Assembly (NCBI GenBank): GCA_938022205.1
Contig: CALIEB010000001.1
Location: 62,001-126,000 of the forward strand
DNA: 64,000 nt
Source: an uncultured Anaerolineae bacterium
Lineage (GTDB): Bacteria; Chloroflexota; Anaerolineae; Aggregatilineales; Phototrophicaceae
Reading direction: 5' to 3'
Of the stretch, positions 1 to 64,000 are shown piece by piece; within the stretch, counting starts at the first letter, position 1, and each line of letters opens with the position of its first letter. The notes beneath the pieces were generated by a model, which made no database searches, was not told the origin of the DNA, and saw only the letters and a program-made list of their open reading frames with translations. A program made the position numbers and the translations under genes.

Positions 1-284
1 CGCGCCTTGCGCGGAATTGGCACGCCTTCCAAGTTGGCGGGGATGCGCACACACGCGCCGTTTTGGTCATATTCCCAACCATGATAGGGACAAACGACGC
101 AGTCGCCCTTTGTCCAACCGTCAGAGAGCGCGCCGCCGCGATGCACGCACAGATCGCTCATCACCACAGGTTCTTTCTTGCTGTTGCGATAAATCACCAG
201 CTCGTTGCCCAGCGCGGTAACGCGAATAGGCTTATCTTTGACTTCTGTGCTTAAGCACAAGGCATACCAAAAGTTTTTTAGCAT
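1..284 (-). CDS. Rieske [2Fe-2S] oxygenase, N-terminal part (runs off window)
   Basis: Only the first 94 codons are present; the gene continues past the left edge. Reading from ATG at 284 (preceded by GAGGAG, spacing 6) the protein starts MLKNFWYALC. It carries a Rieske cluster site: Cys46-x-His48 followed 17 residues later by Cys65-PY-His68-GW, then the usual GxCxxIP stretch. This is the N-terminal layout of ring-hydroxylating oxygenase alpha subunits, vanillate O-demethylases and pheophorbide a oxygenase-like enzymes. The mononuclear-iron catalytic domain is outside the window, so the subclass cannot be read. It is the last visible gene of the operon that starts at 5224, 19 bases after the hydrolase stop. 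Next to an RCCR-like gene, a role in oxidative ring opening of a tetrapyrrole is an inference. Confidence 0.9.
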   Translation of the reverse strand, partial: MLKNFWYALCLSTEVKDKPIRVTALGNELVIYRNSKKEPVVMSDLCVHRGGALSDGWTKGDCVVCPYHGWEYDQNGACVRIPANLEGVPIPRKA

Positions 285-303
285 GATAAGCTCCTCATAA
301 GGC

Positions 304-1257
304 TCATTTGCAATAGAAAGCAGCGATGCTCGTCTCTTGTTGAAGGGAAGTCAAGTCCTCCCCACCCGAACAAATTTGGCGCAAGAACGCGCTCACCAAC
401 GCCGCCAACACAGCGCGGTAGTCGATATGGTTGGCAGCTTGTCCCTCGAGAAACTGTCGCCCCGTCGTGGAGTCTTCAGGATGTACGCAGGCAAAATGCC
501 CTGCGTCGCGTAGCACGACATAGTAACAATCGCCGCGCCCGCCCGCTATCGCCTCGTCAAACGTGCGGCGGATGGGGTCTTGTGCGTCGGTCGTGCCATA
601 ACGACCGCTGCTTGCGGCGATGACACCATCTGCCGTGCCGCCCATCAACAGGTAGGCACTTTCGGGGGCAACGGGCAAAATCGTCCCGGCGGGATAGCCG
701 AGCATGGTGCTTGCCATCGTGTGGGCAGCGTAGGTGAATGCGCCACGCACACCCGCAAACCAACGCGGGTTGGCGTTGTGCAACGCCAGCGTGCCGCCGC
801 CCGAATGCCCGCCTAAAACAATCGTTTCGGTGTCCAGCTTGCCGTTAAACGGGGCTTGCGCGTTCCAGACGCGCAACGCCTTTAACAGCGCGGCAAGCGT
901 GGTCGAGGTCGGGCGCGTGCCGTAATGCCCCGCTTGCACGGCAGCGATGTCAATGCCGGCGGTCAGCGTCGGCACGCCAAATAACTCTGCGATATGGTCG
1001 AACAGCACGACCACATAGCCTACAGCAGCTAGTTGCTCGGCTAGCCACTGATAGCCACTTTTTTCAACGTTGACACCGTTGAAAAAGATGACAATCGGAT
1101 AAGGTATGTCGCGCTCAACGATAGGCAGCAAGCCTGTGTTGCGTTCGCTTTCGCTGTTGTGGAACGCGGCAGGATAACACACCTTGCACAGCAGATGGTT
1201 GTAAGGCGCAGGGGCATCAGGCAGCGTCACAGCACGAAAGACGGCGCGCACAAGCAT
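304..1257 (-). CDS. alpha/beta hydrolase (PAF-acetylhydrolase/dienelactone-hydrolase-like)
   Basis: A 317-residue alpha/beta-hydrolase-fold protein. The nucleophile elbow is GGHSGGG with Ser152. Asp210 (GGTADG) and His254 (DAGHF) are in the right order and spacing to complete a Ser-Asp-His triad. The stretch around residues 54-90 (VIFFNG, then VVVLFDH) is the usual strand pair before the oxyanion loop. There is no signal peptide, so it should act in the cytoplasm on an ester or similar bond. Its ATG sits one base after the stop of the RCCR-like gene, which implies translational coupling and a shared pathway. In plant chlorophyll breakdown, alpha/beta hydrolases remove phytol or the methyl ester; whether this enzyme does either is speculation. 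Substrate unknown. Confidence 0.85.
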   Translation of the reverse strand: MLVRAVFRAVTLPDAPAPYNHLLCKVCYPAAFHNSESERNTGLLPIVERDIPYPIVIFFNGVNVEKSGYQWLAEQLAAVGYVVVLFDHIAELFGVPTLTAGIDIAAVQAGHYGTRPTSTTLAALLKALRVWNAQAPFNGKLDTETIVLGGHSGGGTLALHNANPRWFAGVRGAFTYAAHTMASTMLGYPAGTILPVAPESAYLLMGGTADGVIAASSGRYGTTDAQDPIRRTFDEAIAGGRGDCYYVVLRDAGHFACVHPEDSTTGRQFLEGQAANHIDYRAVLAALVSAFLRQICSGGEDLTSLQQETSIAAFYCK

Positions 1258-1258
1258 G

Positions 1259-2074
1259 CTAGGCTTCTCCTACAGGGCGCGGATTGACGCGATCACCGCC
1301 CCACAAGGCGCGCACCAAACGCGGAGCTAGCTCGGCACCGAACAGCATCTCGCCGATAGGGTTGGCGGGGTCGCGCTCGGCGATAGCGCGGCGCACGTGC
1401 AGGTCACGCGCGGCAAGGACGGCTTGTTCTTCTTGCGGCACGGCGGGCGGGTTCGCCATCCACCCTAGCCAGCGGTCGAGCATTTCATGCGAGACCTCGC
1501 GAATTTTAGCGATGTTCTCGTCGCTGGGCTTGCACAAGAAGCACAGGCTAGTTGCCGATTGGGATTGGCGCATATACAGGCTTTTGCTGATAAACGGCGA
1601 AAATTCGGGGTCTTGGTGGAAGCTCAGGTAGCGTTCGTTGGCTGGCTCGTAGTAGGTGTCCACATACGCCAAATCTTCAATGAGGTTCACACGCGGCACG
1701 TAATCGACGTACATGAAAATGTCGGGCATCGTGCCTAACGCCATGCCAAAGTGCGGCACGTTGGTCTGTGCGCCCAGCCAAACCGTCAGGTGCATGTTGC
1801 AGAACGATTGCTTGGGGTTGCCGATGTAGCTATGCACCATCCAATCAATCTCGTCACTGGTGAACGCGCTCAACAGCCCTTTCGCCTCGCCGTTGAGCGA
1901 TTGGTAGGGTTGCAAGTCGGCGGTGCTAGCGTCAGGCACCAGCGTAAAGCGCGCGTCTAGCTTGGCGCGCAGCTCGCCCAAGATGTCCCAAAGCCGCAGG
2001 AAAACCTCGGAGTTGTCTACATCGGGACGTTCGCCAATGAGTTCAAATAAAGATTTTACAGTGCCTACTGCCAT
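1259..2074 (-). CDS. red chlorophyll catabolite reductase (RCCR)-family protein
   Basis: 271 residues, start supported by AGAGG six bases upstream. The sequence is colinear with plant RCCR, as I know that family, over most of its length. A VPHFGMALG segment (107-114) is followed by a VDYVPRVNLIEDL block (123-135), a DTYYE block (139-143), PEFSPFISKSLYMR (156-169), an SAT motif (173-175), a helical stretch, and a C-terminal LFGAELAPRLVRAL block (244-257). RCCR belongs to the ferredoxin-dependent bilin reductase superfamily and reduces the open-chain product of pheophorbide a oxygenase. There is no cofactor site to recognise, since RCCR uses ferredoxin. Neighbours are a hydrolase and a Rieske oxygenase, the two other enzyme types of the plant pathway. 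Whether the acidic active-site residues of the plant enzyme are kept could not be checked here. Substrate in this organism is unknown. Confidence 0.8.
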   Translation of the reverse strand: MAVGTVKSLFELIGERPDVDNSEVFLRLWDILGELRAKLDARFTLVPDASTADLQPYQSLNGEAKGLLSAFTSDEIDWMVHSYIGNPKQSFCNMHLTVWLGAQTNVPHFGMALGTMPDIFMYVDYVPRVNLIEDLAYVDTYYEPANERYLSFHQDPEFSPFISKSLYMRQSQSATSLCFLCKPSDENIAKIREVSHEMLDRWLGWMANPPAVPQEEQAVLAARDLHVRRAIAERDPANPIGEMLFGAELAPRLVRALWGGDRVNPRPVGEA

Positions 2075-2106
2075 GATAAACCTCTTTCTCTAACGTATAT
2101 TTTTAA

Positions 2107-3012
2107 TTAAGGCGTGTGGTTGTCAGGGAACAACCGGTAAACTTCATACCCTGTGACTTGGCTGGGGATGCCGTCAGCATCTGCCTTGCGCCAATAGCCG
2201 ACACCGAGCAGGCATTGGCTCGCCGCGTCATAGGTCTCGTAAAGCGTGATGCGCGTGCCAGACATGCCGTCTAACTCCATGCGCAGAAAATAGTCATACA
2301 AAAAGCCGCTGCCAACGGGGCGCATTGAGCTGTTGTAAATGCCGCTGACAATGACGTGCTGGTTACCGCCGCGCGGCTGCAGCAACACCGTGCGCACCGT
2401 GCCGTCAGGGCGGCGATCATGCCATGTCAGCGCGTCCTCAAAGCGGCGTTGAATGTCCATTTGATGCCGCAGCTCGCCTTCAGACCCGTATAACGCCCAA
2501 TTGCCTTTCCAATACAAGGTAGTCATGTACGGCTTGGTCGTCTTGTCCAGCTCCGCCCAAACGCCCGCGTTCTCCTTTGTTTCAGCGACGGCAACGCCAA
2601 CGATACGCGCCACTAGCTGCAGCTCGCTGCCATCGTAAAAAATGCCGCCCGTGAGCTGACGGTGGGGGTTCATCAGCGCGCCGAACGAAAGAAAGTCATG
2701 CCCAAAGCGCGGCCAACGCCCTGCGCCAACAATCGTCTCAGGCGTGAGGCTCAGCCCAAGCCCAACCACATCTTCGCCGTGATAGTGGCGTTTGCAGCCC
2801 TCCTTGCTCATCTCAAAGACCCAATCGCCCGCAAAAGCTGCCATCGGATGCTGGGCAAGCTCAGGGCTAACGTCACACCCCTGCAGCACACGAATGCGCT
2901 CGTTGGCGAGCGTTTCTAGCGTGCGCGTCTGGCGCACCGTGCCTATACACGTGCCCTCTTCGTCATGCACATACTCCGTCACGAGCCAACGCCCAGTAAA
3001 CCCGTCCGTCAT
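2107..3012 (-). CDS. uncharacterised protein with repeated beta-barrel (calycin-like) pattern
   Basis: 301 residues, not recognised as a named family. It is rich in predicted strands with aromatic and glycine turns, and shows the lipocalin-type first-strand signature Gly-x-Trp near residues 7-9 (FTGRW), again at 61-64 (AGDW) and 169-172 (KGNW). This suggests two fused barrels of about 150 residues each. No signal peptide or membrane segment. It lies between two operon members with short gaps (32 bases to the RCCR-like gene, 15 to the previous gene), so co-expression is almost certain. In a tetrapyrrole context a ligand-binding or bilin-handling role, as in lipocalin-fold CpcS/CpcT proteins, is conceivable but not shown. 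The ribosome site upstream (GGGGC) is weak. Confidence 0.7.
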   Translation of the reverse strand: MTDGFTGRWLVTEYVHDEEGTCIGTVRQTRTLETLANERIRVLQGCDVSPELAQHPMAAFAGDWVFEMSKEGCKRHYHGEDVVGLGLSLTPETIVGAGRWPRFGHDFLSFGALMNPHRQLTGGIFYDGSELQLVARIVGVAVAETKENAGVWAELDKTTKPYMTTLYWKGNWALYGSEGELRHQMDIQRRFEDALTWHDRRPDGTVRTVLLQPRGGNQHVIVSGIYNSSMRPVGSGFLYDYFLRMELDGMSGTRITLYETYDAASQCLLGVGYWRKADADGIPSQVTGYEVYRLFPDNHTP

Positions 3013-3027
3013 ACTTGCCCCATTCTG

Positions 3028-3924
3028 CTAGGCAGGCGCAAACGCCAGCACCCCGTAGGCAGTGGCGACGCGCTGGCTGCCGCGATACCACAGCTGCAGC
3101 AGTGCCTTGCTGCTCCCATCAAGGCTAATCACTTCGCGCCGCCACACGCGCAAGCCGTCCATATGATAAAAATAGCCGCTGGTGGCGCGTCCACCGCACT
3201 GGTTGAGGCTGCCCACTAATCCTCCGCGCTGCGTCCACGCCTGCCAGCCGTTAGTGTGCAAAGTGACGCGCTGCGCTTCGGGCAAGAGCGGTGACGCAAA
3301 CTGCCAGCATAGCGCGCCGTCTTCCGTCGTGATCGTTTCCTCGCTCTCGTAGGTTACGGCGGGCTTGCCCTCTTCGAGCAGCGTCATCGTGCCGCACCAC
3401 ATGCCCGTCCGCGTCCAAAGCGAGACAGCGCGCCCGGCGTTGGGGTCAGCGTGCAAATCATACGCCGTGCCGGGGGTCAGCGTCGGTTGAGCGTTGGGTG
3501 CGTCCGCTTGCACCATGCGATTTTCCCCCACCACCGTGTAGATAAGCTGGTCGCCGCGCGACATCTGTGCCAGCGAGAGCTGTGTCTTGCCGTCGGGCAA
3601 AACGTACAAGAAAAATCGCTGCGTTAGCCCCAAATCCGCCCAATAAGCGTTTGCGTCGACCAACCCCTCAGACAACACTTCGGCATGCCCGATATTGATG
3701 GGTCCCTTGTAGAAACGCTCGTTGGGGCGCGCCTGAATGATGTAGTAGCCGCTGGCTTTGAACGGCCCGACAAAGGTCACGTCAATGCGCGTTTCGTCAT
3801 CGCTGAGCTTTTGCACGTGGCGCATGTCCATGCCGTTGCCGACAAACCGCCCGCTGCCGTCATAAACTTCCGCGCTGCCAACCCACTGCCCTATAGCTTG
3901 TGTAAATGCCCGTCCCGTTTGCAT
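3028..3924 (-). CDS. uncharacterised two-repeat beta-barrel protein
   Basis: 298 residues from the ATG at 3924, chosen over an upstream ATG at 3999 because AGGGAGT precedes it and the longer form would run into the DUF3891 gene. Two similar halves are visible: GQWVG at 12-16 and GMWCG at 174-178 each open a strand-rich segment, a pattern known from cyanobacterial DUF3598-type and other calycin proteins. No catalytic motif, signal peptide or metal site is evident. It starts 12 bases after the stop of the DUF3891 gene and ends 15 bases before the next beta-barrel gene. The family assignment is tentative; the two-domain reading rests only on the repeated signature and on length. Confidence 0.7.
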   Translation of the reverse strand: MQTGRAFTQAIGQWVGSAEVYDGSGRFVGNGMDMRHVQKLSDDETRIDVTFVGPFKASGYYIIQARPNERFYKGPINIGHAEVLSEGLVDANAYWADLGLTQRFFLYVLPDGKTQLSLAQMSRGDQLIYTVVGENRMVQADAPNAQPTLTPGTAYDLHADPNAGRAVSLWTRTGMWCGTMTLLEEGKPAVTYESEETITTEDGALCWQFASPLLPEAQRVTLHTNGWQAWTQRGGLVGSLNQCGGRATSGYFYHMDGLRVWRREVISLDGSSKALLQLWYRGSQRVATAYGVLAFAPA

Positions 3925-3935
3925 CGCTACTCCCT

Positions 3936-4751
3936 TTAGCCTGCCACAAAGCGCACCGTTTGGCGTTCGTGCGGCTGGTTGTTGTACACAGCGCGCCAAT
4001 CGGCACTTGCATCCGTAAACCGCTGGAGATAACGCCCGTCGGTGTGCGCTAGCACTTCATGGGCAAAGGGGAAGGGGTCAAGCGCGACCGTGTTCGGGGC
4101 AACAGGACGCGCCGCTATCGTCACGTCTTCGGTGGGCGTGCGCGGCACATGGGCAAACGTCGTTGGCACTAGCGCGTCGAAATGGGTCATCTGAATGTAC
4201 AACGCGAGCGTGTCAAAAAACTGCAGCAGCTTGTAGTGATAGAACAGCCCTTCTTCGGTCACCCAAGCAGCGGTTTCTGGGTCGTCTTGCAGCTGTGCTT
4301 TTAAGCGCGCTTGCCGTTTCAGCTCTTGCGCTAGCATGTCATCGACTTGTTGGCGCAGGTCGGGCGCGATGGTGTCGATATAGATTTTGTCCGACAAGCC
4401 GTAGCGTCCATGATACAGCCCATAGGTGTGCATGCTGGAAATTAGCCCACAAAACGGGTGATGCGCCTCGTTAAAATCCGGCGACGCGCTGCCCGTCGCA
4501 ATGAGCTGCGCGGTGGGCGTTTGTGTCAGGTGATACGGCAGCCCCGTGCGCGGGTCAAGCGTTTGCGCAGCATCGACCATCTGCCAACCCGCGTCGTGGT
4601 GAGCGGTGATATAGCATAACAGTGGGTGCAAAGGGCTGGTCTCAAAGTATTCGTTGCCAAACGCTTCGGCGAACTGCCCGCTCGCCACCGTGTGGTCGGT
4701 TTGCATGATAATGAAATGTGGCATGCCCTCAGGCGCGGTTTGCACAATCAT
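3936..4751 (-). CDS. DUF3891 family protein
   Basis: 271 residues resembling DUF3891. After a short strand, His20 and GQFAEAFGN (25-33) are followed by an AHHDAGW block (50-56), LDPRTGLP (65-72), an NEAHHPFCGL block (94-103) and SMHTYGLYHGRYG (106-118). The regularly placed His and Asp residues (20, 51-53, 97-98, 108, 114) look like an HD-type metal site, which I infer; the family's biochemical function is not established. Its ATG overlaps the stop of the preceding gene (TAATG), so translation is coupled to the 157-residue beta-barrel protein. Presence inside this operon suggests an accessory hydrolytic or ligand-processing step. Confidence 0.75.
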   Translation of the reverse strand: MIVQTAPEGMPHFIIMQTDHTVASGQFAEAFGNEYFETSPLHPLLCYITAHHDAGWQMVDAAQTLDPRTGLPYHLTQTPTAQLIATGSASPDFNEAHHPFCGLISSMHTYGLYHGRYGLSDKIYIDTIAPDLRQQVDDMLAQELKRQARLKAQLQDDPETAAWVTEEGLFYHYKLLQFFDTLALYIQMTHFDALVPTTFAHVPRTPTEDVTIAARPVAPNTVALDPFPFAHEVLAHTDGRYLQRFTDASADWRAVYNNQPHERQTVRFVAG

Positions 4752-5224
4752 TAGCCTACCCTCACAAAGTCTTGGATTTGGAAAATGTGTGTTTTGCCGT
4801 CTCTGATTTTGTGCGTGATGATACGACGGTTGTTTTGGTCGATGAAGTAGTGGTTATTGTAAACAGTTGTGCCGCTCACTTGGCTCCAGATAGTGAACAC
4901 GTAGTTATAGGGCGTGAGCATCGTGCCTTCGATACGCACAAGCGGGCTATCACCGTAGCAGAACTTCTCGCGCACGTGCAAATCGGTGTGGAAGACCGTC
5001 GGTCCTACTTCGTACAAATTGTCGAAATCTTCGTGAAGATGCCACGTTTGCGCGTCCAACCAATACACGTCCATGTGTACGGCTGCGGCTTCGACAAAAA
5101 CGCCCTGTGGGGTAAAGGTCTTGCACAAGCCTTCCCAACGCCCCATAAAGCATTGGTAAGGTATCATCCACGTTTCCGTTACGCCATAATGCTTTAGTTG
5201 CAGATGCTCGGGTAATGTGTTCAT
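4751..5224 (-). CDS. small lipocalin-like (single calycin barrel) protein
   Basis: 157 residues, first gene of the operon that runs to the left edge. Strand-rich, with the GRWEG signature at 28-32 followed by alternating aromatic/polar segments and an ExF-type turn, consistent with one calycin barrel. No signal peptide, so probably cytoplasmic. It is about half the length of the two larger beta-barrel proteins downstream and could be a single-domain relative of them. Its stop overlaps the start of the DUF3891 gene by one base. A hydrophobic-ligand binding role is a structural inference only. The ribosome site (AGAGAC) is poor. The promoter region just upstream contains a perfect palindrome that may be an operator. 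Confidence 0.75.
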   Translation of the reverse strand: MNTLPEHLQLKHYGVTETWMIPYQCFMGRWEGLCKTFTPQGVFVEAAAVHMDVYWLDAQTWHLHEDFDNLYEVGPTVFHTDLHVREKFCYGDSPLVRIEGTMLTPYNYVFTIWSQVSGTTVYNNHYFIDQNNRRIITHKIRDGKTHIFQIQDFVRVG

Positions 5225-5257
5225 AGTGGTGTCTCTTGGTAAAGTGATTAAACCAAC

Positions 5258-5276
5258 AACATTATAATGTTACGAC
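5258..5276 (-). promoter_or_regulatory. candidate promoter and operator of the RCCR/Rieske operon
   Basis: A perfect 14-base palindrome AACATTATAATGTT occupies 5258-5271. Read on the minus strand it contains a consensus -10 hexamer TATAAT (5266 down to 5261), about 37 bases before the first ATG at 5224. The overlapping minus-strand string GTAACATT (5274-5267) repeats the motif found at the divergent promoter near 10903-10926. No good -35 is visible. The placement right behind the GntR gene suggests that this regulator binds here; binding itself is inferred. Confidence 0.55.
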
Positions 5277-5314
5277 ATTTTAGCACGCGAGACATGTTCG
5301 CGCAATCACACATT

Positions 5315-6040
5315 TCAGAGCGAAATGCGGTATCTGAAGCGGTCGCCATGAAAAGCCGCCCGCAAAAACTCTAGCGGCTCGCCCTCCGCGCTGTACACGA
5401 CGCGCTCCATGTAAAGGATTGGCGTGCCACCCGCCATGCCTAACAGCTCGGCTTCCAGCTCACAGGAAAGACGTGCCTCTAAAGTGCGCTCGACACGCGA
5501 GTTTTCCATCTGTGGCAGCCCCTTTAGATAGTCTAAAGAGTCGCCCTCTTCAAGCGTGTTCATGTTAAGCTGCGCGACGTATTGCTTAGGCACATAGGCG
5601 AAGTGATAGCCAATCGTCTCTTCACCCACGAGCCGCAAGCGGCGCACCGTCCAAACCGGCGCGCCTTCGCCAAGACGCAGCATGGCGGCGGTGTGACCAT
5701 CGGCTGTTGTCCACTCGGTTGATAGCAGCCGCCAACCAAGCTGAATGCCTTGCTTGCGCATATACTCGGTCATCTCGAGCGAAGCGTTCGGGTTATACGT
5801 CACCTTTGGCTTGGCGACAAACGTCCCACGCCCGCGATGCCTTACCAAATACCCCTCGTTGACCAGCTCGCTAAGCGTCTGGCGTACTGTCGTGCGGCTA
5901 AGCTCGTAGTCTTCCTGTAACTCTTGTTCACAAGGGAACATTTCGCCTGCCGCCCACTCATTGTTATGGATGCGCTCTAGCAAAATGGTTTTCAGCTGAT
6001 AATAAAGCGGCACAGGGGAATTACGATCCAGGGTGTTCAT
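5315..6040 (-). CDS. GntR family transcriptional regulator, HutC/UTRA type
   Basis: 241 residues from ATG 6040 (MNTLDRNSPVPLYYQ), which places the winged helix at its normal N-terminal position; an in-frame ATG at 6190 would add a non-homologous leader overlapping the PPC gene. Residues 7-77 form the GntR DNA-binding domain (PLYYQLK, SRTTVRQTLSEL, GYLVRHRGRGTFV). Residues from about 95 to the end form a UTRA effector domain with the usual LERVVYS-type end pattern, which senses small acids or related metabolites. HutC-type regulators commonly repress the catabolic operon they sit in and are released by a substrate or intermediate. Here it lies between two minus operons and facing a divergent one; shared palindromic motifs in front of them make it the likely regulator of all three. 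Confidence 0.9.
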   Translation of the reverse strand: MNTLDRNSPVPLYYQLKTILLERIHNNEWAAGEMFPCEQELQEDYELSRTTVRQTLSELVNEGYLVRHRGRGTFVAKPKVTYNPNASLEMTEYMRKQGIQLGWRLLSTEWTTADGHTAAMLRLGEGAPVWTVRRLRLVGEETIGYHFAYVPKQYVAQLNMNTLEEGDSLDYLKGLPQMENSRVERTLEARLSCELEAELLGMAGGTPILYMERVVYSAEGEPLEFLRAAFHGDRFRYRISL

Positions 6041-6080
6041 CAAAACCAACTCCACGTTCTGCGCTTGACGGACAGATAGC

Positions 6081-6545
6081 TTAAAACAACGGCGGAAAGT
6101 GCCACAGCGACAAGCCTGTTTCGGCATGTGGCGCGCGCACGACGGGTTGCCCAGCAAACGCCAGCAGCGTAAACTCAACGGCAAAGGCATGCGCTTGGGC
6201 GCAGTGCCCGCCGATTAATTGCGTCGCGCCGGCGTGGTCGCGCTGTGCAACCACTAAGTGCAAATGAAAATGGGGTTGGTTATCAAGGCGGCTTAGTGTG
6301 CCATGCCCGCCGACAATTTCCAGCGCGCCTTCCCACGTTTGCGGCGCGTGGCGCGTTTGCGTGGTGAAGTCATAGGCGGTGAACTGCGCCAGCGTTAACC
6401 CTCCTAGCATCATCACCAGACCGGCACCAATTTGGTAGTGGTCAGCCAAGCGCACGAACGCCTCGTGCAGGTTTTCGCCCGCCGTGAGCGTCCCCATGTA
6501 GGCTTGCACGCCCGCCGTGCCGACCTTCTGCACCGTGATGCTCAT
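6081..6545 (-). CDS. PPC/DUF296 domain protein (PD1-like)
   Basis: 154 residues starting at ATG 6545, which overlaps the stop of the HMG-CoA lyase gene (ATGA); the upstream in-frame ATG at 6650 would lie inside that gene. The sequence shows the PPC/DUF296 pattern: GENLHEAFVRLA (23-34), GLVMMLGGLTLA (42-53), EIVGGHGTLS (76-85), PHFHLHLVV (91-99) and GGHCAQAHAFAVEFTL (112-127). The histidines of HFHLH and GGH match the metal-binding set of bacterial and archaeal single-domain PPC proteins. These form trimers; their role is unsettled and they are not necessarily DNA-binding, despite the plant AT-hook relatives. Coupled translation with the lyase suggests a metabolic or regulatory role in this pathway. 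Confidence 0.85.
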   Translation of the reverse strand: MSITVQKVGTAGVQAYMGTLTAGENLHEAFVRLADHYQIGAGLVMMLGGLTLAQFTAYDFTTQTRHAPQTWEGALEIVGGHGTLSRLDNQPHFHLHLVVAQRDHAGATQLIGGHCAQAHAFAVEFTLLAFAGQPVVRAPHAETGLSLWHFPPLF

Positions 6546-7465
6546 GCGCCTGTCTCCTGCGGCGAGGTCTGCCTGCTTTCGTACCACGCGCGAATGCGCC
6601 CACCAATCGGTCGCCCCATAAGTGGTTCGAGGAAGCGCACCACGTCCCACAATGCCTCAAAGCGAATGCCCGTCTCGTAGCCCATCTTGTGCAGCATGAA
6701 CACAAGGTCTTCAGTGGCGAGATTGCCCGCCGCGCCGGGCGCGAAAGGACAGCCACCCAGCCCGCCGATGCTGGTGTCAAAGCGGCGGACCCCCGCATTC
6801 AAGGCAGCCAGCGCGTTCGCTAGCCCCATCGCCTGCGTGTCGTGAAAATGCACCGCCAGCTTTTCCGCGCCATAACGCCCAACGAACAGCTCGCAAAGCG
6901 CACCAACTTGCGCAGGGTGAGCGTGTCCGATGGGGTCGGTTGGACACAGCTCGTCCACCCCTTGCTCATAGAGAAAATCAGCGTAGCGCAGCACGCGCTC
7001 TTGCGGCATCTGCCCTTCGAACGGGCATACCCACGCGCCGGCGACGTAGCCGCGCACCCAAACGCCCGTCTGCTTGGCGCGGGTGATAATGGCGCGATAG
7101 CTGTCTAGCCACTCGTCGGGCGTGCGCCCGCTGTTGCTGCGCGAGAGGCTGTCGCTGACGATTAACACCAGTCCAACGGCACGGCAGCCCGCTTCCACCG
7201 CGTTGTCAAAGCCCCTTTCGTTGAAGACCAACGCCATCGCGTGTGCTTGGGGTGCGTTCTGGCGCACATGGCGCACAATTTCGGCAGCATCCGCCATCAT
7301 CGGCACGGCTTTGGGGTTGACAAAGCTCGTCAGCTCTAAGTGCTGTAAGCCCGCCGCCAGCAGCCTGTCCACCATCGCCAGCTTGTGCGCGGTGGTGATA
7401 GGAGCGCGCTCGTTCTGCAAGCCGTCGCGCGGGCCCACTTCGTAAATTCGCACCTGCTCGCCCAT
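6542..7465 (-). CDS. HMG-CoA lyase family protein (HMG-CoA or citramalyl-CoA-type lyase)
   Basis: 307 residues, normal length for the family. The TIM-barrel active site is intact: VGPRDGLQNE with Arg13 and Asp14, ELTSFVNPKAVP (44-55), the metal ligands HFHDT (His206, His208), the flexible-loop Cys239 in GGLGGCPFAPG, and Asn248. It should cleave a 3-hydroxy-3-methylacyl-CoA or similar tertiary alcohol thioester by retro-Claisen reaction. HMG-CoA itself (leucine breakdown) is one candidate, but the gene sits one base behind a CoA-transferase gene and in a cluster without leucine-degradation enzymes. A citramalyl-CoA-like or substituted malyl-CoA substrate therefore fits better (inference). Its stop overlaps the PPC gene start. 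Confidence 0.85.
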   Translation of the reverse strand: MGEQVRIYEVGPRDGLQNERAPITTAHKLAMVDRLLAAGLQHLELTSFVNPKAVPMMADAAEIVRHVRQNAPQAHAMALVFNERGFDNAVEAGCRAVGLVLIVSDSLSRSNSGRTPDEWLDSYRAIITRAKQTGVWVRGYVAGAWVCPFEGQMPQERVLRYADFLYEQGVDELCPTDPIGHAHPAQVGALCELFVGRYGAEKLAVHFHDTQAMGLANALAALNAGVRRFDTSIGGLGGCPFAPGAAGNLATEDLVFMLHKMGYETGIRFEALWDVVRFLEPLMGRPIGGRIRAWYESRQTSPQETGA

Positions 7466-7466
7466 G

Positions 7467-8663
7467 CTAAATCACACCCTCTGCGCGCAGCTGCGCAATT
7501 TCGGCCTCGCTCTTGTGCAGCAGCTCCTGCAGCACGCAATCGGTATGCTGCCCAAGCAGCGGCGGCGAGCTGTAGGTATCTTCGTAAGTGTCGGAGAGCT
7601 TAATCGGGTTGCCCGTCATCTTGACCGGCGTACCGTTGGGGTGCGTCACCTCAACGATCATCTGACGCGCCAGCACCTGCGGGTTGGCGACGGCTTGTGC
7701 CATCGTGTAGACTGGCGCGCACGGCACGCGCACCTCCGTCAGCCGTTCAATCCAATAACTCTGCGTGTTGGTCATAAAGACCTCGCTCAGGCGTTGGTTA
7801 ATCAAGTCCTGATTGCGCCAGCGTCCGGGCTGCGTGCGGTTCTCTTCGGTATCCAATTCAGGCAACTGCAAGAGCTGCATGAGGTTTGCCCAAAACTCGT
7901 CGGTAATCACCGCGACGATGATATAGCCGTCCTGCACGGGGAAGCTGTTGTAAGGCACGTGGACAAAGTGCGCGTTGCCGAGCGGCTGCGGCACTTCGCC
8001 GCTGAGAAAGTACATCGTCGCCATGTAGTTGAGCAAGCTGATTTGCGCGTCGAGCATAGAAATGTCGACGTGCTGCCCGCGTCCGGTTTGTTGGCGTGCC
8101 ACCAACGCCGCGAGCACGCCAATCACCGCCATCATGCCGCCGCCCAAGTCACCAATCGGGATGCCGCTGCGCACAGGCGTGCTGTTAGGCAGCCCGGTAA
8201 TGCTCATGCCGCCGCCCATCGCCTGCGCCACCATATCAAATGCCACGCGGTCTTTGTCGGGGCCCGTCTCGCCGAAGCCAGTGATGCAGCAGGTGATGAT
8301 GCGCGGGTTAATCGCAGACAGCACGTCATAATCAATTTTGAGCTTCTTCACGACACCCGCGCTAAAGTTAGACAGCACAACGTCGCTATGCGCCACTAGC
8401 TCGTAAAACAACGCCAGCCCGCGCTCGCTTTTGAGGTTGAGCGTGATGCTCTTCTTGTTGCGGTTAAGCGTGAGGAAGTACGCGCCCATGCCGTCAACGC
8501 TGTTGGCGGGGTCGGTCGCTAGTAGCTTGCGCGTGCCTTCGCCCGTTTTTGGTGGCTCAACCTTGATGGTATCTGCGCCCATGTCGGCAAGCATCATGCC
8601 CGCGTAGGGACCAGATAACATGTGCGTGAGGTCTAAGATACGGATGCCGTGTAATGCTTTCAT
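7467..8663 (-). CDS. CaiB/BaiF family (class III) CoA-transferase
   Basis: 398 residues, typical length. The N-terminal block RILDLTHMLSGPYAGMMLADMGADTIKVEPP (starting at residue 8) is diagnostic. The catalytic aspartate is Asp143 in AFDMVAQAMGG, and the glycine-rich GDLGGGMMAVIGVLAAL (171-187) and DISMLDAQ (200-207) blocks follow. Class III enzymes move CoA between carboxylic acids via an aspartyl-CoA intermediate and need no ATP. The lyase gene downstream is one base away, so the two probably activate and then cleave the same acid, as CoA-transferase/lyase pairs do in itaconate and citramalate pathways (known elsewhere, inferred here). RBS AAGGAAAG lies about 11 bases upstream of the ATG. 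Confidence 0.92.
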   Translation of the reverse strand: MKALHGIRILDLTHMLSGPYAGMMLADMGADTIKVEPPKTGEGTRKLLATDPANSVDGMGAYFLTLNRNKKSITLNLKSERGLALFYELVAHSDVVLSNFSAGVVKKLKIDYDVLSAINPRIITCCITGFGETGPDKDRVAFDMVAQAMGGGMSITGLPNSTPVRSGIPIGDLGGGMMAVIGVLAALVARQQTGRGQHVDISMLDAQISLLNYMATMYFLSGEVPQPLGNAHFVHVPYNSFPVQDGYIIVAVITDEFWANLMQLLQLPELDTEENRTQPGRWRNQDLINQRLSEVFMTNTQSYWIERLTEVRVPCAPVYTMAQAVANPQVLARQMIVEVTHPNGTPVKMTGNPIKLSDTYEDTYSSPPLLGQHTDCVLQELLHKSEAEIAQLRAEGVI

Positions 8664-8697
8664 GTGCTTGTGGTCTTTCCTTCTGAAGTTGCTAAAG

Positions 8698-9330
8698 TTA
8701 GGTTAATTCAACCCGCGCCAGATAGTCTAAAACCTCTTGGCGCGAGACGACATCCCCATATTTGGCGTTGATGTCAAACAGGTTTGCCTCGTGCGGCGCA
8801 TGATGGCGGTCGGCGACGCACTCGCGCGGCACAACCACGCGAAAGCCATACTGCATGCCGTCCACCGCTGTAGCGCGAATGCAGCCGCTCGTCGAGCAGC
8901 CCGTCAGCAGCAGCGTGTCGACGTGGTGGCTGGTCAGCAGCGAAACCAGCGACGTGCCAAAGAACGCGCTGGCGTACTGCTTTGTCACGATGACATCGTT
9001 GGGCGTAGGGGCAAGCGTCGGCACAATCTCCGCCAGCGGCTCGCCCGCCACCATGCGCTGCAGCACGGGGATTTTTTGCACAAACAAGCCCCCGTCGCGG
9101 GTGTTAGCGTTGTAAAGCACCTGCGTAAAGACGACCAACACGCCCTTCTCGCGCGCTAACGCCAACACGTCGACGGTTTGCTGCACTGCCTCACGCACAT
9201 CAGGGGCATAGAGCGGCGAGCCCTCATCAACATAGGCATTGATAAAGTCTACAACAAGAAGCGCGGGCGTACGCCCGAAACCCAGCCGCCCGTCAAATAC
9301 GCCCGCGTAATTGTGCGCAAGATCACTCAT
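8698..9330 (-). CDS. isochorismatase-family amidohydrolase (maleamate/N-carbamoylsarcosine amidase-like)
   Basis: 210 residues with the cysteine-hydrolase triad of the family: Asp28 (LLVVDF), Lys117 (VTKQYASAFFGT) and Cys150 in the TGCSTSGCIRATA block (143-155). The TSGC-x-RAT form and overall length resemble N-carbamoylsarcosine amidase and maleamate amidase (NicF) rather than isochorismatase proper. The expected reaction is hydrolysis of a linear amide such as a half-amide of a maleate-type diacid to the free acid plus ammonia. A maleate-isomerase-family gene and a cyclic amidase gene in the divergent operon support such a role. Four-base overlap with the preceding membrane protein gene. 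Exact substrate not readable. Confidence 0.88.
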   Translation of the reverse strand: MSDLAHNYAGVFDGRLGFGRTPALLVVDFINAYVDEGSPLYAPDVREAVQQTVDVLALAREKGVLVVFTQVLYNANTRDGGLFVQKIPVLQRMVAGEPLAEIVPTLAPTPNDVIVTKQYASAFFGTSLVSLLTSHHVDTLLLTGCSTSGCIRATAVDGMQYGFRVVVPRECVADRHHAPHEANLFDINAKYGDVVSRQEVLDYLARVELT

Positions 9331-10040
9331 GATGCCGCCGCAGCCTTTACGCCGCGCACCGCTTCGCCGACGCGCGTCAAGACGCGGTAGGCAGCATAGG
9401 CGAACGCGCCGTTAGAAATCGTGTTGCTGATTTGAGAAGCCCACTCGAGCGGAATAGTACGCGGCTCGATGCGCGCCATGCCCGTCAGCATGAGAATAGC
9501 GACCATGTTAAAGGCGAACAACGCTGCCGCCACGCGGTCTTGCTGGCGCAGGCTCTGGCGAATGGCTAAGCCGCCCGTCGCAAAGTTACCAACGGTCGTC
9601 AGCATCAGCATGATAAGATACCACGTGCGCGCCTCTGGGCGTGCGAACGCCATGCCAAGCGAGGCAAGCGAAACGCCCGCCACAATCACAATCGGCAGCA
9701 CAGCAGGATGCCCGAGCTTAGGCACGCTGCGTCCAGTCGCCTCGCGCTGCACGTACCACAGCATAAATGCCATCACCGTGAACCCCGCGCCCATAAGATA
9801 GAACAGGCTGTCGTTGAAAAAAGCGACGTTGGTTTCGCCGTTCGTCATCGCCATGACGAGCTTCCACGTGGCTTTGCTCGCGCCGCCAAGCGTGGTCAGC
9901 ACCCACGCGATGTGGGCAGCCTTGCCAAAGTTTGCGTTTTGGCGTGCCACGAAGCGCGCCAAAAAGAGCATCCCCAGCGAAGAAAGCACAACGGGCATAA
10001 AATCTTGCAACGCCATCACCACAGAATACGTCTCGTTCAT
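9327..10040 (-). CDS. multi-spanning membrane protein of unknown function
   Basis: 237 residues with about seven hydrophobic segments (roughly 14-31, 41-60, 78-98, 110-130, 135-155, 166-190, 200-222), no soluble domain and no motif I recognise. The stop overlaps the amidase start by four bases, so it is translated with the catabolic genes. The similar size and layout of the next upstream gene (10080-10823) suggest that the two could work as a pair in the membrane, perhaps in uptake or in sensing the substrate. No transporter signature was seen, so this is context only. It ends in a charged and alanine-rich tail. Confidence 0.8.
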   Translation of the reverse strand: MNETYSVVMALQDFMPVVLSSLGMLFLARFVARQNANFGKAAHIAWVLTTLGGASKATWKLVMAMTNGETNVAFFNDSLFYLMGAGFTVMAFMLWYVQREATGRSVPKLGHPAVLPIVIVAGVSLASLGMAFARPEARTWYLIMLMLTTVGNFATGGLAIRQSLRQQDRVAAALFAFNMVAILMLTGMARIEPRTIPLEWASQISNTISNGAFAYAAYRVLTRVGEAVRGVKAAAAS

Positions 10041-10079
10041 AAGTCCTCTCTTAACAAACGCTACTTAAAATAAGCTGTT

Positions 10080-10823
10080 TTACGAAGCGGCGGGTTGCAC
10101 GCTGCCGAGCGCACCAAGCCCTTCACGCGCTTGCAGGCGCGCCGTAACGAACAACAAGCTGGCGAGCAAGACAAATTCACCGGCGTTGCCGACCCAAAGC
10201 CCAACGCGCGAAGCAGGCACCGCCGCCGTGATAAACATGACCACCGCACCTGCTAGCAGCCACCAAAGGCTGGCTTTGCGCCCAATCATAAAGCCCCAAA
10301 TAGCCACGACAATCACGGTCGCAATCGAGGCAAGCGGCGGCAGCCCACGCGCCTCCAGCACGCCCTCTTCGTAGGTCACGCCCTCGCACAACTGGTTTTC
10401 CGTCAGGCGTTCGGCATAGCGCAAAATGCCGTCATGGCAAGCTGGTTTAAGGTGCATGCCGATAAAGCTCTGCGACATGCCCACGCCTATCAAAATCACC
10501 GCCAAGCCAGCCATGATGTTGCGGTTGCGCGTAGACTGCGCCATCGGCACGCCAGCACGTCGCGCCAGTTCCAACGCCGTCAGTACCAAAAGCGGGGTCA
10601 TCACGGCATGCAGCAAGTAGCGCGGCACGTTCAGCGTTTCTAACGTGCTGCCCACGCCAATGCTCATGCCGAGCGCGAGGATAAGGTTGTCATACGCCAG
10701 CCCCGCCGCCGTGATAATCACAATCAACGTGCCAAGCGAACGTTGACGCTGCCACAACAGCGTCCCCCAAACAACCAAACTAAGATGAAGCACAACCAAC
10801 AGTGGGTGTAAAAAAGTGGACAT
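10080..10823 (-). CDS. multi-spanning membrane protein of unknown function
   Basis: 247 residues, about seven hydrophobic segments, first gene of the minus operon facing the peroxiredoxin gene. Visible features are an aspartate-asparagine pair in the second segment (AYDNLILALG, 43-52), LNVPRYLLHAVMTPLL (64-79), and a loop of about 50 residues with two cysteines (near 129 and 146) between predicted membrane spans. The cysteines could form a disulfide if the loop is outside the cell. Not recognised as a named transporter. Separated from the next membrane gene by 39 bases. The position at the head of the operon suggests a membrane step such as uptake, which is inference. Confidence 0.8.
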   Translation of the reverse strand: MSTFLHPLLVVLHLSLVVWGTLLWQRQRSLGTLIVIITAAGLAYDNLILALGMSIGVGSTLETLNVPRYLLHAVMTPLLVLTALELARRAGVPMAQSTRNRNIMAGLAVILIGVGMSQSFIGMHLKPACHDGILRYAERLTENQLCEGVTYEEGVLEARGLPPLASIATVIVVAIWGFMIGRKASLWWLLAGAVVMFITAAVPASRVGLWVGNAGEFVLLASLLFVTARLQAREGLGALGSVQPAAS

Positions 10824-10881
10824 AAATAAAAACCCCTCATCAACCTAAGTAAACGATGTGTTTTCAAACTGCACTAGCAAG

Positions 10882-10926
10882 TTGACGCAAAACCCAATAT
10901 GATGTAACATCGTATTGTTGTAACAT
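10882..10926 (+). promoter_or_regulatory. divergent promoter region with repeated GTAACAT operator-like motif
   Basis: For the rightward operon a sigma-70-like pair is visible: TTGACG at 10882-10887, 17 bases, TAACAT at 10905-10910. The -10 lies in GATGTAACATC (10901-10911), an odd-length inverted repeat. A second copy of TGTAACAT begins 16 bases later (10919-10926) within TGTTGTAACA. The same GTAACAT core occurs on the minus strand at the other operon start (5274-5267). A repressor bound here could close both divergent promoters. A promoter for the leftward genes is not clear. Confidence 0.55.
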
Positions 10927-10968
10927 TTTATAGCGCAGAAACAACCACTTTGTCAAGGAGTTTCTCAT

Positions 10969-11439
10969 ATGCCTATCCCTCAAGTGGGCGACATCGCCCC
11001 AGATTTCGAAGTTGCTAGCGACAGCGGTGAGCTTGTGCGCCTCTCGGATTATCGCGGACAGCGCGTTGTGCTTTACTTTTACCCGCAAGCGGACACGCCG
11101 GGCTGCACCACACAAGCCTGCACCTTCCGCGACAACTACGCGCTGTTTCAAGAAAAAGGTGTGGTCGTGCTAGGCGCAAGCCCCGACACTGTCGAAGCGC
11201 AAGCCAACTTTAAGCGCAAGTATAACCTGCCGTTTGTGCTGCTCGCCGATGCTGACAAGACCGTTGCCAACGCCTATGGCTTATGGGGAACACACAAAAT
11301 CGAGTATGAGGGGGTCACTTACGAGGTAACGGGGGTGCGCCGCTCGACGTTCATCATCGATGAGCAAGGCATCGTGACATACGCAAAATTTGGCGTAGAC
11401 CCCGCCAACAATACCGCCGAAATTTTGGCATTGCTTTAA
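10969..11439 (+). CDS. bcp: peroxiredoxin, BCP/PrxQ type
   Basis: 156 residues, start backed by AAGGAG. Thioredoxin fold with peroxidatic Cys46 and resolving Cys51 in PGCTTQAC, five residues apart as in the PrxQ/BCP alpha2 type, followed by FRD and the RRSTFIID strand near 128. It reduces hydrogen peroxide and organic hydroperoxides using thioredoxin. As first gene of the rightward catabolic operon, under a promoter that shares its motif with the oxygenase operon, it probably guards the cell against peroxides or photosensitised damage generated during the pathway (inference). It is 39 bases upstream of the maleate-isomerase-like gene. Confidence 0.93.
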   Translation: MPIPQVGDIAPDFEVASDSGELVRLSDYRGQRVVLYFYPQADTPGCTTQACTFRDNYALFQEKGVVVLGASPDTVEAQANFKRKYNLPFVLLADADKTVANAYGLWGTHKIEYEGVTYEVTGVRRSTFIIDEQGIVTYAKFGVDPANNTAEILALL

Positions 11440-11478
11440 CTTTTACTTACCGACTTTTTTTAATGAGGAGATAGCGCA

Positions 11479-12222
11479 ATGGTAGACGCATTAGGATGGC
11501 GCAAAAAGTTTGGTGTAATCGCGCCCAGCACCAACACGATTGTAGAGCCTGATTTTTACCGCATGCGCGTAGAAGGCGTTACCGCGCACTTCTCGCGCAT
11601 TTGGATACGCAACCAAAACCTTAGCAGCGACAGTGCGTTCCAAGAGCTGCTTGTGCAAATCCGCGACGAAATCCACTACGCCATCCAGCGCGTTCTCACC
11701 GCCGAAGTCGACTACATGGTGATGGGCATGAGCGCGGAGACCTTCTGGGGCGGCGTAGAGGGCAATCGCCAGTTTGTCAAGCAAATTAAGGACTGGTCAG
11801 GAATGGGCGTTGCCACCGGCGCAGAGGCTTGTGAGCGCGCGCTCAAGCTCTTCAACGCCAAAAAGATTGCGGTCATCACACCTTATCAGCCCATCGGCGA
11901 CGAAAACGTGCGCCGCTTCTTCAGCGAGCTGGGCTTTGAGGTGGGCAAAGTGAAGGGACTACGCTGTCCTACGGCGGTGGCAATTGCGCACGTCCAAGAG
12001 GATGAGCTGCGCCGAGCGTTGTACGAAATCAACGACGACAGCGTCGACGCGCTCGTGCAAGTTGGCACCAACTTGAGCATGGTGCGCCTTGCTGATGAGG
12101 CGGAACGCTGGTTAGGCAAGCCTGTCATTGCGATTAACGCCGCCACGTGGTGGATGGCACTGCGTGACAACGGCATCACCGACAAGGTTTACGGCTGCGG
12201 TCAGCTGCTGCGCGACTATTAA
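11479..12222 (+). CDS. maleate isomerase / Asp-Glu racemase superfamily protein lacking the usual cysteines
   Basis: 247 residues, good RBS (GAGGAG). The N-terminus FGVIAPSTNTIVEPDF (11-26) is typical of maleate cis-trans isomerase and arylmalonate decarboxylase relatives, and two Rossmann-like halves follow (VDYMVMGMS at 77-85; KKIAVITP at 128-135). Family members normally carry a cysteine in each half. Here the aligned positions appear to be Met84 (MGMSAETF) and Gly196 (QVGTNLS). The three cysteines present (118, 163, 240) are elsewhere. So the fold is clear, but a two-cysteine isomerisation mechanism is doubtful; a different reaction on a maleate- or hydantoin-like compound is possible. 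It is placed between the peroxiredoxin and the monooxygenase in one operon. Confidence 0.8.
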   Translation: MVDALGWRKKFGVIAPSTNTIVEPDFYRMRVEGVTAHFSRIWIRNQNLSSDSAFQELLVQIRDEIHYAIQRVLTAEVDYMVMGMSAETFWGGVEGNRQFVKQIKDWSGMGVATGAEACERALKLFNAKKIAVITPYQPIGDENVRRFFSELGFEVGKVKGLRCPTAVAIAHVQEDELRRALYEINDDSVDALVQVGTNLSMVRLADEAERWLGKPVIAINAATWWMALRDNGITDKVYGCGQLLRDY

Positions 12223-12237
12223 CCACAAGGGGCGGTT

Positions 12238-13428
12238 ATGACACACACCATCACACTACCCGTTATCATCGTTGGCGCGGGACCCGTCGGCTTGTCGTTA
12301 GCGTTGGCGTTAGCGCGGCGCGGCGTACACGTCGAAGTCTTCGAGGCACTGCCCGAGCTTAGCACAGAGGCGCGCGCCAGCACTTTTCACCCGCGCACGC
12401 TAGAGATGCTCGCCGAGTGGGGCGCGCTCGAGGCATTGCTCAAGCACGGGCATGTCGTCGACCGCCTGCAGTTTTGGGAGCGCGAAAACCGCCAGCTCGT
12501 CGCCGAGTTACCCTACAGCGTCATCGCAAATGACACACCCTACCCCTTCCGCCTGCAGTGTCCCCAAAGCACGCTCACGTGCTTACTCAAACCGATGCTG
12601 GAGGCGCATCCTTGCGCCCGCGTCCACATGGGGCATACGTTCGTCGCCTACCGAGAAGGCAACGACCATGTCGAAGCAACCTTTACCCGCAGCGACGGCA
12701 GCACTCACACCGTCAAGGGCGCGTTCCTGTGCGGCGCGGACGGCGCGAAGAGCGCGGTGCGCCGCGAGCTGGGCATGACGTTTGAGGGCATGACCTACGA
12801 AGACCGCTTCTTGTTGGTGGCGAGCGATGTCAACCTGAGCGCGCTGTTTCCCGATTTTGCGTCGGTGTGCTACGTGTTTGACCCGCACGAGTGGGTGATT
12901 GTGCTGCACCTACCGGACATCACGCGGGTGGTCTTCCGCCTGCGCGACGAAGAGTCTGACCACATCGCCCAAGACGAAGCGGCTATCCGCCAGCGCATGC
13001 GCGGCTTTATCGGGGCTGACCTTGACTACACCATTCGCGGCGTGTCAATCTACAAAGTACATCAGCGCATCGCCGAGAGCTTTCGGCGCGGGCGCGTGCT
13101 ACTGCTGGGCGACGCGGCGCACATCAACAACCCAATGGGTGGCATGGGCATGAATAGCGGCATTCACGACGCTTACACGCTGGTTGAGCCGCTTCTGACC
13201 GCTTTAGAAACAGGCGCAACCGATGCGTTGGATGCTTGGGCGCAAGCGCGGCGTACCTTCGCCTTACAGGATATCCAAAGCTACACCGACAAAAACTACC
13301 GTGACATGAGCGCGAGCGAGCTGGCTTATCGCCAAGCGCGCAACGACCACCTGCGCGCCATCGCTAGCGACCCCGCCGAGATGCGCCGCTTCTTGCTCAA
13401 AGCCTCTATGCTGGAGGACAGAGTATGA
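12238..13428 (+). CDS. FAD-dependent class A monooxygenase (PHBH fold)
   Basis: 396 residues, the usual length for single-component aromatic hydroxylases. FAD motifs are complete: GAGPVG (13-18), the GADG motif (167-170) and GDAAH (291-295) followed by PMGGMGMNSGIHDA. These enzymes use NAD(P)H and oxygen to hydroxylate electron-rich aromatic or heteroaromatic rings; homologues include 6-hydroxynicotinate 3-monooxygenase and kynurenine-type enzymes. No membrane anchor. The stop overlaps the aldehyde dehydrogenase start by four bases (ATGA). In this cluster it may oxidise a pyrrole or other N-heterocycle before ring opening, which is inferred from the downstream cyclic amidase. Confidence 0.92.
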   Translation: MTHTITLPVIIVGAGPVGLSLALALARRGVHVEVFEALPELSTEARASTFHPRTLEMLAEWGALEALLKHGHVVDRLQFWERENRQLVAELPYSVIANDTPYPFRLQCPQSTLTCLLKPMLEAHPCARVHMGHTFVAYREGNDHVEATFTRSDGSTHTVKGAFLCGADGAKSAVRRELGMTFEGMTYEDRFLLVASDVNLSALFPDFASVCYVFDPHEWVIVLHLPDITRVVFRLRDEESDHIAQDEAAIRQRMRGFIGADLDYTIRGVSIYKVHQRIAESFRRGRVLLLGDAAHINNPMGGMGMNSGIHDAYTLVEPLLTALETGATDALDAWAQARRTFALQDIQSYTDKNYRDMSASELAYRQARNDHLRAIASDPAEMRRFLLKASMLEDRV

Positions 13429-14879
13429 CCACGTCGACAACGCAGACGCTGCTCAAGGGGCTGCTGTGGATAGATGGCAAGGAAACCCCCGCCCTTTCAG
13501 GCGAAACATTTGCCACCTATGCGCCTGAAGACGGGCGCAAGCTCGGCGACGTGGCGCGTGCCAGCAGTGCCGACGTGGCGCGTGCCGTCAGCGCAGCCGA
13601 GCGCGGCTTTGCAGCTTGGTCAGCCCTGCCGCCCGCCGAGCGCGAGCGCGTGCTACTGCGTGCCGCCGACCTGCTGGAAGCCGAAAGCGACAAGCTCATT
13701 GACCTCATCATCGACGAAAGCGGCTCAACCATCACCAAAGCGCGCTTTGAATGTCGCTACGGCGCGAGCTTGCTGCGCACCGCAGCGGGTGAAGCGCGCC
13801 GCCTATACGGCGATACCTTCCCCAACGACCGCCCGCACCGCATCTCGATGGTCTTCCGCGAGCCGCTTGGGGTTGTCGTCGCCATTTCGCCGTTTAACGC
13901 CCCGCTTGCCCTGCTCGCCAAGATGGTCGTATTTCCGCTGGCGGCGGGCAACGCCGTGATTAGCAAGCCGAGCGAAGAAACGCCGTTAGTCGCGCTGGCG
14001 TTCGCGCGCATTTTGCACGAGGCAGGGCTGCCAGACGGCGCGCTCAACATGCTAACCGGCTACGGCAGCGAGGTGGGCAGCGCGCTGGTAACCCATCCCA
14101 CTGTGCGCGGCATCGCCTTTACGGGCAGCACCGCCACAGGGCAAAAAATCGGACAGCTCGCCATGCAGCACATGACACGCCTTCAGCTGGAGCTGGGCGG
14201 CAAAAACCCGCTGCTGGTCTTGCGCGATGTGGACGTTGAGGCTGCCGTTAACGCCACGGTGCTAGGCGCGTTCTATCACGGCGGACAAATTTGCATGTCA
14301 AGTTCGCGCCTCATCGTCGAGCGCGCCGTTGCCGACGACTATCTCAGCGCGCTCAAAACGGCGGCAGAGGGTTTGTATCTAGGCGACCTGCGCGACGAGC
14401 GCACCGCCTACGGTCCGCTTATCCATCAAGGCGCGTTAGACAAAGTGAGCCGCCACGTGCAAGCCGCGCTTGAGGCAGGCGCGCAGTGCCTCACCGGCGG
14501 CGCGGTACATCACGGGCTAACTTACCAGCCGACCCTGCTCGTCGAACCACCGCGCGACAACACCATCTGGCGCGAAGAGACGTTCGGGCCCGTCGCCTGC
14601 GCTGTTATCGTCGATGACCTTGAGCAAGCGATTGCCGCAGCCAACGAAAGCGATTACGGTCTGAGCGCAGGCATTCTCACCAACGACATGAAACGTGGCT
14701 TGCAAGCGGCGCGGCGCATTCGCTGCGGCGGCGTGCATCTAGGCTTGCACTCCTTCCAAAGCGACGCGCTTGCCCCGGTCGGCGGGTTCGGGCTGTCAGG
14801 CATGGGGCGCAGCGGCGGCAAATACAGCACAGAACACTTTACTGAACTTAAGTGGATTAGCATTGAGTTGGAGGAGTAA
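13425..14879 (+). CDS. NAD(P)-dependent aldehyde dehydrogenase
   Basis: 484 residues, full length for the family. Catalytic residues are in place: Glu256 in LELGGK, nucleophile Cys290 in GGQICMSS, and the EETFGPV block near 386. The cofactor loop SPFNAPL (155-161) and FTGSTATGQ (232-240) are normal; the sequence is closest in style to benzaldehyde or vanillin dehydrogenases, though the subfamily cannot be fixed by eye. It would oxidise an aldehyde intermediate to the acid. Coupled to the monooxygenase by a four-base overlap. Its stop codon directly abuts the ATG of the dihydropyrimidinase-like gene, with the GGAGG ribosome site lying inside its own end. Confidence 0.93.
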   Translation: MTTSTTQTLLKGLLWIDGKETPALSGETFATYAPEDGRKLGDVARASSADVARAVSAAERGFAAWSALPPAERERVLLRAADLLEAESDKLIDLIIDESGSTITKARFECRYGASLLRTAAGEARRLYGDTFPNDRPHRISMVFREPLGVVVAISPFNAPLALLAKMVVFPLAAGNAVISKPSEETPLVALAFARILHEAGLPDGALNMLTGYGSEVGSALVTHPTVRGIAFTGSTATGQKIGQLAMQHMTRLQLELGGKNPLLVLRDVDVEAAVNATVLGAFYHGGQICMSSSRLIVERAVADDYLSALKTAAEGLYLGDLRDERTAYGPLIHQGALDKVSRHVQAALEAGAQCLTGGAVHHGLTYQPTLLVEPPRDNTIWREETFGPVACAVIVDDLEQAIAAANESDYGLSAGILTNDMKRGLQAARRIRCGGVHLGLHSFQSDALAPVGGFGLSGMGRSGGKYSTEHFTELKWISIELEE

Positions 14880-16349
14880 ATGTTTGATTTAATTGTTAAA
14901 AACGTGCGCATTGTGCGTCCGAACCACACGGAGATTTTTAGCGGCGACATCGGCATTCGTGACGGCAAGTTCGCCCACATTGCCTCCAGCATCGCCGCGC
15001 CCGACGGCACGCCGACGTTTGACGGGCGCGGAAGGCTGGCGATGCCCGGTGCCATTGACCCACACACCCACGTGGGCATCTATGTGCCGCCCCAGCAAGA
15101 CGCGCCCACCGAATCGGCAGCGGCAGCATCGGGCGGTGTCACAACCCTCATCCCCTACGTGCGCACGGGCAGCCTCTACCTCAACATGGGCGGGTCACTC
15201 AAGCCTTTCTGGCACGAGCTGATGCGCCAGTCCGAAGGCAGCTATTACGTCGACTACGCTTACCACGTGTCGCCGATTACGCGCCAGCAGCTTGGCGAGA
15301 TGGCGTTTCTGCTGACCGAATGTGGCGCGCCCAACTTCGGCGAGGTGTTCATGTTCTACGGGCTGCACGGCTTGCACGGTCGCTCGGACACGCAGTCCAA
15401 GTGGCTGATGTTAGAAGAAGGTGACCACTACGACCTCGCACACTTTGACTTTATTTGCCGCGAGGCGGCGCGCCTGCAGGCGCAATATCCCGAACTTGCC
15501 CCCTACATTCAGGTGAGCTGGCACTGCGAAACGCCTGAAATCCTGCGCGCCTACGAGACCAAAATCCGCCAAGAGGGCAAGCTCACAGGCTTAGAGGCTT
15601 ACAGTGCGGCGCGACCGCCCCACAGCGAAGCCGTTGCCATCCACATTGTGGGCGCGCTGGCCCATCACGCCGGCTTGACGCAGGTCAACATCTTGCACAT
15701 CACGTCGCGCGAGGCGATGGAAGCCGCACTCGCCGTGCGTGCCACCTACCCACACATCACGTTCGGGCTCGAAGTGACGGCGGGGCATCTGCTGCTTGAC
15801 ACGTCTTGTCCGATGGGGGTGTATGCCAAAGTCAACCCGCCTATCCGCCCGCGCGAACACGTCGAATACTTGTGGGAGCGCGTGCTGGACGGCACGGTGG
15901 AATGGATTATCACCGACCACGCCAACTGCCCCAAAGACCAAAAAGTCGACAAGGACGACCCTGACAACATCTGGAAGGCGCACGCGGGCTTCGGCGGCAC
16001 GGAATACCTGCTGCCCGCCATTTTCAGCGAAGGCACGAAGCGCGGGCTTTCGCCTAACCGCGTTGCCGAGCTGCTGTCATGGAATCCAGCGCAACGGTTT
16101 GGGCTGCTGAACAAGGGCGACATCGCCGAAGGTTATGACGCTGACCTCGTGCTGCTCGACCCTGATGAGACGTGGACAATCCGCGCCGAAGACTCGTTTT
16201 CGACGCAGGGCTACACGCCGTTCGAAGGCATTGAGCTAAAAGGGCGCGTGAAAACCACCTTCGTGCGCGGTATGCGCGTGTTTGACGAAGGCAAGATTGT
16301 AAGCGAACCGTGCGGGGTGTATCAGCCGCGCCCCACGCGGAAAGCCTAA
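14880..16349 (+). CDS. dihydropyrimidinase/hydantoinase-family cyclic amidase, bridging Lys replaced by Glu
   Basis: 489 residues of the amidohydrolase superfamily. Metal-site residues in order are His62 and His64 (IDPHTH), His215 (SWHCE), His273 (ILHITS) and Asp346 (IITDH). In hydantoinases a carboxylated lysine in a KVFMAYK-like strand bridges the two metals; the matching strand here reads GEVFMFYG, so Glu155 takes that place. Glutamate bridges are known in other amidohydrolase branches, so the enzyme may still be binuclear but is not a standard hydantoinase. The expected reaction is opening of a cyclic amide or imide. A maleimide-type substrate would give a half-amide for the nitrilase or isochorismatase-type amidases nearby (inference). 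Confidence 0.85.
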   Translation: MFDLIVKNVRIVRPNHTEIFSGDIGIRDGKFAHIASSIAAPDGTPTFDGRGRLAMPGAIDPHTHVGIYVPPQQDAPTESAAAASGGVTTLIPYVRTGSLYLNMGGSLKPFWHELMRQSEGSYYVDYAYHVSPITRQQLGEMAFLLTECGAPNFGEVFMFYGLHGLHGRSDTQSKWLMLEEGDHYDLAHFDFICREAARLQAQYPELAPYIQVSWHCETPEILRAYETKIRQEGKLTGLEAYSAARPPHSEAVAIHIVGALAHHAGLTQVNILHITSREAMEAALAVRATYPHITFGLEVTAGHLLLDTSCPMGVYAKVNPPIRPREHVEYLWERVLDGTVEWIITDHANCPKDQKVDKDDPDNIWKAHAGFGGTEYLLPAIFSEGTKRGLSPNRVAELLSWNPAQRFGLLNKGDIAEGYDADLVLLDPDETWTIRAEDSFSTQGYTPFEGIELKGRVKTTFVRGMRVFDEGKIVSEPCGVYQPRPTRKA

Positions 16350-16365
16350 AACTCCTCTTTGGTCC

Positions 16366-16397
16366 GGGCGGAGCAAGTGCTGCTTCGCCCTTTTTTT
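16366..16397 (+). terminator. intrinsic terminator between cyclic amidase and nitrilase genes
   Basis: A ten-pair stem (GGGCGGAGCA at 16366-16375 with TGCTTCGCCC at 16381-16390, one G-T pair) and a five-base loop are followed by seven T residues. It falls inside the apparent operon, so the nitrilase gene may receive reduced read-through or have its own promoter. Confidence 0.8.
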
Positions 16398-16429
16398 GGC
16401 GATAAGTCTTGAGCAGAAAGTGATAACTT

Positions 16430-18103
16430 ATGCAAAGCGTGCGCGTCGCAGCGGCACAGTTTGAAATTGGCACCAACGTGGCGGAAAACCTTGCCACCTG
16501 CTGTCGTATGATAGATGAAGCGGCAAAAGCAGCCCCTGCGCTGTTGGTGCTGCCAGAATTTTGCAACCATTTGTCTTGGTATCGTGACCGCGCCCACAGC
16601 TACGAGGTGGCGGTCACGCTTGACGGCGAATTCCTGCAAGCAATTGCGGCAAAGGCGCGCCAGCACCGCTTTTACGTGATGATTAACTGCACGGTGCGCC
16701 GCGCACCCGACACCGTCACAGGCACGAACATTTTGTTTGACCCCACAGGCAGCCCTATCGCCATCACCGACAAGCAAGTGCTGATGGGCAACGAGAACAA
16801 CTTCCTGAGCAAAGCTACCGCGTGCGCGCCCGTCGTCGACCTGCCCTTCGCGCGTGTGGGCATGTACTCATGCATGGACGGGGTCATCTACGAAACGCCG
16901 CGCGGGCTGGCGGTGCGCGGCGCGCAAGTGCTGCTCAACAGCCTGAACTCGTTTGCTTTGGACGAAGGGTCGCTGCATGTGCCTGTGCGCGCCGCCGAAA
17001 ACAAGGTGTTTGTGGTGGCGGCGAACAAAGTGGGCTGGCTTGTCCCGCCCGAGCTTGCGCCGCTCATTGCCGAGCGCGTGAAAATTTCACCGCATCAACT
17101 GCAAGGCGCGGGCGAATCACAAATTGTCGCGCCCGACGGCACAGTGCTTGCCAAAGCCCCCCACGCGGGCGAAGCGGTGATTTACGCCGACATTGCGCCT
17201 GCCGCCGCAGACAACAAGCTACGTCCCGATGGCACGGACATCATGGCGAGCCGCCGTCCGCGCGTATACGCGCCTATCGCCCGCCCCGAAACGCCTACGC
17301 CTGCCCTCGCGCCCACACAGTGCTTGGCAGAGGCATGGCAAGACACAGACACGGACACACTCATCGCACACCTCGCACAAACAGACGCAAGCCTCATCGT
17401 GCTGCCCGAGCTTTGGGGTATCGCGGCGGACGTGCCGCTTGCTGAACAGGCAAAAATGAGCGAAGCGTTGCAAGCTCGTCTGATAAGCGCGCTAAAGCCC
17501 ATCACCTATCTCGCTCTCAGCGTCGTAGAAGCGGTTGGCAATGGCTTCGCCCACACCAGCCTGTTGTTGAGCAGCGCGGGCGTGCTGCTTAAGCAGCGCA
17601 GTTTGCACGCTTGCGCGCGTCACGCTTGGGCGACCGTCTTGGCGGACGAGATACAAGCGTGTGACACGGCATTAGGGCGGGTTGCGCTGATTGGCGGCGG
17701 TGACACCATTTACCCCGAAGCGTTCCGCCTAGCCGCCTTGCAAGGCGCGCACGCCGTCGCCTGCCCTACACACATCTTAGAAGCGTGGGAGCTGCAAACA
17801 GGGTTGTTAGAGCGCGCCGCCGAAAACCGCCTCAACGTGTGCGTGGGCAGCAGGCACGGGACGTACGGCGGCGCGGCGGTGCTGGCAGTAGGGGAAGACT
17901 TCACGCTGTGGACAGCATGGCACACGCGCCCGTTCGACGGCAACATCAGCTACCCGATTGTTCACAAAGCTGATGCCAGCGCGCCCTTCGTCACGGCAGC
18001 CATTTTCCCCAATGCTGCCGTCAACCGCATGGTGTCGCAGCAAACCGACCTCGTCGCCAATCGCCCGCACGCCCTGCTCGCCGGTGTCATGGGCGAAAGT
18101 TAG
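16430..18103 (+). CDS. tandem nitrilase-superfamily protein with an inactive second domain
   Basis: 557 residues, about twice the usual length, with two carbon-nitrogen hydrolase domains. Domain 1 (about 1-280) has the full triad Glu43 (VLPEF), Lys115 (TDKQVL) and Cys148 (GMYSCMDG). Domain 2 (about 296-557) keeps Glu327 (VLPELWG) and Lys388 (LLKQRS), but the cysteine position reads Gly423 (ALIGGGDTIYPE), so it cannot form the thioester intermediate. Known family members hydrolyse nitriles, linear amides or carbamoyl groups, for example N-carbamoyl products of hydantoinases. After a cyclic amidase gene, an amidase or carbamoylase role is likely. Domain 2 may serve assembly or substrate binding. 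Start at 16430 after AGAAAGTGA; an intrinsic terminator precedes the gene. Confidence 0.85.
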   Translation: MQSVRVAAAQFEIGTNVAENLATCCRMIDEAAKAAPALLVLPEFCNHLSWYRDRAHSYEVAVTLDGEFLQAIAAKARQHRFYVMINCTVRRAPDTVTGTNILFDPTGSPIAITDKQVLMGNENNFLSKATACAPVVDLPFARVGMYSCMDGVIYETPRGLAVRGAQVLLNSLNSFALDEGSLHVPVRAAENKVFVVAANKVGWLVPPELAPLIAERVKISPHQLQGAGESQIVAPDGTVLAKAPHAGEAVIYADIAPAAADNKLRPDGTDIMASRRPRVYAPIARPETPTPALAPTQCLAEAWQDTDTDTLIAHLAQTDASLIVLPELWGIAADVPLAEQAKMSEALQARLISALKPITYLALSVVEAVGNGFAHTSLLLSSAGVLLKQRSLHACARHAWATVLADEIQACDTALGRVALIGGGDTIYPEAFRLAALQGAHAVACPTHILEAWELQTGLLERAAENRLNVCVGSRHGTYGGAAVLAVGEDFTLWTAWHTRPFDGNISYPIVHKADASAPFVTAAIFPNAAVNRMVSQQTDLVANRPHALLAGVMGES

Positions 18104-18112
18104 GCAAACAAC

Positions 18113-18141
18113 AAAAAACGGGAAGCCGCGTTGGCTTCCCG
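18113..18141 (-). terminator. intrinsic terminator of the tRNA-Glu gene
   Basis: A nine-pair perfect stem (CGGGAAGCC at 18119-18127, GGCTTCCCG at 18133-18141) with a five-base loop is followed on the minus strand by six T residues (18118-18113), just after the tRNA. On the plus strand the same hairpin may also stop the nitrilase transcript, though without a T run. Confidence 0.8.
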
Positions 18142-18149
18142 CTTGCGTG

Positions 18150-18222
18150 TGACCCCTACGGGACTCGAACCCGTGTATCCACCTTGAAAGGGTGGTGTCC
18201 TAGACCGCTAGACGAAGGGGCC
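18150..18222 (-). tRNA. tRNA-Glu (anticodon TTC)
   Basis: Minus-strand cloverleaf starting GGCCCCTTCGTC at 18222. Acceptor stem GGCCCCT pairs with AGGGGTC (one G-T), the anticodon arm CCACC-CTTTCAA-GGTGG gives anticodon TTC, and the T arm is ACGGG-TTCGAGT-CCCGT. Discriminator base A at 18150; CCA is not encoded. It has its own promoter and terminator. Confidence 0.95.
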
Positions 18223-18244
18223 CCTCATTGCTTAGGACTTTGGC

Positions 18245-18273
18245 AGTATAGCGGCGCGGGCGCGTTTCGTCAA
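18245..18273 (-). promoter_or_regulatory. sigma-70-like promoter of tRNA-Glu
   Basis: On the minus strand TTGACG (18273-18268), a 17-base spacer and TATACT (18250-18245) place a start near 18238, about 16 bases before the tRNA. It shows that the tRNA need not rely on gcvPB read-through. Confidence 0.65.
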
Positions 18274-18342
18274 GTGCCGTTTGCGACAATTGCGCGCCCA
18301 AAACGACGGGGCAAGCAATCCACCTGCCCCGTGTGCCACGCG

Positions 18343-19854
18343 CTAGTCACCGGCTTCGGGCAGGGCAGGGCGGCAACACAGCACCAACTGCTTAGCGGCG
18401 CGCACCTCGTCGAGGCGGCGTGTCGGCGCGCTGTGCGGCGCGTCGTGCAGTAGTTCAGGGTTGGTGCGCGCTTCTTCGGCGATAATTTTCATCACTTCAA
18501 CAAACTCGTCCAACGTCTCTTTGGTCTCAGTTTCGGTTGGTTCGATTAACAGAGCTTCCGGCACAATCAGCGGGAAATAGTTCGTTGGCGGGTGAATGCC
18601 GTAGTCAATCAGCCGCTTGGAAATGTCCAGCGCGTGAACGTCAGGCGCACCGTCCAAGCGCGCCTCAACGACAAACTCATGCCCGCAGTAGCGCGGATAC
18701 GGGATTTTGTAGGTGTCCATGAGGCGCGCGCGCACGTAATTGGCGTTTAGCACCGCATGGCGCGACACGTCGCACAAGCCCTCCGCCCCGTAGGCGCGAA
18801 TGTAAGCATAAGCGCGCACGTGCATGCCAAAGTTGCCGTGAAAGGCTTTAAGGCGACCTATCGACTTTTCGGGCATGACCAAGCCGTACAGCGGAGCTTC
18901 GTCGTCGCTGCCCTCTTCAAGGATGGCGACAATCGGACCGGGCAAATACGGCTTGAGCTTGTCGTCCACGCCGACAGGTCCGGACCCCGGTCCGCCGCCG
19001 CCGTGCGGAGTGCTAAAGGTCTTGTGCAGGTTATAGTGCAGCACGTCGAAGCCCAGCTCACCAGGCTTGACCACGCCCATCAGCGCGTTCATGTTCGCGC
19101 CGTCCATGTACATCAGCCCGCCTGCATTATGCACAATCTCGACGACCTCTAAGATGTGTGCCTCGAACAAGCCGAGCGTGTTTGGCACGGTAATCATCAT
19201 GCCGGCGATTTCGTCGCCACGTTCGTCACACACGCGCTTCAGTGCGTCCAAGTCAACATCGCCGCCGTCATTAGCAGGCAGCTCGATGACTTCCAAGCCC
19301 GCCATCGTCACAGTGGCAGGGTTGGTGCCGTGCGCGCTGTTCGGCACGAGAATTTTCGTGCGCTTGGTGTCGCCGCGCTCTAGGTGATACTTGCGAATCA
19401 TCAAGATGCCAGAAAATTCGCCCTGTGCGCCGGCAGCGGGCGCAAGGCTGACGTGCTTCAAGCCAACAATCTCGCCTAGCCACTGCTGCAGCTGGTACAT
19501 CAACGCCAGCGCACCCTGCGAGGATTCCGTGTCCGCCAGCGGGTGCAGCTGGGCAAAGCCTGCTAACCGCGCCATGTCCTCGTTGAGCTTGGGGTTGTAC
19601 TTCATCGTGCATGACCCCAGCGGGTAAAATGCCTTGTCGATGGCGTGGTTGAGCTGGCTGAGCTTAACGAAATGGCGAATCACTTGCAGCTCGCTCACTT
19701 CGGGCAAGCGCAACGTGTCGCGCAGCAGTTCAGCGGGCAGCTCGCTAGGCGGTACGTCGCAATCGGGCAGCAGCGCGCCCGTGCGACCCGCTGCGCTCAA
19801 GTCATAGATGAGCGGTTCTAGTTCTTTTGGTGCTTGCTTGGTCATCACGTTCAT
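18343..19854 (-). CDS. gcvPB: glycine dehydrogenase (P protein) subunit 2
   Basis: 503 residues, the C-terminal half of a split P protein. The pyridoxal-phosphate lysine lies in LHKTFSTPHGGGGPGSGP near residue 276, and NSAHGTNPATV, MYMDGANMNALMG and the family-typical YPLGSCTMKYNPK block near 95 are present. With GcvPA it decarboxylates glycine and loads the aminomethyl group on lipoyl-GcvH. The gene starts four bases after gcvPA and is the last of the riboswitch-controlled operon gcvH-gcvPA-gcvPB. The C-terminus is slightly extended beyond the usual end with a charged tail. Cytoplasmic. Confidence 0.96.
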   Translation of the reverse strand: MNVMTKQAPKELEPLIYDLSAAGRTGALLPDCDVPPSELPAELLRDTLRLPEVSELQVIRHFVKLSQLNHAIDKAFYPLGSCTMKYNPKLNEDMARLAGFAQLHPLADTESSQGALALMYQLQQWLGEIVGLKHVSLAPAAGAQGEFSGILMIRKYHLERGDTKRTKILVPNSAHGTNPATVTMAGLEVIELPANDGGDVDLDALKRVCDERGDEIAGMMITVPNTLGLFEAHILEVVEIVHNAGGLMYMDGANMNALMGVVKPGELGFDVLHYNLHKTFSTPHGGGGPGSGPVGVDDKLKPYLPGPIVAILEEGSDDEAPLYGLVMPEKSIGRLKAFHGNFGMHVRAYAYIRAYGAEGLCDVSRHAVLNANYVRARLMDTYKIPYPRYCGHEFVVEARLDGAPDVHALDISKRLIDYGIHPPTNYFPLIVPEALLIEPTETETKETLDEFVEVMKIIAEEARTNPELLHDAPHSAPTRRLDEVRAAKQLVLCCRPALPEAGD

Positions 19855-19858
19855 AGGT

Positions 19859-21190
19859 CTACAGCTTTCCTAGCAGCTCAACGAGTTTGTCAATTTCAGC
19901 CTTCGTGTTCATCTCGGTAACGCAAACCAGCATATGGTCTTGCAAGTGCGGGTAATCCGCGCCCAAGTCATAGCCGCCGACAATGCCTGCCTCAATCAAG
20001 GCTTGGTTGACCTCGCGCACAGGCTTAGGGCATTGGACTACAAACTCGTTGAAGAAGGGCTTGCTCATGTCGACGCTAAAGCCCGCCAGCGCGTCAATTT
20101 GCTTGGCAGCGTAGTGCGCCTTGTGATAGTTTAGCTCCGCCACCTTGCGCATGCCGTTTTTACCCATCAGGCTCAAATAAATGCACACGGCCAACGCCAT
20201 TAAGCCCTGATTGGTGCAGATGTTAGAGCTGGCTTTTTCGCGGCGGATGTCTTGCTCGCGCGGACGCAGCGTCATCACGTAGGCGCGCCGACCGTCGCGG
20301 TCAACCGTTTCGCCGACAATGCGCCCGGCAATCTTGCGCACGAACTGTGTGCGGGTGGCAAAGAAGCCCACATAGGGTCCGCCAAAGCTCAACGGCACGC
20401 CCAGCGGCTGTGCCTCCCCTACAACCATGTCCGCGCCAAGCTCACCCGGTGGCTTGAGCAAGCCCAATGCCAGCGGGTTCGCCACCACGACCAGCAGCGC
20501 GCCCTTCGCGTGGACGGCATCGGCAAGCGCGCGAATGTCCTCAATTTGCCCGAAAAAGTTGGGATACTGCACCGCCACCATCGCGGTATCGTCGTCAATC
20601 AACGCCGCCAGCTCGGTCAGCGTACGTGCTTGGTCATCGCCTGTGATGTTGATACCGCGCCCCTGATGATAGGTGCGCACAACCTCGCGGTAGTGCGGAT
20701 GCACGCTGTGTGCCAACAGCACCGTGTTGCGCTTGCTCGTCACCTGCATAGCGACCGTCACCGCTTCGGCGAGGCTGGTCGCCCCGTCGTAGTGGCTAGC
20801 GTTGGCAGCATCCATGCCTGTCAGCGCGCACATCATGCTTTGGTACTCGTAAGTAGCTTGCAGCGTGCCTTGCGACACTTCGGGCTGATAGGGCGTGTAA
20901 GCAGTGTAAAACTCGCCACGCAGCAACAAGTGATTGACCGCGCTGGGGATAAAATGATGGTACGCGCCCGCGCCGCGAAACAGCGCAAAGTCACCAGCGT
21001 GCTCGTTGGCATCCGCCAGCGCGCTCATCTCCGCCACGATTTCCATCTCGCTCATGGCAGGCGGCAGGTCAATCTTAGGAAAGCGGTGCGTCGCAGGCAC
21101 CGCCTCAAACAGCTCTTCGATGGTTGTTACGCCAATCGCAGAAAGCATCTGCTGGCGGTCTAACTCAGTGTGGGGAATATAGCCACTCAT
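19859..21190 (-). CDS. gcvPA: glycine dehydrogenase (P protein) subunit 1
   Basis: 443 residues, standard length for the N-terminal half of a split P protein. It begins with the YIPHTELDRQQMLSAIG pattern and contains SQGTLQATYEYQ and GMDAANASHYDGATS, then GEAQPLGVPLSFGGPYVG and TLRPREQDIRREKASSNICTNQ, all diagnostic GcvPA segments. It pairs with GcvPB to make the active decarboxylase. It lies 31 bases downstream of gcvH and four bases upstream of gcvPB. The split PA/PB form is common in Chloroflexota, Firmicutes, Thermotogae and archaea, in contrast to the fused form in enterobacteria. Confidence 0.96.
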   Translation of the reverse strand: MSGYIPHTELDRQQMLSAIGVTTIEELFEAVPATHRFPKIDLPPAMSEMEIVAEMSALADANEHAGDFALFRGAGAYHHFIPSAVNHLLLRGEFYTAYTPYQPEVSQGTLQATYEYQSMMCALTGMDAANASHYDGATSLAEAVTVAMQVTSKRNTVLLAHSVHPHYREVVRTYHQGRGINITGDDQARTLTELAALIDDDTAMVAVQYPNFFGQIEDIRALADAVHAKGALLVVVANPLALGLLKPPGELGADMVVGEAQPLGVPLSFGGPYVGFFATRTQFVRKIAGRIVGETVDRDGRRAYVMTLRPREQDIRREKASSNICTNQGLMALAVCIYLSLMGKNGMRKVAELNYHKAHYAAKQIDALAGFSVDMSKPFFNEFVVQCPKPVREVNQALIEAGIVGGYDLGADYPHLQDHMLVCVTEMNTKAEIDKLVELLGKL

Positions 21191-21221
21191 AGGGTTTCTT
21201 TCATCGTTGTGTCAAAGGGAA

Positions 21222-21614
21222 CTAACGGCTCTCACAGTAGGCTTTGTAGGCTTCGCTGTCCATGAGGTCTGCCAACGGGCTCGCGTCAGACACACGAATT
21301 TTGACCAGCCAGCCCGCGCCGTAGGGGTCAGCGTTGATGGTTTCTGGGGCTTCTTGAAGCGCGCTGTTGACCTCGATAATCTCGCCAGCAACCGGGCTGT
21401 AAACTTCAGAAGCAGCTTTCACACTCTCCACCTCGCATACCGCGTCGCCCGCCTCCAGCTTCGTGCCAACGGGCTTGAACTGCACGTATACGAGGTCATT
21501 AAGCGCGTCTTGGGCATAATCGCTGATGCCAAGCGTAGCGATGTCGCCTTCAACGCGCACCCACTCGTCGCTTTTGGCGTATTTCAAATCGGAAGGGTAA
21601 GTCATGGCTGCCAT
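21222..21614 (-). CDS. gcvH: glycine cleavage system H protein
   Basis: 130 residues from ATG 21614 (MAAMTYPSDLKYAKSDEWV). This start has AAAGGAACG upstream; the ATG at 21647 adds a non-conserved leader and lies closer to the terminator. Lipoylation site Lys66 sits in EVESVKAASEV, and the SPVAGEIIEVN turn and GAGWLVKI strand complete the lipoyl fold. It carries the aminomethyl group between P and T proteins. It is the first gene behind the glycine riboswitch; gcvT, usually found here, is absent from the window. Confidence 0.96.
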   Translation of the reverse strand: MAAMTYPSDLKYAKSDEWVRVEGDIATLGISDYAQDALNDLVYVQFKPVGTKLEAGDAVCEVESVKAASEVYSPVAGEIIEVNSALQEAPETINADPYGAGWLVKIRVSDASPLADLMDSEAYKAYCESR

Positions 21615-21659
21615 ACAATCGTTCCTTTCTTGTTTGCTATGCGGCATTTAAGTGCTAAC

Positions 21660-21700
21660 AAAAACAGGGCGCGCTAGCGGTGATGCTGACGCGCCCTGTC
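21660..21700 (-). terminator. terminator hairpin (expression platform) of the glycine riboswitch
   Basis: A ten-pair perfect stem (ACAGGGCGCG at 21665-21674, CGCGCCCTGT at 21691-21700) is followed on the minus strand by a run of T residues (21665-21660). It sits between the glycine aptamer and gcvH, about 46 bases before the start codon, so glycine binding probably decides between termination and read-through. Confidence 0.85.
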
Positions 21701-21726
21701 AGTAACCAACCTTCAGGGGATATGTC

Positions 21727-21820
21727 ATCGCAAATCCTCTTGACCTGAGAGTTTCACCGCACTTAACGACGGCTTGCCCCTTCGGTGATTCACGCGCTGC
21801 GTGAATGCTCTCTTTGCGAT
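21727..21820 (-). ncRNA. glycine riboswitch, single aptamer
   Basis: Minus-strand RNA with the conserved glycine-aptamer strings AGAGAGC, CACCGAAGGGGCAAGCC, GTGAAACTCTCAGGTC and a closing P1 of eight perfect pairs (ATCGCAAA at 21820-21813 with TTTGCGAT at 21734-21727). Only one aptamer is present rather than the frequent tandem pair. It lies directly upstream of a terminator and the gcvH-gcvPA-gcvPB operon, which it should turn on when glycine is plentiful. Confidence 0.95.
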
Positions 21821-21826
21821 ACGATT

Positions 21827-21855
21827 AGTATAACGCGCTTTCGCGCTTCTCGCAA
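21827..21855 (-). promoter_or_regulatory. promoter of the glycine riboswitch/gcv operon
   Basis: On the minus strand TTGCGA (21855-21850), a 17-base spacer and TATACT (21832-21827) are followed after about seven bases by the 5' end of the aptamer P1 stem, so transcription would start almost exactly at the riboswitch. Confidence 0.65.
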
Positions 21856-21931
21856 TGCCTGCCACGTTAAAACAAGTCAGAGCTGCTGCGTTGGCAACAA
21901 AAACCTGCACATTAATATTTCCATTGCTCTC

Positions 21932-21958
21932 TTGCGCATTTGACAAAATTGTGCTTTT
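21932..21958 (+). promoter_or_regulatory. conserved upstream element of the first tandem paralogue
   Basis: A 27-base block about 35 bases before the ATG matches the block at 22481-22507 at 22 of 27 positions. Its core GCATTTG-N-CAAA ... TGC is an imperfect inverted repeat, as expected for an operator or extended promoter. A TATAAC hexamer at 21958-21963 could be the -10. Confidence 0.45.
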
Positions 21959-21992
21959 ATAACTTTGACACTTAATTAAAAGGAAATACGCC

Positions 21993-22445
21993 ATGACACA
22001 GCTTCTCACCGTTGACCAAGTGCTGCAAGAAGAAAAGTCTTATCGTGTAAGCTGGTATGACGCGGCGCACACCATCATGCTGATGGAAATTTTCGGTCCT
22101 TGGACGTGGGAAGAAGCGTTCAACGCTATCCCAAAGTTCAACAATTGGATCGTAGCAGAAGGACATCCGGTTTACACGATTTATCATTACTACAACGCAA
22201 ACGCCTCTTTTTTCCCTAAAGGCATAGGTGGCTTAGGCAACCTGCGCAAACTGCTGGAAATAGATGCACCGAACGAGCAGCTCATTTTCTTCGTTAAACC
22301 TGATTCAGTAACAGGTCGACTTATCAGTATCGTCACCACTGCTTACGGATTTAGTCATGTGATGAAAAAATACCGTTTCGTTAACGCATTTGACGAGGCG
22401 TTGGCGCAAATTGAACAGCACAAGCAAGCAGCAAAAACTTCTTAA
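21993..22445 (+). CDS. uncharacterised small protein, first of a tandem pair
   Basis: 150 residues, RBS AAAAGGAAA. Closely related to the product of the next gene: the opening QLLTVDQVLQE, HTIMLMEIFGPWTWE, a FVKPDS block and DEALAQIEQHK are shared. The alternation of short strands and helices with a hydrophobic core, and a C-terminal helix, recall SpoIIAA/STAS-like small proteins that Chloroflexota often carry, but I cannot name a family. No signal peptide or catalytic motif. It diverges from the gcv riboswitch operon and seems to have its own promoter. The pair plus a conserved upstream block indicates a recent segmental duplication that kept its control region. Confidence 0.8.
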   Translation: MTQLLTVDQVLQEEKSYRVSWYDAAHTIMLMEIFGPWTWEEAFNAIPKFNNWIVAEGHPVYTIYHYYNANASFFPKGIGGLGNLRKLLEIDAPNEQLIFFVKPDSVTGRLISIVTTAYGFSHVMKKYRFVNAFDEALAQIEQHKQAAKTS

Positions 22446-22480
22446 AATTGCGCAGTAGCCAAACTCGTCTACTTGCTTGG

Positions 22481-22507
22481 TTGTGCATTTGCCAAAGTTA
22501 TGCTTTA
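22481..22507 (+). promoter_or_regulatory. conserved upstream element of the second tandem paralogue
   Basis: Counterpart of the block at 21932-21958, with the same inverted core GCATTTG-N-CAAA ... TGC, located about 38 bases upstream of the ATG at 22545. Conservation outside the coding sequence suggests that it binds a protein or forms the promoter of each copy. Confidence 0.45.
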
Positions 22508-22544
22508 TTAGAAGCAACGTTCAAACAAGCTAGGAAGGGCGAGC

Positions 22545-23021
22545 ATGGCACAGCTTCTCACCGTTGACCAAGTGTTGCAAGAAGGAAAGTGCTATCGCGT
22601 AAGCTGGTATGACACAGCGCACACCATCATGCTGATGGAAATTTTCGGTCCGTGGACGTGGGAAGATGCCTTTGCGTCTGTCCCCAAGATTAACGAATGG
22701 GTCGCAGCAGAAACACACCCCGTTTACACCGTCTTTTACTATCACCTCACCAGCACATCGCTGTTTCCGCGTGGTGCTAATGGGTTAACAAACATACGCA
22801 AGCTGGTTGAGATAGACCCGCCTAACGAACAGCTCGTGTTCTTCGTGCGCCAAGATTCGCTCACGCGCCAGTTCATGAACATTGTGTCCAAAACCTATGG
22901 TTTCCGCCATTTCTTAAAGAAATATCGCTTCCTCAGCTCACTTGACGAGGCGTTAGCGCAAATTGAGCAGCACAAAGCAGCGCAAAAAATCAGCAGCCCT
23001 AGCTCACCACAACCCATTTAG
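22545..23021 (+). CDS. uncharacterised small protein, second of a tandem pair
   Basis: 158 residues, RBS AGGAAGGG. Paralogue of the preceding gene and alignable over its whole length without large gaps; differences cluster around residues 60-80 (FNNWIVAE versus INEWVAAE, then a more divergent loop) and at the C-terminus, which here has a serine/proline tail. The same SpoIIAA/STAS-like secondary-structure guess applies, with low certainty. The 3' end overlaps the convergent pseudo-hydrolase gene by 18 bases. Confidence 0.8.
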   Translation: MAQLLTVDQVLQEGKCYRVSWYDTAHTIMLMEIFGPWTWEDAFASVPKINEWVAAETHPVYTVFYYHLTSTSLFPRGANGLTNIRKLVEIDPPNEQLVFFVRQDSLTRQFMNIVSKTYGFRHFLKKYRFLSSLDEALAQIEQHKAAQKISSPSSPQPI

Positions 23022-23813
23022 CCAAGCGAAAAGCTCCAGCCACAGGCTGGCGTTTTGCGTCAACGCGGTGAGGGTCGGCGCGTCGTATGTGCGCAGCTGG
23101 GCGTTGGCGGCAACGGCGTGCAGTTCATCCGCCAGCGGGTCGTCGGGCGTGGCGACCAAGAGCAACGGGCGCATGCCATAACGCGACAGCGCGTCCAACA
23201 GCGCGTCGCGCAGCGTAGGGCGTATCAGCACCGCGCCGTCGCACAGCGCATCCACCGCGCAGCCCAACAGCGTCAAGTCTGCGCCCTCTTCCAAGCCAAT
23301 CACTGCCATGCGTGCGGGGTCGACCGTGCCAAGCTCGCTGACCGCCAAGAGCATCGTGCTGAGGTCGTTGACGCGCGGCACGCTGGGACGCAGCGTCATG
23401 ACAGCGACCGTATAACCGTTGTTGAAAAGCTGGCGCGGCAGCTCCCCCCACACGTCGCGCTGGCGCGCCAGCAGCAACACGCCCGCAAGGCGTTCTTGCC
23501 CGCTGCTATACAGCTCGCCTTCTACCAGCACGCCGTCATCAAGCACGATTTGAACGGGCGCACTTACACCAAGCGGCGTGCGCTCGCCAAACGAAAGCGG
23601 CGGCAGCCCGCCCCCGCTCGGCAGCGCGGCAGCGGTGGGGCTGTTCTGTCCCTGTGTGTTATCCTCGCTGTAAAGCTCTTCGGAGGTGAGAATGCGCACG
23701 GTCGGACTTGCCGCGAGCGTCGGCGCGGAAAGCTCGAAAGTCGGGCGCGGCGGGGACGTTGCGACAGGCACACAAGCCACGCACGCCAGCAGCAAGCTAA
23801 CGCAGGCGCGCAT
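23004..23813 (-). CDS. exported alpha/beta-hydrolase-like protein without nucleophile serine
   Basis: 269 residues. A short hydrophobic N-terminus with cysteines at 11 and 14 suggests export, perhaps as a lipoprotein, although the lipobox is imperfect. A proline/threonine-rich linker to about residue 80 follows. From 85 on, the pattern of dienelactone-hydrolase-like proteins is seen (GVLLLARQRDVWGEL, then the strand before an elbow). The elbow GxSxG reads G-L-E-E-G at 173-177, with Glu175 in the serine position, so normal esterase chemistry is not expected. It overlaps the methyltransferase gene by 17 bases at its start and the convergent gene by 18 at its end. A binding or structural role is more likely. 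Confidence 0.75.
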   Translation of the reverse strand: MRACVSLLLACVACVPVATSPPRPTFELSAPTLAASPTVRILTSEELYSEDNTQGQNSPTAAALPSGGGLPPLSFGERTPLGVSAPVQIVLDDGVLVEGELYSSGQERLAGVLLLARQRDVWGELPRQLFNNGYTVAVMTLRPSVPRVNDLSTMLLAVSELGTVDPARMAVIGLEEGADLTLLGCAVDALCDGAVLIRPTLRDALLDALSRYGMRPLLLVATPDDPLADELHAVAANAQLRTYDAPTLTALTQNASLWLELFAWLNGLW

Positions 23814-24564
23814 AAATCACCATACGCTCACAGCCGTCCACAAATGGATTTTCCTCGCAGTCACCATAAACGGCAGCAACTTCGAAGCCAGCCGCACGCA
23901 GCAACAAGCGCACCTCAGGGTAGAAGAAATAGCGCAGCACGTGCGGTGCCATCAGCCGTTTGACCGTGCCATCAGGCAGCAGCTCGTCATAAATCCAGCG
24001 CACGTGCAGCAGCTGGGTCGTGCGGTCTAGCACGCTCGTCGATTGCAGCATGACGATATGTCCGCTATCGGGGTCAAGAAAGGTGCGGTCGAGCAGAATT
24101 GCGTCGCTGTCTTGGGTGGCGAAGGTTTCGCCCGCGTTCGGCAGGTCGATAACCAGCAGACCGTCCTCGCGCAGTAAGGCGTGTAGTCGCTGCAACAACG
24201 TGAGCTGTGTGTCTTGCTCATGAAAGTGCATGAGGGCATTGTACGTGAGCAACACAAGGCTATAGCGCGTGTCGCTTTGGTAGCGCAGGATGTCGGCATT
24301 TTCGTAGGTGACGTTGGCGCGCAAGTGCGGCATTGCTTTGAGCTTGCGCTCAAGTCGCTCAAGCATGGCGCGGTCGTTGTCCACGCCATGTACCCGATAG
24401 CCTTCTTGGGCAAGATGCAGCAAAACGCGCCCCGTGCCACAGCCCACGTCAAAGATTGGTTCGCCGTGCTGCTGTGCCAGCGCGCTGTAGAGCGCGAGGT
24501 CGTCGGTGCGGTCAGCGGTTTCAGCGTCGTAATAGCGCGCCACAGTGGTGTAAAACGCGGACAA
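23797..24564 (-). CDS. class I SAM-dependent methyltransferase
   Basis: 255 residues with SAM motif I IFDVGCGTGR (37-46), an acidic end of strand 2 (VDNDRAMLE) and LVLLTYNALMH as motif IV. The N-terminus YTTVARYYDAE is typical of small-molecule methyltransferases of the ubiquinone/menaquinone-biosynthesis-like group (Methyltransf_25/11). The substrate cannot be told. Its stop overlaps the following pseudo-hydrolase gene, and it starts 27 bases after the enoyl-CoA hydratase-like gene, so it belongs to the minus-strand group 25932-23004. Confidence 0.9.
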   Translation of the reverse strand: MSAFYTTVARYYDAETADRTDDLALYSALAQQHGEPIFDVGCGTGRVLLHLAQEGYRVHGVDNDRAMLERLERKLKAMPHLRANVTYENADILRYQSDTRYSLVLLTYNALMHFHEQDTQLTLLQRLHALLREDGLLVIDLPNAGETFATQDSDAILLDRTFLDPDSGHIVMLQSTSVLDRTTQLLHVRWIYDELLPDGTVKRLMAPHVLRYFFYPEVRLLLRAAGFEVAAVYGDCEENPFVDGCERMVIYARLR

Positions 24565-24591
24565 GAGGTGTTCTCCCTGCTGAAAATAACG

Positions 24592-25371
24592 TTAGGCGCG
24601 CTTGCTCGCTTGGCGCGCAAAGAAATCTTCAACGGCTTGTATGTGCGCGGGGGCTTCCCAGAGAGGCGGAAAGAGCGCACGCTCAGCGGCAAGCGCGTCC
24701 TCGTAAAGCGCATGCAAGCCCGTTTGCAACAGTTGCTTGATGGCGCGCACGACAGCAGGCGGACGGTTGGCGACGCGCTCGGCAAAGGTTAAGGCTTCGT
24801 CGAGCGCATGTCCCGCGCTGGCGATGCGATTGACCAAGCCCAAGCTATGTAGGGTTTCCGCGCCCATCGGCTGCCCTTCTAGCAGGATTTCCAACGCACG
24901 CGCATAGCCGACCAGCCGCAACAGACGTTGTCCTGCGCCCCAGCCCGGTGTCAACGCCATGTTGATTTGCACGAAGCCCATGCGCGCGTTCACGTCGGCA
25001 AAGCGCAGGTCGCACGCCAGCGCGATTTCGCTGCCGCCGCCGAGCGCGTAGCCATTGACCGCCGCGATGACAGGAACGGGCAGCCGCTCTAACGCTAGCA
25101 GCGTGTCGCCCACCAGCGTGACCATCGCCAAGCCTTCCGCCGCGCTGGGCTTTTGGCGCAGTTCAGCGAGGTCACCGCCGGCGCAAAAGGCTTTGTCGCC
25201 CGCGCCCGTCAGCACGACACAGCGCAGTGCGTCATCCTCACGAAGCTGGCGCACCGCCGCCGCGAAAGCGTGCATGGTCGCGCTGTCAAGGGCGTTCATG
25301 GCGTGTGGGCGATTAAACGTGATGACCGCCACGCCCGCACGCGGATAGGTAAGCAGCAGCGTGTCGCTCAT
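24592..25371 (-). CDS. enoyl-CoA hydratase/isomerase family protein, one catalytic Glu missing
   Basis: 259 residues, standard crotonase length. The CoA-binding and oxyanion elements GAGDKAFCAGGDLAEL (56-71) and NGYALGGGSEIALACD (106-121) are normal. The first catalytic glutamate is Glu115, but the second position (PE-I in true hydratases) reads Gln136 in GFVQINM. Crotonases with one acid often act as isomerases, hydrolases or other enzymes, so hydratase activity is uncertain. It starts four bases after bioY and precedes the methyltransferase gene. No fatty-acid oxidation partner genes are adjacent. Confidence 0.88.
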   Translation of the reverse strand: MSDTLLLTYPRAGVAVITFNRPHAMNALDSATMHAFAAAVRQLREDDALRCVVLTGAGDKAFCAGGDLAELRQKPSAAEGLAMVTLVGDTLLALERLPVPVIAAVNGYALGGGSEIALACDLRFADVNARMGFVQINMALTPGWGAGQRLLRLVGYARALEILLEGQPMGAETLHSLGLVNRIASAGHALDEALTFAERVANRPPAVVRAIKQLLQTGLHALYEDALAAERALFPPLWEAPAHIQAVEDFFARQASKRA

Positions 25372-25374
25372 TGC

Positions 25375-25932
25375 CTAGCGACGGGTCAGCAGCAGGCGCG
25401 CGCTTTCCGTCAACCCCGCCGCCAGCAGCGATTTAAGCATATCGAGCGCGACGAACGGCTGCGCGCCGACCGTCCAGGCGCGCGCCAAGTCCATGCGCGC
25501 ATACATGGCAAGGTGTGCCACGCCGAACATGTAAATCACGGCCACGCCAACGATACCCGCCAAGAAGCGCACGAGCAGCCGCTTGGCAGCGCGTTCGGTC
25601 AGGAAGCCGACCACGCCCGCCGCAAAGATGAACCCCAGCAAGAAGCCACCCGTCGGACCGAACAAAGCCGCACTGCCGATGCCGCGTGCGTCGTAGGGCA
25701 AGCCCGCCGCGATAAGCGCGACATAGGCGGCTTGACTCAACGCGCCGTCGCGTGCGCCCAGCACCATGCCCGCCAGCAGCACAACCAGCACCTGCAGCGT
25801 GAACGGCACGGGCGTGCCAATCTCAACAGACACGCGCGCCGAAAGCGCGGTAAGCGCGGTAAAGCTGAGCGCAGCCAGCACGCGCCACAGCAGGTTGCTG
25901 CGATAGCGATGGGTTAGCGTTTGTTGCAACAT
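25375..25932 (-). CDS. bioY: biotin transporter BioY (S component)
   Basis: 185 residues, about six membrane spans. The BioY signature is clear: PVPFTLQVLVVLLAGMVLG, then GALSQAAYVALIAAGLP and a GPTGGFLLGF loop. BioY is the biotin-binding subunit of an ECF transporter and works alone or with EcfAAT, which is not in the window. It is at the head of a four-gene minus-strand group; the link to the hydratase-like and methyltransferase genes behind it is not obvious. No biotin-repressor box was recognised upstream. Confidence 0.93.
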   Translation of the reverse strand: MLQQTLTHRYRSNLLWRVLAALSFTALTALSARVSVEIGTPVPFTLQVLVVLLAGMVLGARDGALSQAAYVALIAAGLPYDARGIGSAALFGPTGGFLLGFIFAAGVVGFLTERAAKRLLVRFLAGIVGVAVIYMFGVAHLAMYARMDLARAWTVGAQPFVALDMLKSLLAAGLTESARLLLTRR

Positions 25933-25967
25933 AGTGGTCTCCTCTTTGTAGGACTAAGTAAAGTAAG

Positions 25968-26246
25968 TTAAAGGCGATTTTCGGGTGTAGGTGCCACGAT
26001 AATCTCACTCAACGTATACTTCGCGTTCTTGCCTTCAAGGCGCATGGTCTCCACGAGCGTGACCTGCGTCCCGAGCGAGGGCAGCACATAGCGCGTCATA
26101 TAGCGGTCAACCTCTTGCACATTACGATAGTAAGCGAGGCGACTTTTGGGGTCTTTGCTGCGCACGCGCCCCTTGATTTGGTTAAATTTCAGGTTTTTCA
26201 GCTCATCCAACAGCGCGTCACGCTCTTGCTTGTTGAGAAATGCCAT
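25968..26246 (-). CDS. small conserved-looking protein of unknown function
   Basis: 92 residues from ATG 26246, preceded by AAAGGAG (spacing about 10). A longer reading from 26405 would run into the tal-pgi gene and lacks support. The N-terminal half is helical and charged (KQERDALLDELKNLKFNQIKGRV), then RSKDPKSRLAYYRNVQEVDRY, and the C-terminal half looks like strands ending in a polar tail. No cysteine, metal or membrane motif. It might be a nucleic-acid binding or regulatory protein by charge, but this is a guess. It follows the tal-pgi gene with a gap of about 95 bases. Confidence 0.7.
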   Translation of the reverse strand: MAFLNKQERDALLDELKNLKFNQIKGRVRSKDPKSRLAYYRNVQEVDRYMTRYVLPSLGTQVTLVETMRLEGKNAKYTLSEIIVAPTPENRL

Positions 26247-26341
26247 GCCGAAACACTCCTTTGATACGGTGAAATAAGCCAGCCGCCAAGCCTTTATTGT
26301 AAAGAGAACGTGCGCATACGGCAAGCGCAGCATGCGCAAGT

Positions 26342-29218
26342 CTAGGCGCGGCGCGCCCGCACCAGCTCGACCGCCTCTTGCCAACGCGCCAGCCCTGCGC
26401 GCCAATCGTCCTTCAGATGCACGCGCAGCACGCGGCGTTTGTGGTCTTGCAACGCCTTGAGGTCACCGAGTGCTTGCGCCTTAAAGAGCGTGCCAAAGCT
26501 GTAAGGTGTGTCGGGGATGGCGATGTCAGGCGCGTCGTCGGCAGTCACCAAGAAGAACACGCCATGCGCGTTGCCGCCCTTGTGCAGCTGCCCGGTGCTG
26601 TGCAGGTAGCGCGGTCCAAAGCCGACGGTAACGGCGCGCTTGGTGGTGTGGCGTGTGCGGCGGGCAATGTCGCGCAGTGCCGCCTCTACGTCGGGTGTAG
26701 GGTTGAGATAAGCCAAAATGCCAAAATAGTCACCCGCTTCGGTGCCAACGATTTGCGCAGCCAACAGCCCTACCACGCTGTTGACATCGTAGTCATACGC
26801 GCGGCACATCTCTTGCAGGGGGTGTGCGGTGGTTTCATCGGCATACAAAGCCAGCGCGTCGTCTTGCAAAAGCGGCATGCTTTGCGGCAGTGTGCCGTGC
26901 GTTTCATAGTGCTTGATGAGGGCTTTCGTAGCTTCTTTGGCTTCGGTCACGTTTGGCTCATCAAACGGGTTGACTTGGTAGATGTAACCCGCAACAGCGG
27001 TGGCGTACTCCCAGCGGAAGAATTCGCCCGCCAACGCATAAGGGTCGGGCAAGCGCAACGTTACGCGCGGGTTGCCCGCCTCGCGTAGGGCGCGCACGCC
27101 CGCGTCCATCTCCTCCACGTCTTCGTCGCCGTCGACGCGCATGTAGACGAACAAACGGTCGCTGGCATAGTCATGAGGCTTGCCAACAGTCGCGCCGACC
27201 ACCGGCACGATGCCGCGCCCCTCTTTGCCGATGCTCTCGGCAACCAGCTGCTCCACCCAATCGCCAAAGCTAGCGATGCTCTTGGTGGTGTAAAGCGTCA
27301 TCTTGTCGCGCTGCTGCTTGCCTAACACGCCTAGCACAATGCCCAGCAGCATGGCGGGATGTGACGTGGCGGGAATACCTTCGCGGCAGGACGCTATCAT
27401 GTTGTTGGCATTCTCCACAAAGCGGTCGAGATCTAAGCCTATCAACGCGGCTGGCACAAGCCCAAAGTAGCTCAACGCGCTGTAGCGTCCGCCAATGTCA
27501 GCGGGGTTGAGGAAAATGTCGCGGAAGCCCTTAGCGGCAGCGTCTTCAGCTAGCTCGCTGCCGGGGTCCGTAATGGCAATAAACTGCGCGGCGTTGCCGT
27601 TCGTGCGCGCGTAAAAATACTTGTAAAACGATAGCGTTTCAATCGTGCCGCCGCTCTTGCTGGCGACGATGAACAGCGTCTTGTCCAGCGCGATGGCACG
27701 CTCCACGTCGGCAATGCGCGCGGGGTTGGTACTGTCTAGCACGATAAGCTCGGGGAAGCCTTCTTGCTTGCCAAAGGTTTTATACAAAACCTCCGGCGCG
27801 AGGCTGCTGCCACCCATGCCCAGCAGCACGACGTGCTGCCACTGGCTGTCGCGCACGCTCTCTTGCAAGGCTTTGAGGCGCGCCATGTCCATGCGCGGCA
27901 GCGCATCCAGCCAGCCCAAGCGGTTTTGAATTTTAACAATCGTCCCGCCTTGCTGCTTCCAAATCGCGCCATCCTTGCCCCATATGCGCCCGTTGATAAA
28001 CTTCGCTTCCGCCTCGTGCAGCGCGGCGTTGACGCTGTCTGTGTAAATGCCCAACGCCAGTATCGTGCGCTCGACGATGCCCGTCTTGAGAATGGTTAGC
28101 TTGCTTTCGACCTGCGCGATGAGCTTCTCAAACGACTCTACAAAGGCTTCTACGCCGTCATGCTGCAAGCGCGCCGTGACAAGCTCTAAGTCAATGCCCA
28201 CTTCCGACAAGCGATGCAACACTTGGTCGGGCGGCAGCAACCCGTTCTCGTCTTTGTGGATGGTCAGACGCGCCGTGCCGCTTTCGACAAAATGCCTGAA
28301 CGTCTTGGGCGGCAGCGTGTTCACAGTATCCTTGCCAATGATGTTGTCAACGTAGTAAGTGTTGCTGTAGTTGGGGTTCTTCGTGCCAGTCGAAGCCCAC
28401 AGCGGACGCTGCACTTGCGCGCCCGCCTCGCGTAGCTTCACAAAGCGTGAACTGTTGAAGATGCGCTCAAAGGCGCGGTAAGCGAGCTTAGCGTTGGCAA
28501 TGGCGGCTTGCCCCAAGAGCTGGCGATTGTGTGAGATGCGCGCCGTATCGCCATGCACCTGCGCGCTGCGGATGTTGTTCTCCAACATGCGGTCGACGCT
28601 GGTGTCGATGCGGCTCAAGAAGAAGCTGGCGACGCTGGCGACGTGGTCAAGCGGCTTGCCGTTGGCGAGGCGTTCTTCCAGCCCTTTAAGATAGGCTTCT
28701 GCCACTTGCTCGTAGTTGGTAATGGAGAAAATCAGCGTCACGTTGACGTTGATGCCGTAGGCAATCGCTTGGGCGATAGCAGGAATACCCGCCGCCGTTG
28801 CGGGAATTTTTATCATCACGTTGGGGCGATTAACCAATTCGAACAGGCGTTTTGCCTCGTTAAAGGTTTGTTCCGTGCTGTTGGCGAGCAGCGGCGACAC
28901 CTCAAAGCTAACGTAGCCGTCGCGCTTGTGTGTGCGCTCGTAGATAGGCAGCAGCAAATCCGCCGCCATCTGGATGTCCTCTACCGCCAGCTTCTCGTAC
29001 ACGCTGGGCGCGTCAAGGTCAAGCAGCTGGCGTATGGCTTCGTCGTAGGTGTCGCTCTCGCCAATTGCCTGCTGAAAAATCGTGGGGTTGGAGGTCACGC
29101 CCACAATGCCCTCCTCAAGCTGTTTGGCGAACGTGCCGTCAGAAAGCTCGCGGCGGTGAATGTAATCCAACCAAATGCTTTGCCCTAAGGCTTGAACGTC
29201 AATGGCGGGGTTGCTCAT
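26342..29218 (-). CDS. tal-pgi: bifunctional transaldolase / glucose-6-phosphate isomerase
   Basis: 958 residues. The N-terminal transaldolase part (to about 370) has GVTSNPTIF (40-48) and Schiff-base Lys137 in VMIKIPAT. The C-terminal phosphoglucose isomerase part (from about 410) has VVLLGMGGSSLAPE near 463 and SKSGGTIET near 524, and a GGRYSALSYFGLVP block near 583. The fusion joins a pentose-phosphate and a glycolytic step, swapping fructose-6-phosphate directly between them; such fusions are known in Chloroflexota and Actinobacteria. rpiB is 21 bases upstream in the same direction, giving a compact pentose-phosphate unit. Cytoplasmic. Confidence 0.95.
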   Translation of the reverse strand: MSNPAIDVQALGQSIWLDYIHRRELSDGTFAKQLEEGIVGVTSNPTIFQQAIGESDTYDEAIRQLLDLDAPSVYEKLAVEDIQMAADLLLPIYERTHKRDGYVSFEVSPLLANSTEQTFNEAKRLFELVNRPNVMIKIPATAAGIPAIAQAIAYGINVNVTLIFSITNYEQVAEAYLKGLEERLANGKPLDHVASVASFFLSRIDTSVDRMLENNIRSAQVHGDTARISHNRQLLGQAAIANAKLAYRAFERIFNSSRFVKLREAGAQVQRPLWASTGTKNPNYSNTYYVDNIIGKDTVNTLPPKTFRHFVESGTARLTIHKDENGLLPPDQVLHRLSEVGIDLELVTARLQHDGVEAFVESFEKLIAQVESKLTILKTGIVERTILALGIYTDSVNAALHEAEAKFINGRIWGKDGAIWKQQGGTIVKIQNRLGWLDALPRMDMARLKALQESVRDSQWQHVVLLGMGGSSLAPEVLYKTFGKQEGFPELIVLDSTNPARIADVERAIALDKTLFIVASKSGGTIETLSFYKYFYARTNGNAAQFIAITDPGSELAEDAAAKGFRDIFLNPADIGGRYSALSYFGLVPAALIGLDLDRFVENANNMIASCREGIPATSHPAMLLGIVLGVLGKQQRDKMTLYTTKSIASFGDWVEQLVAESIGKEGRGIVPVVGATVGKPHDYASDRLFVYMRVDGDEDVEEMDAGVRALREAGNPRVTLRLPDPYALAGEFFRWEYATAVAGYIYQVNPFDEPNVTEAKEATKALIKHYETHGTLPQSMPLLQDDALALYADETTAHPLQEMCRAYDYDVNSVVGLLAAQIVGTEAGDYFGILAYLNPTPDVEAALRDIARRTRHTTKRAVTVGFGPRYLHSTGQLHKGGNAHGVFFLVTADDAPDIAIPDTPYSFGTLFKAQALGDLKALQDHKRRVLRVHLKDDWRAGLARWQEAVELVRARRA

Positions 29219-29239
29219 AGCTGCTTCTCCTGTGTGTGC

Positions 29240-29698
29240 TTACGATGAGGTGCTTTTTTCAATGGCAATAACTTTATGAAAGCGGCGCGCGTAGCGTTCG
29301 GTCTGGTCATCAAAACGTGCGTTAAGAAAAGCGAGGCACAGCGTCTCCGCCAGCGTCACCCCGACAATGCGCCCGCCCAAACACAGCACGTTCATGTTGT
29401 CGTGCGTCACTCCCTGCGCCGCGCTATACGTGTCGTGGCAAATAGCGGCGTAAATGCCTACTTGCTTGTTGGCAGCAATACACGCACCCACGCCGCTGCC
29501 ACATATCAAAATGCCGCGCTCTGCTTGTCCGCTGCGGATAGCTTGCCCTACCGCGAGCGCGACATCCGGGTAATCGGCGGGTTCTGTGTCGTTGGCTACG
29601 CCTAAGTCTTGCACGCTAAAGCCCTGCTGCGTCAAAAAGGTCACAAGGTGCGCCTTCAGCGCGTACCCGGCGTGGTCAGAAGCTATCGCAACGTTCAT
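29240..29698 (-). CDS. rpiB: ribose-5-phosphate isomerase B
   Basis: 152 residues. RpiB/LacAB fold with SDHAGY (7-12), catalytic Cys66 in ICGSGVGACIAANK, and HDNMNVLCLGGR with its substrate-binding histidine and asparagine near 99-101. It interconverts ribose 5-phosphate and ribulose 5-phosphate. It is directly upstream of tal-pgi (21 bases), so the two are likely co-transcribed for the non-oxidative pentose-phosphate pathway. The loop reads GSGVGACIA instead of the more usual GTGIGMSIA, a mild variation. Confidence 0.95.
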   Translation of the reverse strand: MNVAIASDHAGYALKAHLVTFLTQQGFSVQDLGVANDTEPADYPDVALAVGQAIRSGQAERGILICGSGVGACIAANKQVGIYAAICHDTYSAAQGVTHDNMNVLCLGGRIVGVTLAETLCLAFLNARFDDQTERYARRFHKVIAIEKSTSS

Positions 29699-29785
29699 CG
29701 CGTGTTCCTCGTTTTCATGTACGTTCGACGATACTTATAAGTTTAACCAATGATGAGGAAAGTGGGTAGACATGAAAACGTCCAG

Positions 29786-31714
29786 TTACTCGACCCTGAG
29801 ACGTGCCGCAGGGACGTAGTCATGCGGATTGCTGGGTGCAAGCAGGCGCGCACGTGCCAGCGTCTGCGTGTCGTACATGCCAATCGCCACCGTGTAGCTA
29901 TTAGGCGGCAGGTCTTCAGGCAGCAGCACAAGGATAAACTGCGCAATAACCTCGTCGCTACGCCAAACAAAGGGCGGATGACTTAAGCACAAGCCACCGT
30001 CGTTCTGCGCCCAAATGCGCCCGCCCTCGTAAGGCGTTTGCGCGTCGTAAAGGTGGACAAAATACGACATCTGGCGGTCAAGCGGCACGTCGGCGCGCCA
30101 AGCAAGGTCGAGCCAAAGCGGTTCACCGGCGCGTGCCGTCAGCTCGGACGGGAACAGCGGGCGTACCTGCGCGCCGTTGGCAAATGTCACAGCATCTTGC
30201 CAACCCGCGAACGTTTTGGGCGAAGGCTCTACCTGCCAGACTTTGTAGCGCGGGAACTGAGCAGGCGCGTAATCTGGCTCTTCGTACCACAGTGCTATGT
30301 CACGCATAAAGGGCGCAAGCTGACGGTCAAGCGGCAAATCGTAAAGCGCGGCACTGGCGTAAAGAACGCGCGGGGCATTGGGAATGACAATGCACTCGTG
30401 TGCTTCGAACGTGCCAATTGGACGCTCACCCACCTTCCAGCGCAAGAAGTTCAGCACCGGATGATTGTAAGCATAGGGCGAGAAGTAAAGCGGTACGTTC
30501 GGCGGCGCGGCGCGCTCCAGCTGGTTGACCATGCGGTAGAGAAACTGTTCCATCAGCACGTACGCCTTGCCGCTGCGCGCCCATTGGCTAAAGTCGTGCG
30601 CGGTCGTCAGCGCAGACGTGCCGAGCAGTGCTAGCAGCGCGCCCGTCGCCAGCAGGCGCGGCACACGCCAGCACACAAGTTGTGTCTCCAACCAGCTTGC
30701 GCCCAGCCCCAGCAGCACCGCCAGCGGCAGCACCACGCCAAATGATCGTCTAAGGTGCGTAGCATCGTCGCTGAGGACAGCGGGCGCAAGCGATGCACCG
30801 AGCAGCAGCACGCCCCACACTAGCACCTCGCGCTTGTGTCGCCATGCCCACAAGCTGGCGAAGCCTGCGAACGTCAGCACGGTCAAGCCCACGTCGAGAA
30901 TAGGGCGACCTGCATAGCCGTGAATTTCGTCACGTGGCCCCTCAATGAACCACATCGGCAGCCATGCCAGCGCGTTGGCAAGCACTTGGCGCGGGCGTGT
31001 CACCAACACTTGGTTGGCGCGCACGTTGGCTTCGACGGTGGTGAGCGTGTAAATCCCCAACGGCAGCAAAACGAGCAGCGTGAGCGCACTCGCTAGCAGC
31101 ACGCCGCGCCGCAAGCTCGCTTCGCGCCAGAACCACCACGCCAGCAGCAGCGCGTACAACGCCAGCCACGTGCGCGCCGAAAAGTACGTGTAGCCGAGCG
31201 CGCCCATCAGCACGCCGCTCACGCCCCACGCGGCAGGCGTGTTCTTGGCGCGCGCTTGCCAAAGTGCAGCCCATGCCAGCATGCCAACAGTTGGGAACAG
31301 AATGACGCGCCACGAGATGTGACTGAGGTGAACGTGCCAATATAGCACCGCCAGCCCTGCCACTGCCCACAGCGCGACCCGCCGCGAAAACAAGCGGCTC
31401 GCTAGCACATAGAGCGCAGGCAACGCCAGCATGCCAGCGAACAGCGCGGGCAGCCGCAGCCCGATGCTGCTAGCGTTGAAGACGGCGAGAAAGGGCGCGA
31501 CCCAGTACATCCACAGGCTTTCGCGCCCAAAGTTTTGCGGGAAGAAAGGCGTAAGGCGCGGGTGTTCTAACAGCGAGAGCGCGTCTAACCCGTAGTACGC
31601 CTCGTCAAAGTTGGTCATGTCCCACATGCCACCCAGCTCATAGCTGCGCAGCAGCGCGCCCAACAGCAACAGCGCGACGATGCCCCAAAGCGAGGCGCGT
31701 TGGCGTTTTTGCAC
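29786..31714 (-). CDS. GT-C fold membrane glycosyltransferase (GT39/ArnT-like)
   Basis: 642 residues with a hydrophobic N-terminal region of roughly ten or more spans and a soluble C-terminal part from about 400. After the first span the loop has the acidic FDEAYYGLDAL motif (Asp36-Glu37), the catalytic position of dolichyl-phosphate-mannose-dependent and related GT-C transferases, followed by HPRLTPFF and NFGRESLWMYW. It would transfer a sugar from a lipid-linked donor on the outer face of the membrane. The C-terminal 200 residues form a beta-rich domain with no name. It stands alone, 87 bases downstream of the rpiB start on the same strand. Start at 31714 chosen as the first in-frame ATG before the first span. 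Confidence 0.85.
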   Translation of the reverse strand: MQKRQRASLWGIVALLLLGALLRSYELGGMWDMTNFDEAYYGLDALSLLEHPRLTPFFPQNFGRESLWMYWVAPFLAVFNASSIGLRLPALFAGMLALPALYVLASRLFSRRVALWAVAGLAVLYWHVHLSHISWRVILFPTVGMLAWAALWQARAKNTPAAWGVSGVLMGALGYTYFSARTWLALYALLLAWWFWREASLRRGVLLASALTLLVLLPLGIYTLTTVEANVRANQVLVTRPRQVLANALAWLPMWFIEGPRDEIHGYAGRPILDVGLTVLTFAGFASLWAWRHKREVLVWGVLLLGASLAPAVLSDDATHLRRSFGVVLPLAVLLGLGASWLETQLVCWRVPRLLATGALLALLGTSALTTAHDFSQWARSGKAYVLMEQFLYRMVNQLERAAPPNVPLYFSPYAYNHPVLNFLRWKVGERPIGTFEAHECIVIPNAPRVLYASAALYDLPLDRQLAPFMRDIALWYEEPDYAPAQFPRYKVWQVEPSPKTFAGWQDAVTFANGAQVRPLFPSELTARAGEPLWLDLAWRADVPLDRQMSYFVHLYDAQTPYEGGRIWAQNDGGLCLSHPPFVWRSDEVIAQFILVLLPEDLPPNSYTVAIGMYDTQTLARARLLAPSNPHDYVPAARLRVE

Positions 31715-31953
31715 GTTTGTTAAAGCTCCTTTTGTGAAATTGCTGACGTTCGCAGCACAAGTGCGGCTTCTTGAATGTCATAAAGCGCAAGCGTCGCACC
31801 TAGCGATAATGCGGCGAAGTGCAACGTGCTAACCAGCCCATAAGCCCTGCTAAAACGCAACAACGCGCGGTGACCAATCACACTGTAGCAAGGCGTGTTT
31901 TTAGCATACAATAAAGACAGTCAACCAACACACCCTAAAAAGGACAAGCCGCC

Positions 31954-32565
31954 TTGAGCAAAAGCCCACAGCATATTGAAACTGAAGTCAAGCTCTACAC
32001 GCCTGACCATGCGCCGCTGAGGGCGCGCCTGCACGCGCTGGGGGCGGTGCTGGTTAAGCCGCGCACGCTCGAGCGTAATGCCCGCTATGACGACCGCAAC
32101 AACCAACTCATGTATGAGGGCGTGGTACTGCGCTTGCGGCAAGATGACAACGTCCGCCTCACTTACAAAGACGGAGGCAGCAGCATCAACGGCATCGTCA
32201 CCCGCCAAGAGTTTGAAGTAACGGTCAGCGACTTCGACACCATGCACCACATCTTAGAGCATCTAGGCTACACCGTGTTCATGACTTACGAAAAATATCG
32301 CACGACCTACATGCTTGAGGGCGCGGAGGTTGTGCTAGACGAGCTGCCCTACGGCAACTTCACCGAAATCGAGGGCGATATCCCCACTATCGAGCGCGTG
32401 ATGGACTTGCTGGGGCTAGCGGACGCGCCGCGCATGCCGCAAAGCTACGCGCGCATCTTCCGCACCGTAAAAGAAAACATGGGGCTGACGTTCGATAACC
32501 TGACTTTTGCCAACTTCGAAAACATTGACGTGCCATTGAGCGCGTTTTTTGAAAAAACTAGCTAA
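31954..32565 (+). CDS. CYTH domain protein (class IV adenylate cyclase/thiamine-triphosphatase-like)
   Basis: 203 residues beginning with TTG at 31954 (AAGGA about ten bases upstream); no closer ATG is in frame. The CYTH signature ExExK is Glu9, Glu11, Lys13 (IETEVKLY), followed by alternating charged strands ([37 protein letters not shown]) that line the triphosphate tunnel. The style is that of the CyaB-type class IV cyclase subgroup, but many such proteins are triphosphatases. It is 11 bases upstream of the methylmalonyl-CoA mutase gene and may be co-transcribed. Confidence 0.9.
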
Positions 32566-32576
32566 GGAGCAAACCC

Positions 32577-34232
32577 ATGAGCCTCTCTGAACAAACCGAC
32601 CGCTGGCAGCGTGAAAAAGTTGAGCCTTCGCTCAAGAAAGTTCCCGAGCGTAAGCCCGACTTTCAGACATCCTCCGGCATTCCCATGAAACGGCTGTTTA
32701 CGCCCGACGACGTGACAAGTGACTACTTGACCGACACGGGCTACCCCGCCGAGTTTCCCTTCACGCGCGGCGTGCAGCCCACCATGTACCGCTCGCGCTT
32801 CTGGACGATGCGCCAATATGCAGGCTTTGGCACAGCTGAAGAGAGCAATGCCCGCTACCGCTTCTTGCTGGAGAAGGGGCAAATGGGCTTGAGCGTGGCG
32901 TTTGACCTGCCCACGCAAATTGGCTACGATGCCGACGACGAGATGGCGTTGGGCGAAGTCGGCAAGGTCGGCGTGAGCATCAGCAGCATCGAAGACATGA
33001 TGACGCTGTTCAAAGACATCCCGCTCGACAAGGTGTCCACTAGCATGACGATTAACGCGCCCGCCAGCGTGCTGCTCGCGCTGTACATCGTCACCGCCAA
33101 GCGGCAGGGTGTAGACAGCAAGCAGCTGCGCGGCACGGTGCAAAACGACATCCTCAAAGAGTACATCGCGCGCGGCACGTATATTTACCCGCCGCAGCAC
33201 TCCATGCGCCTGATTACCGACATGTTCAGCTTTTGCAAGGAACACGTGCCGAACTGGAACACCATCAGCATCAGCGGCTACCACATCCGCGAGGCGGGCA
33301 GCACCGCCGTGCAAGAAGTGGCGTTCACGCTGGCTAACGGCATCGCCTATGTTGAAGCTGCTCTCAAGGCAGGCTTGACGGTGGATGAGTTCGCGCCGCA
33401 GCTGTCGTTCTTCTTCAACGCGCACAACAACTTCCTAGAAGAAGTGGCGAAGTTCCGTGCCGCCCGCAAGCTGTGGGCGCACATCATGCGCGACCGCTTT
33501 AAGGCACAAGACCCACGCAGCATGATGCTACGCTTCCACACGCAGACCGGCGGCAGCACGCTGACCGCGCAACAGCCCGAGAACAACATCGTGCGCGTTG
33601 CGCTGCAGGCGTTGGCGGCGGTGCTAGGCGGCACACAATCGCTGCATACCAACAGCATGGACGAGGCACTTGCTCTGCCGACCGAAAAGGCGGTACAAAT
33701 CGCGCTGCGCACGCAGCAAATCATCGCGCACGAGAGCGGCGTTGCCGACACCATCGACCCGCTAGCGGGCAGCTATGCCATCGAGTATCTCACCGAGCAA
33801 ATTTTCACGCGCGCGCAGGAATACATCGCGCAAATCGACGAGATGGGCGGTGCCATGCGTGCTATTGAGGACGGCTACATCCAAACCGAAATTCAGGATG
33901 CTTCCTACCTGTTCCAGCGGGCGTTGGAAAAAGGCGAGCAAGTCGTGGTGGGCGTGAACGCCTTCACTGTCGAGCATGAGGAAGAACCGGAGCTTTTGCG
34001 CGTTGACCCTGCGATTGAGATAGCCGCTCGCGAACGCCTCGCCAAGCTGCGCGCCAGCCGCGACAACGAGAAAGCCAGCGCGGCGCGCCAACGCCTAGAA
34101 GCAGCCGCCCGCACAAATGAGAATTTGATGCCAATTATCATTGACTGCGTGGAAAATAACGTAACATTAGGGGAGGTTTGTCACAGCATGCGCGCGGTTT
34201 TCGGCGAATATCGCCCCGCCGTGATTGTCTAA
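32577..34232 (+). CDS. mutA: methylmalonyl-CoA mutase, large (substrate-binding) subunit
   Basis: 551 residues, RBS AAGGAG. It has the mutase barrel signatures: [18 protein letters not shown] near 78, [44 protein letters not shown] near 320 and [16 protein letters not shown]. It converts (R)-methylmalonyl-CoA to succinyl-CoA. The B12-binding domain (DxHxxG) is missing, so a separate small subunit must be encoded elsewhere, as in archaea and many Chloroflexota. This fits propionyl-CoA assimilation. A small membrane protein follows after 18 bases. Confidence 0.95.
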
Positions 34233-34250
34233 AGGAGCAGAAACACACTG

Positions 34251-34517
34251 ATGACAAGCAACCCCATGAAGTATCTCATCATCCTGATTAGCTCACTGAC
34301 GGCGATAGCGTTCTTGGGCTTTTCGGTCATTTCAACGTGGCAAATTTTCACGGTGTTAATCTCGGGCGAGAGCATCCGCAGCGAGCTTTGGGCGTTGTTG
34401 GTGATGACGTTCACGGCGGGCGTGATTATGCTCAGCCTTGCGTGGGGCATTGTCGAGCTAGGCGCGGCGCGTCGCCAGCAAGCCCCTAGCAGTGACGCAC
34501 AAGAAGAAGACGTATAA
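34251..34517 (+). CDS. small two-span membrane protein
   Basis: 88 residues with two hydrophobic segments (about 8-32 and 45-68) and a hydrophilic, acidic tail. AAAGGAG is twelve bases upstream of the ATG; a second ATG at 34266 is an alternative start. No family recognised. It lies 18 bases after mutA and is probably transcribed with it. It ends 41 bases before the convergent queG gene. Confidence 0.65.
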   Translation: MTSNPMKYLIILISSLTAIAFLGFSVISTWQIFTVLISGESIRSELWALLVMTFTAGVIMLSLAWGIVELGAARRQQAPSSDAQEEDV

Positions 34518-34558
34518 GCGGCAGCCCAACAGCCGCTAGCACAGTGCTGGCGAGCTGT

Positions 34559-35641
34559 TTATGGCAGCGGGCGGCCGACGGTGGGTTCACGGCGCGTCAG
34601 CCGCTCCACTGCCCACGCGGCAGCCTCGCGCACCAGCGGGTTTGTGTCTTCTCGCAGGCTTGCCAACGCGGGTAAGAGGCGTGCTTCGCCGCTGTTGCCT
34701 GCCGCAATGCAGGCGTTGCGCACGAAGCGCGCTCGCTTGGCACGATAGATCGGCGTGCCGCGATAGTGCGCTGCAAATGCTTCGTCGTCCAGCGCGAGCA
34801 AATCCACCAGCGGCGGGGCGATACGCCACACATCGGCAGGCACAAACGCCGCTTCTTGTGTAGGAGCGGCGAAACGCTGGAACGGGCAAACGTCCTGACA
34901 CACGTCACAACCGAACACCCAATTGCCGAATTGCGGGCGCAGCTCTTCGGGTATGTGTCCCTTATTTTCGATAGTGTGGTAGCTGATACAGCGGCGTGCG
35001 TCCAACACGTAGGGTTGCGGAAAAGCGTTTGTGGGACAAGCGTGCAGGCAACGCGCGCACGTGCCGCACATCGTCGCGCGGTGCGGCGTGTCGTATGCAT
35101 CAAACGCCGCGCTCGTCAGCATCTCGCCCAAAACGACGTAGCTGCCGCGTCGCGGGTGAATGAGCATCGTGTTCTTGCCGATGAAGCCCAAACCTGCCTG
35201 CTGCGCGTGACTGCGCTCTAACAGCGCGCCCGTGTCGACGTATTCAGCGTGGTCGTGCGCCAGCAACCCCGCCAGCCATTCAGCAAAGACACGCAAACGC
35301 GGCGTTAGCAAGTCGTGATAGTCCAGCCCCCACGCATAGCTAGCGATGCGCCCGCGCATGGGGTCGTTGAGCAGCGCGTCAAACGCGCCCACCGCACGAT
35401 AGTCCACGCCCACCACCACGAGCGAGCGGACGTTAGGCAAAATGGCGCGCAAGTCACGGCGGCGTGCCAAACGGTCAGGGCGTGCCATGTAATCCATCTC
35501 GGCGTGCATGCCTGCCGCCAGCCAGCGTTCATACGCCCAAAGCGTCGGCGAGGGCTGGGCAGGCGTGATACCAACCAGCGTAAAGCCCAGCGCGTGCGCT
35601 TGCGCTTTGACCTGCGCGCTGGAAGCAAGCGCAACGCCCAT
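34559..35641 (-). CDS. queG: epoxyqueuosine reductase
   Basis: 360 residues. After the N-terminal cobalamin-binding region, two [4Fe-4S] motifs appear, CGTCARCLHACPT near 190 and CDVCQDVCPF near 241, as in QueG, followed by a C-terminal HEAT-like region (to 350). A motif RRGSYVVLGEM, which is typical of the family, is near 160. It reduces epoxyqueuosine to queuosine in tRNA, the last step of queuosine synthesis. No other queuosine gene is near. It starts directly at the stop of a 37-codon ORF. Confidence 0.93.
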   Translation of the reverse strand: MGVALASSAQVKAQAHALGFTLVGITPAQPSPTLWAYERWLAAGMHAEMDYMARPDRLARRRDLRAILPNVRSLVVVGVDYRAVGAFDALLNDPMRGRIASYAWGLDYHDLLTPRLRVFAEWLAGLLAHDHAEYVDTGALLERSHAQQAGLGFIGKNTMLIHPRRGSYVVLGEMLTSAAFDAYDTPHRATMCGTCARCLHACPTNAFPQPYVLDARRCISYHTIENKGHIPEELRPQFGNWVFGCDVCQDVCPFQRFAAPTQEAAFVPADVWRIAPPLVDLLALDDEAFAAHYRGTPIYRAKRARFVRNACIAAGNSGEARLLPALASLREDTNPLVREAAAWAVERLTRREPTVGRPLP

Positions 35642-35755
35642 CTACCGCGTCACCTTGTCGTACACGTCCACCGAAGTCAATGCGAACCCCAGCGTAGGCA
35701 CTGCGTCCAACGGTACGCAGGCTGCAATCGCCCAAGTTTGCTCAGATAATGCCAT
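35642..35755 (-). CDS. 37-residue ORF directly upstream of queG
   Basis: ATG at 35755 with AGGAGCG eight bases upstream; 37 codons ending in TAG at 35644-35642, and the queG ATG follows with no gap. The product MALSEQTWAIAACVPLDAV... is mildly hydrophobic and has no recognised domain. It may be a leader or translational-coupling peptide, or an unannotated small protein. Too short for coding statistics, but the good ribosome site and exact abutment argue against chance. A longer in-frame start at 35827 exists, without a similar ribosome site. Confidence 0.45.
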   Translation of the reverse strand: MALSEQTWAIAACVPLDAVPTLGFALTSVDVYDKVTR

Positions 35756-35911
35756 GCACGCTGCGCTCCTATGCCTGTCGTTATGCCCATTATATCGCCT
35801 TTTCGGCGCATTGGGTGGCATGCCCACGCGCCAGAGCGCAGGCTAACAAGGGGATTGTCCTAAGTGTCATCTCGAATGCGTGACGATTTTCCCTAATCCG
35901 CATCTCATGTA

Positions 35912-35940
35912 TTGCGACAACGGATAGCATTGGGTAAAGT
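35912..35940 (+). promoter_or_regulatory. candidate promoter of pckA
   Basis: TTGCGA (35912-35917), 17 bases, TAAAGT (35935-35940); both hexamers match four of six consensus positions. The predicted start near 35947 leaves a leader of about 110 bases that contains the tandem repeat. Confidence 0.5.
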
Positions 35941-35967
35941 AGAAGTGTTATATAAGGATGCGCTTCG

Positions 35968-36007
35968 TTAACTTTGGAATGATGCCTTAACTTCGAAGTA
36001 ATGCCTT
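35968..36007 (+). repeat. tandem 21-base repeat in the pckA leader
   Basis: Two copies with 19-base period (35968-35988 and 35987-36007), identical at 17 of 21 positions, starting TTAACTT and ending ATGCCTT. The second copy holds the palindrome ACTTCGAAGT. Two turns of helix apart, they look like a pair of operator sites, downstream of the candidate promoter and about 50 bases before the ATG. Confidence 0.55.
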
Positions 36008-36056
36008 CTTAAAAGTTGTTAGCTCATCGCTTTTAACCCATGAAGGGAGTTTCACC

Positions 36057-37922
36057 ATGCAAATCCCAGCGAACTTGAAACATCAGGGGGTTATCCAGTG
36101 GGTGCAAGACATGATTGCGCTCACCAAGCCCAAAGCCGTCCACTGGGTGGATGGCTCACAAGAAGAATACGACAAACTGTGTGACCTATTGGTTGAGAGC
36201 GGCACGTTCATTCGTCTCAATCCGGAAAAACGTCCTAACAGCTTTTTGGCGCGCTCGGACCCTTCGGATGTGGCGCGTGTGGAAGAGCGCACGTTCATCT
36301 GCTCGGTTAACAAGAACGACGCGGGTCCGACCAACAACTGGGTCAATCCCAAAGAAATGCACGAAACGCTTAATAGGTTGTTCGACGGCTGCATGGCGGG
36401 TCGCACGATGTACATCATCCCGTTTAGCATGGGACCCATCGGCTCGCCCATCGCACAAATTGGCGTGCAAATCACCGACTCCGCCTATGTGGTGACCAAC
36501 ATGCGCATCATGGCGCGCGTCAGCACCCAAGTTTGGGACGTGCTGGGTGAAGACGGGACTTTCGTCCCTTGCATGCACTCGGTGGGTGCGCCACTGGCAG
36601 AAGGTCAGCAAGACGTGCCTTGGCCCTGCCAGCCAGACATTAAGAACAAGTACATTGTTCACTTCCCCGAAGAACGCTCGATTTGGTCATACGGCAGCGG
36701 CTACGGCGGCAACGCGCTGCTGGGCAAGAAGTGCCTCGCGCTGCGCATTGCGTCGGTGATGGCACACGACGAGGGCTGGCTGGCGGAACACATGCTCATC
36801 TTGGGCGTGGAAGACCCCAACGGCGAGAAAACCTATGTCGCGGCGGCATTCCCGTCGGCATGCGGCAAGACTAACTTCGCCATGCTTGTGCCGCCTAAGG
36901 AAATGGAAGGCTGGAAGGTAACCACCGTCGGCGACGACATCGCGTGGATTAAGCCCGGTCCTGACGGCAGACTTTACGCTATCAACCCAGAGGCAGGCTT
37001 CTTCGGCGTTGCGCCGGGCACGAACTACAAGACGAACCCGAACGCGATGAAATCGCTGGAAGCCAACACCATCTTCACCAACGTCGCGTTGACAGACGAC
37101 GGCGACGTGTGGTGGGAAGGCATGGACGGACCGCCGCCGGCTCATGCCATCGACTGGCAGGGCAACGACTGGACACCCGACTGTGGTCGCAAGGCAGCGC
37201 ACCCCAACTCGCGCTTTACCGCGCCCGCCTCGCAATGCCCCTCGATTGACCCCGAGTGGGAAAACCCCAACGGTGTCCTCATTCAAGCGTTCATCTTTGG
37301 CGGTCGGCGCGCGACAACCATTCCGCTCGTTTACCAGAGCTTTAACTGGAACTATGGCGTGTACGTGGGCGCGACGTTGGGCAGCGAGCAAACCGCTGCC
37401 GCCATTGGCAGCAACGTGGGCGTGGTGCGCCGCGACCCCTTCGCCATGCTGCCGTTTGTCGGCTACCACGTGGCAAGCTACTTCAACCACTGGCTGCGCA
37501 TTGGGCGCATCATCTCTGACCCACCGCGCATCTTTAGCGTGAACTGGTTCCGCAAGGACAGCGAAGGCAACTACTTGTGGCCGGGTTTTGGCGATAACAT
37601 GCGCGTGCTGAAGTGGATTGTCGAGCGCGTGCACGGGCGCGCCGTTAGTGTGGAATCCGCCATTGGCTGGATGCCGCGTTACGAAGATATCGACTGGCGC
37701 GGCTCAGACTTCACACTCGAGCAGTTTACGGAACTTATGTCCATCGAAGCAGACGAGTGGAAGCAAGAGCTTGCTTCACAAGAAGAGTTCTTCATCAAGA
37801 TTTACGACCGCCTGCCGAAGGAACTCATGGCAGTGCGCGAGCTGCTACTGAGCAGCCTGTGGCGTTCGCCGGCACACTGGGAAGTGTTCCACAGCACCGA
37901 GACCCCACACAACAACTCCTAA
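36057..37922 (+). CDS. pckG: phosphoenolpyruvate carboxykinase (GTP)
   Basis: 621 residues, full length for the GTP-using type. The kinase loop [14 protein letters not shown] lies near 262-275 and carries the characteristic cysteine; [19 protein letters not shown] near 220 is another family block, and EGMDGPPP and the [16 protein letters not shown] block near 440 follow. The enzyme interconverts oxaloacetate plus GTP with PEP. RBS AAGGGAG. It has its own promoter and terminator, so it is monocistronic, and the leader repeats suggest specific control. It links mutA-derived succinyl-CoA (through the citric acid cycle) to gluconeogenesis. Confidence 0.96.
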
Positions 37923-37948
37923 GCGTAGCCCATCTTTGAGCTAAGACA

Positions 37949-37982
37949 AACCGCCTGCACACCAATGCAGGCGGTTTTTTGG
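37949..37982 (+). terminator. intrinsic terminator of PEP carboxykinase
   Basis: A ten-pair stem (ACCGCCTGCA at 37951-37960, TGCAGGCGGT at 37967-37976) with a six-base loop and a run of six T residues, flanked by A residues that extend the pairing. It ends 60 bases after the stop codon. Confidence 0.85.
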
Positions 37983-38075
37983 CTCAGCACACTAAGTCTC
38001 CAAGACTGAATTTCTAGAGAAAGTAAAAACCGCGCAAAATGCAGGCGGTTTTTTTGGCTCAGCCCACTAAGTCTC
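37967..38075. repeat. 34/35-base direct repeat spanning terminator and gene end
   Basis: The stretch 37967-38000 (second arm of the pckG terminator plus following bases) recurs at 38041-38075 with one extra T and one A-to-C change. The second copy includes the last codons of the convergent oxidase gene, so the first copy is a displaced fragment of that gene end. This suggests a small tandem duplication between the two convergent genes. Confidence 0.75.
38026..38054 (-). terminator. intrinsic terminator of the alpha-hydroxy-acid oxidase gene (bidirectional)
   Basis: A nine-pair stem (AAAAACCGC at 38026-38034, GCGGTTTTT at 38046-38054) with an eleven-base loop lies just past the minus-strand stop codon at 38059. 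The symmetric A and T runs allow termination in both directions. Confidence 0.7.
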
Positions 38076-39147
38076 TGGTCACGTCAGCGAGACTGCGACA
38101 GCCGCACAACGCCATGTTGAGGTCAATCTCGTGCAGCAAGATGTCTAGCGCATGCGCCACACCCGCTTCGCCGCCAACCGCCAACGCCCAGAGTATCGGA
38201 CGACCGACCAGCACAGCTTTCGCGCCCAACGCCAATGCCTTTAACACGTCCGTGCCACGCCGCACGCCGCCATCTAGCAGCACCTCAACCTTGCCGTCGA
38301 CCGCTTGAACGACCTCTTCAAGCACGTCAATGGCTGCGGGTGAGGTATCGAGTTGCCGCCCGCCGTGATTGCTGACGATGACCCCTTGCGCGCCATGTGC
38401 GTGCGCCAAAGCAGCATCGTCACCGCGCAAGATGCCCTTGAGCAGCAGCGGCATCTTGGTGATGCTCGCCAGCCAGTCGACATCCTCCCAAGTTAGACCG
38501 CCCTCGCGCAAAATCTCGCGCCAGTAGCGCGCCAGCGCGCTGTCATCCTGTGCCGCGTCAATCTGGCTCAAGTAAGTGTCTTTGAGATTGGCAGCCTTGA
38601 TGCCGGCTGGCACGCTGAAAGCGTTGCGGATGTCCGCCTCGCGCTTGCCCAACAGCGGCGTGTCTACCGTTAGCACCAACGCCTGATAGCCTGCCGCTTC
38701 GGCGCGCTGCACCATATCGCGCACGACAGCGCGGTCTTTGTAGACGTAGAGCTGAAACCACAGCGGCGCGTTAGGCACAGCAGCTACGTCCTCAAGGCTG
38801 GTGGAGGACATCGTGCTAAGCACGTTGACGATGCCGCGTGCTGCCGCTGCGCGCGTCACCGCCAGTTCGCCGTCGGGGTGCGCCATACGCTGCAGTGCCA
38901 TCGGCGCAATCATGACCGGGGCGGCGTACTCGCGCCCCAGCAGTGTTGTGCGCATGTCGCGGGTGGCTACCCCACGCAGCACGCGCGGGCGCAGCCGTAA
39001 GCGCGCAAACGCCGCGCGGTTTTCGTACAGCGTGATTTCATCATCCGCGCCGCTAGCATAATAGCCATACACCATTTGGGTGAGGATTTCCTGCGCGGGA
39101 GCTTCAAAATCCAGTAAATTGACAAACGTTTCTAAGGTCATGCTCAC
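38059..39147 (-). CDS. FMN-dependent alpha-hydroxy-acid oxidase/dehydrogenase
   Basis: 362 residues, TIM barrel. The FMN and catalytic residues are visible: APMALQRMAHPDGE (81-94), STMSSTS (111-117), QLYVYKDR (132-139), VDTPLLGKREAD (161-172), Lys237 in LLLKGI, and the catalytic His261 with Arg264 in SNHGGRQLDTSP. Members include glycolate oxidase, lactate oxidase and L-lactate dehydrogenase; the substrate cannot be decided by eye. No membrane-anchoring insertion is evident, so a soluble oxidase is likely. It stands alone with its own terminator, convergent to pckG. Confidence 0.92.
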   Translation of the reverse strand: MSMTLETFVNLLDFEAPAQEILTQMVYGYYASGADDEITLYENRAAFARLRLRPRVLRGVATRDMRTTLLGREYAAPVMIAPMALQRMAHPDGELAVTRAAAARGIVNVLSTMSSTSLEDVAAVPNAPLWFQLYVYKDRAVVRDMVQRAEAAGYQALVLTVDTPLLGKREADIRNAFSVPAGIKAANLKDTYLSQIDAAQDDSALARYWREILREGGLTWEDVDWLASITKMPLLLKGILRGDDAALAHAHGAQGVIVSNHGGRQLDTSPAAIDVLEEVVQAVDGKVEVLLDGGVRRGTDVLKALALGAKAVLVGRPILWALAVGGEAGVAHALDILLHEIDLNMALCGCRSLADVTRDLVG

Positions 39148-39290
39148 CTCACTTATGTTTTGGGTATTGTACCATCTGGATGTAAAAACTCACGTGCCAA
39201 AAGAGAAAAAGCATGCTATCATGAAGTTTATGCACTTATTTGCATAATTCCACAAAGCCTAAAAACCGCTCTTGACAACTTAAAGCGTTT

Positions 39291-39311
39291 ATGAAACCAT
39301 TATGAACCATT
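39291..39311 (+). repeat. short direct repeat upstream of ABC exporter genes
   Basis: ATGAAACCATT (39291-39301) and ATGAACCATT (39302-39311) lie side by side about 57 bases before the exporter ATG, shortly after a TTGACA-like string (39272-39277). They may be part of an operator; no clean -10 was found. Confidence 0.3.
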
Positions 39312-39367
39312 GTGACCCCACATAGTGCGTCACAGTTACTCGCCTCAAACTGGAGTGCTTCCCCCGT

Positions 39368-41200
39368 ATGCCTTTACATCCTGACATCGCAACAACGGCA
39401 TCAAACTTTGATGTCAAAGCCACGCTGGCAGATAATCGCTTGCTCTCGCTGTGGCGATTGCTCAAAGGCTATCGTCCACACTACATTGGCGCAAATGTGA
39501 TGCTCGCGCTGGCTGCCCTCTTCAATACCTTGTCGCTGCTGTTATTGATGGTCTTCGTCGACGACGTGTTGGTCAAACAACCTGAAGGCTGGTTCTCACT
39601 GCTGCTGTTGGTGGCAGGCGCGTTTATCGCCCTCTCCATCGGACGCGGCGTGTTCTCTTTTTGGAGCGGCAAGTTGGCGGCAGAAAGCTCGGAAGGCGTA
39701 GCGGTGCGCCTTAAGGACTATCTCTTTGACCACATCCAGCACCTTACGTTCGCCTATCACGACAAAATGCCCACAGGCGAACTTATTCAGCGCGTCACGT
39801 CGGACATCGATGCTATCCGCCGCTTTTACGCCGAGCAGGCAATTGGCGTAGGACGCATCCTCATCTTGTTTGTCGTGAACTTGGTCGCGCTGCTGGCGTT
39901 AGATTGGCAGCTAGGCTTGCTCTCGGTGCTGGTCGTGCCAATTGTGCTGGTGATGAGCCTGTTTTTCTTCCGCAAAGTGTCGGAAGCGTACGATAAGTTT
40001 CAAGAGCAAGACGGCGTGCTTTCCGCCACGCTGCAAGAAAACCTGAGCGGCGTGCGCGTCGTCAAGGCATTCGCTCGCCAAGACTTCGAGCGCGAACGCT
40101 TTGAGCGCGAGAATCACAAAAAATTCGAGCTTGGCAAGATTTTCATGATGATGCACGCCAGCTATTGGCCCATCGTAGACGTGCTAACCGGCTTTCAAGT
40201 GGTGTTTGGCTATACGATAGGCGCGCTGTTCGTGATGGACGGCAAGCTGACCATCGGCACGTTCGTCACCTATATGGCGATGCTAGGCTGGATTATCAAC
40301 CCCATGCGCGAGATGGGACGCTTGATTGTGCAGATGAGTACGGGCTTGGTGTCGTTCGACCGCGTGGCGCAGATTGTTCGCGAAGATTGGGAAGACCTCG
40401 CTAAAGACAAGCCCGCGCCAATTCCTGCGCTAACGGGGAACATCGCGTTCAAGCACGTGTGGTTTGAATACGAAGCAGGCAAGCCTGTGCTAGAAGACAT
40501 CACGTTTGAGGCACGTGCCGGACAAACGGTCGCCCTCTTAGGCTCAACCGGCAGCGGCAAGACAACCTTGCTGGCGTTGCTGACGCGCTTTTACGACTAC
40601 ACACGCGGCAGCATCACGCTAGACGGCATTGAGCTGCGCGACTACCCGCGCTATTTCTTGCGCGACCAGATTGGCATCGTGCAACAAGAGCCGTTCTTGT
40701 TCTCACGCAGCATCCGCGACAACATCGCCTACAGCCTCAACCGCGACGTGAGCGAGGAAGAGATTGTCGCCGCCGCCAAGCTAGCCGCCGTTCACGACGT
40801 GATTATGGAGTTCCCTGAAGGCTACGACACGGTAGTTGGCGAGCGCGGCGTGACGCTCAGCGGCGGGCAAAAGCAGCGCGTCGCGTTGGCGCGTACCCTG
40901 CTGAAAAACCCGCCCATTCTTATCTTGGACGATGCCACCAGCAGCGTGGACACGCAAACAGAGTCCGAAATTCGCGAGGCACTACAAGCGATGATGGGCG
41001 CACGCACGACGTTCGTCATCGCCCACCGCATCCAAAGCGTGATGAACGCCGACCTCATCCTTGTCATGGACAAAGGGCGCATTGTTCAGCGTGGCACGCA
41101 CGAGGAACTCATGCGCGTCGACGGCATGTACCGCCGCACCTATGACATGCAAGCGCGTATCGAAAGCGAACTAGAACAGGAGCTAAGCCGTGTCGGATAA
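39368..41200 (+). CDS. ABC exporter half-transporter, degenerate-site partner
   Basis: 610 residues: six membrane spans (to about 330) and a nucleotide-binding domain with Walker A GSTGSGKTT near 394, signature LSGGQKQRVALA near 497 and Walker B ILILDDATSSVD near 518. The residue after the Walker B aspartate is Asp instead of the catalytic Glu, the hallmark of the subunit that supplies the non-hydrolysing site in heterodimeric exporters of the TM287/288 and BmrCD type. The partner is encoded next with an 11-base overlap. Substrate unknown (lipid, peptide or drug). RBS is weak (GGAG thirteen bases upstream). Confidence 0.92.
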   Translation: MPLHPDIATTASNFDVKATLADNRLLSLWRLLKGYRPHYIGANVMLALAALFNTLSLLLLMVFVDDVLVKQPEGWFSLLLLVAGAFIALSIGRGVFSFWSGKLAAESSEGVAVRLKDYLFDHIQHLTFAYHDKMPTGELIQRVTSDIDAIRRFYAEQAIGVGRILILFVVNLVALLALDWQLGLLSVLVVPIVLVMSLFFFRKVSEAYDKFQEQDGVLSATLQENLSGVRVVKAFARQDFERERFERENHKKFELGKIFMMMHASYWPIVDVLTGFQVVFGYTIGALFVMDGKLTIGTFVTYMAMLGWIINPMREMGRLIVQMSTGLVSFDRVAQIVREDWEDLAKDKPAPIPALTGNIAFKHVWFEYEAGKPVLEDITFEARAGQTVALLGSTGSGKTTLLALLTRFYDYTRGSITLDGIELRDYPRYFLRDQIGIVQQEPFLFSRSIRDNIAYSLNRDVSEEEIVAAAKLAAVHDVIMEFPEGYDTVVGERGVTLSGGQKQRVALARTLLKNPPILILDDATSSVDTQTESEIREALQAMMGARTTFVIAHRIQSVMNADLILVMDKGRIVQRGTHEELMRVDGMYRRTYDMQARIESELEQELSRVG

Positions 41201-43019
41201 CCACTACGGTTTTGAAGAAGAAGAGTTTCACACGTCGCTGAACAGCAGCACACTACTGCGGATTTTGGGACAGCTGCGTCCCCATTGGCAGATGGCATTA
41301 GGCTTTATCGTTACGGTGGGCATGGTTGCCTTCACCGAAGCGTTTATGACGCGCTTGGGCGCAATGGTCATCGACGAAGCCATTCTCGCCAACAACCGCG
41401 ACCGCCTTATCGACATCATGGCAGTCTATGCCGCCACGTACGTCGTTCTCGCCGTCTGCGTGTATATCTTCATCGCGCTAGCGGGCAAGCTGGGGCAGCG
41501 CGTCACGTACGACCTGCGCAAGCAAATGTTCAACCACTTGCAAGACCTATCGCTACGATATTACAACAAGACAGCGGTCGGCTGGATTATGTCGCGGGTC
41601 AACTCTGACAGCGAGCGCATCGCCGACCTCGTGTCATGGGGGCTGCTGGACGTAACTTGGGCGGTGATGAACATGACAGCGGCGTTTGCCTTTATGCTCA
41701 GCATAAATTGGCAACTGACGTTGGTGGTGCTGCCCATCGTGCCAGTGCTGCTTTACATCGCCAACTGGTTTAAGAAGCGCATTTTGGTGCATTACCGCGA
41801 GGCACGTCGCTACAACTCCAAAATCACAGGCAGCTACAACGAGATGATTACGGGCGTGCGCGTGATTAAAGCACTCAACCGCGAAGACAGCGCGTTGGCG
41901 GAGTTTGGCGTAAATACGCGCCTGATGTACACCTCTAGCTACAAAGCTGCGTGGTATTCCGCGCTGTTCTTGCCGAGCATCTACATGACCAGCGCGTTGG
42001 CGGTCGGCGCGGTGATGATTGTCGGCGGCATTCAAATCGAAAACGCCGTGACCACAGGCATGACCATCGGCGGTGTAAACGCCTTCATCGGCTACATCAC
42101 CTTCATGATGTGGCCCGTGCAAGACCTTGCCCGCGTTTACGCCGAAATGCAGCACGCTATCGCCTCTGCCGAGCGCGCCTTTAGCTTGATTGACGCGCAG
42201 CCGGACATCGTCAACCGCGAGCAAGCGCAAGAACTTGGCACGATTGAGGGGCAAATCGTCTTTGACAACGTCACTTTCTTCTACGATGACAACAAGGACG
42301 TGCTGGAGAATTTCAACCTCACCATCAACGTGGGCGAAACCATCGCGCTGGTCGGCGCGACCGGCAGCGGCAAAAGCACCATTGTGAACTTACTGTGTCG
42401 CTTCTATGAGCCATGTGAAGGGAGCATCCTCATTAACGGGCGCGACTACAGGGAGTACACGCTGCAGTCGCTGCACAGCAAGCTAGGGATTGTGTTGCAA
42501 ACGCCGCACTTGTTTCGTGGGACAATCGCCGACAACATCCGCTATGGTCGGCTGGAAGCAACGCGCGCCGAGATTGAGGAAGCCGCCAAGCTAGCAGGCG
42601 CGCACGAGTTTATCAAGACGTTTGAAAAGGGTTACGACGAGGAGGTCGGCGAAAGCGGCGTGCTGCTCTCTACAGGACAAAAACAGCTCATCAGCCTTGC
42701 GCGCGCCATTCTCGCCAAGCCTGAGCTGTTCATTATGGACGAGGCAACCAGCAGCGTAGACACGCTGACGGAAGACCTTATCCAGCGCGGCATGGAGGCG
42801 GTCATGCGCGGGCGCACGAGCATCGTCATCGCGCACCGCCTCAGCACGATTAAGAGCGCAGACCGCATCATCGTGCTGGAGCGCGGCAAAATCATCGAGC
42901 AAGGCTCGCACCGCGAGCTTATCTTGCAGCGCGGGCATTACTACAATCTCTACACCAAGCAGTTCCGCAAGGAACGTGAGCAGCGTTACGAGCAAGCGTT
43001 ACAAGACACGCTCGCCTAG
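41190..43019 (+). CDS. ABC exporter half-transporter, catalytic partner
   Basis: 609 residues: six spans and a nucleotide-binding domain with Walker A GATGSGKST near 390, Walker B LFIMDEATSSVD near 514 with the catalytic Glu intact, and a signature that reads LSTGQKQLISLA near 491 in place of LSGGQ. Combined with the Asp-for-Glu change in the partner, one composite ATP site is canonical and the other degenerate, as expected for a heterodimer. The overlap of 11 bases with the first gene implies coupled translation and equal amounts. A strong terminator follows. Confidence 0.93.
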   Translation: MSDNHYGFEEEEFHTSLNSSTLLRILGQLRPHWQMALGFIVTVGMVAFTEAFMTRLGAMVIDEAILANNRDRLIDIMAVYAATYVVLAVCVYIFIALAGKLGQRVTYDLRKQMFNHLQDLSLRYYNKTAVGWIMSRVNSDSERIADLVSWGLLDVTWAVMNMTAAFAFMLSINWQLTLVVLPIVPVLLYIANWFKKRILVHYREARRYNSKITGSYNEMITGVRVIKALNREDSALAEFGVNTRLMYTSSYKAAWYSALFLPSIYMTSALAVGAVMIVGGIQIENAVTTGMTIGGVNAFIGYITFMMWPVQDLARVYAEMQHAIASAERAFSLIDAQPDIVNREQAQELGTIEGQIVFDNVTFFYDDNKDVLENFNLTINVGETIALVGATGSGKSTIVNLLCRFYEPCEGSILINGRDYREYTLQSLHSKLGIVLQTPHLFRGTIADNIRYGRLEATRAEIEEAAKLAGAHEFIKTFEKGYDEEVGESGVLLSTGQKQLISLARAILAKPELFIMDEATSSVDTLTEDLIQRGMEAVMRGRTSIVIAHRLSTIKSADRIIVLERGKIIEQGSHRELILQRGHYYNLYTKQFRKEREQRYEQALQDTLA

Positions 43020-43029
43020 CCCCTATGCC

Positions 43030-43066
43030 CACAAAAGCGCGGGAAACGTTAGCCCGCGCTTTTGTG
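43030..43066. terminator. bidirectional intrinsic terminator
   Basis: A 14-pair perfect stem (CACAAAAGCGCGGG at 43030-43043, CCCGCGCTTTTGTG at 43053-43066) with a nine-base loop lies between the convergent ABC exporter and NYN genes. A- and T-rich ends on both sides allow use in either direction. Confidence 0.75.
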
Positions 43067-43079
43067 TCGTCAGCGGATG

Positions 43080-43799
43080 CTATGTCTGCTTTAGGCGCAC
43101 AAAGTGCGTGTCTTTGACCTTCTTCACGTCTAACAGATTGGGATGCGCTTGCACAAGCATCAGCAGCTGGCGATGTCCGTAAGTGCGCGCGTCAAAGCTG
43201 GGGTCAAGCTGGCGCAGCGCGCTGCCCATTGCCGAGAGCGGTGTCCAGCCGTCCTCGTCGCGGTTGGTTTGCTCAAGTGCGTCGCGGAAAAGCTGGCGCA
43301 GTGCTTTGAGCTGCTTATCGCTGATGCTTTTGGGTTTGTCTGCCACAGGCGGCACGAGGTTTTCGGTGTAGACAAACACGTTGCAAGCGTTAACGAACGA
43401 GCGCGGCGTGTTTTCGCGCCCGATACCCATCACGAACAGGCTTTTCTCGCGAATGCGCGTGGCTAGCCGCGTGTAATCGCTGTCGCTTGAGACAAGGCAG
43501 AAACCTTCGATGGTCGTGGTGTGCAGAATGTCCATCGCGTCGATAATCATTGCGCTATCGGTGGCGTTCTTGCCCACCGTGTTACGAAATTGTTGAATAG
43601 GCGTGATGGCGTAGGTTTGCAACGTGTCCTTCCAACTTTTCATCTGTGGCTCTGTCCAGTCACCGTAGATGCGGCGGATGGTCACTAAGCCATATTTGCC
43701 TGTTTCTTTGAGCATCTCCTCAATGAGCGTCGCCTGCGCGTTGTCGCCATCAATCAACATGGCAAGGCGCAGTTCTGGCGCAGCTTGTGCGTTTGACAT
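43080..43799 (-). CDS. NYN (PIN-like) domain protein with C-terminal OST-HTH/LOTUS domain
   Basis: 239 residues. The NYN nuclease core (about 10-148) has the acidic set Asp17 and Asp19 (LIDGDN), Asp81 (NATDSAM) and Asp106/Asp108 (SSDSDYTRLA), consistent with a metal-dependent RNase of the LabA/DUF88 type. The C-terminal part (about 160-237, DGWTPLSAMGSALRQLDPSFDARTYGHRQ) matches OST-HTH/LOTUS, which binds RNA. The protein probably cleaves or processes RNA. It is 63 bases downstream of the TIR-FGE gene in the same direction, and the pair could be an operon. Confidence 0.9.
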   Translation of the reverse strand: MSNAQAAPELRLAMLIDGDNAQATLIEEMLKETGKYGLVTIRRIYGDWTEPQMKSWKDTLQTYAITPIQQFRNTVGKNATDSAMIIDAMDILHTTTIEGFCLVSSDSDYTRLATRIREKSLFVMGIGRENTPRSFVNACNVFVYTENLVPPVADKPKSISDKQLKALRQLFRDALEQTNRDEDGWTPLSAMGSALRQLDPSFDARTYGHRQLLMLVQAHPNLLDVKKVKDTHFVRLKQT

Positions 43800-43862
43800 A
43801 TCACTTTCCAGTGTGTGTGAAATCCATAGGCTTATTTTAGCATAATTTGCCGCGCGCTTAAC

Positions 43863-45350
43863 CTACTGCCCTACAACAGCGACGCGAAAGCCAAGCGTGC
43901 CGTAGCGTGAATCCGGCGCAAGCGCGGCACGCGCGGTGACGCGCACGGCTTCGGCACGGCTGGAACAAGAGCCACCTTTAGCGAGATAGAAGTCACGCTT
44001 GTTCGGGTCAGCGTCGCGCTTGTTTTTGCTCAACGTCCACTCCCAGCAGTTGCCCGACATGTCCATGACCTGAAAAGGACTTGCACCCAGCGGAAACATC
44101 TTCACCGACGTGATGCTGCGTATGCGCGTCTGGCGCGCATTACAAGCATCGCGCGAGAACGTGTTGCCATAGGGATAGCGTCGCCCGTCGTCGCCTTGCG
44201 CCGCACGCTGCCACTGCGGCTCGGTGGGCAGGCGAATGGTCAGCCCCGTCTTAGCACTCAGCCACAGGCAAAACGCCATTGCCTCGTACCAAGACACGTT
44301 CACACGCGGATAATCGCCTACTGGGGTGTGACGTTCTAGCGGCTTGGGGTAAGCACGATGCCATGCCTTCGCCTCTTCAGAGAACAGCCACCACCGCTCT
44401 TCGTTGTAGCCATCAGGCGCGTCGATGAACTTCTGAAATTGGGCATGCGTGATGGGATACTTGCTGATGCGGAAAGCGTCGACGTGATACACCACGCGAT
44501 GTTTGCCCTCGTATTCAAGCGTTACTTCGCCTTCCGGAATGTCGCACCACAACAAGCTCGGGGCAATGCGCTGTGAAAGGTAGAGCGCAAGTTGGTCAGG
44601 GTCATAGTCGGGAAACTCCTGAATAAACGTTTCAAATGCTTTGATGCCTAGCTCAAACGTTGCGCGCTTCTTAACCAACGTTTTCACCTGTTGATAGGCT
44701 TGGTCAGCGCGCTGCTTGTAAGCGCGCGCGTCTATGCTGCGGCGCACGTCTTCTAGCCATTGGCAAAGATCGACCACCGGCGAGGTCACTCCCGCAGCTT
44801 CTGCCATCTCCAACAAATACAAGGCAGTGTCGGTATCACCGCGTTCCAACGCCGCGCTGACATCCTCAACGACTGTTTCCGGCACAAAGGTCACGGGGTT
44901 AGGATACGCCTGTATGAACTGCGTTGGCACGCTTAAGCGCGTGCTGTACTGCTTTTTCTTGTCATAAAGGGCGTGCTCGGTAGCGGTCAACCAATCTTTA
45001 AGTGTTGCCAACGCTTTTACAGTCAAGCCGGCGCGCGCGTCCACATAAGACTTGGTCAGCATGTCGGAAGGCACGTCGCACGGCGCAATTAAAATTGGCA
45101 GGATACGCTTGCCCTTTGCGCGCGCAATCGTGTATTCTTCTTGGCAATACTTAGAGCTGAGCGTGTTAGGCGACACGAGCAGCACGAACACGTCGCACCA
45201 CTCAATATGCTTCAAGATTTCTTGCCACCAGTCTTGACCAGCCTTAATGTGCAGGTCATACCAAACATGATAAGGTGCAAGATAAGGCAGCAATTGCGTG
45301 CAATACATAAGGTCAACACGCGGATAGCACACAAAAATACGCAGCATCAT
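43863..45350 (-). CDS. TIR domain - helical linker - FGE-sulfatase (C-type-lectin-like) fusion
   Basis: 495 residues. Residues 1-95 form a TIR domain: RIFVCYPRVD (4-13), then WYDLHIKAGQDWWQEI (30-45), VFVLLVSPNTLSSKYC (54-69), EEYTIA with Glu71/Glu72 in the usual NADase-glutamate area, and ILPILI. A helical region (about 110-260) follows, then an FGE-sulfatase domain (267-495) with RISKYPITHAQF, RLPTEPQWQRAA, DMSGNCWEWT and GFRVA. The double-cysteine active site of true formylglycine-generating enzyme is absent (GGSCSSRAEAVRV), so this is a binding fold. Such fusions occur in signalling and immunity proteins. Function unknown. Confidence 0.9.
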   Translation of the reverse strand: MMLRIFVCYPRVDLMYCTQLLPYLAPYHVWYDLHIKAGQDWWQEILKHIEWCDVFVLLVSPNTLSSKYCQEEYTIARAKGKRILPILIAPCDVPSDMLTKSYVDARAGLTVKALATLKDWLTATEHALYDKKKQYSTRLSVPTQFIQAYPNPVTFVPETVVEDVSAALERGDTDTALYLLEMAEAAGVTSPVVDLCQWLEDVRRSIDARAYKQRADQAYQQVKTLVKKRATFELGIKAFETFIQEFPDYDPDQLALYLSQRIAPSLLWCDIPEGEVTLEYEGKHRVVYHVDAFRISKYPITHAQFQKFIDAPDGYNEERWWLFSEEAKAWHRAYPKPLERHTPVGDYPRVNVSWYEAMAFCLWLSAKTGLTIRLPTEPQWQRAAQGDDGRRYPYGNTFSRDACNARQTRIRSITSVKMFPLGASPFQVMDMSGNCWEWTLSKNKRDADPNKRDFYLAKGGSCSSRAEAVRVTARAALAPDSRYGTLGFRVAVVGQ

Positions 45351-45457
45351 TGAACCTCCCGCATATATGACTTACTAAATGAAACACTTAACAAGCTATT
45401 ATAATACCGTCTATAAAAGCATGAATGAAATAGCCCTATGCTTAATATGATTGTAAC

Positions 45458-46627
45458 ATGAAAATGCAAACGACGCGCTCACTTCGTTTTAATCGCTGGC
45501 ATATGCTAGGATGGGGCTTGCGCTTGTGGCTGGTGTGGCAAGTACTTCAGGTGCTAACGCCGATGAGCGCGCGCGCCATCATCAGCGAGCAGCACACCGT
45601 TGACACGCAAAAGCCGCACGTTTGCGTTCACACGCGCCTCGTTGACGAGGTGTATGAGACCAAAATCCAGCGGTCGCTTGAGCTGGTGCGGGAAATGGGC
45701 GCGACAACCATCGTCGAGTTTTTCCCTTGGGCGTATTTTGAAGGGCAGCGCGGGCGATACGATTGGAATCGCACCGACACGATTTTGCGCCACGCCCGTA
45801 GTCAAGGGCTGCGGGTGATTGCGCGCATGGGCTTCGTGCCGCATTGGGCGCGTGAAAATGCCCCTTTCAGCACGTCAAACACGCTTGCGCCCACCGCTTA
45901 CCCCGACTTCGCGCGTTTCGTCGCAGCGTTTGCCGCGCGCTACGCCGACACCGTGTATGAGGTTATCATCTGGAACGAACCCAATCTTGCACTAGAATGG
46001 GGCTACCAGAGCGTTAGCCCTGAAGATTATGCGGCACTGCTGGCAACCGTCTATCCTGTGGTCAAGGCTGCCGCGCCTAACGTACAAGTGCTAGCGGGTG
46101 CGCTCGCGCCCACGCTTGAACCAGAAGGCAGCCCGCACGCTATGAACGACCTGCATTATCTCACGCGCCTCTACGAAGCGGGCGCGGGCGCACACTTCGA
46201 CGTGCTAGCGGTACATACTTACGGCTTTCGCCAACCCGCGCTAGCAGACCCCGCGCCTGACGTGCTGAACTTTCGCCGCGTTGAGCTGCTGCGCGCCATT
46301 ATGGAAAGCTACGGTGATGCCCACAAGCGCATCGCTATCACCGAGTTCGGCTGGAACGACAACCCGCGCTGGCTGCACGGCGTGCGCCCCGCTCAGCGCG
46401 TGCAGTACACGCTCGAAGCGTTTCAGTGGGCAGAGGCGCACGACTGGCTCGATGTGGCGTGCGTGTGGGTGTTTCGCACGCCCGCGCCCGCCTTTGCTTA
46501 TCCCGACAACTTTACGATGGTGACCACCGACTTTCAGCTCAAACCCATTTATCACGCGCTAAAGGCGTATGCCCGCGCTCACACCCCACAGGAAAGCCTA
46601 TGGTTACCCCCGCCCGCCTCCGACTAG
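45458..46627 (+). CDS. glycoside hydrolase, clan GH-A (cellulase/GH39-like)
   Basis: 389 residues. An N-terminal hydrophobic stretch (about 17-36) acts as signal anchor or signal peptide. The (beta/alpha)8 barrel shows the two clan A carboxylates: acid/base Glu174 in IIWNEPN and nucleophile Glu296 in IAITEFGW. Short distinct blocks include VEFFPWAYFEGQRGRYDW (86-103). The substrate is a beta-linked glycan, not readable further. It opens a plus-strand group with a binding protein and three glycosyltransferases, so it may trim or turn over the cell-surface polysaccharide made by them. No good ribosome site was seen. Confidence 0.85.
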   Translation: MKMQTTRSLRFNRWHMLGWGLRLWLVWQVLQVLTPMSARAIISEQHTVDTQKPHVCVHTRLVDEVYETKIQRSLELVREMGATTIVEFFPWAYFEGQRGRYDWNRTDTILRHARSQGLRVIARMGFVPHWARENAPFSTSNTLAPTAYPDFARFVAAFAARYADTVYEVIIWNEPNLALEWGYQSVSPEDYAALLATVYPVVKAAAPNVQVLAGALAPTLEPEGSPHAMNDLHYLTRLYEAGAGAHFDVLAVHTYGFRQPALADPAPDVLNFRRVELLRAIMESYGDAHKRIAITEFGWNDNPRWLHGVRPAQRVQYTLEAFQWAEAHDWLDVACVWVFRTPAPAFAYPDNFTMVTTDFQLKPIYHALKAYARAHTPQESLWLPPPASD

Positions 46628-47388
46628 CTGCCCTTGCTGTTTTGCCGCTGGGCGTGTTGCTGCTGGCGTGGTTAGGGCTGCGCTATGCGCCGCAAAGCGC
46701 GCCAACGCCCACCGCGCTGCTGGCGGACAGCGTGCTGCGCGTGGGTGTGGATGCTAGCTTCGCGCCCTTCGCCCGCGACGTAGGCGGCACACTCGAGGGC
46801 TTTGACATTGACCTCGCGCATGCCCTTGCCGACAAGCTCGGCGTGCGCGCCCAGTTCGTTGTCATCAGCTTCGACGCGCTGTACGATGCTGTTGTGACCG
46901 ACCGCGTGGACATCGTCATCTCCGCGCTGGTGGTCAATCCCGCCCGCACGCGCGAAGTGCGCTACACCCGCCCCTACTTTGACAACGGCATGGTGCTGGT
47001 CAGCCCTGCTGAACAGCCTATCCGCGAGACCGCCGACCTTGCAGGCAGAACGCTGGCGTTTGAGTATGGCAGCGAGGCGGAAACACAGGCACGCCGCTGG
47101 TTGCGCGGCATCGCCGAAGTTGTCGCCATGCCCTATGAGCTGCCGGAGTATGCGCTTGACGCGCTGCGCCTGGGCGTTGCCGAAAGTGCCATCGTCGAAC
47201 ACACGACGCTGCGCCTTTACCTACGCCAGCATCCGACATGGCAGCCGGCGCAGCTCGCCGTCACCAAGAGCGAATACGCCGCCGCCGTGCGCGTCGACCG
47301 TCTCGCGCTGTGGCAGGCGGTGCAAGATGCTCTTAACGCGCTGTTTGACGATGGTACAATAGCGGCATTGCTGAAAAAATGGCTGTGA
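46600..47388 (+). CDS. periplasmic-type amino-acid/polar solute binding protein
   Basis: 262 residues from ATG 46600 (AGGAAA six bases upstream), which gives a hydrophobic signal segment (7-28) right at the N-terminus; an earlier ATG at 46426 is in the wrong context, inside the glycoside hydrolase. The SBP family 3 pattern is clear: LRVGVDASFAPF (46-57), GFDIDLAHALADKLG (67-81), VDIVISALVVNPARTREV and the YFDNGMVLV block. No permease or ATPase gene is adjacent, so it may work with a remote transporter or as a sensor. It overlaps the hydrolase gene by 28 bases. Confidence 0.88.
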   Translation: MVTPARLRLAALAVLPLGVLLLAWLGLRYAPQSAPTPTALLADSVLRVGVDASFAPFARDVGGTLEGFDIDLAHALADKLGVRAQFVVISFDALYDAVVTDRVDIVISALVVNPARTREVRYTRPYFDNGMVLVSPAEQPIRETADLAGRTLAFEYGSEAETQARRWLRGIAEVVAMPYELPEYALDALRLGVAESAIVEHTTLRLYLRQHPTWQPAQLAVTKSEYAAAVRVDRLALWQAVQDALNALFDDGTIAALLKKWL

Positions 47389-47398
47389 AAGGGACAGG

Positions 47399-48499
47399 AT
47401 GGCGCACATTGGCATTGACGCACGGCTGACCGCCTATCGCACCGGCGGCATCAGCACGTACACACGCCGCCTTGTCGAAGCATTGGCGGTACGCAGCCTG
47501 CCACACCGCGTGAGCGTGCTGCACAGCCGCAAAGCGCGCGAGCGCGTTGGCACGCCGCTAAGAGCGATAACGCTCTGGACACCACCGCACCACCGCCTCG
47601 AGCGGCTTGCCCTGAGCGTGGAGCTGCTGCCGCGCAGGCTTGACCTGCTGCACAGCACGGACTTCATTCCGCCGCTCAAAGGCGCGAAACGCCACATCAT
47701 CACCGTGCATGACCTCACGTTCTGGCACTACCCGCAGTATCTGACCGCCGACAGCCGCCGCTACTACAACGGGCAAATTCGCCAAGCGGTCGCCCAAGCC
47801 GACCACATCCTCAGCGTCAGCCACGCCACCAAAGCCGACCTTGTCGACATTCTCAACGCCCCGCCTGACAAGATAAGTGTCGTCTGGCACGGCGTAGACC
47901 CCGCCTATCGCCGCCTCGCGCCCGAAGAAACCGCCGCGAGGCTGGCGGCTTTGGGGCTGCCGTCATGCTATTTGCTGCACGTCGGCACATGGGAGCCGCG
48001 CAAAAACCTCGTCGGGCTAGCGCGTGCCTATCGCACGCTGCAAGCACAACAGCGCGACCTGCCGCCGCTGCTGTTGGTGGGCAGGGTCGGCTGGCATTAC
48101 GACGCGCTGCGCGCAGACATCGACGTGCTGGGTTTAGGCAACGCGCTGCTGTGGCGCGACGACATCGGCGACAACGACCTGCCCTACGTTTACAACGGCG
48201 CGCTCGTCGCGGTCACTGCGTCATTTTATGAGGGTTTCGGCATGCCTGCGCTAGAAGCAATGGCGTGCGGCGTGCCTGTGGCGGTCAGCGCGCGCTCATC
48301 GCTGCCCGAAGTAGTGGGCGAGGTCGGCATCACATTCGACCCTGACGACAGCGACAGCATCGCCGCCGCGCTGGCACAAGCTACCAACGACAGCGCGTGG
48401 CGGGCGCGCGCCACAGCCGACGGTATCGCCCGCGCCCAAGCGTTCAAGTGGGAAGACTGCGCGCGCCAAACTTTCGCCGCCTACGAACGCTTGCTTTAG
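47399..48499 (+). CDS. glycosyltransferase family 4 (GT-B)
   Basis: 366 residues, GT-B fold. The start is close to the ATG-IGIDARL motif (1-9, MAHIGIDARL) and the acceptor domain TGGISTYTRRLVEAL. The C-terminal donor domain has SFYEGFGMPALEAMACGVPV near 278, with the E-x7-E motif. It transfers sugars from nucleotide donors to an acceptor in the cytoplasm. Located 10 bases behind the binding-protein gene and 14 bases before the next transferase gene. Three transferases in a row suggest a cell-surface or exopolysaccharide glycan. Confidence 0.93.
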   Translation: MAHIGIDARLTAYRTGGISTYTRRLVEALAVRSLPHRVSVLHSRKARERVGTPLRAITLWTPPHHRLERLALSVELLPRRLDLLHSTDFIPPLKGAKRHIITVHDLTFWHYPQYLTADSRRYYNGQIRQAVAQADHILSVSHATKADLVDILNAPPDKISVVWHGVDPAYRRLAPEETAARLAALGLPSCYLLHVGTWEPRKNLVGLARAYRTLQAQQRDLPPLLLVGRVGWHYDALRADIDVLGLGNALLWRDDIGDNDLPYVYNGALVAVTASFYEGFGMPALEAMACGVPVAVSARSSLPEVVGEVGITFDPDDSDSIAAALAQATNDSAWRARATADGIARAQAFKWEDCARQTFAAYERLL

Positions 48500-48513
48500 A
48501 CAAGGAGCAGCCT

Positions 48514-49701
48514 ATGCGCATTTTGATGGTGACGACCAGCCCGCCTTATCCGGCGACAAGCGGCGGCGCGCTGCGCGCCTTCGGGATTCTCAAAGGCTTG
48601 GTGCTGGCTGGGCATGAAGTCAGCCTGTTCACACTGGCGGACGCGCCGTTAAACCCCGCGCTGACGACGCTTTGCGCACACACGTTTAGCCAGCCTGTGC
48701 CGCGTCGCACGCGCATACAGCGGCTGCGCACGCTACTGTTGAGCGGCGACGCAGACATCGCGCATCGCCTATACAGCAAACGAGCTGCCGACGCGCTGGC
48801 GCAGGTGCTACACGAACACACCTATGACATCGTGCAGTACGAAGGCATCGAAGCAGGCTGCTATTTGCCGATTGGCAAGCGCGCTGCGCCCCACAGCCAT
48901 CACGTCTTTGACACGTTCAACGCCGAAGCCCAGCTGCAACACACCATCTACACCATCGAACGCGCTCAACCGCGCCGCCTGCCGATGGCGGTTTACTCGT
49001 GGCTGCAAAGCCGCCGCATCGCCCGCTACGAGGGCATGCTGTGTCGTCTCGCGGATGCGGTATGCGCGGTGTCAGAAGAGGATGCCGCGCTGCTCGCGCC
49101 CTACCGCGACGACCGCCGCATTCACATCGTGCCGAGCGGCATCTGGGTAGACAGCTATCAAGACGGCATGCCCACCGCGCTACAGCAGCCCGCGCTGGTC
49201 TTCACGGGCAAAATGGACTATCGCCCCAACGTGGACGCGGTACAGTGGTTTTGTGACGCAATACTGCCCAAGCTCGAGGGCGCACACCTATATATTGTCG
49301 GACAGCAGCCCGCCGCCAGCGTGCAAGCACTCGCCGGCGCGCGCGTGACCGTCACCGGCAGCGTGCCAAGCGTGCTGCCCTTTCTTTACGGCGCACAAGT
49401 GTACGTCGCCCCGCTGCGCATGGGCAGCGGCACGCGCCTGAAGCTGCTTGAGGCGATGGCGTGCGGGTGCGCGATTGTCGCCACGACACTGGCGGCGGCA
49501 GGCTTGACACAAGAAGCCGACAGCGCGCTGGTCATCGCCGACGACGCAGACGGCTTCGCCGCCGCAGTACGCGCCTTACTGGTTGACCCCGACCGCCGCG
49601 CGGCGTTGGGGGAAGCAGCGCGCGCTTGCGTGCGCCAGCGTTTCGACTGGAGCGTCATCGTGCCGCGCCTGCTAGCGGTCTATGCGGAGCTAAGCGCATG
49701 A
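48514..49701 (+). CDS. glycosyltransferase family 4 (GT-B)
   Basis: 395 residues from ATG 48514, preceded by AAGGAG; an upstream in-frame ATG at 48397 lies inside the previous gene and lacks support. N-terminal MRILMVTTSPPYPATSGGALR is a typical GT4 opening. The C-terminal donor domain includes APLRMGSGTRLKLLEAMACG near 305, with the conserved acidic pattern. It probably adds a sugar to the same glycan as its neighbours. Its stop overlaps the GT9 start by four bases (ATGA). Confidence 0.92.
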   Translation: MRILMVTTSPPYPATSGGALRAFGILKGLVLAGHEVSLFTLADAPLNPALTTLCAHTFSQPVPRRTRIQRLRTLLLSGDADIAHRLYSKRAADALAQVLHEHTYDIVQYEGIEAGCYLPIGKRAAPHSHHVFDTFNAEAQLQHTIYTIERAQPRRLPMAVYSWLQSRRIARYEGMLCRLADAVCAVSEEDAALLAPYRDDRRIHIVPSGIWVDSYQDGMPTALQQPALVFTGKMDYRPNVDAVQWFCDAILPKLEGAHLYIVGQQPAASVQALAGARVTVTGSVPSVLPFLYGAQVYVAPLRMGSGTRLKLLEAMACGCAIVATTLAAAGLTQEADSALVIADDADGFAAAVRALLVDPDRRAALGEAARACVRQRFDWSVIVPRLLAVYAELSA

Positions 49702-50894
49702 ACCGCGAGGCACTCGCACAGCGCAACCGCCAGCTCGCAGAAGCCTTCCACAGCACGCCCATGCGCCACTACGTGCGGCGCGCGTTGCTGCATGGACTGG
49801 CGAGCGTGCCGTTTGACCCGCTCTACACGCGCGCGCGGCGGGTGCTGTTCATTAAGCCTGACCACATCGGCGACCTGCTGCTGGCAACTCCCGCCTTTCG
49901 CGCGCTCAAAGCTGTCCAACCCAACACGGAAATTCACGTCTTAGCGGGCGCATGGGCAAGTGACATCCTCGAAAACGTGCCAGAGGTCGACCAAGTGCTA
50001 ACATTGGCGTTTCCGGGTTTCGACCGTCGCCAAACGCGCAAGCATCCGCTCGCGCCCTATTGGGAGCTGGTGCGCGCCTCGCGCCTGCTGCGGCATATTG
50101 GCTACAGCGCGGCGGTCGTCATGCGTCCAGACCATTGGTGGGGCGCGGCATTGACGCACATGGCGGGCATCCGCGAGCGCATCGGTTGCGACCTGCCGGA
50201 CGTGCAACGCTTCTTAACGCGGCGTGTGCCGTATCGACGCGAGCATGTCGTGCGGCAAAACTTACGCCTCATCGAGCATTGGACAGGATTTTTGGACACG
50301 CGTGACATCGTCTACCGCCTTGACCCTAAGCCCAGCGACCGCCAACATCTCAACGCGCTGCTGAAAGAGCGCGGGGTTGCGCCCGACGCACCGCTCATCA
50401 TCATTCACGCCGGCGCAGGCACGTGGGTCAAGCGTTGGGAGAACAAAAGTTGGGCGCAGGTTGCCAGCGCGCTCAGCGAAGAAACGCGCGCCCACATCGT
50501 GTTCACAGGCAGCGCGTCCGAGCGCGGCAGCGTCTTCGCCATTCAACAGCACATCCCGCAAGCAACGCATAACCTCGCGGGCGACTTGACACTAGGACAG
50601 CTAACGGCGTTGTGTGCGCGAGCGCGCTGCGTGCTGGGGGTAGATAGCGGTCCCCTGCACATCGCCGCTGCGGTTGGCACGCCCACCGTCGCACTGTTCG
50701 GGGCGGCTGACCCGGTGGAGTTTGCCCAATGGGGCGACCGCAAAAAGCACCTCGTGCTAACGTCGACCATCGGCTGCCGCCCCTGCCGTGTGCTAGACTG
50801 GGGCGACGACGCGCCGGAAAATCATCCGTGCATGCGCGAGATTACGCTAGGCGACGTGCTGGAAGCGGCGCGGCGTGTCCTGCACACTGACTAG
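49698..50894 (+). CDS. glycosyltransferase family 9 (heptosyltransferase-like)
   Basis: 398 residues from ATG 49698, which overlaps the preceding stop (ATGA); an in-frame ATG at 49626 is inside that gene. The GT9 signatures are VLFIKPDHIGDLLLATPAFRAL near 53 and GVDSGPLHIAAAVGTPTVALFG near 315. In Gram-negative bacteria the family adds heptose to lipopolysaccharide core, but related proteins occur in organisms without LPS, so the name should not imply LPS here. It ends the rightward glycan group and overlaps the convergent PPK2 gene by four bases. Confidence 0.9.
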   Translation: MNREALAQRNRQLAEAFHSTPMRHYVRRALLHGLASVPFDPLYTRARRVLFIKPDHIGDLLLATPAFRALKAVQPNTEIHVLAGAWASDILENVPEVDQVLTLAFPGFDRRQTRKHPLAPYWELVRASRLLRHIGYSAAVVMRPDHWWGAALTHMAGIRERIGCDLPDVQRFLTRRVPYRREHVVRQNLRLIEHWTGFLDTRDIVYRLDPKPSDRQHLNALLKERGVAPDAPLIIIHAGAGTWVKRWENKSWAQVASALSEETRAHIVFTGSASERGSVFAIQQHIPQATHNLAGDLTLGQLTALCARARCVLGVDSGPLHIAAAVGTPTVALFGAADPVEFAQWGDRKKHLVLTSTIGCRPCRVLDWGDDAPENHPCMREITLGDVLEAARRVLHTD

Positions 50895-51694
50895 TCAATC
50901 ACGATGTCCTCTAAGCCCTCTTCAGGCGCAGGATACGCTAGCGGCATCGTCTCAAGCGTTTCGACAATCGTCTGCATGATGGCGTAGTTGCGATACCACT
51001 TTTTGTTCGACGGGATGATGTGCCAAGGCGCGTGCGGCGTGTGACAGTACGTGAACACGTCCTCGTAGGCGCGCATGTAGTCTTCCCAACGCGCCCGCAC
51101 GCCCAAATCGCCCTTTGAGAACTTCCAGTGCTTTTCGGGTTTAGCTAGCCGCTCTTCAAAGCGTTTCTTCTGTTCGTCCTTGCTGATGTTGAGGTAAAAC
51201 TTGAGAATGGTCGTGTTGGCAGCCGCGAGCAGTGCCTCAAAGGCGTTAATGTGGTCATAGCGCGCCCGCCAAACAGGCTCTGGCACCAGCTCGTTGACGC
51301 GCACCACCAGCACATCCTCGTAGTGGCTGCGGTTGAAGATGCCAATCATGCCCTTAGGCGGCGTTTGGCGATGCACGCGCCAGAGAAAATCGTGCGATAG
51401 CTCTTCGGCGGTCGGCACTTTGAAGCTGGTGACGCGCACGCCCTGCGGGTTCACACCCTGAAAAATCGCCTTAATCGTGCTGTCCTTGCCGCCGCCATCC
51501 ATCGCCTGCAGCACAATAAGCAGCGCGTGCTTGCCTTGCGCGTACAACATGTCTTGCCGCGCGATGAGGCGTTGTTGCAAGGCTTGGGTCTTCGCAACGG
51601 CTTCCTTTTCGTTGATGCCGCCGTCAAAGCCAGCGGGATAATCCGCCAGCGAAACGGGCTGCCCATAGGGTGGGCGGTGTAAAAAGCCAGTCAT
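50891..51694 (-). CDS. ppk2: polyphosphate kinase 2 family protein
   Basis: 267 residues. Walker A-like MDGGGKDS (Asp66 to Lys70), the FNRSHYEDVLVVRV block (120-133) and the lid segment typical of PPK2 are present. This is a one-domain PPK2, which uses polyphosphate to phosphorylate nucleoside mono- or diphosphates; class I (NDP) or class III cannot be separated by eye. It is the last gene of the long minus-strand run and starts two bases after the RqcH gene stop. Confidence 0.94.
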   Translation of the reverse strand: MTGFLHRPPYGQPVSLADYPAGFDGGINEKEAVAKTQALQQRLIARQDMLYAQGKHALLIVLQAMDGGGKDSTIKAIFQGVNPQGVRVTSFKVPTAEELSHDFLWRVHRQTPPKGMIGIFNRSHYEDVLVVRVNELVPEPVWRARYDHINAFEALLAAANTTILKFYLNISKDEQKKRFEERLAKPEKHWKFSKGDLGVRARWEDYMRAYEDVFTYCHTPHAPWHIIPSNKKWYRNYAIMQTIVETLETMPLAYPAPEEGLEDIVID

Positions 51695-51696
51695 CC

Positions 51697-53403
51697 CTAA
51701 AAGTCCTCCTCGCTTTGCGGCGCGACCGTCACGGTGTGTTCGTTGCGATAGGTCACCATGCCCGCGCCCGCTCCTTTAATTTTCCGCACGTGCTTGACGC
51801 GCGTCACGTCGACAATCACCCGCGCTTCGCTGCGTGCCGCGCTGTAATAGGCGACCACCGCCGCCACCCGCTCAATCAGCTCCGATGGAATGGCACGCCC
51901 ATCGTCGCGTATCACGCCGTGCGCGCCCGCCACGCCACGCGCGTGCAGCCACAGGTCGTTGGGTTTGGCGTGCTTAAACGTGACCTGTTCGTTTTGCTGG
52001 CTGCTGCGTCCCACCCACGCCACATAGCCATCTTTGACGAGGCGCAGCGGCCCCGTGCGCGCGCCACCCATGCGCCGCAGCGGCTTGGCAGTGCGATACC
52101 AGCCGCGCGCATAAAGCGCGTGCAGCACATCGTCAACTTCTGGGTAGCTGGCGGCAAGCTGAAGGTCGACCTCCAGCTGCGCTACATAGTCAAGGTCACG
52201 CTGGACTTGTTCGATGCGTTGCGGCACGGCTTGTTGGGCACGCTTGGCACGATTGTAGCGGTCAAAATAGCGTTGCGCGTTCTCTAAAGGCGTAAGCGCG
52301 GGATCGAGAGCAATGGTCAGCGGCTCGCCTTCCGGGTCATATTGCGCGATAAGCTCGGTTTGCCCGCGCTTGAGCGTGTACTGATACGCTAAGATGAGTT
52401 CGCCGCTGTGCTGAAGACGCTCACGCTCGCTGTCGTCTTTTAAGCCCGCCTCTAGCGAGGCTTTCTTGGCGTTGAGCTTGGCGCGCGCCTCATCGATGGC
52501 GGCTTGCACGGGCTTCTTGATTTCGTTATAAGCATCCGCCCCTGTCGGCGCGCCGTAAAAAGCAGTCAGTGCCGCGCTCATGCTCTCGGTAGCGCGCCAA
52601 CCGTCGACGTGCGTGACAGGATAGGCACTGAAGGCTTGCACGCGCCCATCGGCTTCGACCACGCCTGCTTGCCACGCACGTTGGCGCAGCGGCTCTAACA
52701 CCGCCTGCAGCGCGTCATAAAGCGTCGCAAGGTTAAGCGCGTGCGCGGGCTGCTTGGGGTCACCGCAGGCACGAAAGACTGCCTCGCGCGCCAGCAGCGG
52801 GCTAACGCCTGCGAGGGTCGCCGCCAGCACCTGCGCCGCCTTGCGCCCCTCACCTGCTTGGGCAAACGCCGTCTCAAGCTGCGCTGACGTGAGCGTGAAC
52901 GGGTTTAGCTTGTGGTCTTGGGCAGGCGGCGGCGTGTAGGGATGATTGGGCAAGCTAACGCGGTAGCGGTTCTCGTCCGCACCCACGCGGCGAATGCACT
53001 CTACAATGGTGTCGCCTTCCAGCAGCAGCAAGTTAGCGCGCCGCTCCATGACTTCGGCAACCAGCGTGAACGCGCCCGCCTTGCTCTCAAAGTGCAAGTT
53101 CAGCACGCGCTCTAGCGGCGGCTGGCTAACATGTGTTAAACCGCCGCCCTCCACCAATCGCCGCAACAGCAAGCCAAGCTGCGAGGGCTTGGTCACGCCG
53201 CGTCGCAGCTTCTCCCGCAGCAAATACACGCGCGGCATCGCGCTTTCTGCGCTCAAATAGAGGTAGCGGCGCGCACGATGCGCGTAAATTTCTAGCCCCA
53301 CGCTGTGCGCGTCTACGTCGATAACATCTTGCACGCGCCCGCCGACCAGCTCATCAAGCCACTCATCGACCAATGCCGCGACGGTGAACGTGTCAAAGTA
53401 CAT
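51697..53403 (-). CDS. rqcH: NFACT family protein (RqcH, bacterial Rqc2 homologue)
   Basis: 568 residues: NFACT-N (to about 180), a helix-hairpin and coiled-coil region (about 280-430, with EARAKLNAKKASLEAGL), and the C-terminal NFACT-R domain with DLWLHARGVAGAHGVI near 485. RqcH binds stalled 50S subunits carrying nascent chains and drives C-terminal alanine tailing. The usual Asp-Arg pair needed for tailing reads Glu98-Arg99 (PLERVLNL), a conservative change that I note. Flanked by ppk2 (two bases) and cytochrome c genes (eight bases). Confidence 0.93.
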   Translation of the reverse strand: MYFDTFTVAALVDEWLDELVGGRVQDVIDVDAHSVGLEIYAHRARRYLYLSAESAMPRVYLLREKLRRGVTKPSQLGLLLRRLVEGGGLTHVSQPPLERVLNLHFESKAGAFTLVAEVMERRANLLLLEGDTIVECIRRVGADENRYRVSLPNHPYTPPPAQDHKLNPFTLTSAQLETAFAQAGEGRKAAQVLAATLAGVSPLLAREAVFRACGDPKQPAHALNLATLYDALQAVLEPLRQRAWQAGVVEADGRVQAFSAYPVTHVDGWRATESMSAALTAFYGAPTGADAYNEIKKPVQAAIDEARAKLNAKKASLEAGLKDDSERERLQHSGELILAYQYTLKRGQTELIAQYDPEGEPLTIALDPALTPLENAQRYFDRYNRAKRAQQAVPQRIEQVQRDLDYVAQLEVDLQLAASYPEVDDVLHALYARGWYRTAKPLRRMGGARTGPLRLVKDGYVAWVGRSSQQNEQVTFKHAKPNDLWLHARGVAGAHGVIRDDGRAIPSELIERVAAVVAYYSAARSEARVIVDVTRVKHVRKIKGAGAGMVTYRNEHTVTVAPQSEEDF

Positions 53404-53411
53404 GGCGCGGT

Positions 53412-53885
53412 TTAATGCTCAAGCAGATAGACGAGAATATCCGCCAATTCTTGTTGTGAAAGCCGCTGGGGATAGTTGGCAGGCATCGACGCGGGATAAC
53501 CTTCGACAACGTACGCTGTCGGGTAAATCACCGACTCATAGAGATAGGCGGCGGCGGTCAAAGGCGGTCGGCGCGTGGCGGCGCGCTCACCCACGCCCTC
53601 CAAGCTGGGAGCAACCGCGCCCGAGCCGATGATGTGGCAGGCGTAGCATTCGTAGGTTTGGTAAACCAGCGTCTCCCCGCGCTGTGCGTCGCCTATTGCC
53701 AGCAGCGGCTGTACAACGTCCATGTAGGTTGCAGCAGTTAGCTGCTCTTCGTCTGTGCCGACGTGCTGTGTCGAGGCAATCACAAAGGCGATGGCGAAAA
53801 ACGCTAACACGACCGCGACCACCGCCACCGTAAAAACCAAAGGCAAACGCGAAGGCGCGCTGCTTGGTGTCTGTGTTTCAGTCAC
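53412..53885 (-). CDS. membrane-anchored monoheme cytochrome c
   Basis: 157 residues. One N-terminal span (about 16-38), then a c-type domain with heme site CYACH (80-84) and distal Met134 in PASMP. It is anchored on the outside of the membrane and should carry electrons to a terminal oxidase. Its neighbours ctaB and ctaA make heme o and a for that oxidase, and the ctaB stop lies 11 bases before this gene's start region. The oxidase subunits themselves are not in the window. Confidence 0.92.
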   Translation of the reverse strand: MTETQTPSSAPSRLPLVFTVAVVAVVLAFFAIAFVIASTQHVGTDEEQLTAATYMDVVQPLLAIGDAQRGETLVYQTYECYACHIIGSGAVAPSLEGVGERAATRRPPLTAAAYLYESVIYPTAYVVEGYPASMPANYPQRLSQQELADILVYLLEH

Positions 53886-53896
53886 GCATTTCTCCC

Positions 53897-54805
53897 TTAT
53901 AGCAAACGGTCAACAATCATCGCTAGAAACAGCAGCGCAAGATACATTGACGAATACTTGTAGACCGTGCGCGCCATTGCCTTGCTCTTGACTTGGATGA
54001 GGCGCGCCGACAAGAAAATTAGCCCCGCGCCGAGCAAGAACGCGCTGACAACGTAGAACCAGCCGAGCATTGGCTCAATCGGCATCAACAGCCCCAAAGC
54101 GGGCAGCAACGTAATCAGCATCAGCTGCACGGAATAGAGCAGGATTTGCCAGCGTGTGGCTTCTTCGCCGCGTGCGACGGGCATCATCGGCACGTTAGCA
54201 GCGGCGTAGTCCTTGTTGACCAAAATCGCCAACGCCCAACTGTGCGGCGGTGTCCAATAGAAGACGATGGCGAACAAGACGAAGGCCTCAATCGCCAGCG
54301 TGTTCGTGACCGCCGCCCAACCAACTAATACGGGGATTGCGCCCGCGCCGCCGCCGATGACGATGTTCGCCACAGTGTTACGTTTCAGCAGCAGCGTGTA
54401 CAACACGACGTAATAGACCGCGCCCACGAACGCCAAGAACGCCGCCAGCCAGTTGACGAACACGCCCAAAATTAGCACTGCCCACGCCACCAACGCCAGC
54501 CCAAAGAGCAGCGCGTTAATCGGCGCGACCCGCCCCGAAGGGATAGGACGGCGTGCCGTGCGCTGCATCAGGCAGTCCATGTCGCGGTCAATGTACTGGT
54601 TAAGTGCGCTCGCGCCGCCCGCCGCCAGCACGCCGCCCAACGCGGTCGGCAGCAGCACACCCAACTCGGGCATGCCGTTGGCAGCGACAAACATTGCGGT
54701 AATCGTGGTGAACACCAACAGCGAGACGATGCGCAGCTTCATCAGCTCGCGGTAAGCGCGCAGCACCTCGCCAAAGTTTACGCGCTCTCGGATTGCAGCT
54801 GCCAT
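53897..54805 (-). CDS. ctaB: protoheme IX farnesyltransferase (heme o synthase)
   Basis: 302 residues, UbiA-type prenyltransferase with about nine spans. The first Asp-rich motif is NQYIDRDMD (69-77), followed by RTARRPIPSGRV, characteristic of CtaB/COX10. It transfers a farnesyl group to heme b. The start overlaps the ctaA gene by 28 bases. With ctaA it supplies heme a for cytochrome c oxidase. Confidence 0.95.
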   Translation of the reverse strand: MAAAIRERVNFGEVLRAYRELMKLRIVSLLVFTTITAMFVAANGMPELGVLLPTALGGVLAAGGASALNQYIDRDMDCLMQRTARRPIPSGRVAPINALLFGLALVAWAVLILGVFVNWLAAFLAFVGAVYYVVLYTLLLKRNTVANIVIGGGAGAIPVLVGWAAVTNTLAIEAFVLFAIVFYWTPPHSWALAILVNKDYAAANVPMMPVARGEEATRWQILLYSVQLMLITLLPALGLLMPIEPMLGWFYVVSAFLLGAGLIFLSARLIQVKSKAMARTVYKYSSMYLALLFLAMIVDRLL

Positions 54806-55740
54806 ACCGCTCCCTTGAGGGTGATATGTCCCATGTTGAAGGCTTCAATCGCGCTCAAAACGACCAAAATGCCCCAAGTTGCCGCCGCCATCGTGACATG
54901 CGCCGCACTCCAGAAGGCATTCGCCACGCTCAAGACGTAAAGCGCGCCAACGGCGACTTGCAAGACGTACGCCACAAACGCCGCCACCACCAAATAGCGC
55001 ATGAGCTTCTCGCGCTGCGCACGCCAGACCTGCACGAGCAGCAGCAAGAGCGTGACCCCAAACGCCGCCACCGCCAAGCGGTGGAACATGTGAATGAGCG
55101 CAAGCTGCCCCTGTGCTATTGGCAGCACCTCGCCGCCACACAGCGGGTAGTCTGTGCATGCCAGCGTTGCCCCAGAGCCACGCACGAGCGCGCCCGTCAG
55201 CATAATCACCAGCGCGAATGCCGTGTTGACATAGACCAACGCCGCCGCCTGCTGGGCTTGTGGGGTTGCGGATTGTACGACAGGGCGGTGGCGCGTCGCC
55301 ACGCTTGCCACCAGCAGCGCGCCCAACAGCAGCATCGACACGCCCAGATGCAACGTCACGAACGTGGGCGGCAGCTCCATCACCACGACCAACGCGCCCA
55401 GCGCGCTTTGCACGACGAACAGGAACGCGGCAATCAGGGCGAAGTTCAGCGCGGTGACATTCCAAGCGCGGTAGGCACGCCAGCCTGTAGCCAGCGTCCC
55501 CAAGCCAAACAAGCCAATCAACAAAGCGAACAAGCGGTGTAGCCACTCAATCCACGCGGTCACGTTGTCTAGGGGTGGGAAAATCGTGCCGTTGCAAAGG
55601 GGCCAGTCGCTGCCGCACCCCAGCCCGCTGTCGGTCACGCGCACCACCGCGCCGAAGACAATCAAGCCGAAGGTCAGCAACGCCGTTGCCGTTGCCATGA
55701 CAAAGAACGGCTGGGTTCTTGCCGAAACAGATACTTGCAT
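54778..55740 (-). CDS. ctaA: heme A synthase
   Basis: 320 residues, about eight spans in two four-helix bundles. Heme-ligand histidines occur in EWLHRLFAL, HLGVSML, HMFHRLAVAAFG and SAAHVTM. Two extracytoplasmic cysteine pairs are seen: GLGCGSDWPLCNG near 42 and ACTDYPLCGG near 199. It oxidises the heme o methyl group to a formyl. It overlaps ctaB by 28 bases and is co-transcribed. Aerobic respiration with an aa3-type or related oxidase follows. Confidence 0.95.
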   Translation of the reverse strand: MQVSVSARTQPFFVMATATALLTFGLIVFGAVVRVTDSGLGCGSDWPLCNGTIFPPLDNVTAWIEWLHRLFALLIGLFGLGTLATGWRAYRAWNVTALNFALIAAFLFVVQSALGALVVVMELPPTFVTLHLGVSMLLLGALLVASVATRHRPVVQSATPQAQQAAALVYVNTAFALVIMLTGALVRGSGATLACTDYPLCGGEVLPIAQGQLALIHMFHRLAVAAFGVTLLLLLVQVWRAQREKLMRYLVVAAFVAYVLQVAVGALYVLSVANAFWSAAHVTMAAATWGILVVLSAIEAFNMGHITLKGAVWQLQSESA

Positions 55741-55789
55741 GACGTTTTTGTCCTATACGCTAACGCTCGTTGTGTCTCATCAAAAACGT

Positions 55790-56098
55790 TTATTCTTGGC
55801 GTTCTTCGCTAGGTGTCAGCGAGGTGCTGGCGTTGGGTTGACGACGCACCGCTTCAACGGAACGACTGCCCAGCCAAATCAAGCCCGCCAACGTCAAGCC
55901 CGCGCCTAACACGTTCACGATAACAAAAATAATCCAAAAGAACAGCTGATTGGTTTGTTCGGGCGTGGCAGCAAACACCGACCCGTTGGGGTCTGTCGTC
56001 TGAATAATGACGGGAACTTCGGGGAAAACCCGCGCCGTCAGCGCGCCGCCTGCCAGCATCACCACCACTAAGACCGCTAAAATGACCAAGCCTCTCAC
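55790..56098 (-). CDS. small two-span membrane protein in the heme a gene group
   Basis: 102 residues with one N-terminal hydrophobic segment (4-22), an outside loop of about 30 residues and a second span (about 52-78), then a charged tail. Not recognised. It lies 49 bases upstream of ctaA on the same strand, so it may take part in cytochrome oxidase assembly or membrane heme handling, which is context inference. The N-terminus could be a signal anchor. Confidence 0.7.
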   Translation of the reverse strand: MRGLVILAVLVVVMLAGGALTARVFPEVPVIIQTTDPNGSVFAATPEQTNQLFFWIIFVIVNVLGAGLTLAGLIWLGSRSVEAVRRQPNASTSLTPSEERQE

Positions 56099-56176
56099 AA
56101 GCGTTACTCCTTCGTTGTGCTGATTGCGCCAAACGCCTTGATTGTACCGCGTGGCACAAATAGCGTAAATCCTAGA

Positions 56177-58078
56177 TTAGGCTAGCTCTTGCAGCATTTT
56201 GTCAATTTGTTTGTCGGCGGCATCGCGCTTGTTTTCGGCGGTGCGGATGGCGCGTTGGATCGTCTCCAAACGGTCTTCAGAGTCATCAAGCTGTTTGAGG
56301 AAACGGGCGCGCAAGCGGTCATCGGCTGTGCCTTGCCGCAGCGCGTTCAGGCTCTCGCGCCATTGCGCCTGCTGTTGGTACACGTCGGCACGCTCGTCGC
56401 GCAGGCGTTTAAGGTGCGCGTCAAGCGTTTCGCGCTGGCGATAAAGTTCCGTCAAACGCAACAGCCGCTCGTGCGTCTTGCTGTCCACGCGCCTATCGGC
56501 AAGGTATTTCTCAAAGAAAGCGTGGTTCAACGCAGAAGTTTGTATGAACGTGTGGCGCAAGCGACGCAGCTTGTACCGCCACTCGGACACGCCCTTGCTG
56601 GGCAAAGGCACACGCCACCGCCACACGTCCGCCGTCGCTTCGGGCTGCGGCGTATCGAAAAGCTCGTAACCCTCGCGTAAGGGTGCGTTGCTCACCTCGA
56701 GAAGGATATTCTGCGCGGCGGTGGTCTTGTTTTCTAGCCAGATGCTGCACGTTTCCACGTCGTAGTAGTCTTCAATAAGCGTGCTGCGGTCAAAGCGCAA
56801 GCTGACAAACTCCAGCGTGCGATGTGTATCGCGCCGCGCCACCACCGCCTGCTCCACCGAAAACGGCAGGTAGAGCTTCTCGTTAGGCTTGGTGAAAGGC
56901 AGCATCGTCTCGCCACGATAGACCCCATCCTCAACGACCGTGACCGGTCCTCTGTCCAGCGTGAGGGCACTAGCGTTCTCAAACGCCAGCACTACCAACG
57001 GATGCCTGCTGTGCTTGTCGGGGTTGTAGAGCAGCTGGCGTTCATACTGCACACCAATCGCCAAAATCGGCACCAACGCCGAATCGCCACGCTTCACACT
57101 GATAGGAGTCGTCACCTGATATTGGAAGGCATCGCCCGCGTCCTGTGTAACCGTTTCAGGCTGGAACGCTTGCAAAACAGCGTCGCTTTCCGCCGCGCTA
57201 AAGCGTGGTGCGAAGCCGTCGTCGTCGGACACGCTGGTAACGGCAAATGCCGCGGTTTTCGCTGCGAAACGCTTGTCCAAGACAGTTACAGGCGGCAGCT
57301 CTGGCTCGCCGAGCGTGGCTCGCTTGGGGGTTGTGCTGTTATACAGGTCGTAGACGAACGAGATAGGGCTGCCCGCCACGAACGTGATGCGCACGTTCTC
57401 AAGGTCTTCTTCAAGGCGATTGTCAAAGATACCCCAGCCCTGCAGTGTGGCGCGCCCGCCGTTACCCTCTTTGTCCGCTTGCGCAATGATGCGATAGGAG
57501 ACGCGCCACAACGGGCTAGGCGCAACGTAGAAGGCGACGAGTTGGTGCTTGCCCTCGCTCATCTGCAAGTTAACAACGCAGCGGCTTTCTTCGCGGCGGC
57601 TCGTGTCGAGAAAAAACGTGAGGTCTTTAGTGGTTTGCGCGTCGACAATCTTCAGCGTGCGCAAATCGTCCACAGGAATAAAGCGCACCAGCTCATCATG
57701 CCCCATGAACAGCAAGCGCGAGCTGCCCAGTTGGGTCTCGGTGCCGATGACAAAGCCGCCCATCGTGCGCAGCTTGCCGTCCTCGAGGAAGGCCAGCATG
57801 ACCTCCCGCCCGCGCAAGTCGCGCACGAGGTCTTGCAGGCTTTGGTTGTCGGAAAGGTCGAACGCGCTCTGTTCGTAGGCATCACGCGGGGTTTGATAGG
57901 ACATGCCCGTAACAGCCCCACCGCTGCGGTCAAACACCGTGAGGCTTTTCAGCACGTCATTGATGTCTTTGGTCTTGAAGACAAGGCGTATCTCGCGCCC
58001 CTCGACCGTTCCCTCGCGCACGAAGAAGCTCACGCCGTTCTTGTACATAATCAGCTCACGAATCGGTAACGTGTTCAA
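56177..58078 (-). CDS. DUF4139-like protein
   Basis: 633 residues. The opening block LPIRELIMYKNGVSFFVREG and the middle WRVSYRIIAQ... with a long beta-rich region (about 180-470) resemble the DUF4139 conserved region; a C-terminal coiled-coil part (about 530-633, with RQRETLDAHLKRLRDERADVYQQQ-type heptads) follows. No catalytic motif, signal peptide or membrane span is evident. Function unknown. It lies between the histidine kinase gene (18 bases) and the small membrane protein gene. Confidence 0.75.
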   Translation of the reverse strand: MNTLPIRELIMYKNGVSFFVREGTVEGREIRLVFKTKDINDVLKSLTVFDRSGGAVTGMSYQTPRDAYEQSAFDLSDNQSLQDLVRDLRGREVMLAFLEDGKLRTMGGFVIGTETQLGSSRLLFMGHDELVRFIPVDDLRTLKIVDAQTTKDLTFFLDTSRREESRCVVNLQMSEGKHQLVAFYVAPSPLWRVSYRIIAQADKEGNGGRATLQGWGIFDNRLEEDLENVRITFVAGSPISFVYDLYNSTTPKRATLGEPELPPVTVLDKRFAAKTAAFAVTSVSDDDGFAPRFSAAESDAVLQAFQPETVTQDAGDAFQYQVTTPISVKRGDSALVPILAIGVQYERQLLYNPDKHSRHPLVVLAFENASALTLDRGPVTVVEDGVYRGETMLPFTKPNEKLYLPFSVEQAVVARRDTHRTLEFVSLRFDRSTLIEDYYDVETCSIWLENKTTAAQNILLEVSNAPLREGYELFDTPQPEATADVWRWRVPLPSKGVSEWRYKLRRLRHTFIQTSALNHAFFEKYLADRRVDSKTHERLLRLTELYRQRETLDAHLKRLRDERADVYQQQAQWRESLNALRQGTADDRLRARFLKQLDDSEDRLETIQRAIRTAENKRDAADKQIDKMLQELA

Positions 58079-58096
58079 CCCTTCCCCCTTGTTCGC

Positions 58097-58885
58097 TTAA
58101 CCGAGCGGCGAGTCGTTGTCGCTCGCGTCCTGTGGCTCTTGCCTGTCGTCGTCTACCCCATCAAGCAGTTCGCCGCTCTGTGCTTGTGAACGTGCTAGCG
58201 CGCTGACACGTGGTAACAGCACAGTAAATGTCGTGCCTTTGCCCTGCTCGCTCTCGACCCAAACCTGTCCGCCGTGCATGTCCACCGCGTGCTTGACAAT
58301 CGCTAGCCCCAAGCCCGTGCCTTCGATAGGCTGGGACTTGGGCTGTTTGACGCGGTAAAACTTTTCGAAGAGGCGCGGCAGCGCGCGCGGCGGTATGCCA
58401 ATGCCGGTGTCCTGCACGGTAATGCGCACCGTGTCGCCGTCGTCAGCGCAGACAAAGCGCACTTCACCGCCCTCACGGTTGTACTTTACTGCGTTGCTCA
58501 ACAAGTTCTGTAACACGTGCTGGATGCGGCGCACGTCTGCCTGCAGTGTTCCCACGCTCGGCGCAATCGTCACGCTGACCGTGAGCCTTTTTGCGGCAAT
58601 CTCAGCGTCAAGCATGGTCAAAATGGTCTGCACCATCTCGCCGAGATGAACGTCGGCAACGTGCAGCGTGCGGTCATTTTCCAGCTGGGCAAACGCTAGC
58701 AAATCTTTGACCAATGCCAGCATCTTGTCGGCGTTGGCGGTAATCCGATCTAAAAACTTTTTTTGGCTTTCGTTCAGCGGTCCGACTTGCTGAATTAAAT
58801 CCGCGTAGTGCAGCACCGCACCGAGCGGCGTTTTCATGTCGTGCGCAAACGTGTTAAGCAGCTCTAGGTTGTCGTCTTGGCTCAT
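58097..58885 (-). CDS. histidine kinase without sensor domain
   Basis: 262 residues, nearly only a HisKA domain (phosphoacceptor His15 in FAHDMKTPLGAV) and a HATPase domain with LLSNAVKYN, DTGIGIPP, LFEKFYRV and GTGLGLAIVKHAV boxes. There is no input, HAMP or membrane part, so the signal must come from a partner protein or the neighbouring gene. No response regulator is adjacent. Its start overlaps the stop of the BtuF-like gene by four bases. Confidence 0.92.
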   Translation of the reverse strand: MSQDDNLELLNTFAHDMKTPLGAVLHYADLIQQVGPLNESQKKFLDRITANADKMLALVKDLLAFAQLENDRTLHVADVHLGEMVQTILTMLDAEIAAKRLTVSVTIAPSVGTLQADVRRIQHVLQNLLSNAVKYNREGGEVRFVCADDGDTVRITVQDTGIGIPPRALPRLFEKFYRVKQPKSQPIEGTGLGLAIVKHAVDMHGGQVWVESEQGKGTTFTVLLPRVSALARSQAQSGELLDGVDDDRQEPQDASDNDSPLG

Positions 58886-59790
58886 GTTCCTCCAACAGGT
58901 TGAAAGAGTTCAGGCAGTGTGTTCATCGCATGTGCCACGCGCGTGCCGTGCCACGTCAGCAACGAACCCTCGATTAGGTGGATACGCCCGTTGCGCGCTG
59001 CTGGCACGTCGAGCTTGGCAAAAAGCGGCACGTGTGACTCATCAAACGCAAACGGCTCATTCGGCAACACAATGACATCGGGCTGGCGCGCCTCAACTTC
59101 TTCCCACGTCACACGCGGGTAGCGCGTGTCGCGCCCCTGCACGCGGCGGTCGTCCGGCGGATAAGGCTCGGCGCGCCCCAAGTCCGCCGCTAGTGGGAAC
59201 AGTCGCTCGCGGTCGGCGAACACGTTCATGCCGCCGCATACACGCAACACGTCATGCACGTAAGTGTCGGCGTTAATCGTCATGAGCGGGTTAAGCCAAA
59301 TCGGCACGAAGACCTTGCAAGGGTTTTCCAACTCGCGCGCCTCGCTAATCGCGTTGAGCCAATCATACGTTTGTTCAATCACGCGCACGCGCGGGGCATA
59401 GGTGGTCTCGTCGAACGTGTACATGATGTTCCACAGCAAGTTTAGCACGTCCTGCACAGTTTTGGGAAATGTCACCCAAACCGGCACACCTGCCGCTTGC
59501 AAGGCTTCCGCGTCTTCGCGGCGGTTTTCTTCTTGGTTGACGATGACAAGGTCAGGACGTAGCTCAAGAATGCGCGCTATGTCTGGGTTCTTGGTGCCGC
59601 CCACAATCGGCAGTGCCGCCACCTTGTCGGCAGGAAACACGCAATATTCCGTCCGTCCCACCAGTCGCTGCCCCAGCCCCAAATCAAACAGCGTCTCCGT
59701 CATGCTAGGCACGAGCGACACGATGCGCTGCGGCGGCGTTTCGACGGGAATCTCTAAGGCTTGGTAATAGGCATGTTCAGACGTACTCAT
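58882..59790 (-). CDS. BtuF/FecB-type periplasmic-binding fold protein without signal peptide
   Basis: 302 residues. The sequence RIVSLVPSMTETLFDLGLGQRLVGRT (starting at residue 23) and the RPDLVIVNQEEN strand match vitamin B12/siderophore binding proteins (class III). The N-terminus MSTSEHAYYQALEIPVE has no export signal or lipobox, unlike true BtuF, so it may be cytoplasmic. It overlaps purA and the histidine kinase gene by four bases each, which suggests that it feeds a signal to the kinase (inference), or has lost its transport role. Ligand unknown. Confidence 0.85.
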   Translation of the reverse strand: MSTSEHAYYQALEIPVETPPQRIVSLVPSMTETLFDLGLGQRLVGRTEYCVFPADKVAALPIVGGTKNPDIARILELRPDLVIVNQEENRREDAEALQAAGVPVWVTFPKTVQDVLNLLWNIMYTFDETTYAPRVRVIEQTYDWLNAISEARELENPCKVFVPIWLNPLMTINADTYVHDVLRVCGGMNVFADRERLFPLAADLGRAEPYPPDDRRVQGRDTRYPRVTWEEVEARQPDVIVLPNEPFAFDESHVPLFAKLDVPAARNGRIHLIEGSLLTWHGTRVAHAMNTLPELFQPVGGT

Positions 59791-61073
59791 AGCGTTACCA
59801 ATTGACTTCGTTCAGGTCCGACACTCACCATGCGAATTGGCACGCCGCACAGCTCGGCGACGCGACCAATGTATTTTAGCGCGTTTTCTGGCAGTTCGCT
59901 CGCTTGGCGCGCGTTACTAATGTTCTCTGTCCAACCCGCCAGGGTTTCGTAAATCGGCACGGCGCGCGCCTGCGCTTCGGCGGTGCTTGGGGGATATGCC
60001 ATGCGCACGCCGTCCAGCTCATAGGCGACGGCAATCTTTAGTTCTTCAAAGCCACTCAGCACGTCGAGCTTAGTCAACGCCAGCTCAGTAAAACCGTTAA
60101 TCGCCGCCGCGTAGCGCAGCATGACCGCGTCAAGCCAGCCGCAACGGCGCGGTCTGCCGGTGGTCGTGCCGAACTCGTCCCAAAAGTTTTCGCCGCTGCC
60201 GCGCAGGCGGTCGCCAATGGCGTTGTTCTGCTCGGTAGGCATGGGACCGCCGCCCACGCGCGTGCTAAACGCTTTGGCAACACCCAACACGCGCTCGATA
60301 TGCGTCACGCCAATGCCTAAGCCCGTCAGCGAGCCACCTACCGTCGGTGAGGAGCTGGTCACGAAGGGATAGCTGCCGTGGTCAATGTCAAGCAGCGTGC
60401 CTTGCGCGCCCTCGCTAACGACCCGCGCGCCGGCTTGCAGGCGTTCGTGTAAGTAGATGCTGGTGTCGCGGATAAAAGGCTGCAGCTGCTGCGCTGCCTC
60501 GAGGTAGCGCGCCACGTTCTCTTCGATTTCGACCTGCTCAAAGCCGTCACGCGCCAGCTGTTCGTTGGCTTCCGCCAGCGCGCGCCGCAGCGCGTCCTCA
60601 AATGTCGTCAAGTTGAGCATTTCACCCACACGCAAGCCTTTGCGCGCCGTCTTGTCGAAATAGGCAGGACCAATGCCGCGCAGCGTCGTGCCGATTGCGC
60701 CTGCGCCGCGCTGCTGCTCACGTGCCTTGTCTTGGGCGATATGAGCAGGTGTGATGAGATGAGCGCGGCTGCTAACCAGCAGGTTGTCAGGCGTGATGGT
60801 CACCCCCATGCCGCGCAAATGGTCAATCTCTTTGACCAAGTTCAGCGCGTTGATGACCATGCCATTGCCCATGACCGCCACCACGTTGGCATGCAACACG
60901 CCCGACGGCACAAGGTGCATCTTATACACCGTGTCGCCGACCGCGACGGTGTGACCAGCGTTGTCGCCGCCCGAATAACGCGCCACAATGTCCGCTGACT
61001 TGGCGAACCAATCGACAAAACGCCCTTTGCCCTCGTCGCCCCACTGCGCGCCGATTAAGATGGTAACTGGCAT
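59787..61073 (-). CDS. purA: adenylosuccinate synthetase
   Basis: 428 residues, full length. The GTP-binding loop IGAQWGDEGKGR (7-18) with Asp13, plus GAIGTTLRGIGPAYFDKTAR, GAQGTLLDIDHGSYPFVTSSSP and the C-terminal GPERSQLVT are all normal. It joins IMP and aspartate to give adenylosuccinate in AMP synthesis. Part of the minus-strand run, four-base overlap with the BtuF-like gene and 16 bases after the M20 gene. Confidence 0.97.
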   Translation of the reverse strand: MPVTILIGAQWGDEGKGRFVDWFAKSADIVARYSGGDNAGHTVAVGDTVYKMHLVPSGVLHANVVAVMGNGMVINALNLVKEIDHLRGMGVTITPDNLLVSSRAHLITPAHIAQDKAREQQRGAGAIGTTLRGIGPAYFDKTARKGLRVGEMLNLTTFEDALRRALAEANEQLARDGFEQVEIEENVARYLEAAQQLQPFIRDTSIYLHERLQAGARVVSEGAQGTLLDIDHGSYPFVTSSSPTVGGSLTGLGIGVTHIERVLGVAKAFSTRVGGGPMPTEQNNAIGDRLRGSGENFWDEFGTTTGRPRRCGWLDAVMLRYAAAINGFTELALTKLDVLSGFEELKIAVAYELDGVRMAYPPSTAEAQARAVPIYETLAGWTENISNARQASELPENALKYIGRVAELCGVPIRMVSVGPERSQLVTL

Positions 61074-61089
61074 ATTGGCTCCTCGTCTG

Positions 61090-62271
61090 TTAGCTGCCGA
61101 TGACGTAGCTTGCTACAGCTGCGGAAAGCAGGGCAACCCCCAAAGGCAGCGCGTCCTCGTCAAAATCAAAGCGCGGGTGATGGTGTGGATAGTTTAGTCC
61201 ACGCGCCTCGTTGGCAGACCCCAAAAAGAAATACATGCCGGGGATGTCGCGCATGAACACGCCCACATCTTCCGCGCCCATCGTGCGCTCGTAGTGGAAT
61301 GCCTCGCTCGGGTGTCCCAGCGCGCTGAAGACCTCGCGCACGCGCCCTGCCACATCTGGGTTGTTCATCACCGGCTCGGTGAGATAGGCGATGGTGACTT
61401 CACCCTTACAACCCATCGCTTCGGCTTGTGCGCGCACGATAGTGCGGATGCGCTCGTCCATCAGGCGCGCCACGTCCTCACTGAAAAAGCGCATCGTGCC
61501 GCTCAGCGTCACCTCTTCGGGGATAACGTTGGTCGCTGTGCCGCCGTGAATGGTCGTCATGGAGATGACCGCCGTTTTGATAGGGTCAACGTTGCGACTG
61601 ACAACCGTTTGCAAGCTCATGATCACCTGCGCGGCGCACACAATAGGGTCAACGGCAGCGTGCGGCACCGCGCCATGCCCACCCTTGCCGGTGATGCGGA
61701 TGTGAATGTCGGCACAGCCCGCCATCACCGCGCCGTCCGCCACGCCTAGCTGCCCGACAGGCATGGCATTCCACAAGTGCAGTCCCAACGCCACGTCGGG
61801 GCGTGGGTTCGTCAGCACGCCGTCGTCAACCATTGCCTGCGCGCCGCGCCCAATTTCTTCGGCGGGCTGAAAGACAAACTTCACGCGCCCCTTAAGCTGG
61901 TCACGATGGCGCGTCAGCAACTTGGCAACGCCTAAGGCAATGGCGGTATGTCCGTCATGCCCACCGGCGTGCATCTTGCCCGCTACCGTTGACGTGTATT
62001 CGGTGTCATTGGCTTCTTGGATGGGCAGCGCGTCCATGTCCGCGCGCACCAGCACAGTCGCACCGTCCTGGCTGCCTTCGAGAATGGCGACCACGCCGGT
62101 TTTGCCCACGCCGCGCTGCACTTCTAAGCCTAACGCCTCAAGCTGTTCGGCGACAATGCCCGCCGTGCGCACTTCCTCAAACCCTAGTTCAGGGTGGCGG
62201 TGGAAGTCACGCCGCAGCGCGACCACTTCTTCGCGCAATGCCTGCGCTTCTTGCATAAAATCAATTGTCAT
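61090..62271 (-). CDS. M20D family amidohydrolase (hippuricase-like), metal-ligand Cys replaced
   Basis: 393 residues, the usual length of HipO/IAA-amidohydrolase-like enzymes. Metal-site elements include RADMDALP (76-83), MHAGGHDGHTA (100-110), QPAEEIGRGAQAM and the late MGAEDVGVF block. In most members the second block reads MHACGHDGHTA with a cysteine ligand; here Gly103 takes that place. The enzyme may use a different metal ligand or be of an atypical subgroup. It hydrolyses N-acyl or aryl amides of amino acids. Placed between ricT and purA. Confidence 0.88.
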   Translation of the reverse strand: MTIDFMQEAQALREEVVALRRDFHRHPELGFEEVRTAGIVAEQLEALGLEVQRGVGKTGVVAILEGSQDGATVLVRADMDALPIQEANDTEYTSTVAGKMHAGGHDGHTAIALGVAKLLTRHRDQLKGRVKFVFQPAEEIGRGAQAMVDDGVLTNPRPDVALGLHLWNAMPVGQLGVADGAVMAGCADIHIRITGKGGHGAVPHAAVDPIVCAAQVIMSLQTVVSRNVDPIKTAVISMTTIHGGTATNVIPEEVTLSGTMRFFSEDVARLMDERIRTIVRAQAEAMGCKGEVTIAYLTEPVMNNPDVAGRVREVFSALGHPSEAFHYERTMGAEDVGVFMRDIPGMYFFLGSANEARGLNYPHHHPRFDFDEDALPLGVALLSAAVASYVIGS

Positions 62272-62304
62272 AACGCCTCTTTTCGTCGTATTTTCAGCAA
62301 CAAG

Positions 62305-63249
62305 TTACTGGTCAGCACGCCGCTGCCCTTTGGGCTTGCCACAATCGCAAGGCTCGTCGCCGTGCTTGTCGCAAGGGGCTTTGGCTTTGGCAGCAAGGGC
62401 GCGCAGCTCTTCAAGCGGCACGAGGTCTTCGCGCTGCACCACTTTATAGCCTACCTCGTCAATCATGACCGCCACCGCATCACGCAGCGGAAACACGTCG
62501 ACCACCTTGCCCTCGCCAAAAGGCGTGCCAACCTGCTTGTTTTTGCGCGGCAAATGCTTGCGCGCTTCGACATACTGGTCGTACTCATAGACAAGGCAGC
62601 AGCGCAGTCGCCCGCACATGCCGGTAATCTCAATCGGGTTGAGCGAGATGCCTTGTGCCTTTGCCATCTTAATCGACACGGGGCTAAAGTCGGTCAAGAA
62701 CGAGCTGCAGCAGCGTTCAATGCCACACGCGCCATAGCCGCCCATCAGCTTTGCCACGTCGCGGGGTCCGATTTGGCGCAGCTCAACGCGACTGCTAGGG
62801 AACAAGCGCGTGAGTTCGCGCTGTAGCCTAGACATGTCCACGCGGTCTTCGCAGGTATAAAGAAAGGTCAGCGCGGTGCCGTCGTAGTTGTACTGCGCCG
62901 CGACAAACTTCACGTCGTGATAGCGTCCGAGCGCGTCGGCACGCTCTTGACAAATGCTGAGGGCTTCGGGCTGCTTGGCTTCCCACTCTTGCCGCAACGC
63001 CATGTCGCGGGGGTTGGCGGGGCGCAAGATAGCGCGGTACTCCTGCTTGTCGTCACGCGGGGCAAAGCCCATGACTTGCCCCATCTGCCGTCCGCGCTGA
63101 GTCTCAACGATGACATAGTCACCCGCTGCAACTTGCGGGTACTGAGAAAACTCAAAGTGGTAGAGCTTGCCGACTTTGGTAAAACGCACGCCAATGACCA
63201 TTGTCTTAGCACGTTCCAGCGCGGCATCATCCACAACAACAGGAGTCAT
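62305..63249 (-). CDS. ricT: PSP1 domain protein (RicT/YaaT-like)
   Basis: 314 residues from ATG 63249 (AGAGGTGG six bases upstream); the ATG at 63318 adds a non-homologous leader. The PSP1 domain (about 20-135) and the six cysteines GYGACGIERCC and GMCGRLRCC (Cys175, 180, 181, 212, 217, 218) match RicT, which with RicA and RicF holds Fe-S clusters and affects mRNA processing in Bacillus. RicA and RicF were not found here. The C-terminus adds a Cys-rich tail (PCDKHGDEPCDC). First gene of the long minus-strand run. Confidence 0.92.
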   Translation of the reverse strand: MTPVVVDDAALERAKTMVIGVRFTKVGKLYHFEFSQYPQVAAGDYVIVETQRGRQMGQVMGFAPRDDKQEYRAILRPANPRDMALRQEWEAKQPEALSICQERADALGRYHDVKFVAAQYNYDGTALTFLYTCEDRVDMSRLQRELTRLFPSSRVELRQIGPRDVAKLMGGYGACGIERCCSSFLTDFSPVSIKMAKAQGISLNPIEITGMCGRLRCCLVYEYDQYVEARKHLPRKNKQVGTPFGEGKVVDVFPLRDAVAVMIDEVGYKVVQREDLVPLEELRALAAKAKAPCDKHGDEPCDCGKPKGQRRADQ

Positions 63250-63322
63250 CACAACCACCTCTAAGAAACTAAACGAACAACGTACTGCGTTGTCTGGTTG
63301 GCAAATAGGAAGATACAACTTT

Positions 63323-63351
63323 ACTTTAATTCAAAAGAAAAACATTTGCAA
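63323..63351 (-). promoter_or_regulatory. candidate promoter of the ricT run
   Basis: On the minus strand TTGCAA (63351-63346), 17 bases, TAAAGT (63328-63323); a start near 63316 would leave a 65-base leader before the ATG at 63249. Confidence 0.5.
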
Positions 63352-63378
63352 TGTTCGCACAAGGCAAGAGGAGTTTGC

Positions 63379-63384
63379 TATAAT
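63379..63384 (+). promoter_or_regulatory. -10 hexamer of the aspartate kinase gene
   Basis: A consensus TATAAT about 47 bases before the ATG at 63431. The -35 is unclear; TTCGCA at 63354-63359 with a 19-base spacer is the best match. Confidence 0.45.
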
Positions 63385-63430
63385 CAGGGCATTCACAATC
63401 ACACGCGCACACGCAACGTTTAGGAAGCTC

Positions 63431-64000
63431 ATGAAAACCTTGATTATGAAATTTGGCGGGTTGTCGCTGGGTACGCCCGCAGCTCTCGCGCAAGTCTTAA
63501 GCATCGTTTTGCACGAACATCAGCAAAACAAACGGCTCCTCTTGGTCATTTCTGCGCTGGATGGGGTAACGGACATGCTGTTGGAGGCGGCGTATCTGGC
63601 GCAGGTCAGCAACCCGCGCGGCTATCGGCGCATCGCCGCTACGCTGCGCACGCGGCACATGGCATTGGTTGAACAGCTACCTCTAAGCACAGACGAGCGC
63701 ACCAGCTTGCTGGCTGACATCGACCGTTTGCTGTTTGAGATGCTCGACATTTGCCAAAACGTCGCCAACATGCCGAGCGACACGCTATCGCCTGTCGTGA
63801 GCGATAAAATCGCCAGCATCGGCGAGCGGCTGGCGGCGCGCATCGTGGCGGGTTTGCTGCGGCAGAACAAGCTGCGCGGCGTGGCGATTGACAGCACCGA
63901 ACTGATTATCACCGACCAAACGCACGGCAACGCCACGCCCAACCTTGAGCGCACGACCGCCCGCGTGCAAGAGCATCTTGTGCCGATGCTCGACCGTCAA
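63431..64000 (+). CDS. aspartate kinase, N-terminal part (runs off window)
   Basis: 190 codons open to the right edge, starting ATG 63431 with AGGAAG upstream. The phosphate-binding opening MKTLIMKFGGLSLGTPA (KFGG at 7-10) and the LLLVISALDGVTDML block (37-51) identify an aspartate kinase; the late segment SDKIASIGERLAARIVAGLL corresponds to the usual SxGExLS helix. It phosphorylates aspartate for lysine, threonine and methionine synthesis. The KFGG is followed by LS rather than TS or SS. Whether a homoserine dehydrogenase domain is fused cannot be seen. Confidence 0.9.
   Translation, partial: MKTLIMKFGGLSLGTPAALAQVLSIVLHEHQQNKRLLLVISALDGVTDMLLEAAYLAQVSNPRGYRRIAATLRTRHMALVEQLPLSTDERTSLLADIDRLLFEMLDICQNVANMPSDTLSPVVSDKIASIGERLAARIVAGLLRQNKLRGVAIDSTELIITDQTHGNATPNLERTTARVQEHLVPMLDRQ

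Follow-up and report, generated by a model that had tools for sequence, protein, structure and literature searches.

RCCR-type proteins encoded in a putative tetrapyrrole-catabolic operon of an uncultured Anaerolineae bacterium

Annual synthesis and breakdown of chlorophyll are on the order of 10^12 kg (PMC7318184). In plants breakdown follows the PaO/phyllobilin pathway (chlorophyllase or PPH, SGR, PaO and RCCR); which enzymes act on the pyrrole units past the phyllobilin stage is largely open. For small nitrogen-containing rings, lower pathways are known from nicotinate degradation, namely the NicF and NicE steps of aerobes and the dimethylmaleate hydratase and dimethylmalate lyase of Eubacterium barkeri, and CoA-dependent cleavage by CaiB and HMGL enzymes is found in the citramalate metabolism of Chloroflexus. 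Bacterial relatives of the plant proteins have also been described: Rockwell et al. (PMC10151467) placed Ca. Schekmanbacteria sequences in the RCCR outgroup, and an SGR homologue of Anaerolineae bacteria was found to be active (PMC8531759). Here we describe an RCCR-type protein of Anaerolineae, RCCR1, whose linked gene set makes the fate of the pyrrole units directly testable.

The window analyzed is a stretch of 64,000 nucleotides, positions 62001-126000 of contig C1 in a 3.0 Mb genome (G000); L003 denotes the contig beyond its left edge. The plus strand of 1259-2074 holds several in-frame stops, and the open reading frame is that of the minus strand. Residues 31-257 of RCCR1 match positions 5-251 of the 253 in the PF06405 profile (E 5.9e-19), at 68.7 bits against a curated cut-off of 24.9 bits, and the RCCR family membership proposed in an earlier note on this DNA was thereby clearly borne out. 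When phmmer was run against PDB sequences, solely Arabidopsis RCCR entries (3agb, 3aga and 2zxk) were matched, with E-values of 5e-9 to 8e-9; the alignment is colinear over residues 35-257 and includes the SPFISKSLYMR and the C-terminal LFGAELAPRLVRAL blocks, as had been read from the letters. A profile of 14 bacterial homologues (RCCR1 and its paralogue RCCR3) reached AtRCCR at 5e-17 and the bilin reductase GtPEBB (6qwq) at 5e-7, as well as PebA weakly. The AlphaFold model of RCCR1 was poor (pLDDT 37, built on a two-sequence alignment only). With this model Foldseek placed FDBRs at the top at E 0.015 or worse, and VIA-align gave AtRCCR in its top rows (Z 6.4, 139 residues, 3.8 A), PebS, PcyA and coproporphyrinogen oxidase just below (Z about 6), and unrelated folds at 5-6. 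As to the FDBR-type alpha/beta/alpha sandwich fold, these structural matches are consistent with the sequence result, to which so weak a model adds little. Judged from its sequence, RCCR1 is a divergent member of the known RCC_reductase family.

The RCCR1 gene is a central one of 22 that follow each other on the minus strand with no gap above 90 bp, in a run that continues past the window. Transcription proceeds from an isochorismatase-type amidase through CaiB1, HMGL1, a PCC-domain protein, a GntR regulator, orf157, a DUF3891 protein, lip323 and lip301 to RCCR1, and from there through an alpha/beta hydrolase, a Rieske oxygenase, RCCR2, lip314, an SDR and HMGL2 to LeuC, LeuD, CaiB2, an acyl-CoA-dehydrogenase-fold (ACAD-fold) flavoprotein, orf194 and an aldehyde dehydrogenase. 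A divergent plus-strand set (11479-18103) encodes a maleate-isomerase relative, an FAD monooxygenase (FMO), a further aldehyde dehydrogenase, a cyclic amidohydrolase and a double nitrilase (Table 1). RCCR1 had been described as the core of a catabolic operon; the operon context stands, and is larger than first read, but RCCR1 is not its sole core, since RCCR2 is encoded three genes downstream. No ferredoxin gene was identified within the cluster. Because the GC content of the cluster (0.59-0.60) is like that of its surroundings (0.59), there is no sign of a recent import.

Table 1. Features of the cluster, numbered by position in the window unless a contig is given
Feature	Position	Strand	Remarks
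Rieske non-heme iron oxygenase (start), 382 aa	1..284, off window; G000:C1:61136-62284	minus	PF00355 4.6e-23; VanA_C PF19112 2.2e-28
Alpha/beta hydrolase, chlorophyllase-like, 317 aa	304..1257	minus	GGHSGGG nucleophile elbow
RCCR1, PF06405 RCC_reductase family protein, 271 aa	1259..2074	minus	ATG start
lip301, conserved all-beta protein, no known family	2107..3012	minus	no Pfam match
lip323, lip301 paralogue	3028..3924	minus	ATG at 3924
DUF3891 protein, 271 aa	3936..4751	minus	PF13030 E 1.2e-36
orf157, small conserved protein	4751..5224	minus	62-73% identical in 7 other genomes; no Pfam match
GntR/UTRA regulator (HutC-like)	5315..6040	minus	PF00392, PF07702; conserved adjoining cluster
PCC-domain protein	6081..6650	minus	PF03479 8e-15
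HMGL1, HMG-CoA-lyase-type lyase	6542..7465	minus	NF004283 299.5 bits, cut-off 246
CaiB1, CaiB-type CoA-transferase	7467..8663	minus	PF02515 1.8e-127
Isochorismatase-superfamily amidohydrolase	8698..9330	minus	phmmer vs PDB E 5e-50, 2e-40
Conserved cluster membrane protein	9327..10040	minus	homologues at 5 other cluster loci; no Pfam match
Second conserved membrane protein	10080..10823	minus	homologues at 3 other cluster loci
Maleate isomerase / arylmalonate decarboxylase family protein	11479..12222	plus	PF17645 1.5e-16; maleate isomerase 2xed 3e-9, 4fq5 1e-8
FAD monooxygenase (FMO)	12238..13428	plus	PF01494 3.7e-64; adjoins RCCR3 in other genomes
Aldehyde dehydrogenase, FMO module	13425..14879	plus	63-67% orthologues beside FMO/RCCR3
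Cyclic amidohydrolase (hydantoinase/dihydropyrimidinase family), candidate cyclic-imide hydrolase	14880..16349	plus	PF01979 1.5e-16; PDB allantoinase/hydantoinase E 1e-41
Double nitrilase-domain C-N hydrolase	16430..18103	plus	PF00795, two stretches, 7e-42; beside RCCR3 in G213, G234, G514
RCCR2, divergent RCCR/FDBR-type protein, 239 aa	C1:60420-61139, beyond window edge		directly after Rieske gene

The family proved to be rare and its neighbourhood conserved. Of 396 genomes of the class, 13 contain PF06405, as does a single genome from another class; none of 14 control genomes has it. Within the class RCCR1 or RCCR3 occurs in 13 genomes, RCCR2 in 16 and both in 12 of the 396 (Fisher p 9e-19, shared descent uncorrected), and RCCR2 is present in 12 of the 14 RCCR1/3 carriers, the exceptions being G248, a draft of 570 contigs, and the complete genome G514. 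The cluster is distributed sporadically: its carriers represent at least six families and stand dispersed among relatives that lack it. Among the genomes listed for the host's own family, only this one carries PF06405. The same genes recur repeatedly in the carrier neighbourhoods. A scan of genome contigs gave one locus, a 92%-identical cluster on a contig of an uncultured Anaerolineae bacterium, in agreement with the Chloroflexota host that had been proposed. A tblastn comparison of RCCR1 and RCCR2 with plasmids gave no match, and the RCCR1/3 profile found no relative on viral contigs. The PF06405 proteins split in two, with RCCR1 in or beside the Rieske module and RCCR3, which is 32-36% identical to it, beside either nitrilase, FMO and aldehyde dehydrogenase or the amidase; each carrier genome has one of the two only. 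In a tree of RCCR1, RCCR2 and RCCR3 with plant RCCR and GtPEBB, RCCR2 and RCCR3 formed clean groups and RCCR1 was not recovered as a single one. A bacterial RCCR-type cluster bears on the origin of plant RCCR, on which we make no claim because the two long eukaryotic branches of this tree are unreliably placed.

The substrate-binding acids of plant RCCR, which we take to be Glu154 and Asp291, stand by alignment at the positions of GtPEBB Asp99 and Asp219. Comparison at these positions, put forward earlier as a check on RCCR1, gave a divided result: Asp291 is kept as Asp235, within AERDPAN and present in all homologues reaching that region, but Glu154 is replaced by Ala112, an Ala that is invariant across the 14 aligned RCCR1 and RCCR3 homologues. 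The AExDPAN-type motif shared by RCCR1 and RCCR3 is closer to the AEKDPA of GtPEBB than to the plant sequence, and at the position of AtRCCR Phe218, which varies among relatives, RCCR1 has Gln172. With just one of the two plant acids retained, the name RCC reductase cannot be assumed for RCCR1. RCCR2 has Asp at both FDBR acid positions (PHFTLD and VDxVW), that at the first being invariant, and in GtPEBB both Asp99 and Asp219 were shown to be essential (PMC6755814). By hhalign comparison of the RCCR1/3 and RCCR2 alignments (probability 98.3%, E 2.4e-14), the two are homologous proteins, with different active sites. Since RCCR2 has kept both FDBR-type acids, it is the more likely catalyst, and RCCR1 would be a second reductase or a binding partner. 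It might even be that RCCR1 is a non-catalytic partner which holds the linear tetrapyrrole or joins a reducing RCCR2 in a heteromer, a reading that cuts across those of the operon's substrate. The invariant Ala of RCCR1/3 against the invariant Asp of RCCR2, together with their strong co-occurrence, would fit such a role, but RCCR1 shares with GtPEBB a conserved Asp235 and AExDPA motif, some RCCR1/3 genes are distant from RCCR2, and the loss of an acid is no proof of inactivity because a bacterial pre-1 FDBR without Asp105 retained weak activity (PMC10151467). A non-catalytic RCCR1 is a possibility to be kept in mind, though a somewhat unlikely one.

The Rieske gene directly precedes RCCR2 in all 13 loci read. 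In the host's own protein both the CxH..CxxH ligands and the His-containing mononuclear iron motif ENGMDIAHAPFVH are intact, and the nearest solved relatives are SxtDIOX, NdmA and DdmC. Its identification as PaO was considered and dropped, the protein being of the VanA/NdmA type and none of 16 Rieske homologues matching the plant PaO domain PF08417. The gene is duplicated in G342, G138 and G228 (L024:2684-3634 and 5472-6509; L055:10672-11733 and 12791-13837; L056:6075-7133 and 8125-9186), where one copy has the Rieske ligands only and the other the mononuclear-iron motif only. The copies would form a heteromeric oxygenase by complementary loss, which is the expected outcome of selection for a working two-part oxygenase. 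A chlorophyllase identity for the alpha/beta hydrolase was dropped as well; its score against PF07224 is 23.6 bits, below the cut-off of 26, and one of nine orthologues matches this profile, most being generic Abhydrolase_5 proteins. S152, D210 and H254 of the hydrolase are invariant. STAY-GREEN Mg-dechelatase (PF12638) was found in none of 13 carriers by a search that found it in 11 of the 396 class genomes; a chlorophyll substrate may consequently arrive as pheophorbide or have its Mg removed by an unrecognized protein. The 11 STAY-GREEN carriers and the 13 RCCR carriers among the 396 do not overlap, and no overlap would be expected by chance either. By their family assignments, none of the enzymes encoded alongside RCCR1 is orthologous to PaO, chlorophyllase or SGR of plants.

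Five conserved proteins of the cluster have no Pfam match (lip301, lip323, lip314, orf157 and orf194, the last at L003:6914-7498). lip301 is related to lip323 and to the off-window lip314 (L003:13459-14403); when modeled by AlphaFold with its paralogues it was all beta strand at low confidence (pLDDT 49), and its Foldseek matches were too scattered to interpret. All three paralogues are probably all-beta. Profiles of lip314 and orf157 gave nothing convincing against PDB sequences. From so uncertain a model, it is a guess that lip301, lip323 and lip314 might be pigment-binding barrels or carriers. The DUF3891 protein has invariant D19-H20 and H51-H52-D53, recalling HD-type metal sites, and may act in the pathway as a metal enzyme.

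The remaining genes resemble those of lower pathways. The nearest NCBIfam models of CaiB1 are succinate-glutarate and succinyl-CoA:mesaconate CoA-transferases, under their cut-offs, and the isochorismatase-type amidase is nearest to N-carbamoylsarcosine amidohydrolase and to 3ot4 and 3uao, of which 3uao is presumably the maleamate amidase NicF. The cluster LeuC scores over the NF001614 cut-off (529.8 against 385) and LeuD over that of TIGR02087, LeuD/DmdB (197.5 against 108.95); this LeuC is an extra copy, the genome having other LeuC-type genes. HMGL2, LeuC, LeuD and CaiB2 are contiguous with the Rieske-RCCR2 pair in G000, G181, G213, G234, G138, G228 and G020, and in G213, G234, G138 and G228 the gene right after CaiB2 is that of the cyclic amidohydrolase. 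The place of HMGL1 is taken by an HpcH/HpaI aldolase in G234 and G213, and the corresponding module of G138 and G228 has a PrpB-type (methylisocitrate lyase) enzyme; a lyase step is supported by this exchange, because HMGL, HpcH/HpaI and PrpB-type enzymes, though unrelated, each break carbon-carbon bonds of hydroxy acids. The HMGL2 of G213 carries a fused flavin reductase domain (PF01613, L052:12808-14202), and relatives in several genomes are equally long; such a fusion fits the ACAD-fold flavoprotein as part of a two-component monooxygenase. Hematinic acid and dipyrroles are reported as oxidation products of chlorophyll (PMC7318184), and older work cited in that paper counts maleimides among them. 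Taken by its families, the lower gene set points to substituted maleimides, which are pyrrole-ring oxidation products, although the maleimide branch could serve another N-heterocycle instead.

On balance we favor, as modestly probable, the reading that the operon is catabolic for a chlorophyll-type tetrapyrrole in a heterotrophic Anaerolineae bacterium and that RCCR1 and RCCR2 act on the opened ring, where both substrate and chemistry are what we infer from gene families and their arrangement. In such a pathway the alpha/beta hydrolase would take off the ester side chain, the Rieske oxygenase would open the macrocycle oxidatively by analogy with plant PaO, and RCCR2 and RCCR1 would reduce the linear tetrapyrrole or bind it for reduction. 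Flavin-dependent oxygenases (the ACAD-fold enzyme with a flavin reductase like the one fused to the lyase in a relative, and the FMO) may then cut the chain to substituted maleimides. These would yield ammonia and dialkylmaleates through the cyclic amidohydrolase together with either the NicF-like amidase or the nitrilase. A LeuCD-type hydratase or the maleate-isomerase-type enzyme might act on the double bond, after which a CaiB CoA-transferase and an HMGL, HpcH or PrpB-type lyase would cleave the dialkylmalate to an acyl and a pyruvate-type product. Several findings speak against this reading: the Rieske enzyme lies outside the PaO family, the hydrolase scores under the chlorophyllase cut-off, STAY-GREEN was found in none of the carriers searched, RCCR1 and RCCR3 lack the first acid, and the cluster has no identified ferredoxin gene. 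That one cluster, occurring sporadically in Chloroflexota, provides for the full bacterial mineralization of chlorophyll-type tetrapyrroles to central metabolites is a bolder proposal, which we put forward tentatively and with some doubt.

The type II reaction centre protein PF00124 is absent from the whole of the host's genome, in keeping with the view that its owner is no phototroph, and from 10 other carriers (11 of 14). Canonical heme oxygenase (PF01126) is absent in 13 of 14 carriers, and because both proteins are so widely missing the pigment probably comes from outside. Three RCCR3 carriers, G138 and G228 (L023, L026) and G514 (L031), are phototrophic Chloroflexota with PF00124, and perhaps recycle their own bacteriochlorophyll.

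In a second reading the operon degrades bilins (biliverdin, bilirubin, phycobilins or excreted products), with RCCR1 and RCCR2 as FDBR-like reductases of an already linear bilin and a Rieske enzyme that hydroxylates or cleaves it. Bilins would yield the same maleimides; the profile link of RCCR1/3 to GtPEBB and PebA and the essential Asp pair in RCCR2 agree with such a substrate, and activity has already been shown for pre-PcyA FDBRs from heterotrophs (PMC10151467). Nonetheless, the matching family is PF06405 and not PF05996, canonical heme oxygenase is missing from 13 of 14 carriers (though imported bilins would not require it), and bilins leave less need for an oxygenase of the ring-opening type and for an esterase, so that we regard bilin degradation as unlikely. 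The fold may also have been recruited for another N-heterocyclic or dipyrrolic substrate, in a pathway that leads to dialkylmaleates without any tetrapyrrole. The Glu154-type acid is lost in RCCR1/3, and RCCR3 lies apart from the Rieske gene in a short nitrilase-FMO-aldehyde dehydrogenase cassette in G213 and G514, the latter without RCCR2. Against this, all characterized members of the RCCR/FDBR group act, to our knowledge, on a linear tetrapyrrole, and two separate paralogues of the group are found here alongside a Rieske oxygenase, with both acids kept in RCCR2; a recruitment of this kind seems quite unlikely. A role of RCCR1 in supplying a phytochrome-type photoreceptor with its bilin chromophore, as its fold group would allow, is very improbable in a catabolic operon whose 14 carrier genomes have no above-cut-off match to the ferredoxin-dependent bilin reductase family PF05996 (two sub-threshold matches being RCCR1 itself) and nearly no heme oxygenase.

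Returning to the catabolism of a chlorophyll-type tetrapyrrole, no description of an RCCR-Rieske operon was found for any organism in the open-access literature searched; the gene combination is apparently new, as would be the pathway if our reading is right. Compared with Arabidopsis RCCR (2zxk, 3aga), RCCR1 belongs to the same Pfam family over the full profile, is colinear with it and shares the Asp at position 291, but is remote in sequence, has Ala at the Glu154 position and is encoded in a bacterial operon without PaO or SGR partners. The FDBRs (PcyA, PebA/B/S and HY2) are linked to the cluster through the GtPEBB match of RCCR1/3 and the RCCR2 Asp pair, and the bacterial pre-PcyA proteins through their heterotroph setting; unlike in these systems, the genes described here have as neighbours a Rieske oxygenase gene and those of a maleimide-type lower pathway, not heme oxygenase, V4R or globin genes. 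With the lower nicotinate pathways the cluster has in common an isochorismatase-superfamily amidase, a maleate-isomerase family enzyme, a LeuCD/DmdAB-type hydratase and a malate-type lyase, to which it adds tetrapyrrole-type enzymes and CoA-dependent cleavage. Like the plant PaO/phyllobilin pathway, it places an esterase, a Rieske oxygenase and an RCCR-type protein together, yet its Rieske enzyme is of the VanA/NdmA/SxtT type and SGR is absent, so by the families of its enzymes the plant pathway has not simply been transplanted into Anaerolineae. If the proposal is true, bacteria too break down pigment by a Rieske-plus-RCCR logic, using enzymes that are not orthologous to those of plants, and whereas the plant pathway ends at phyllobilins, that of the cluster apparently continues to small acids.
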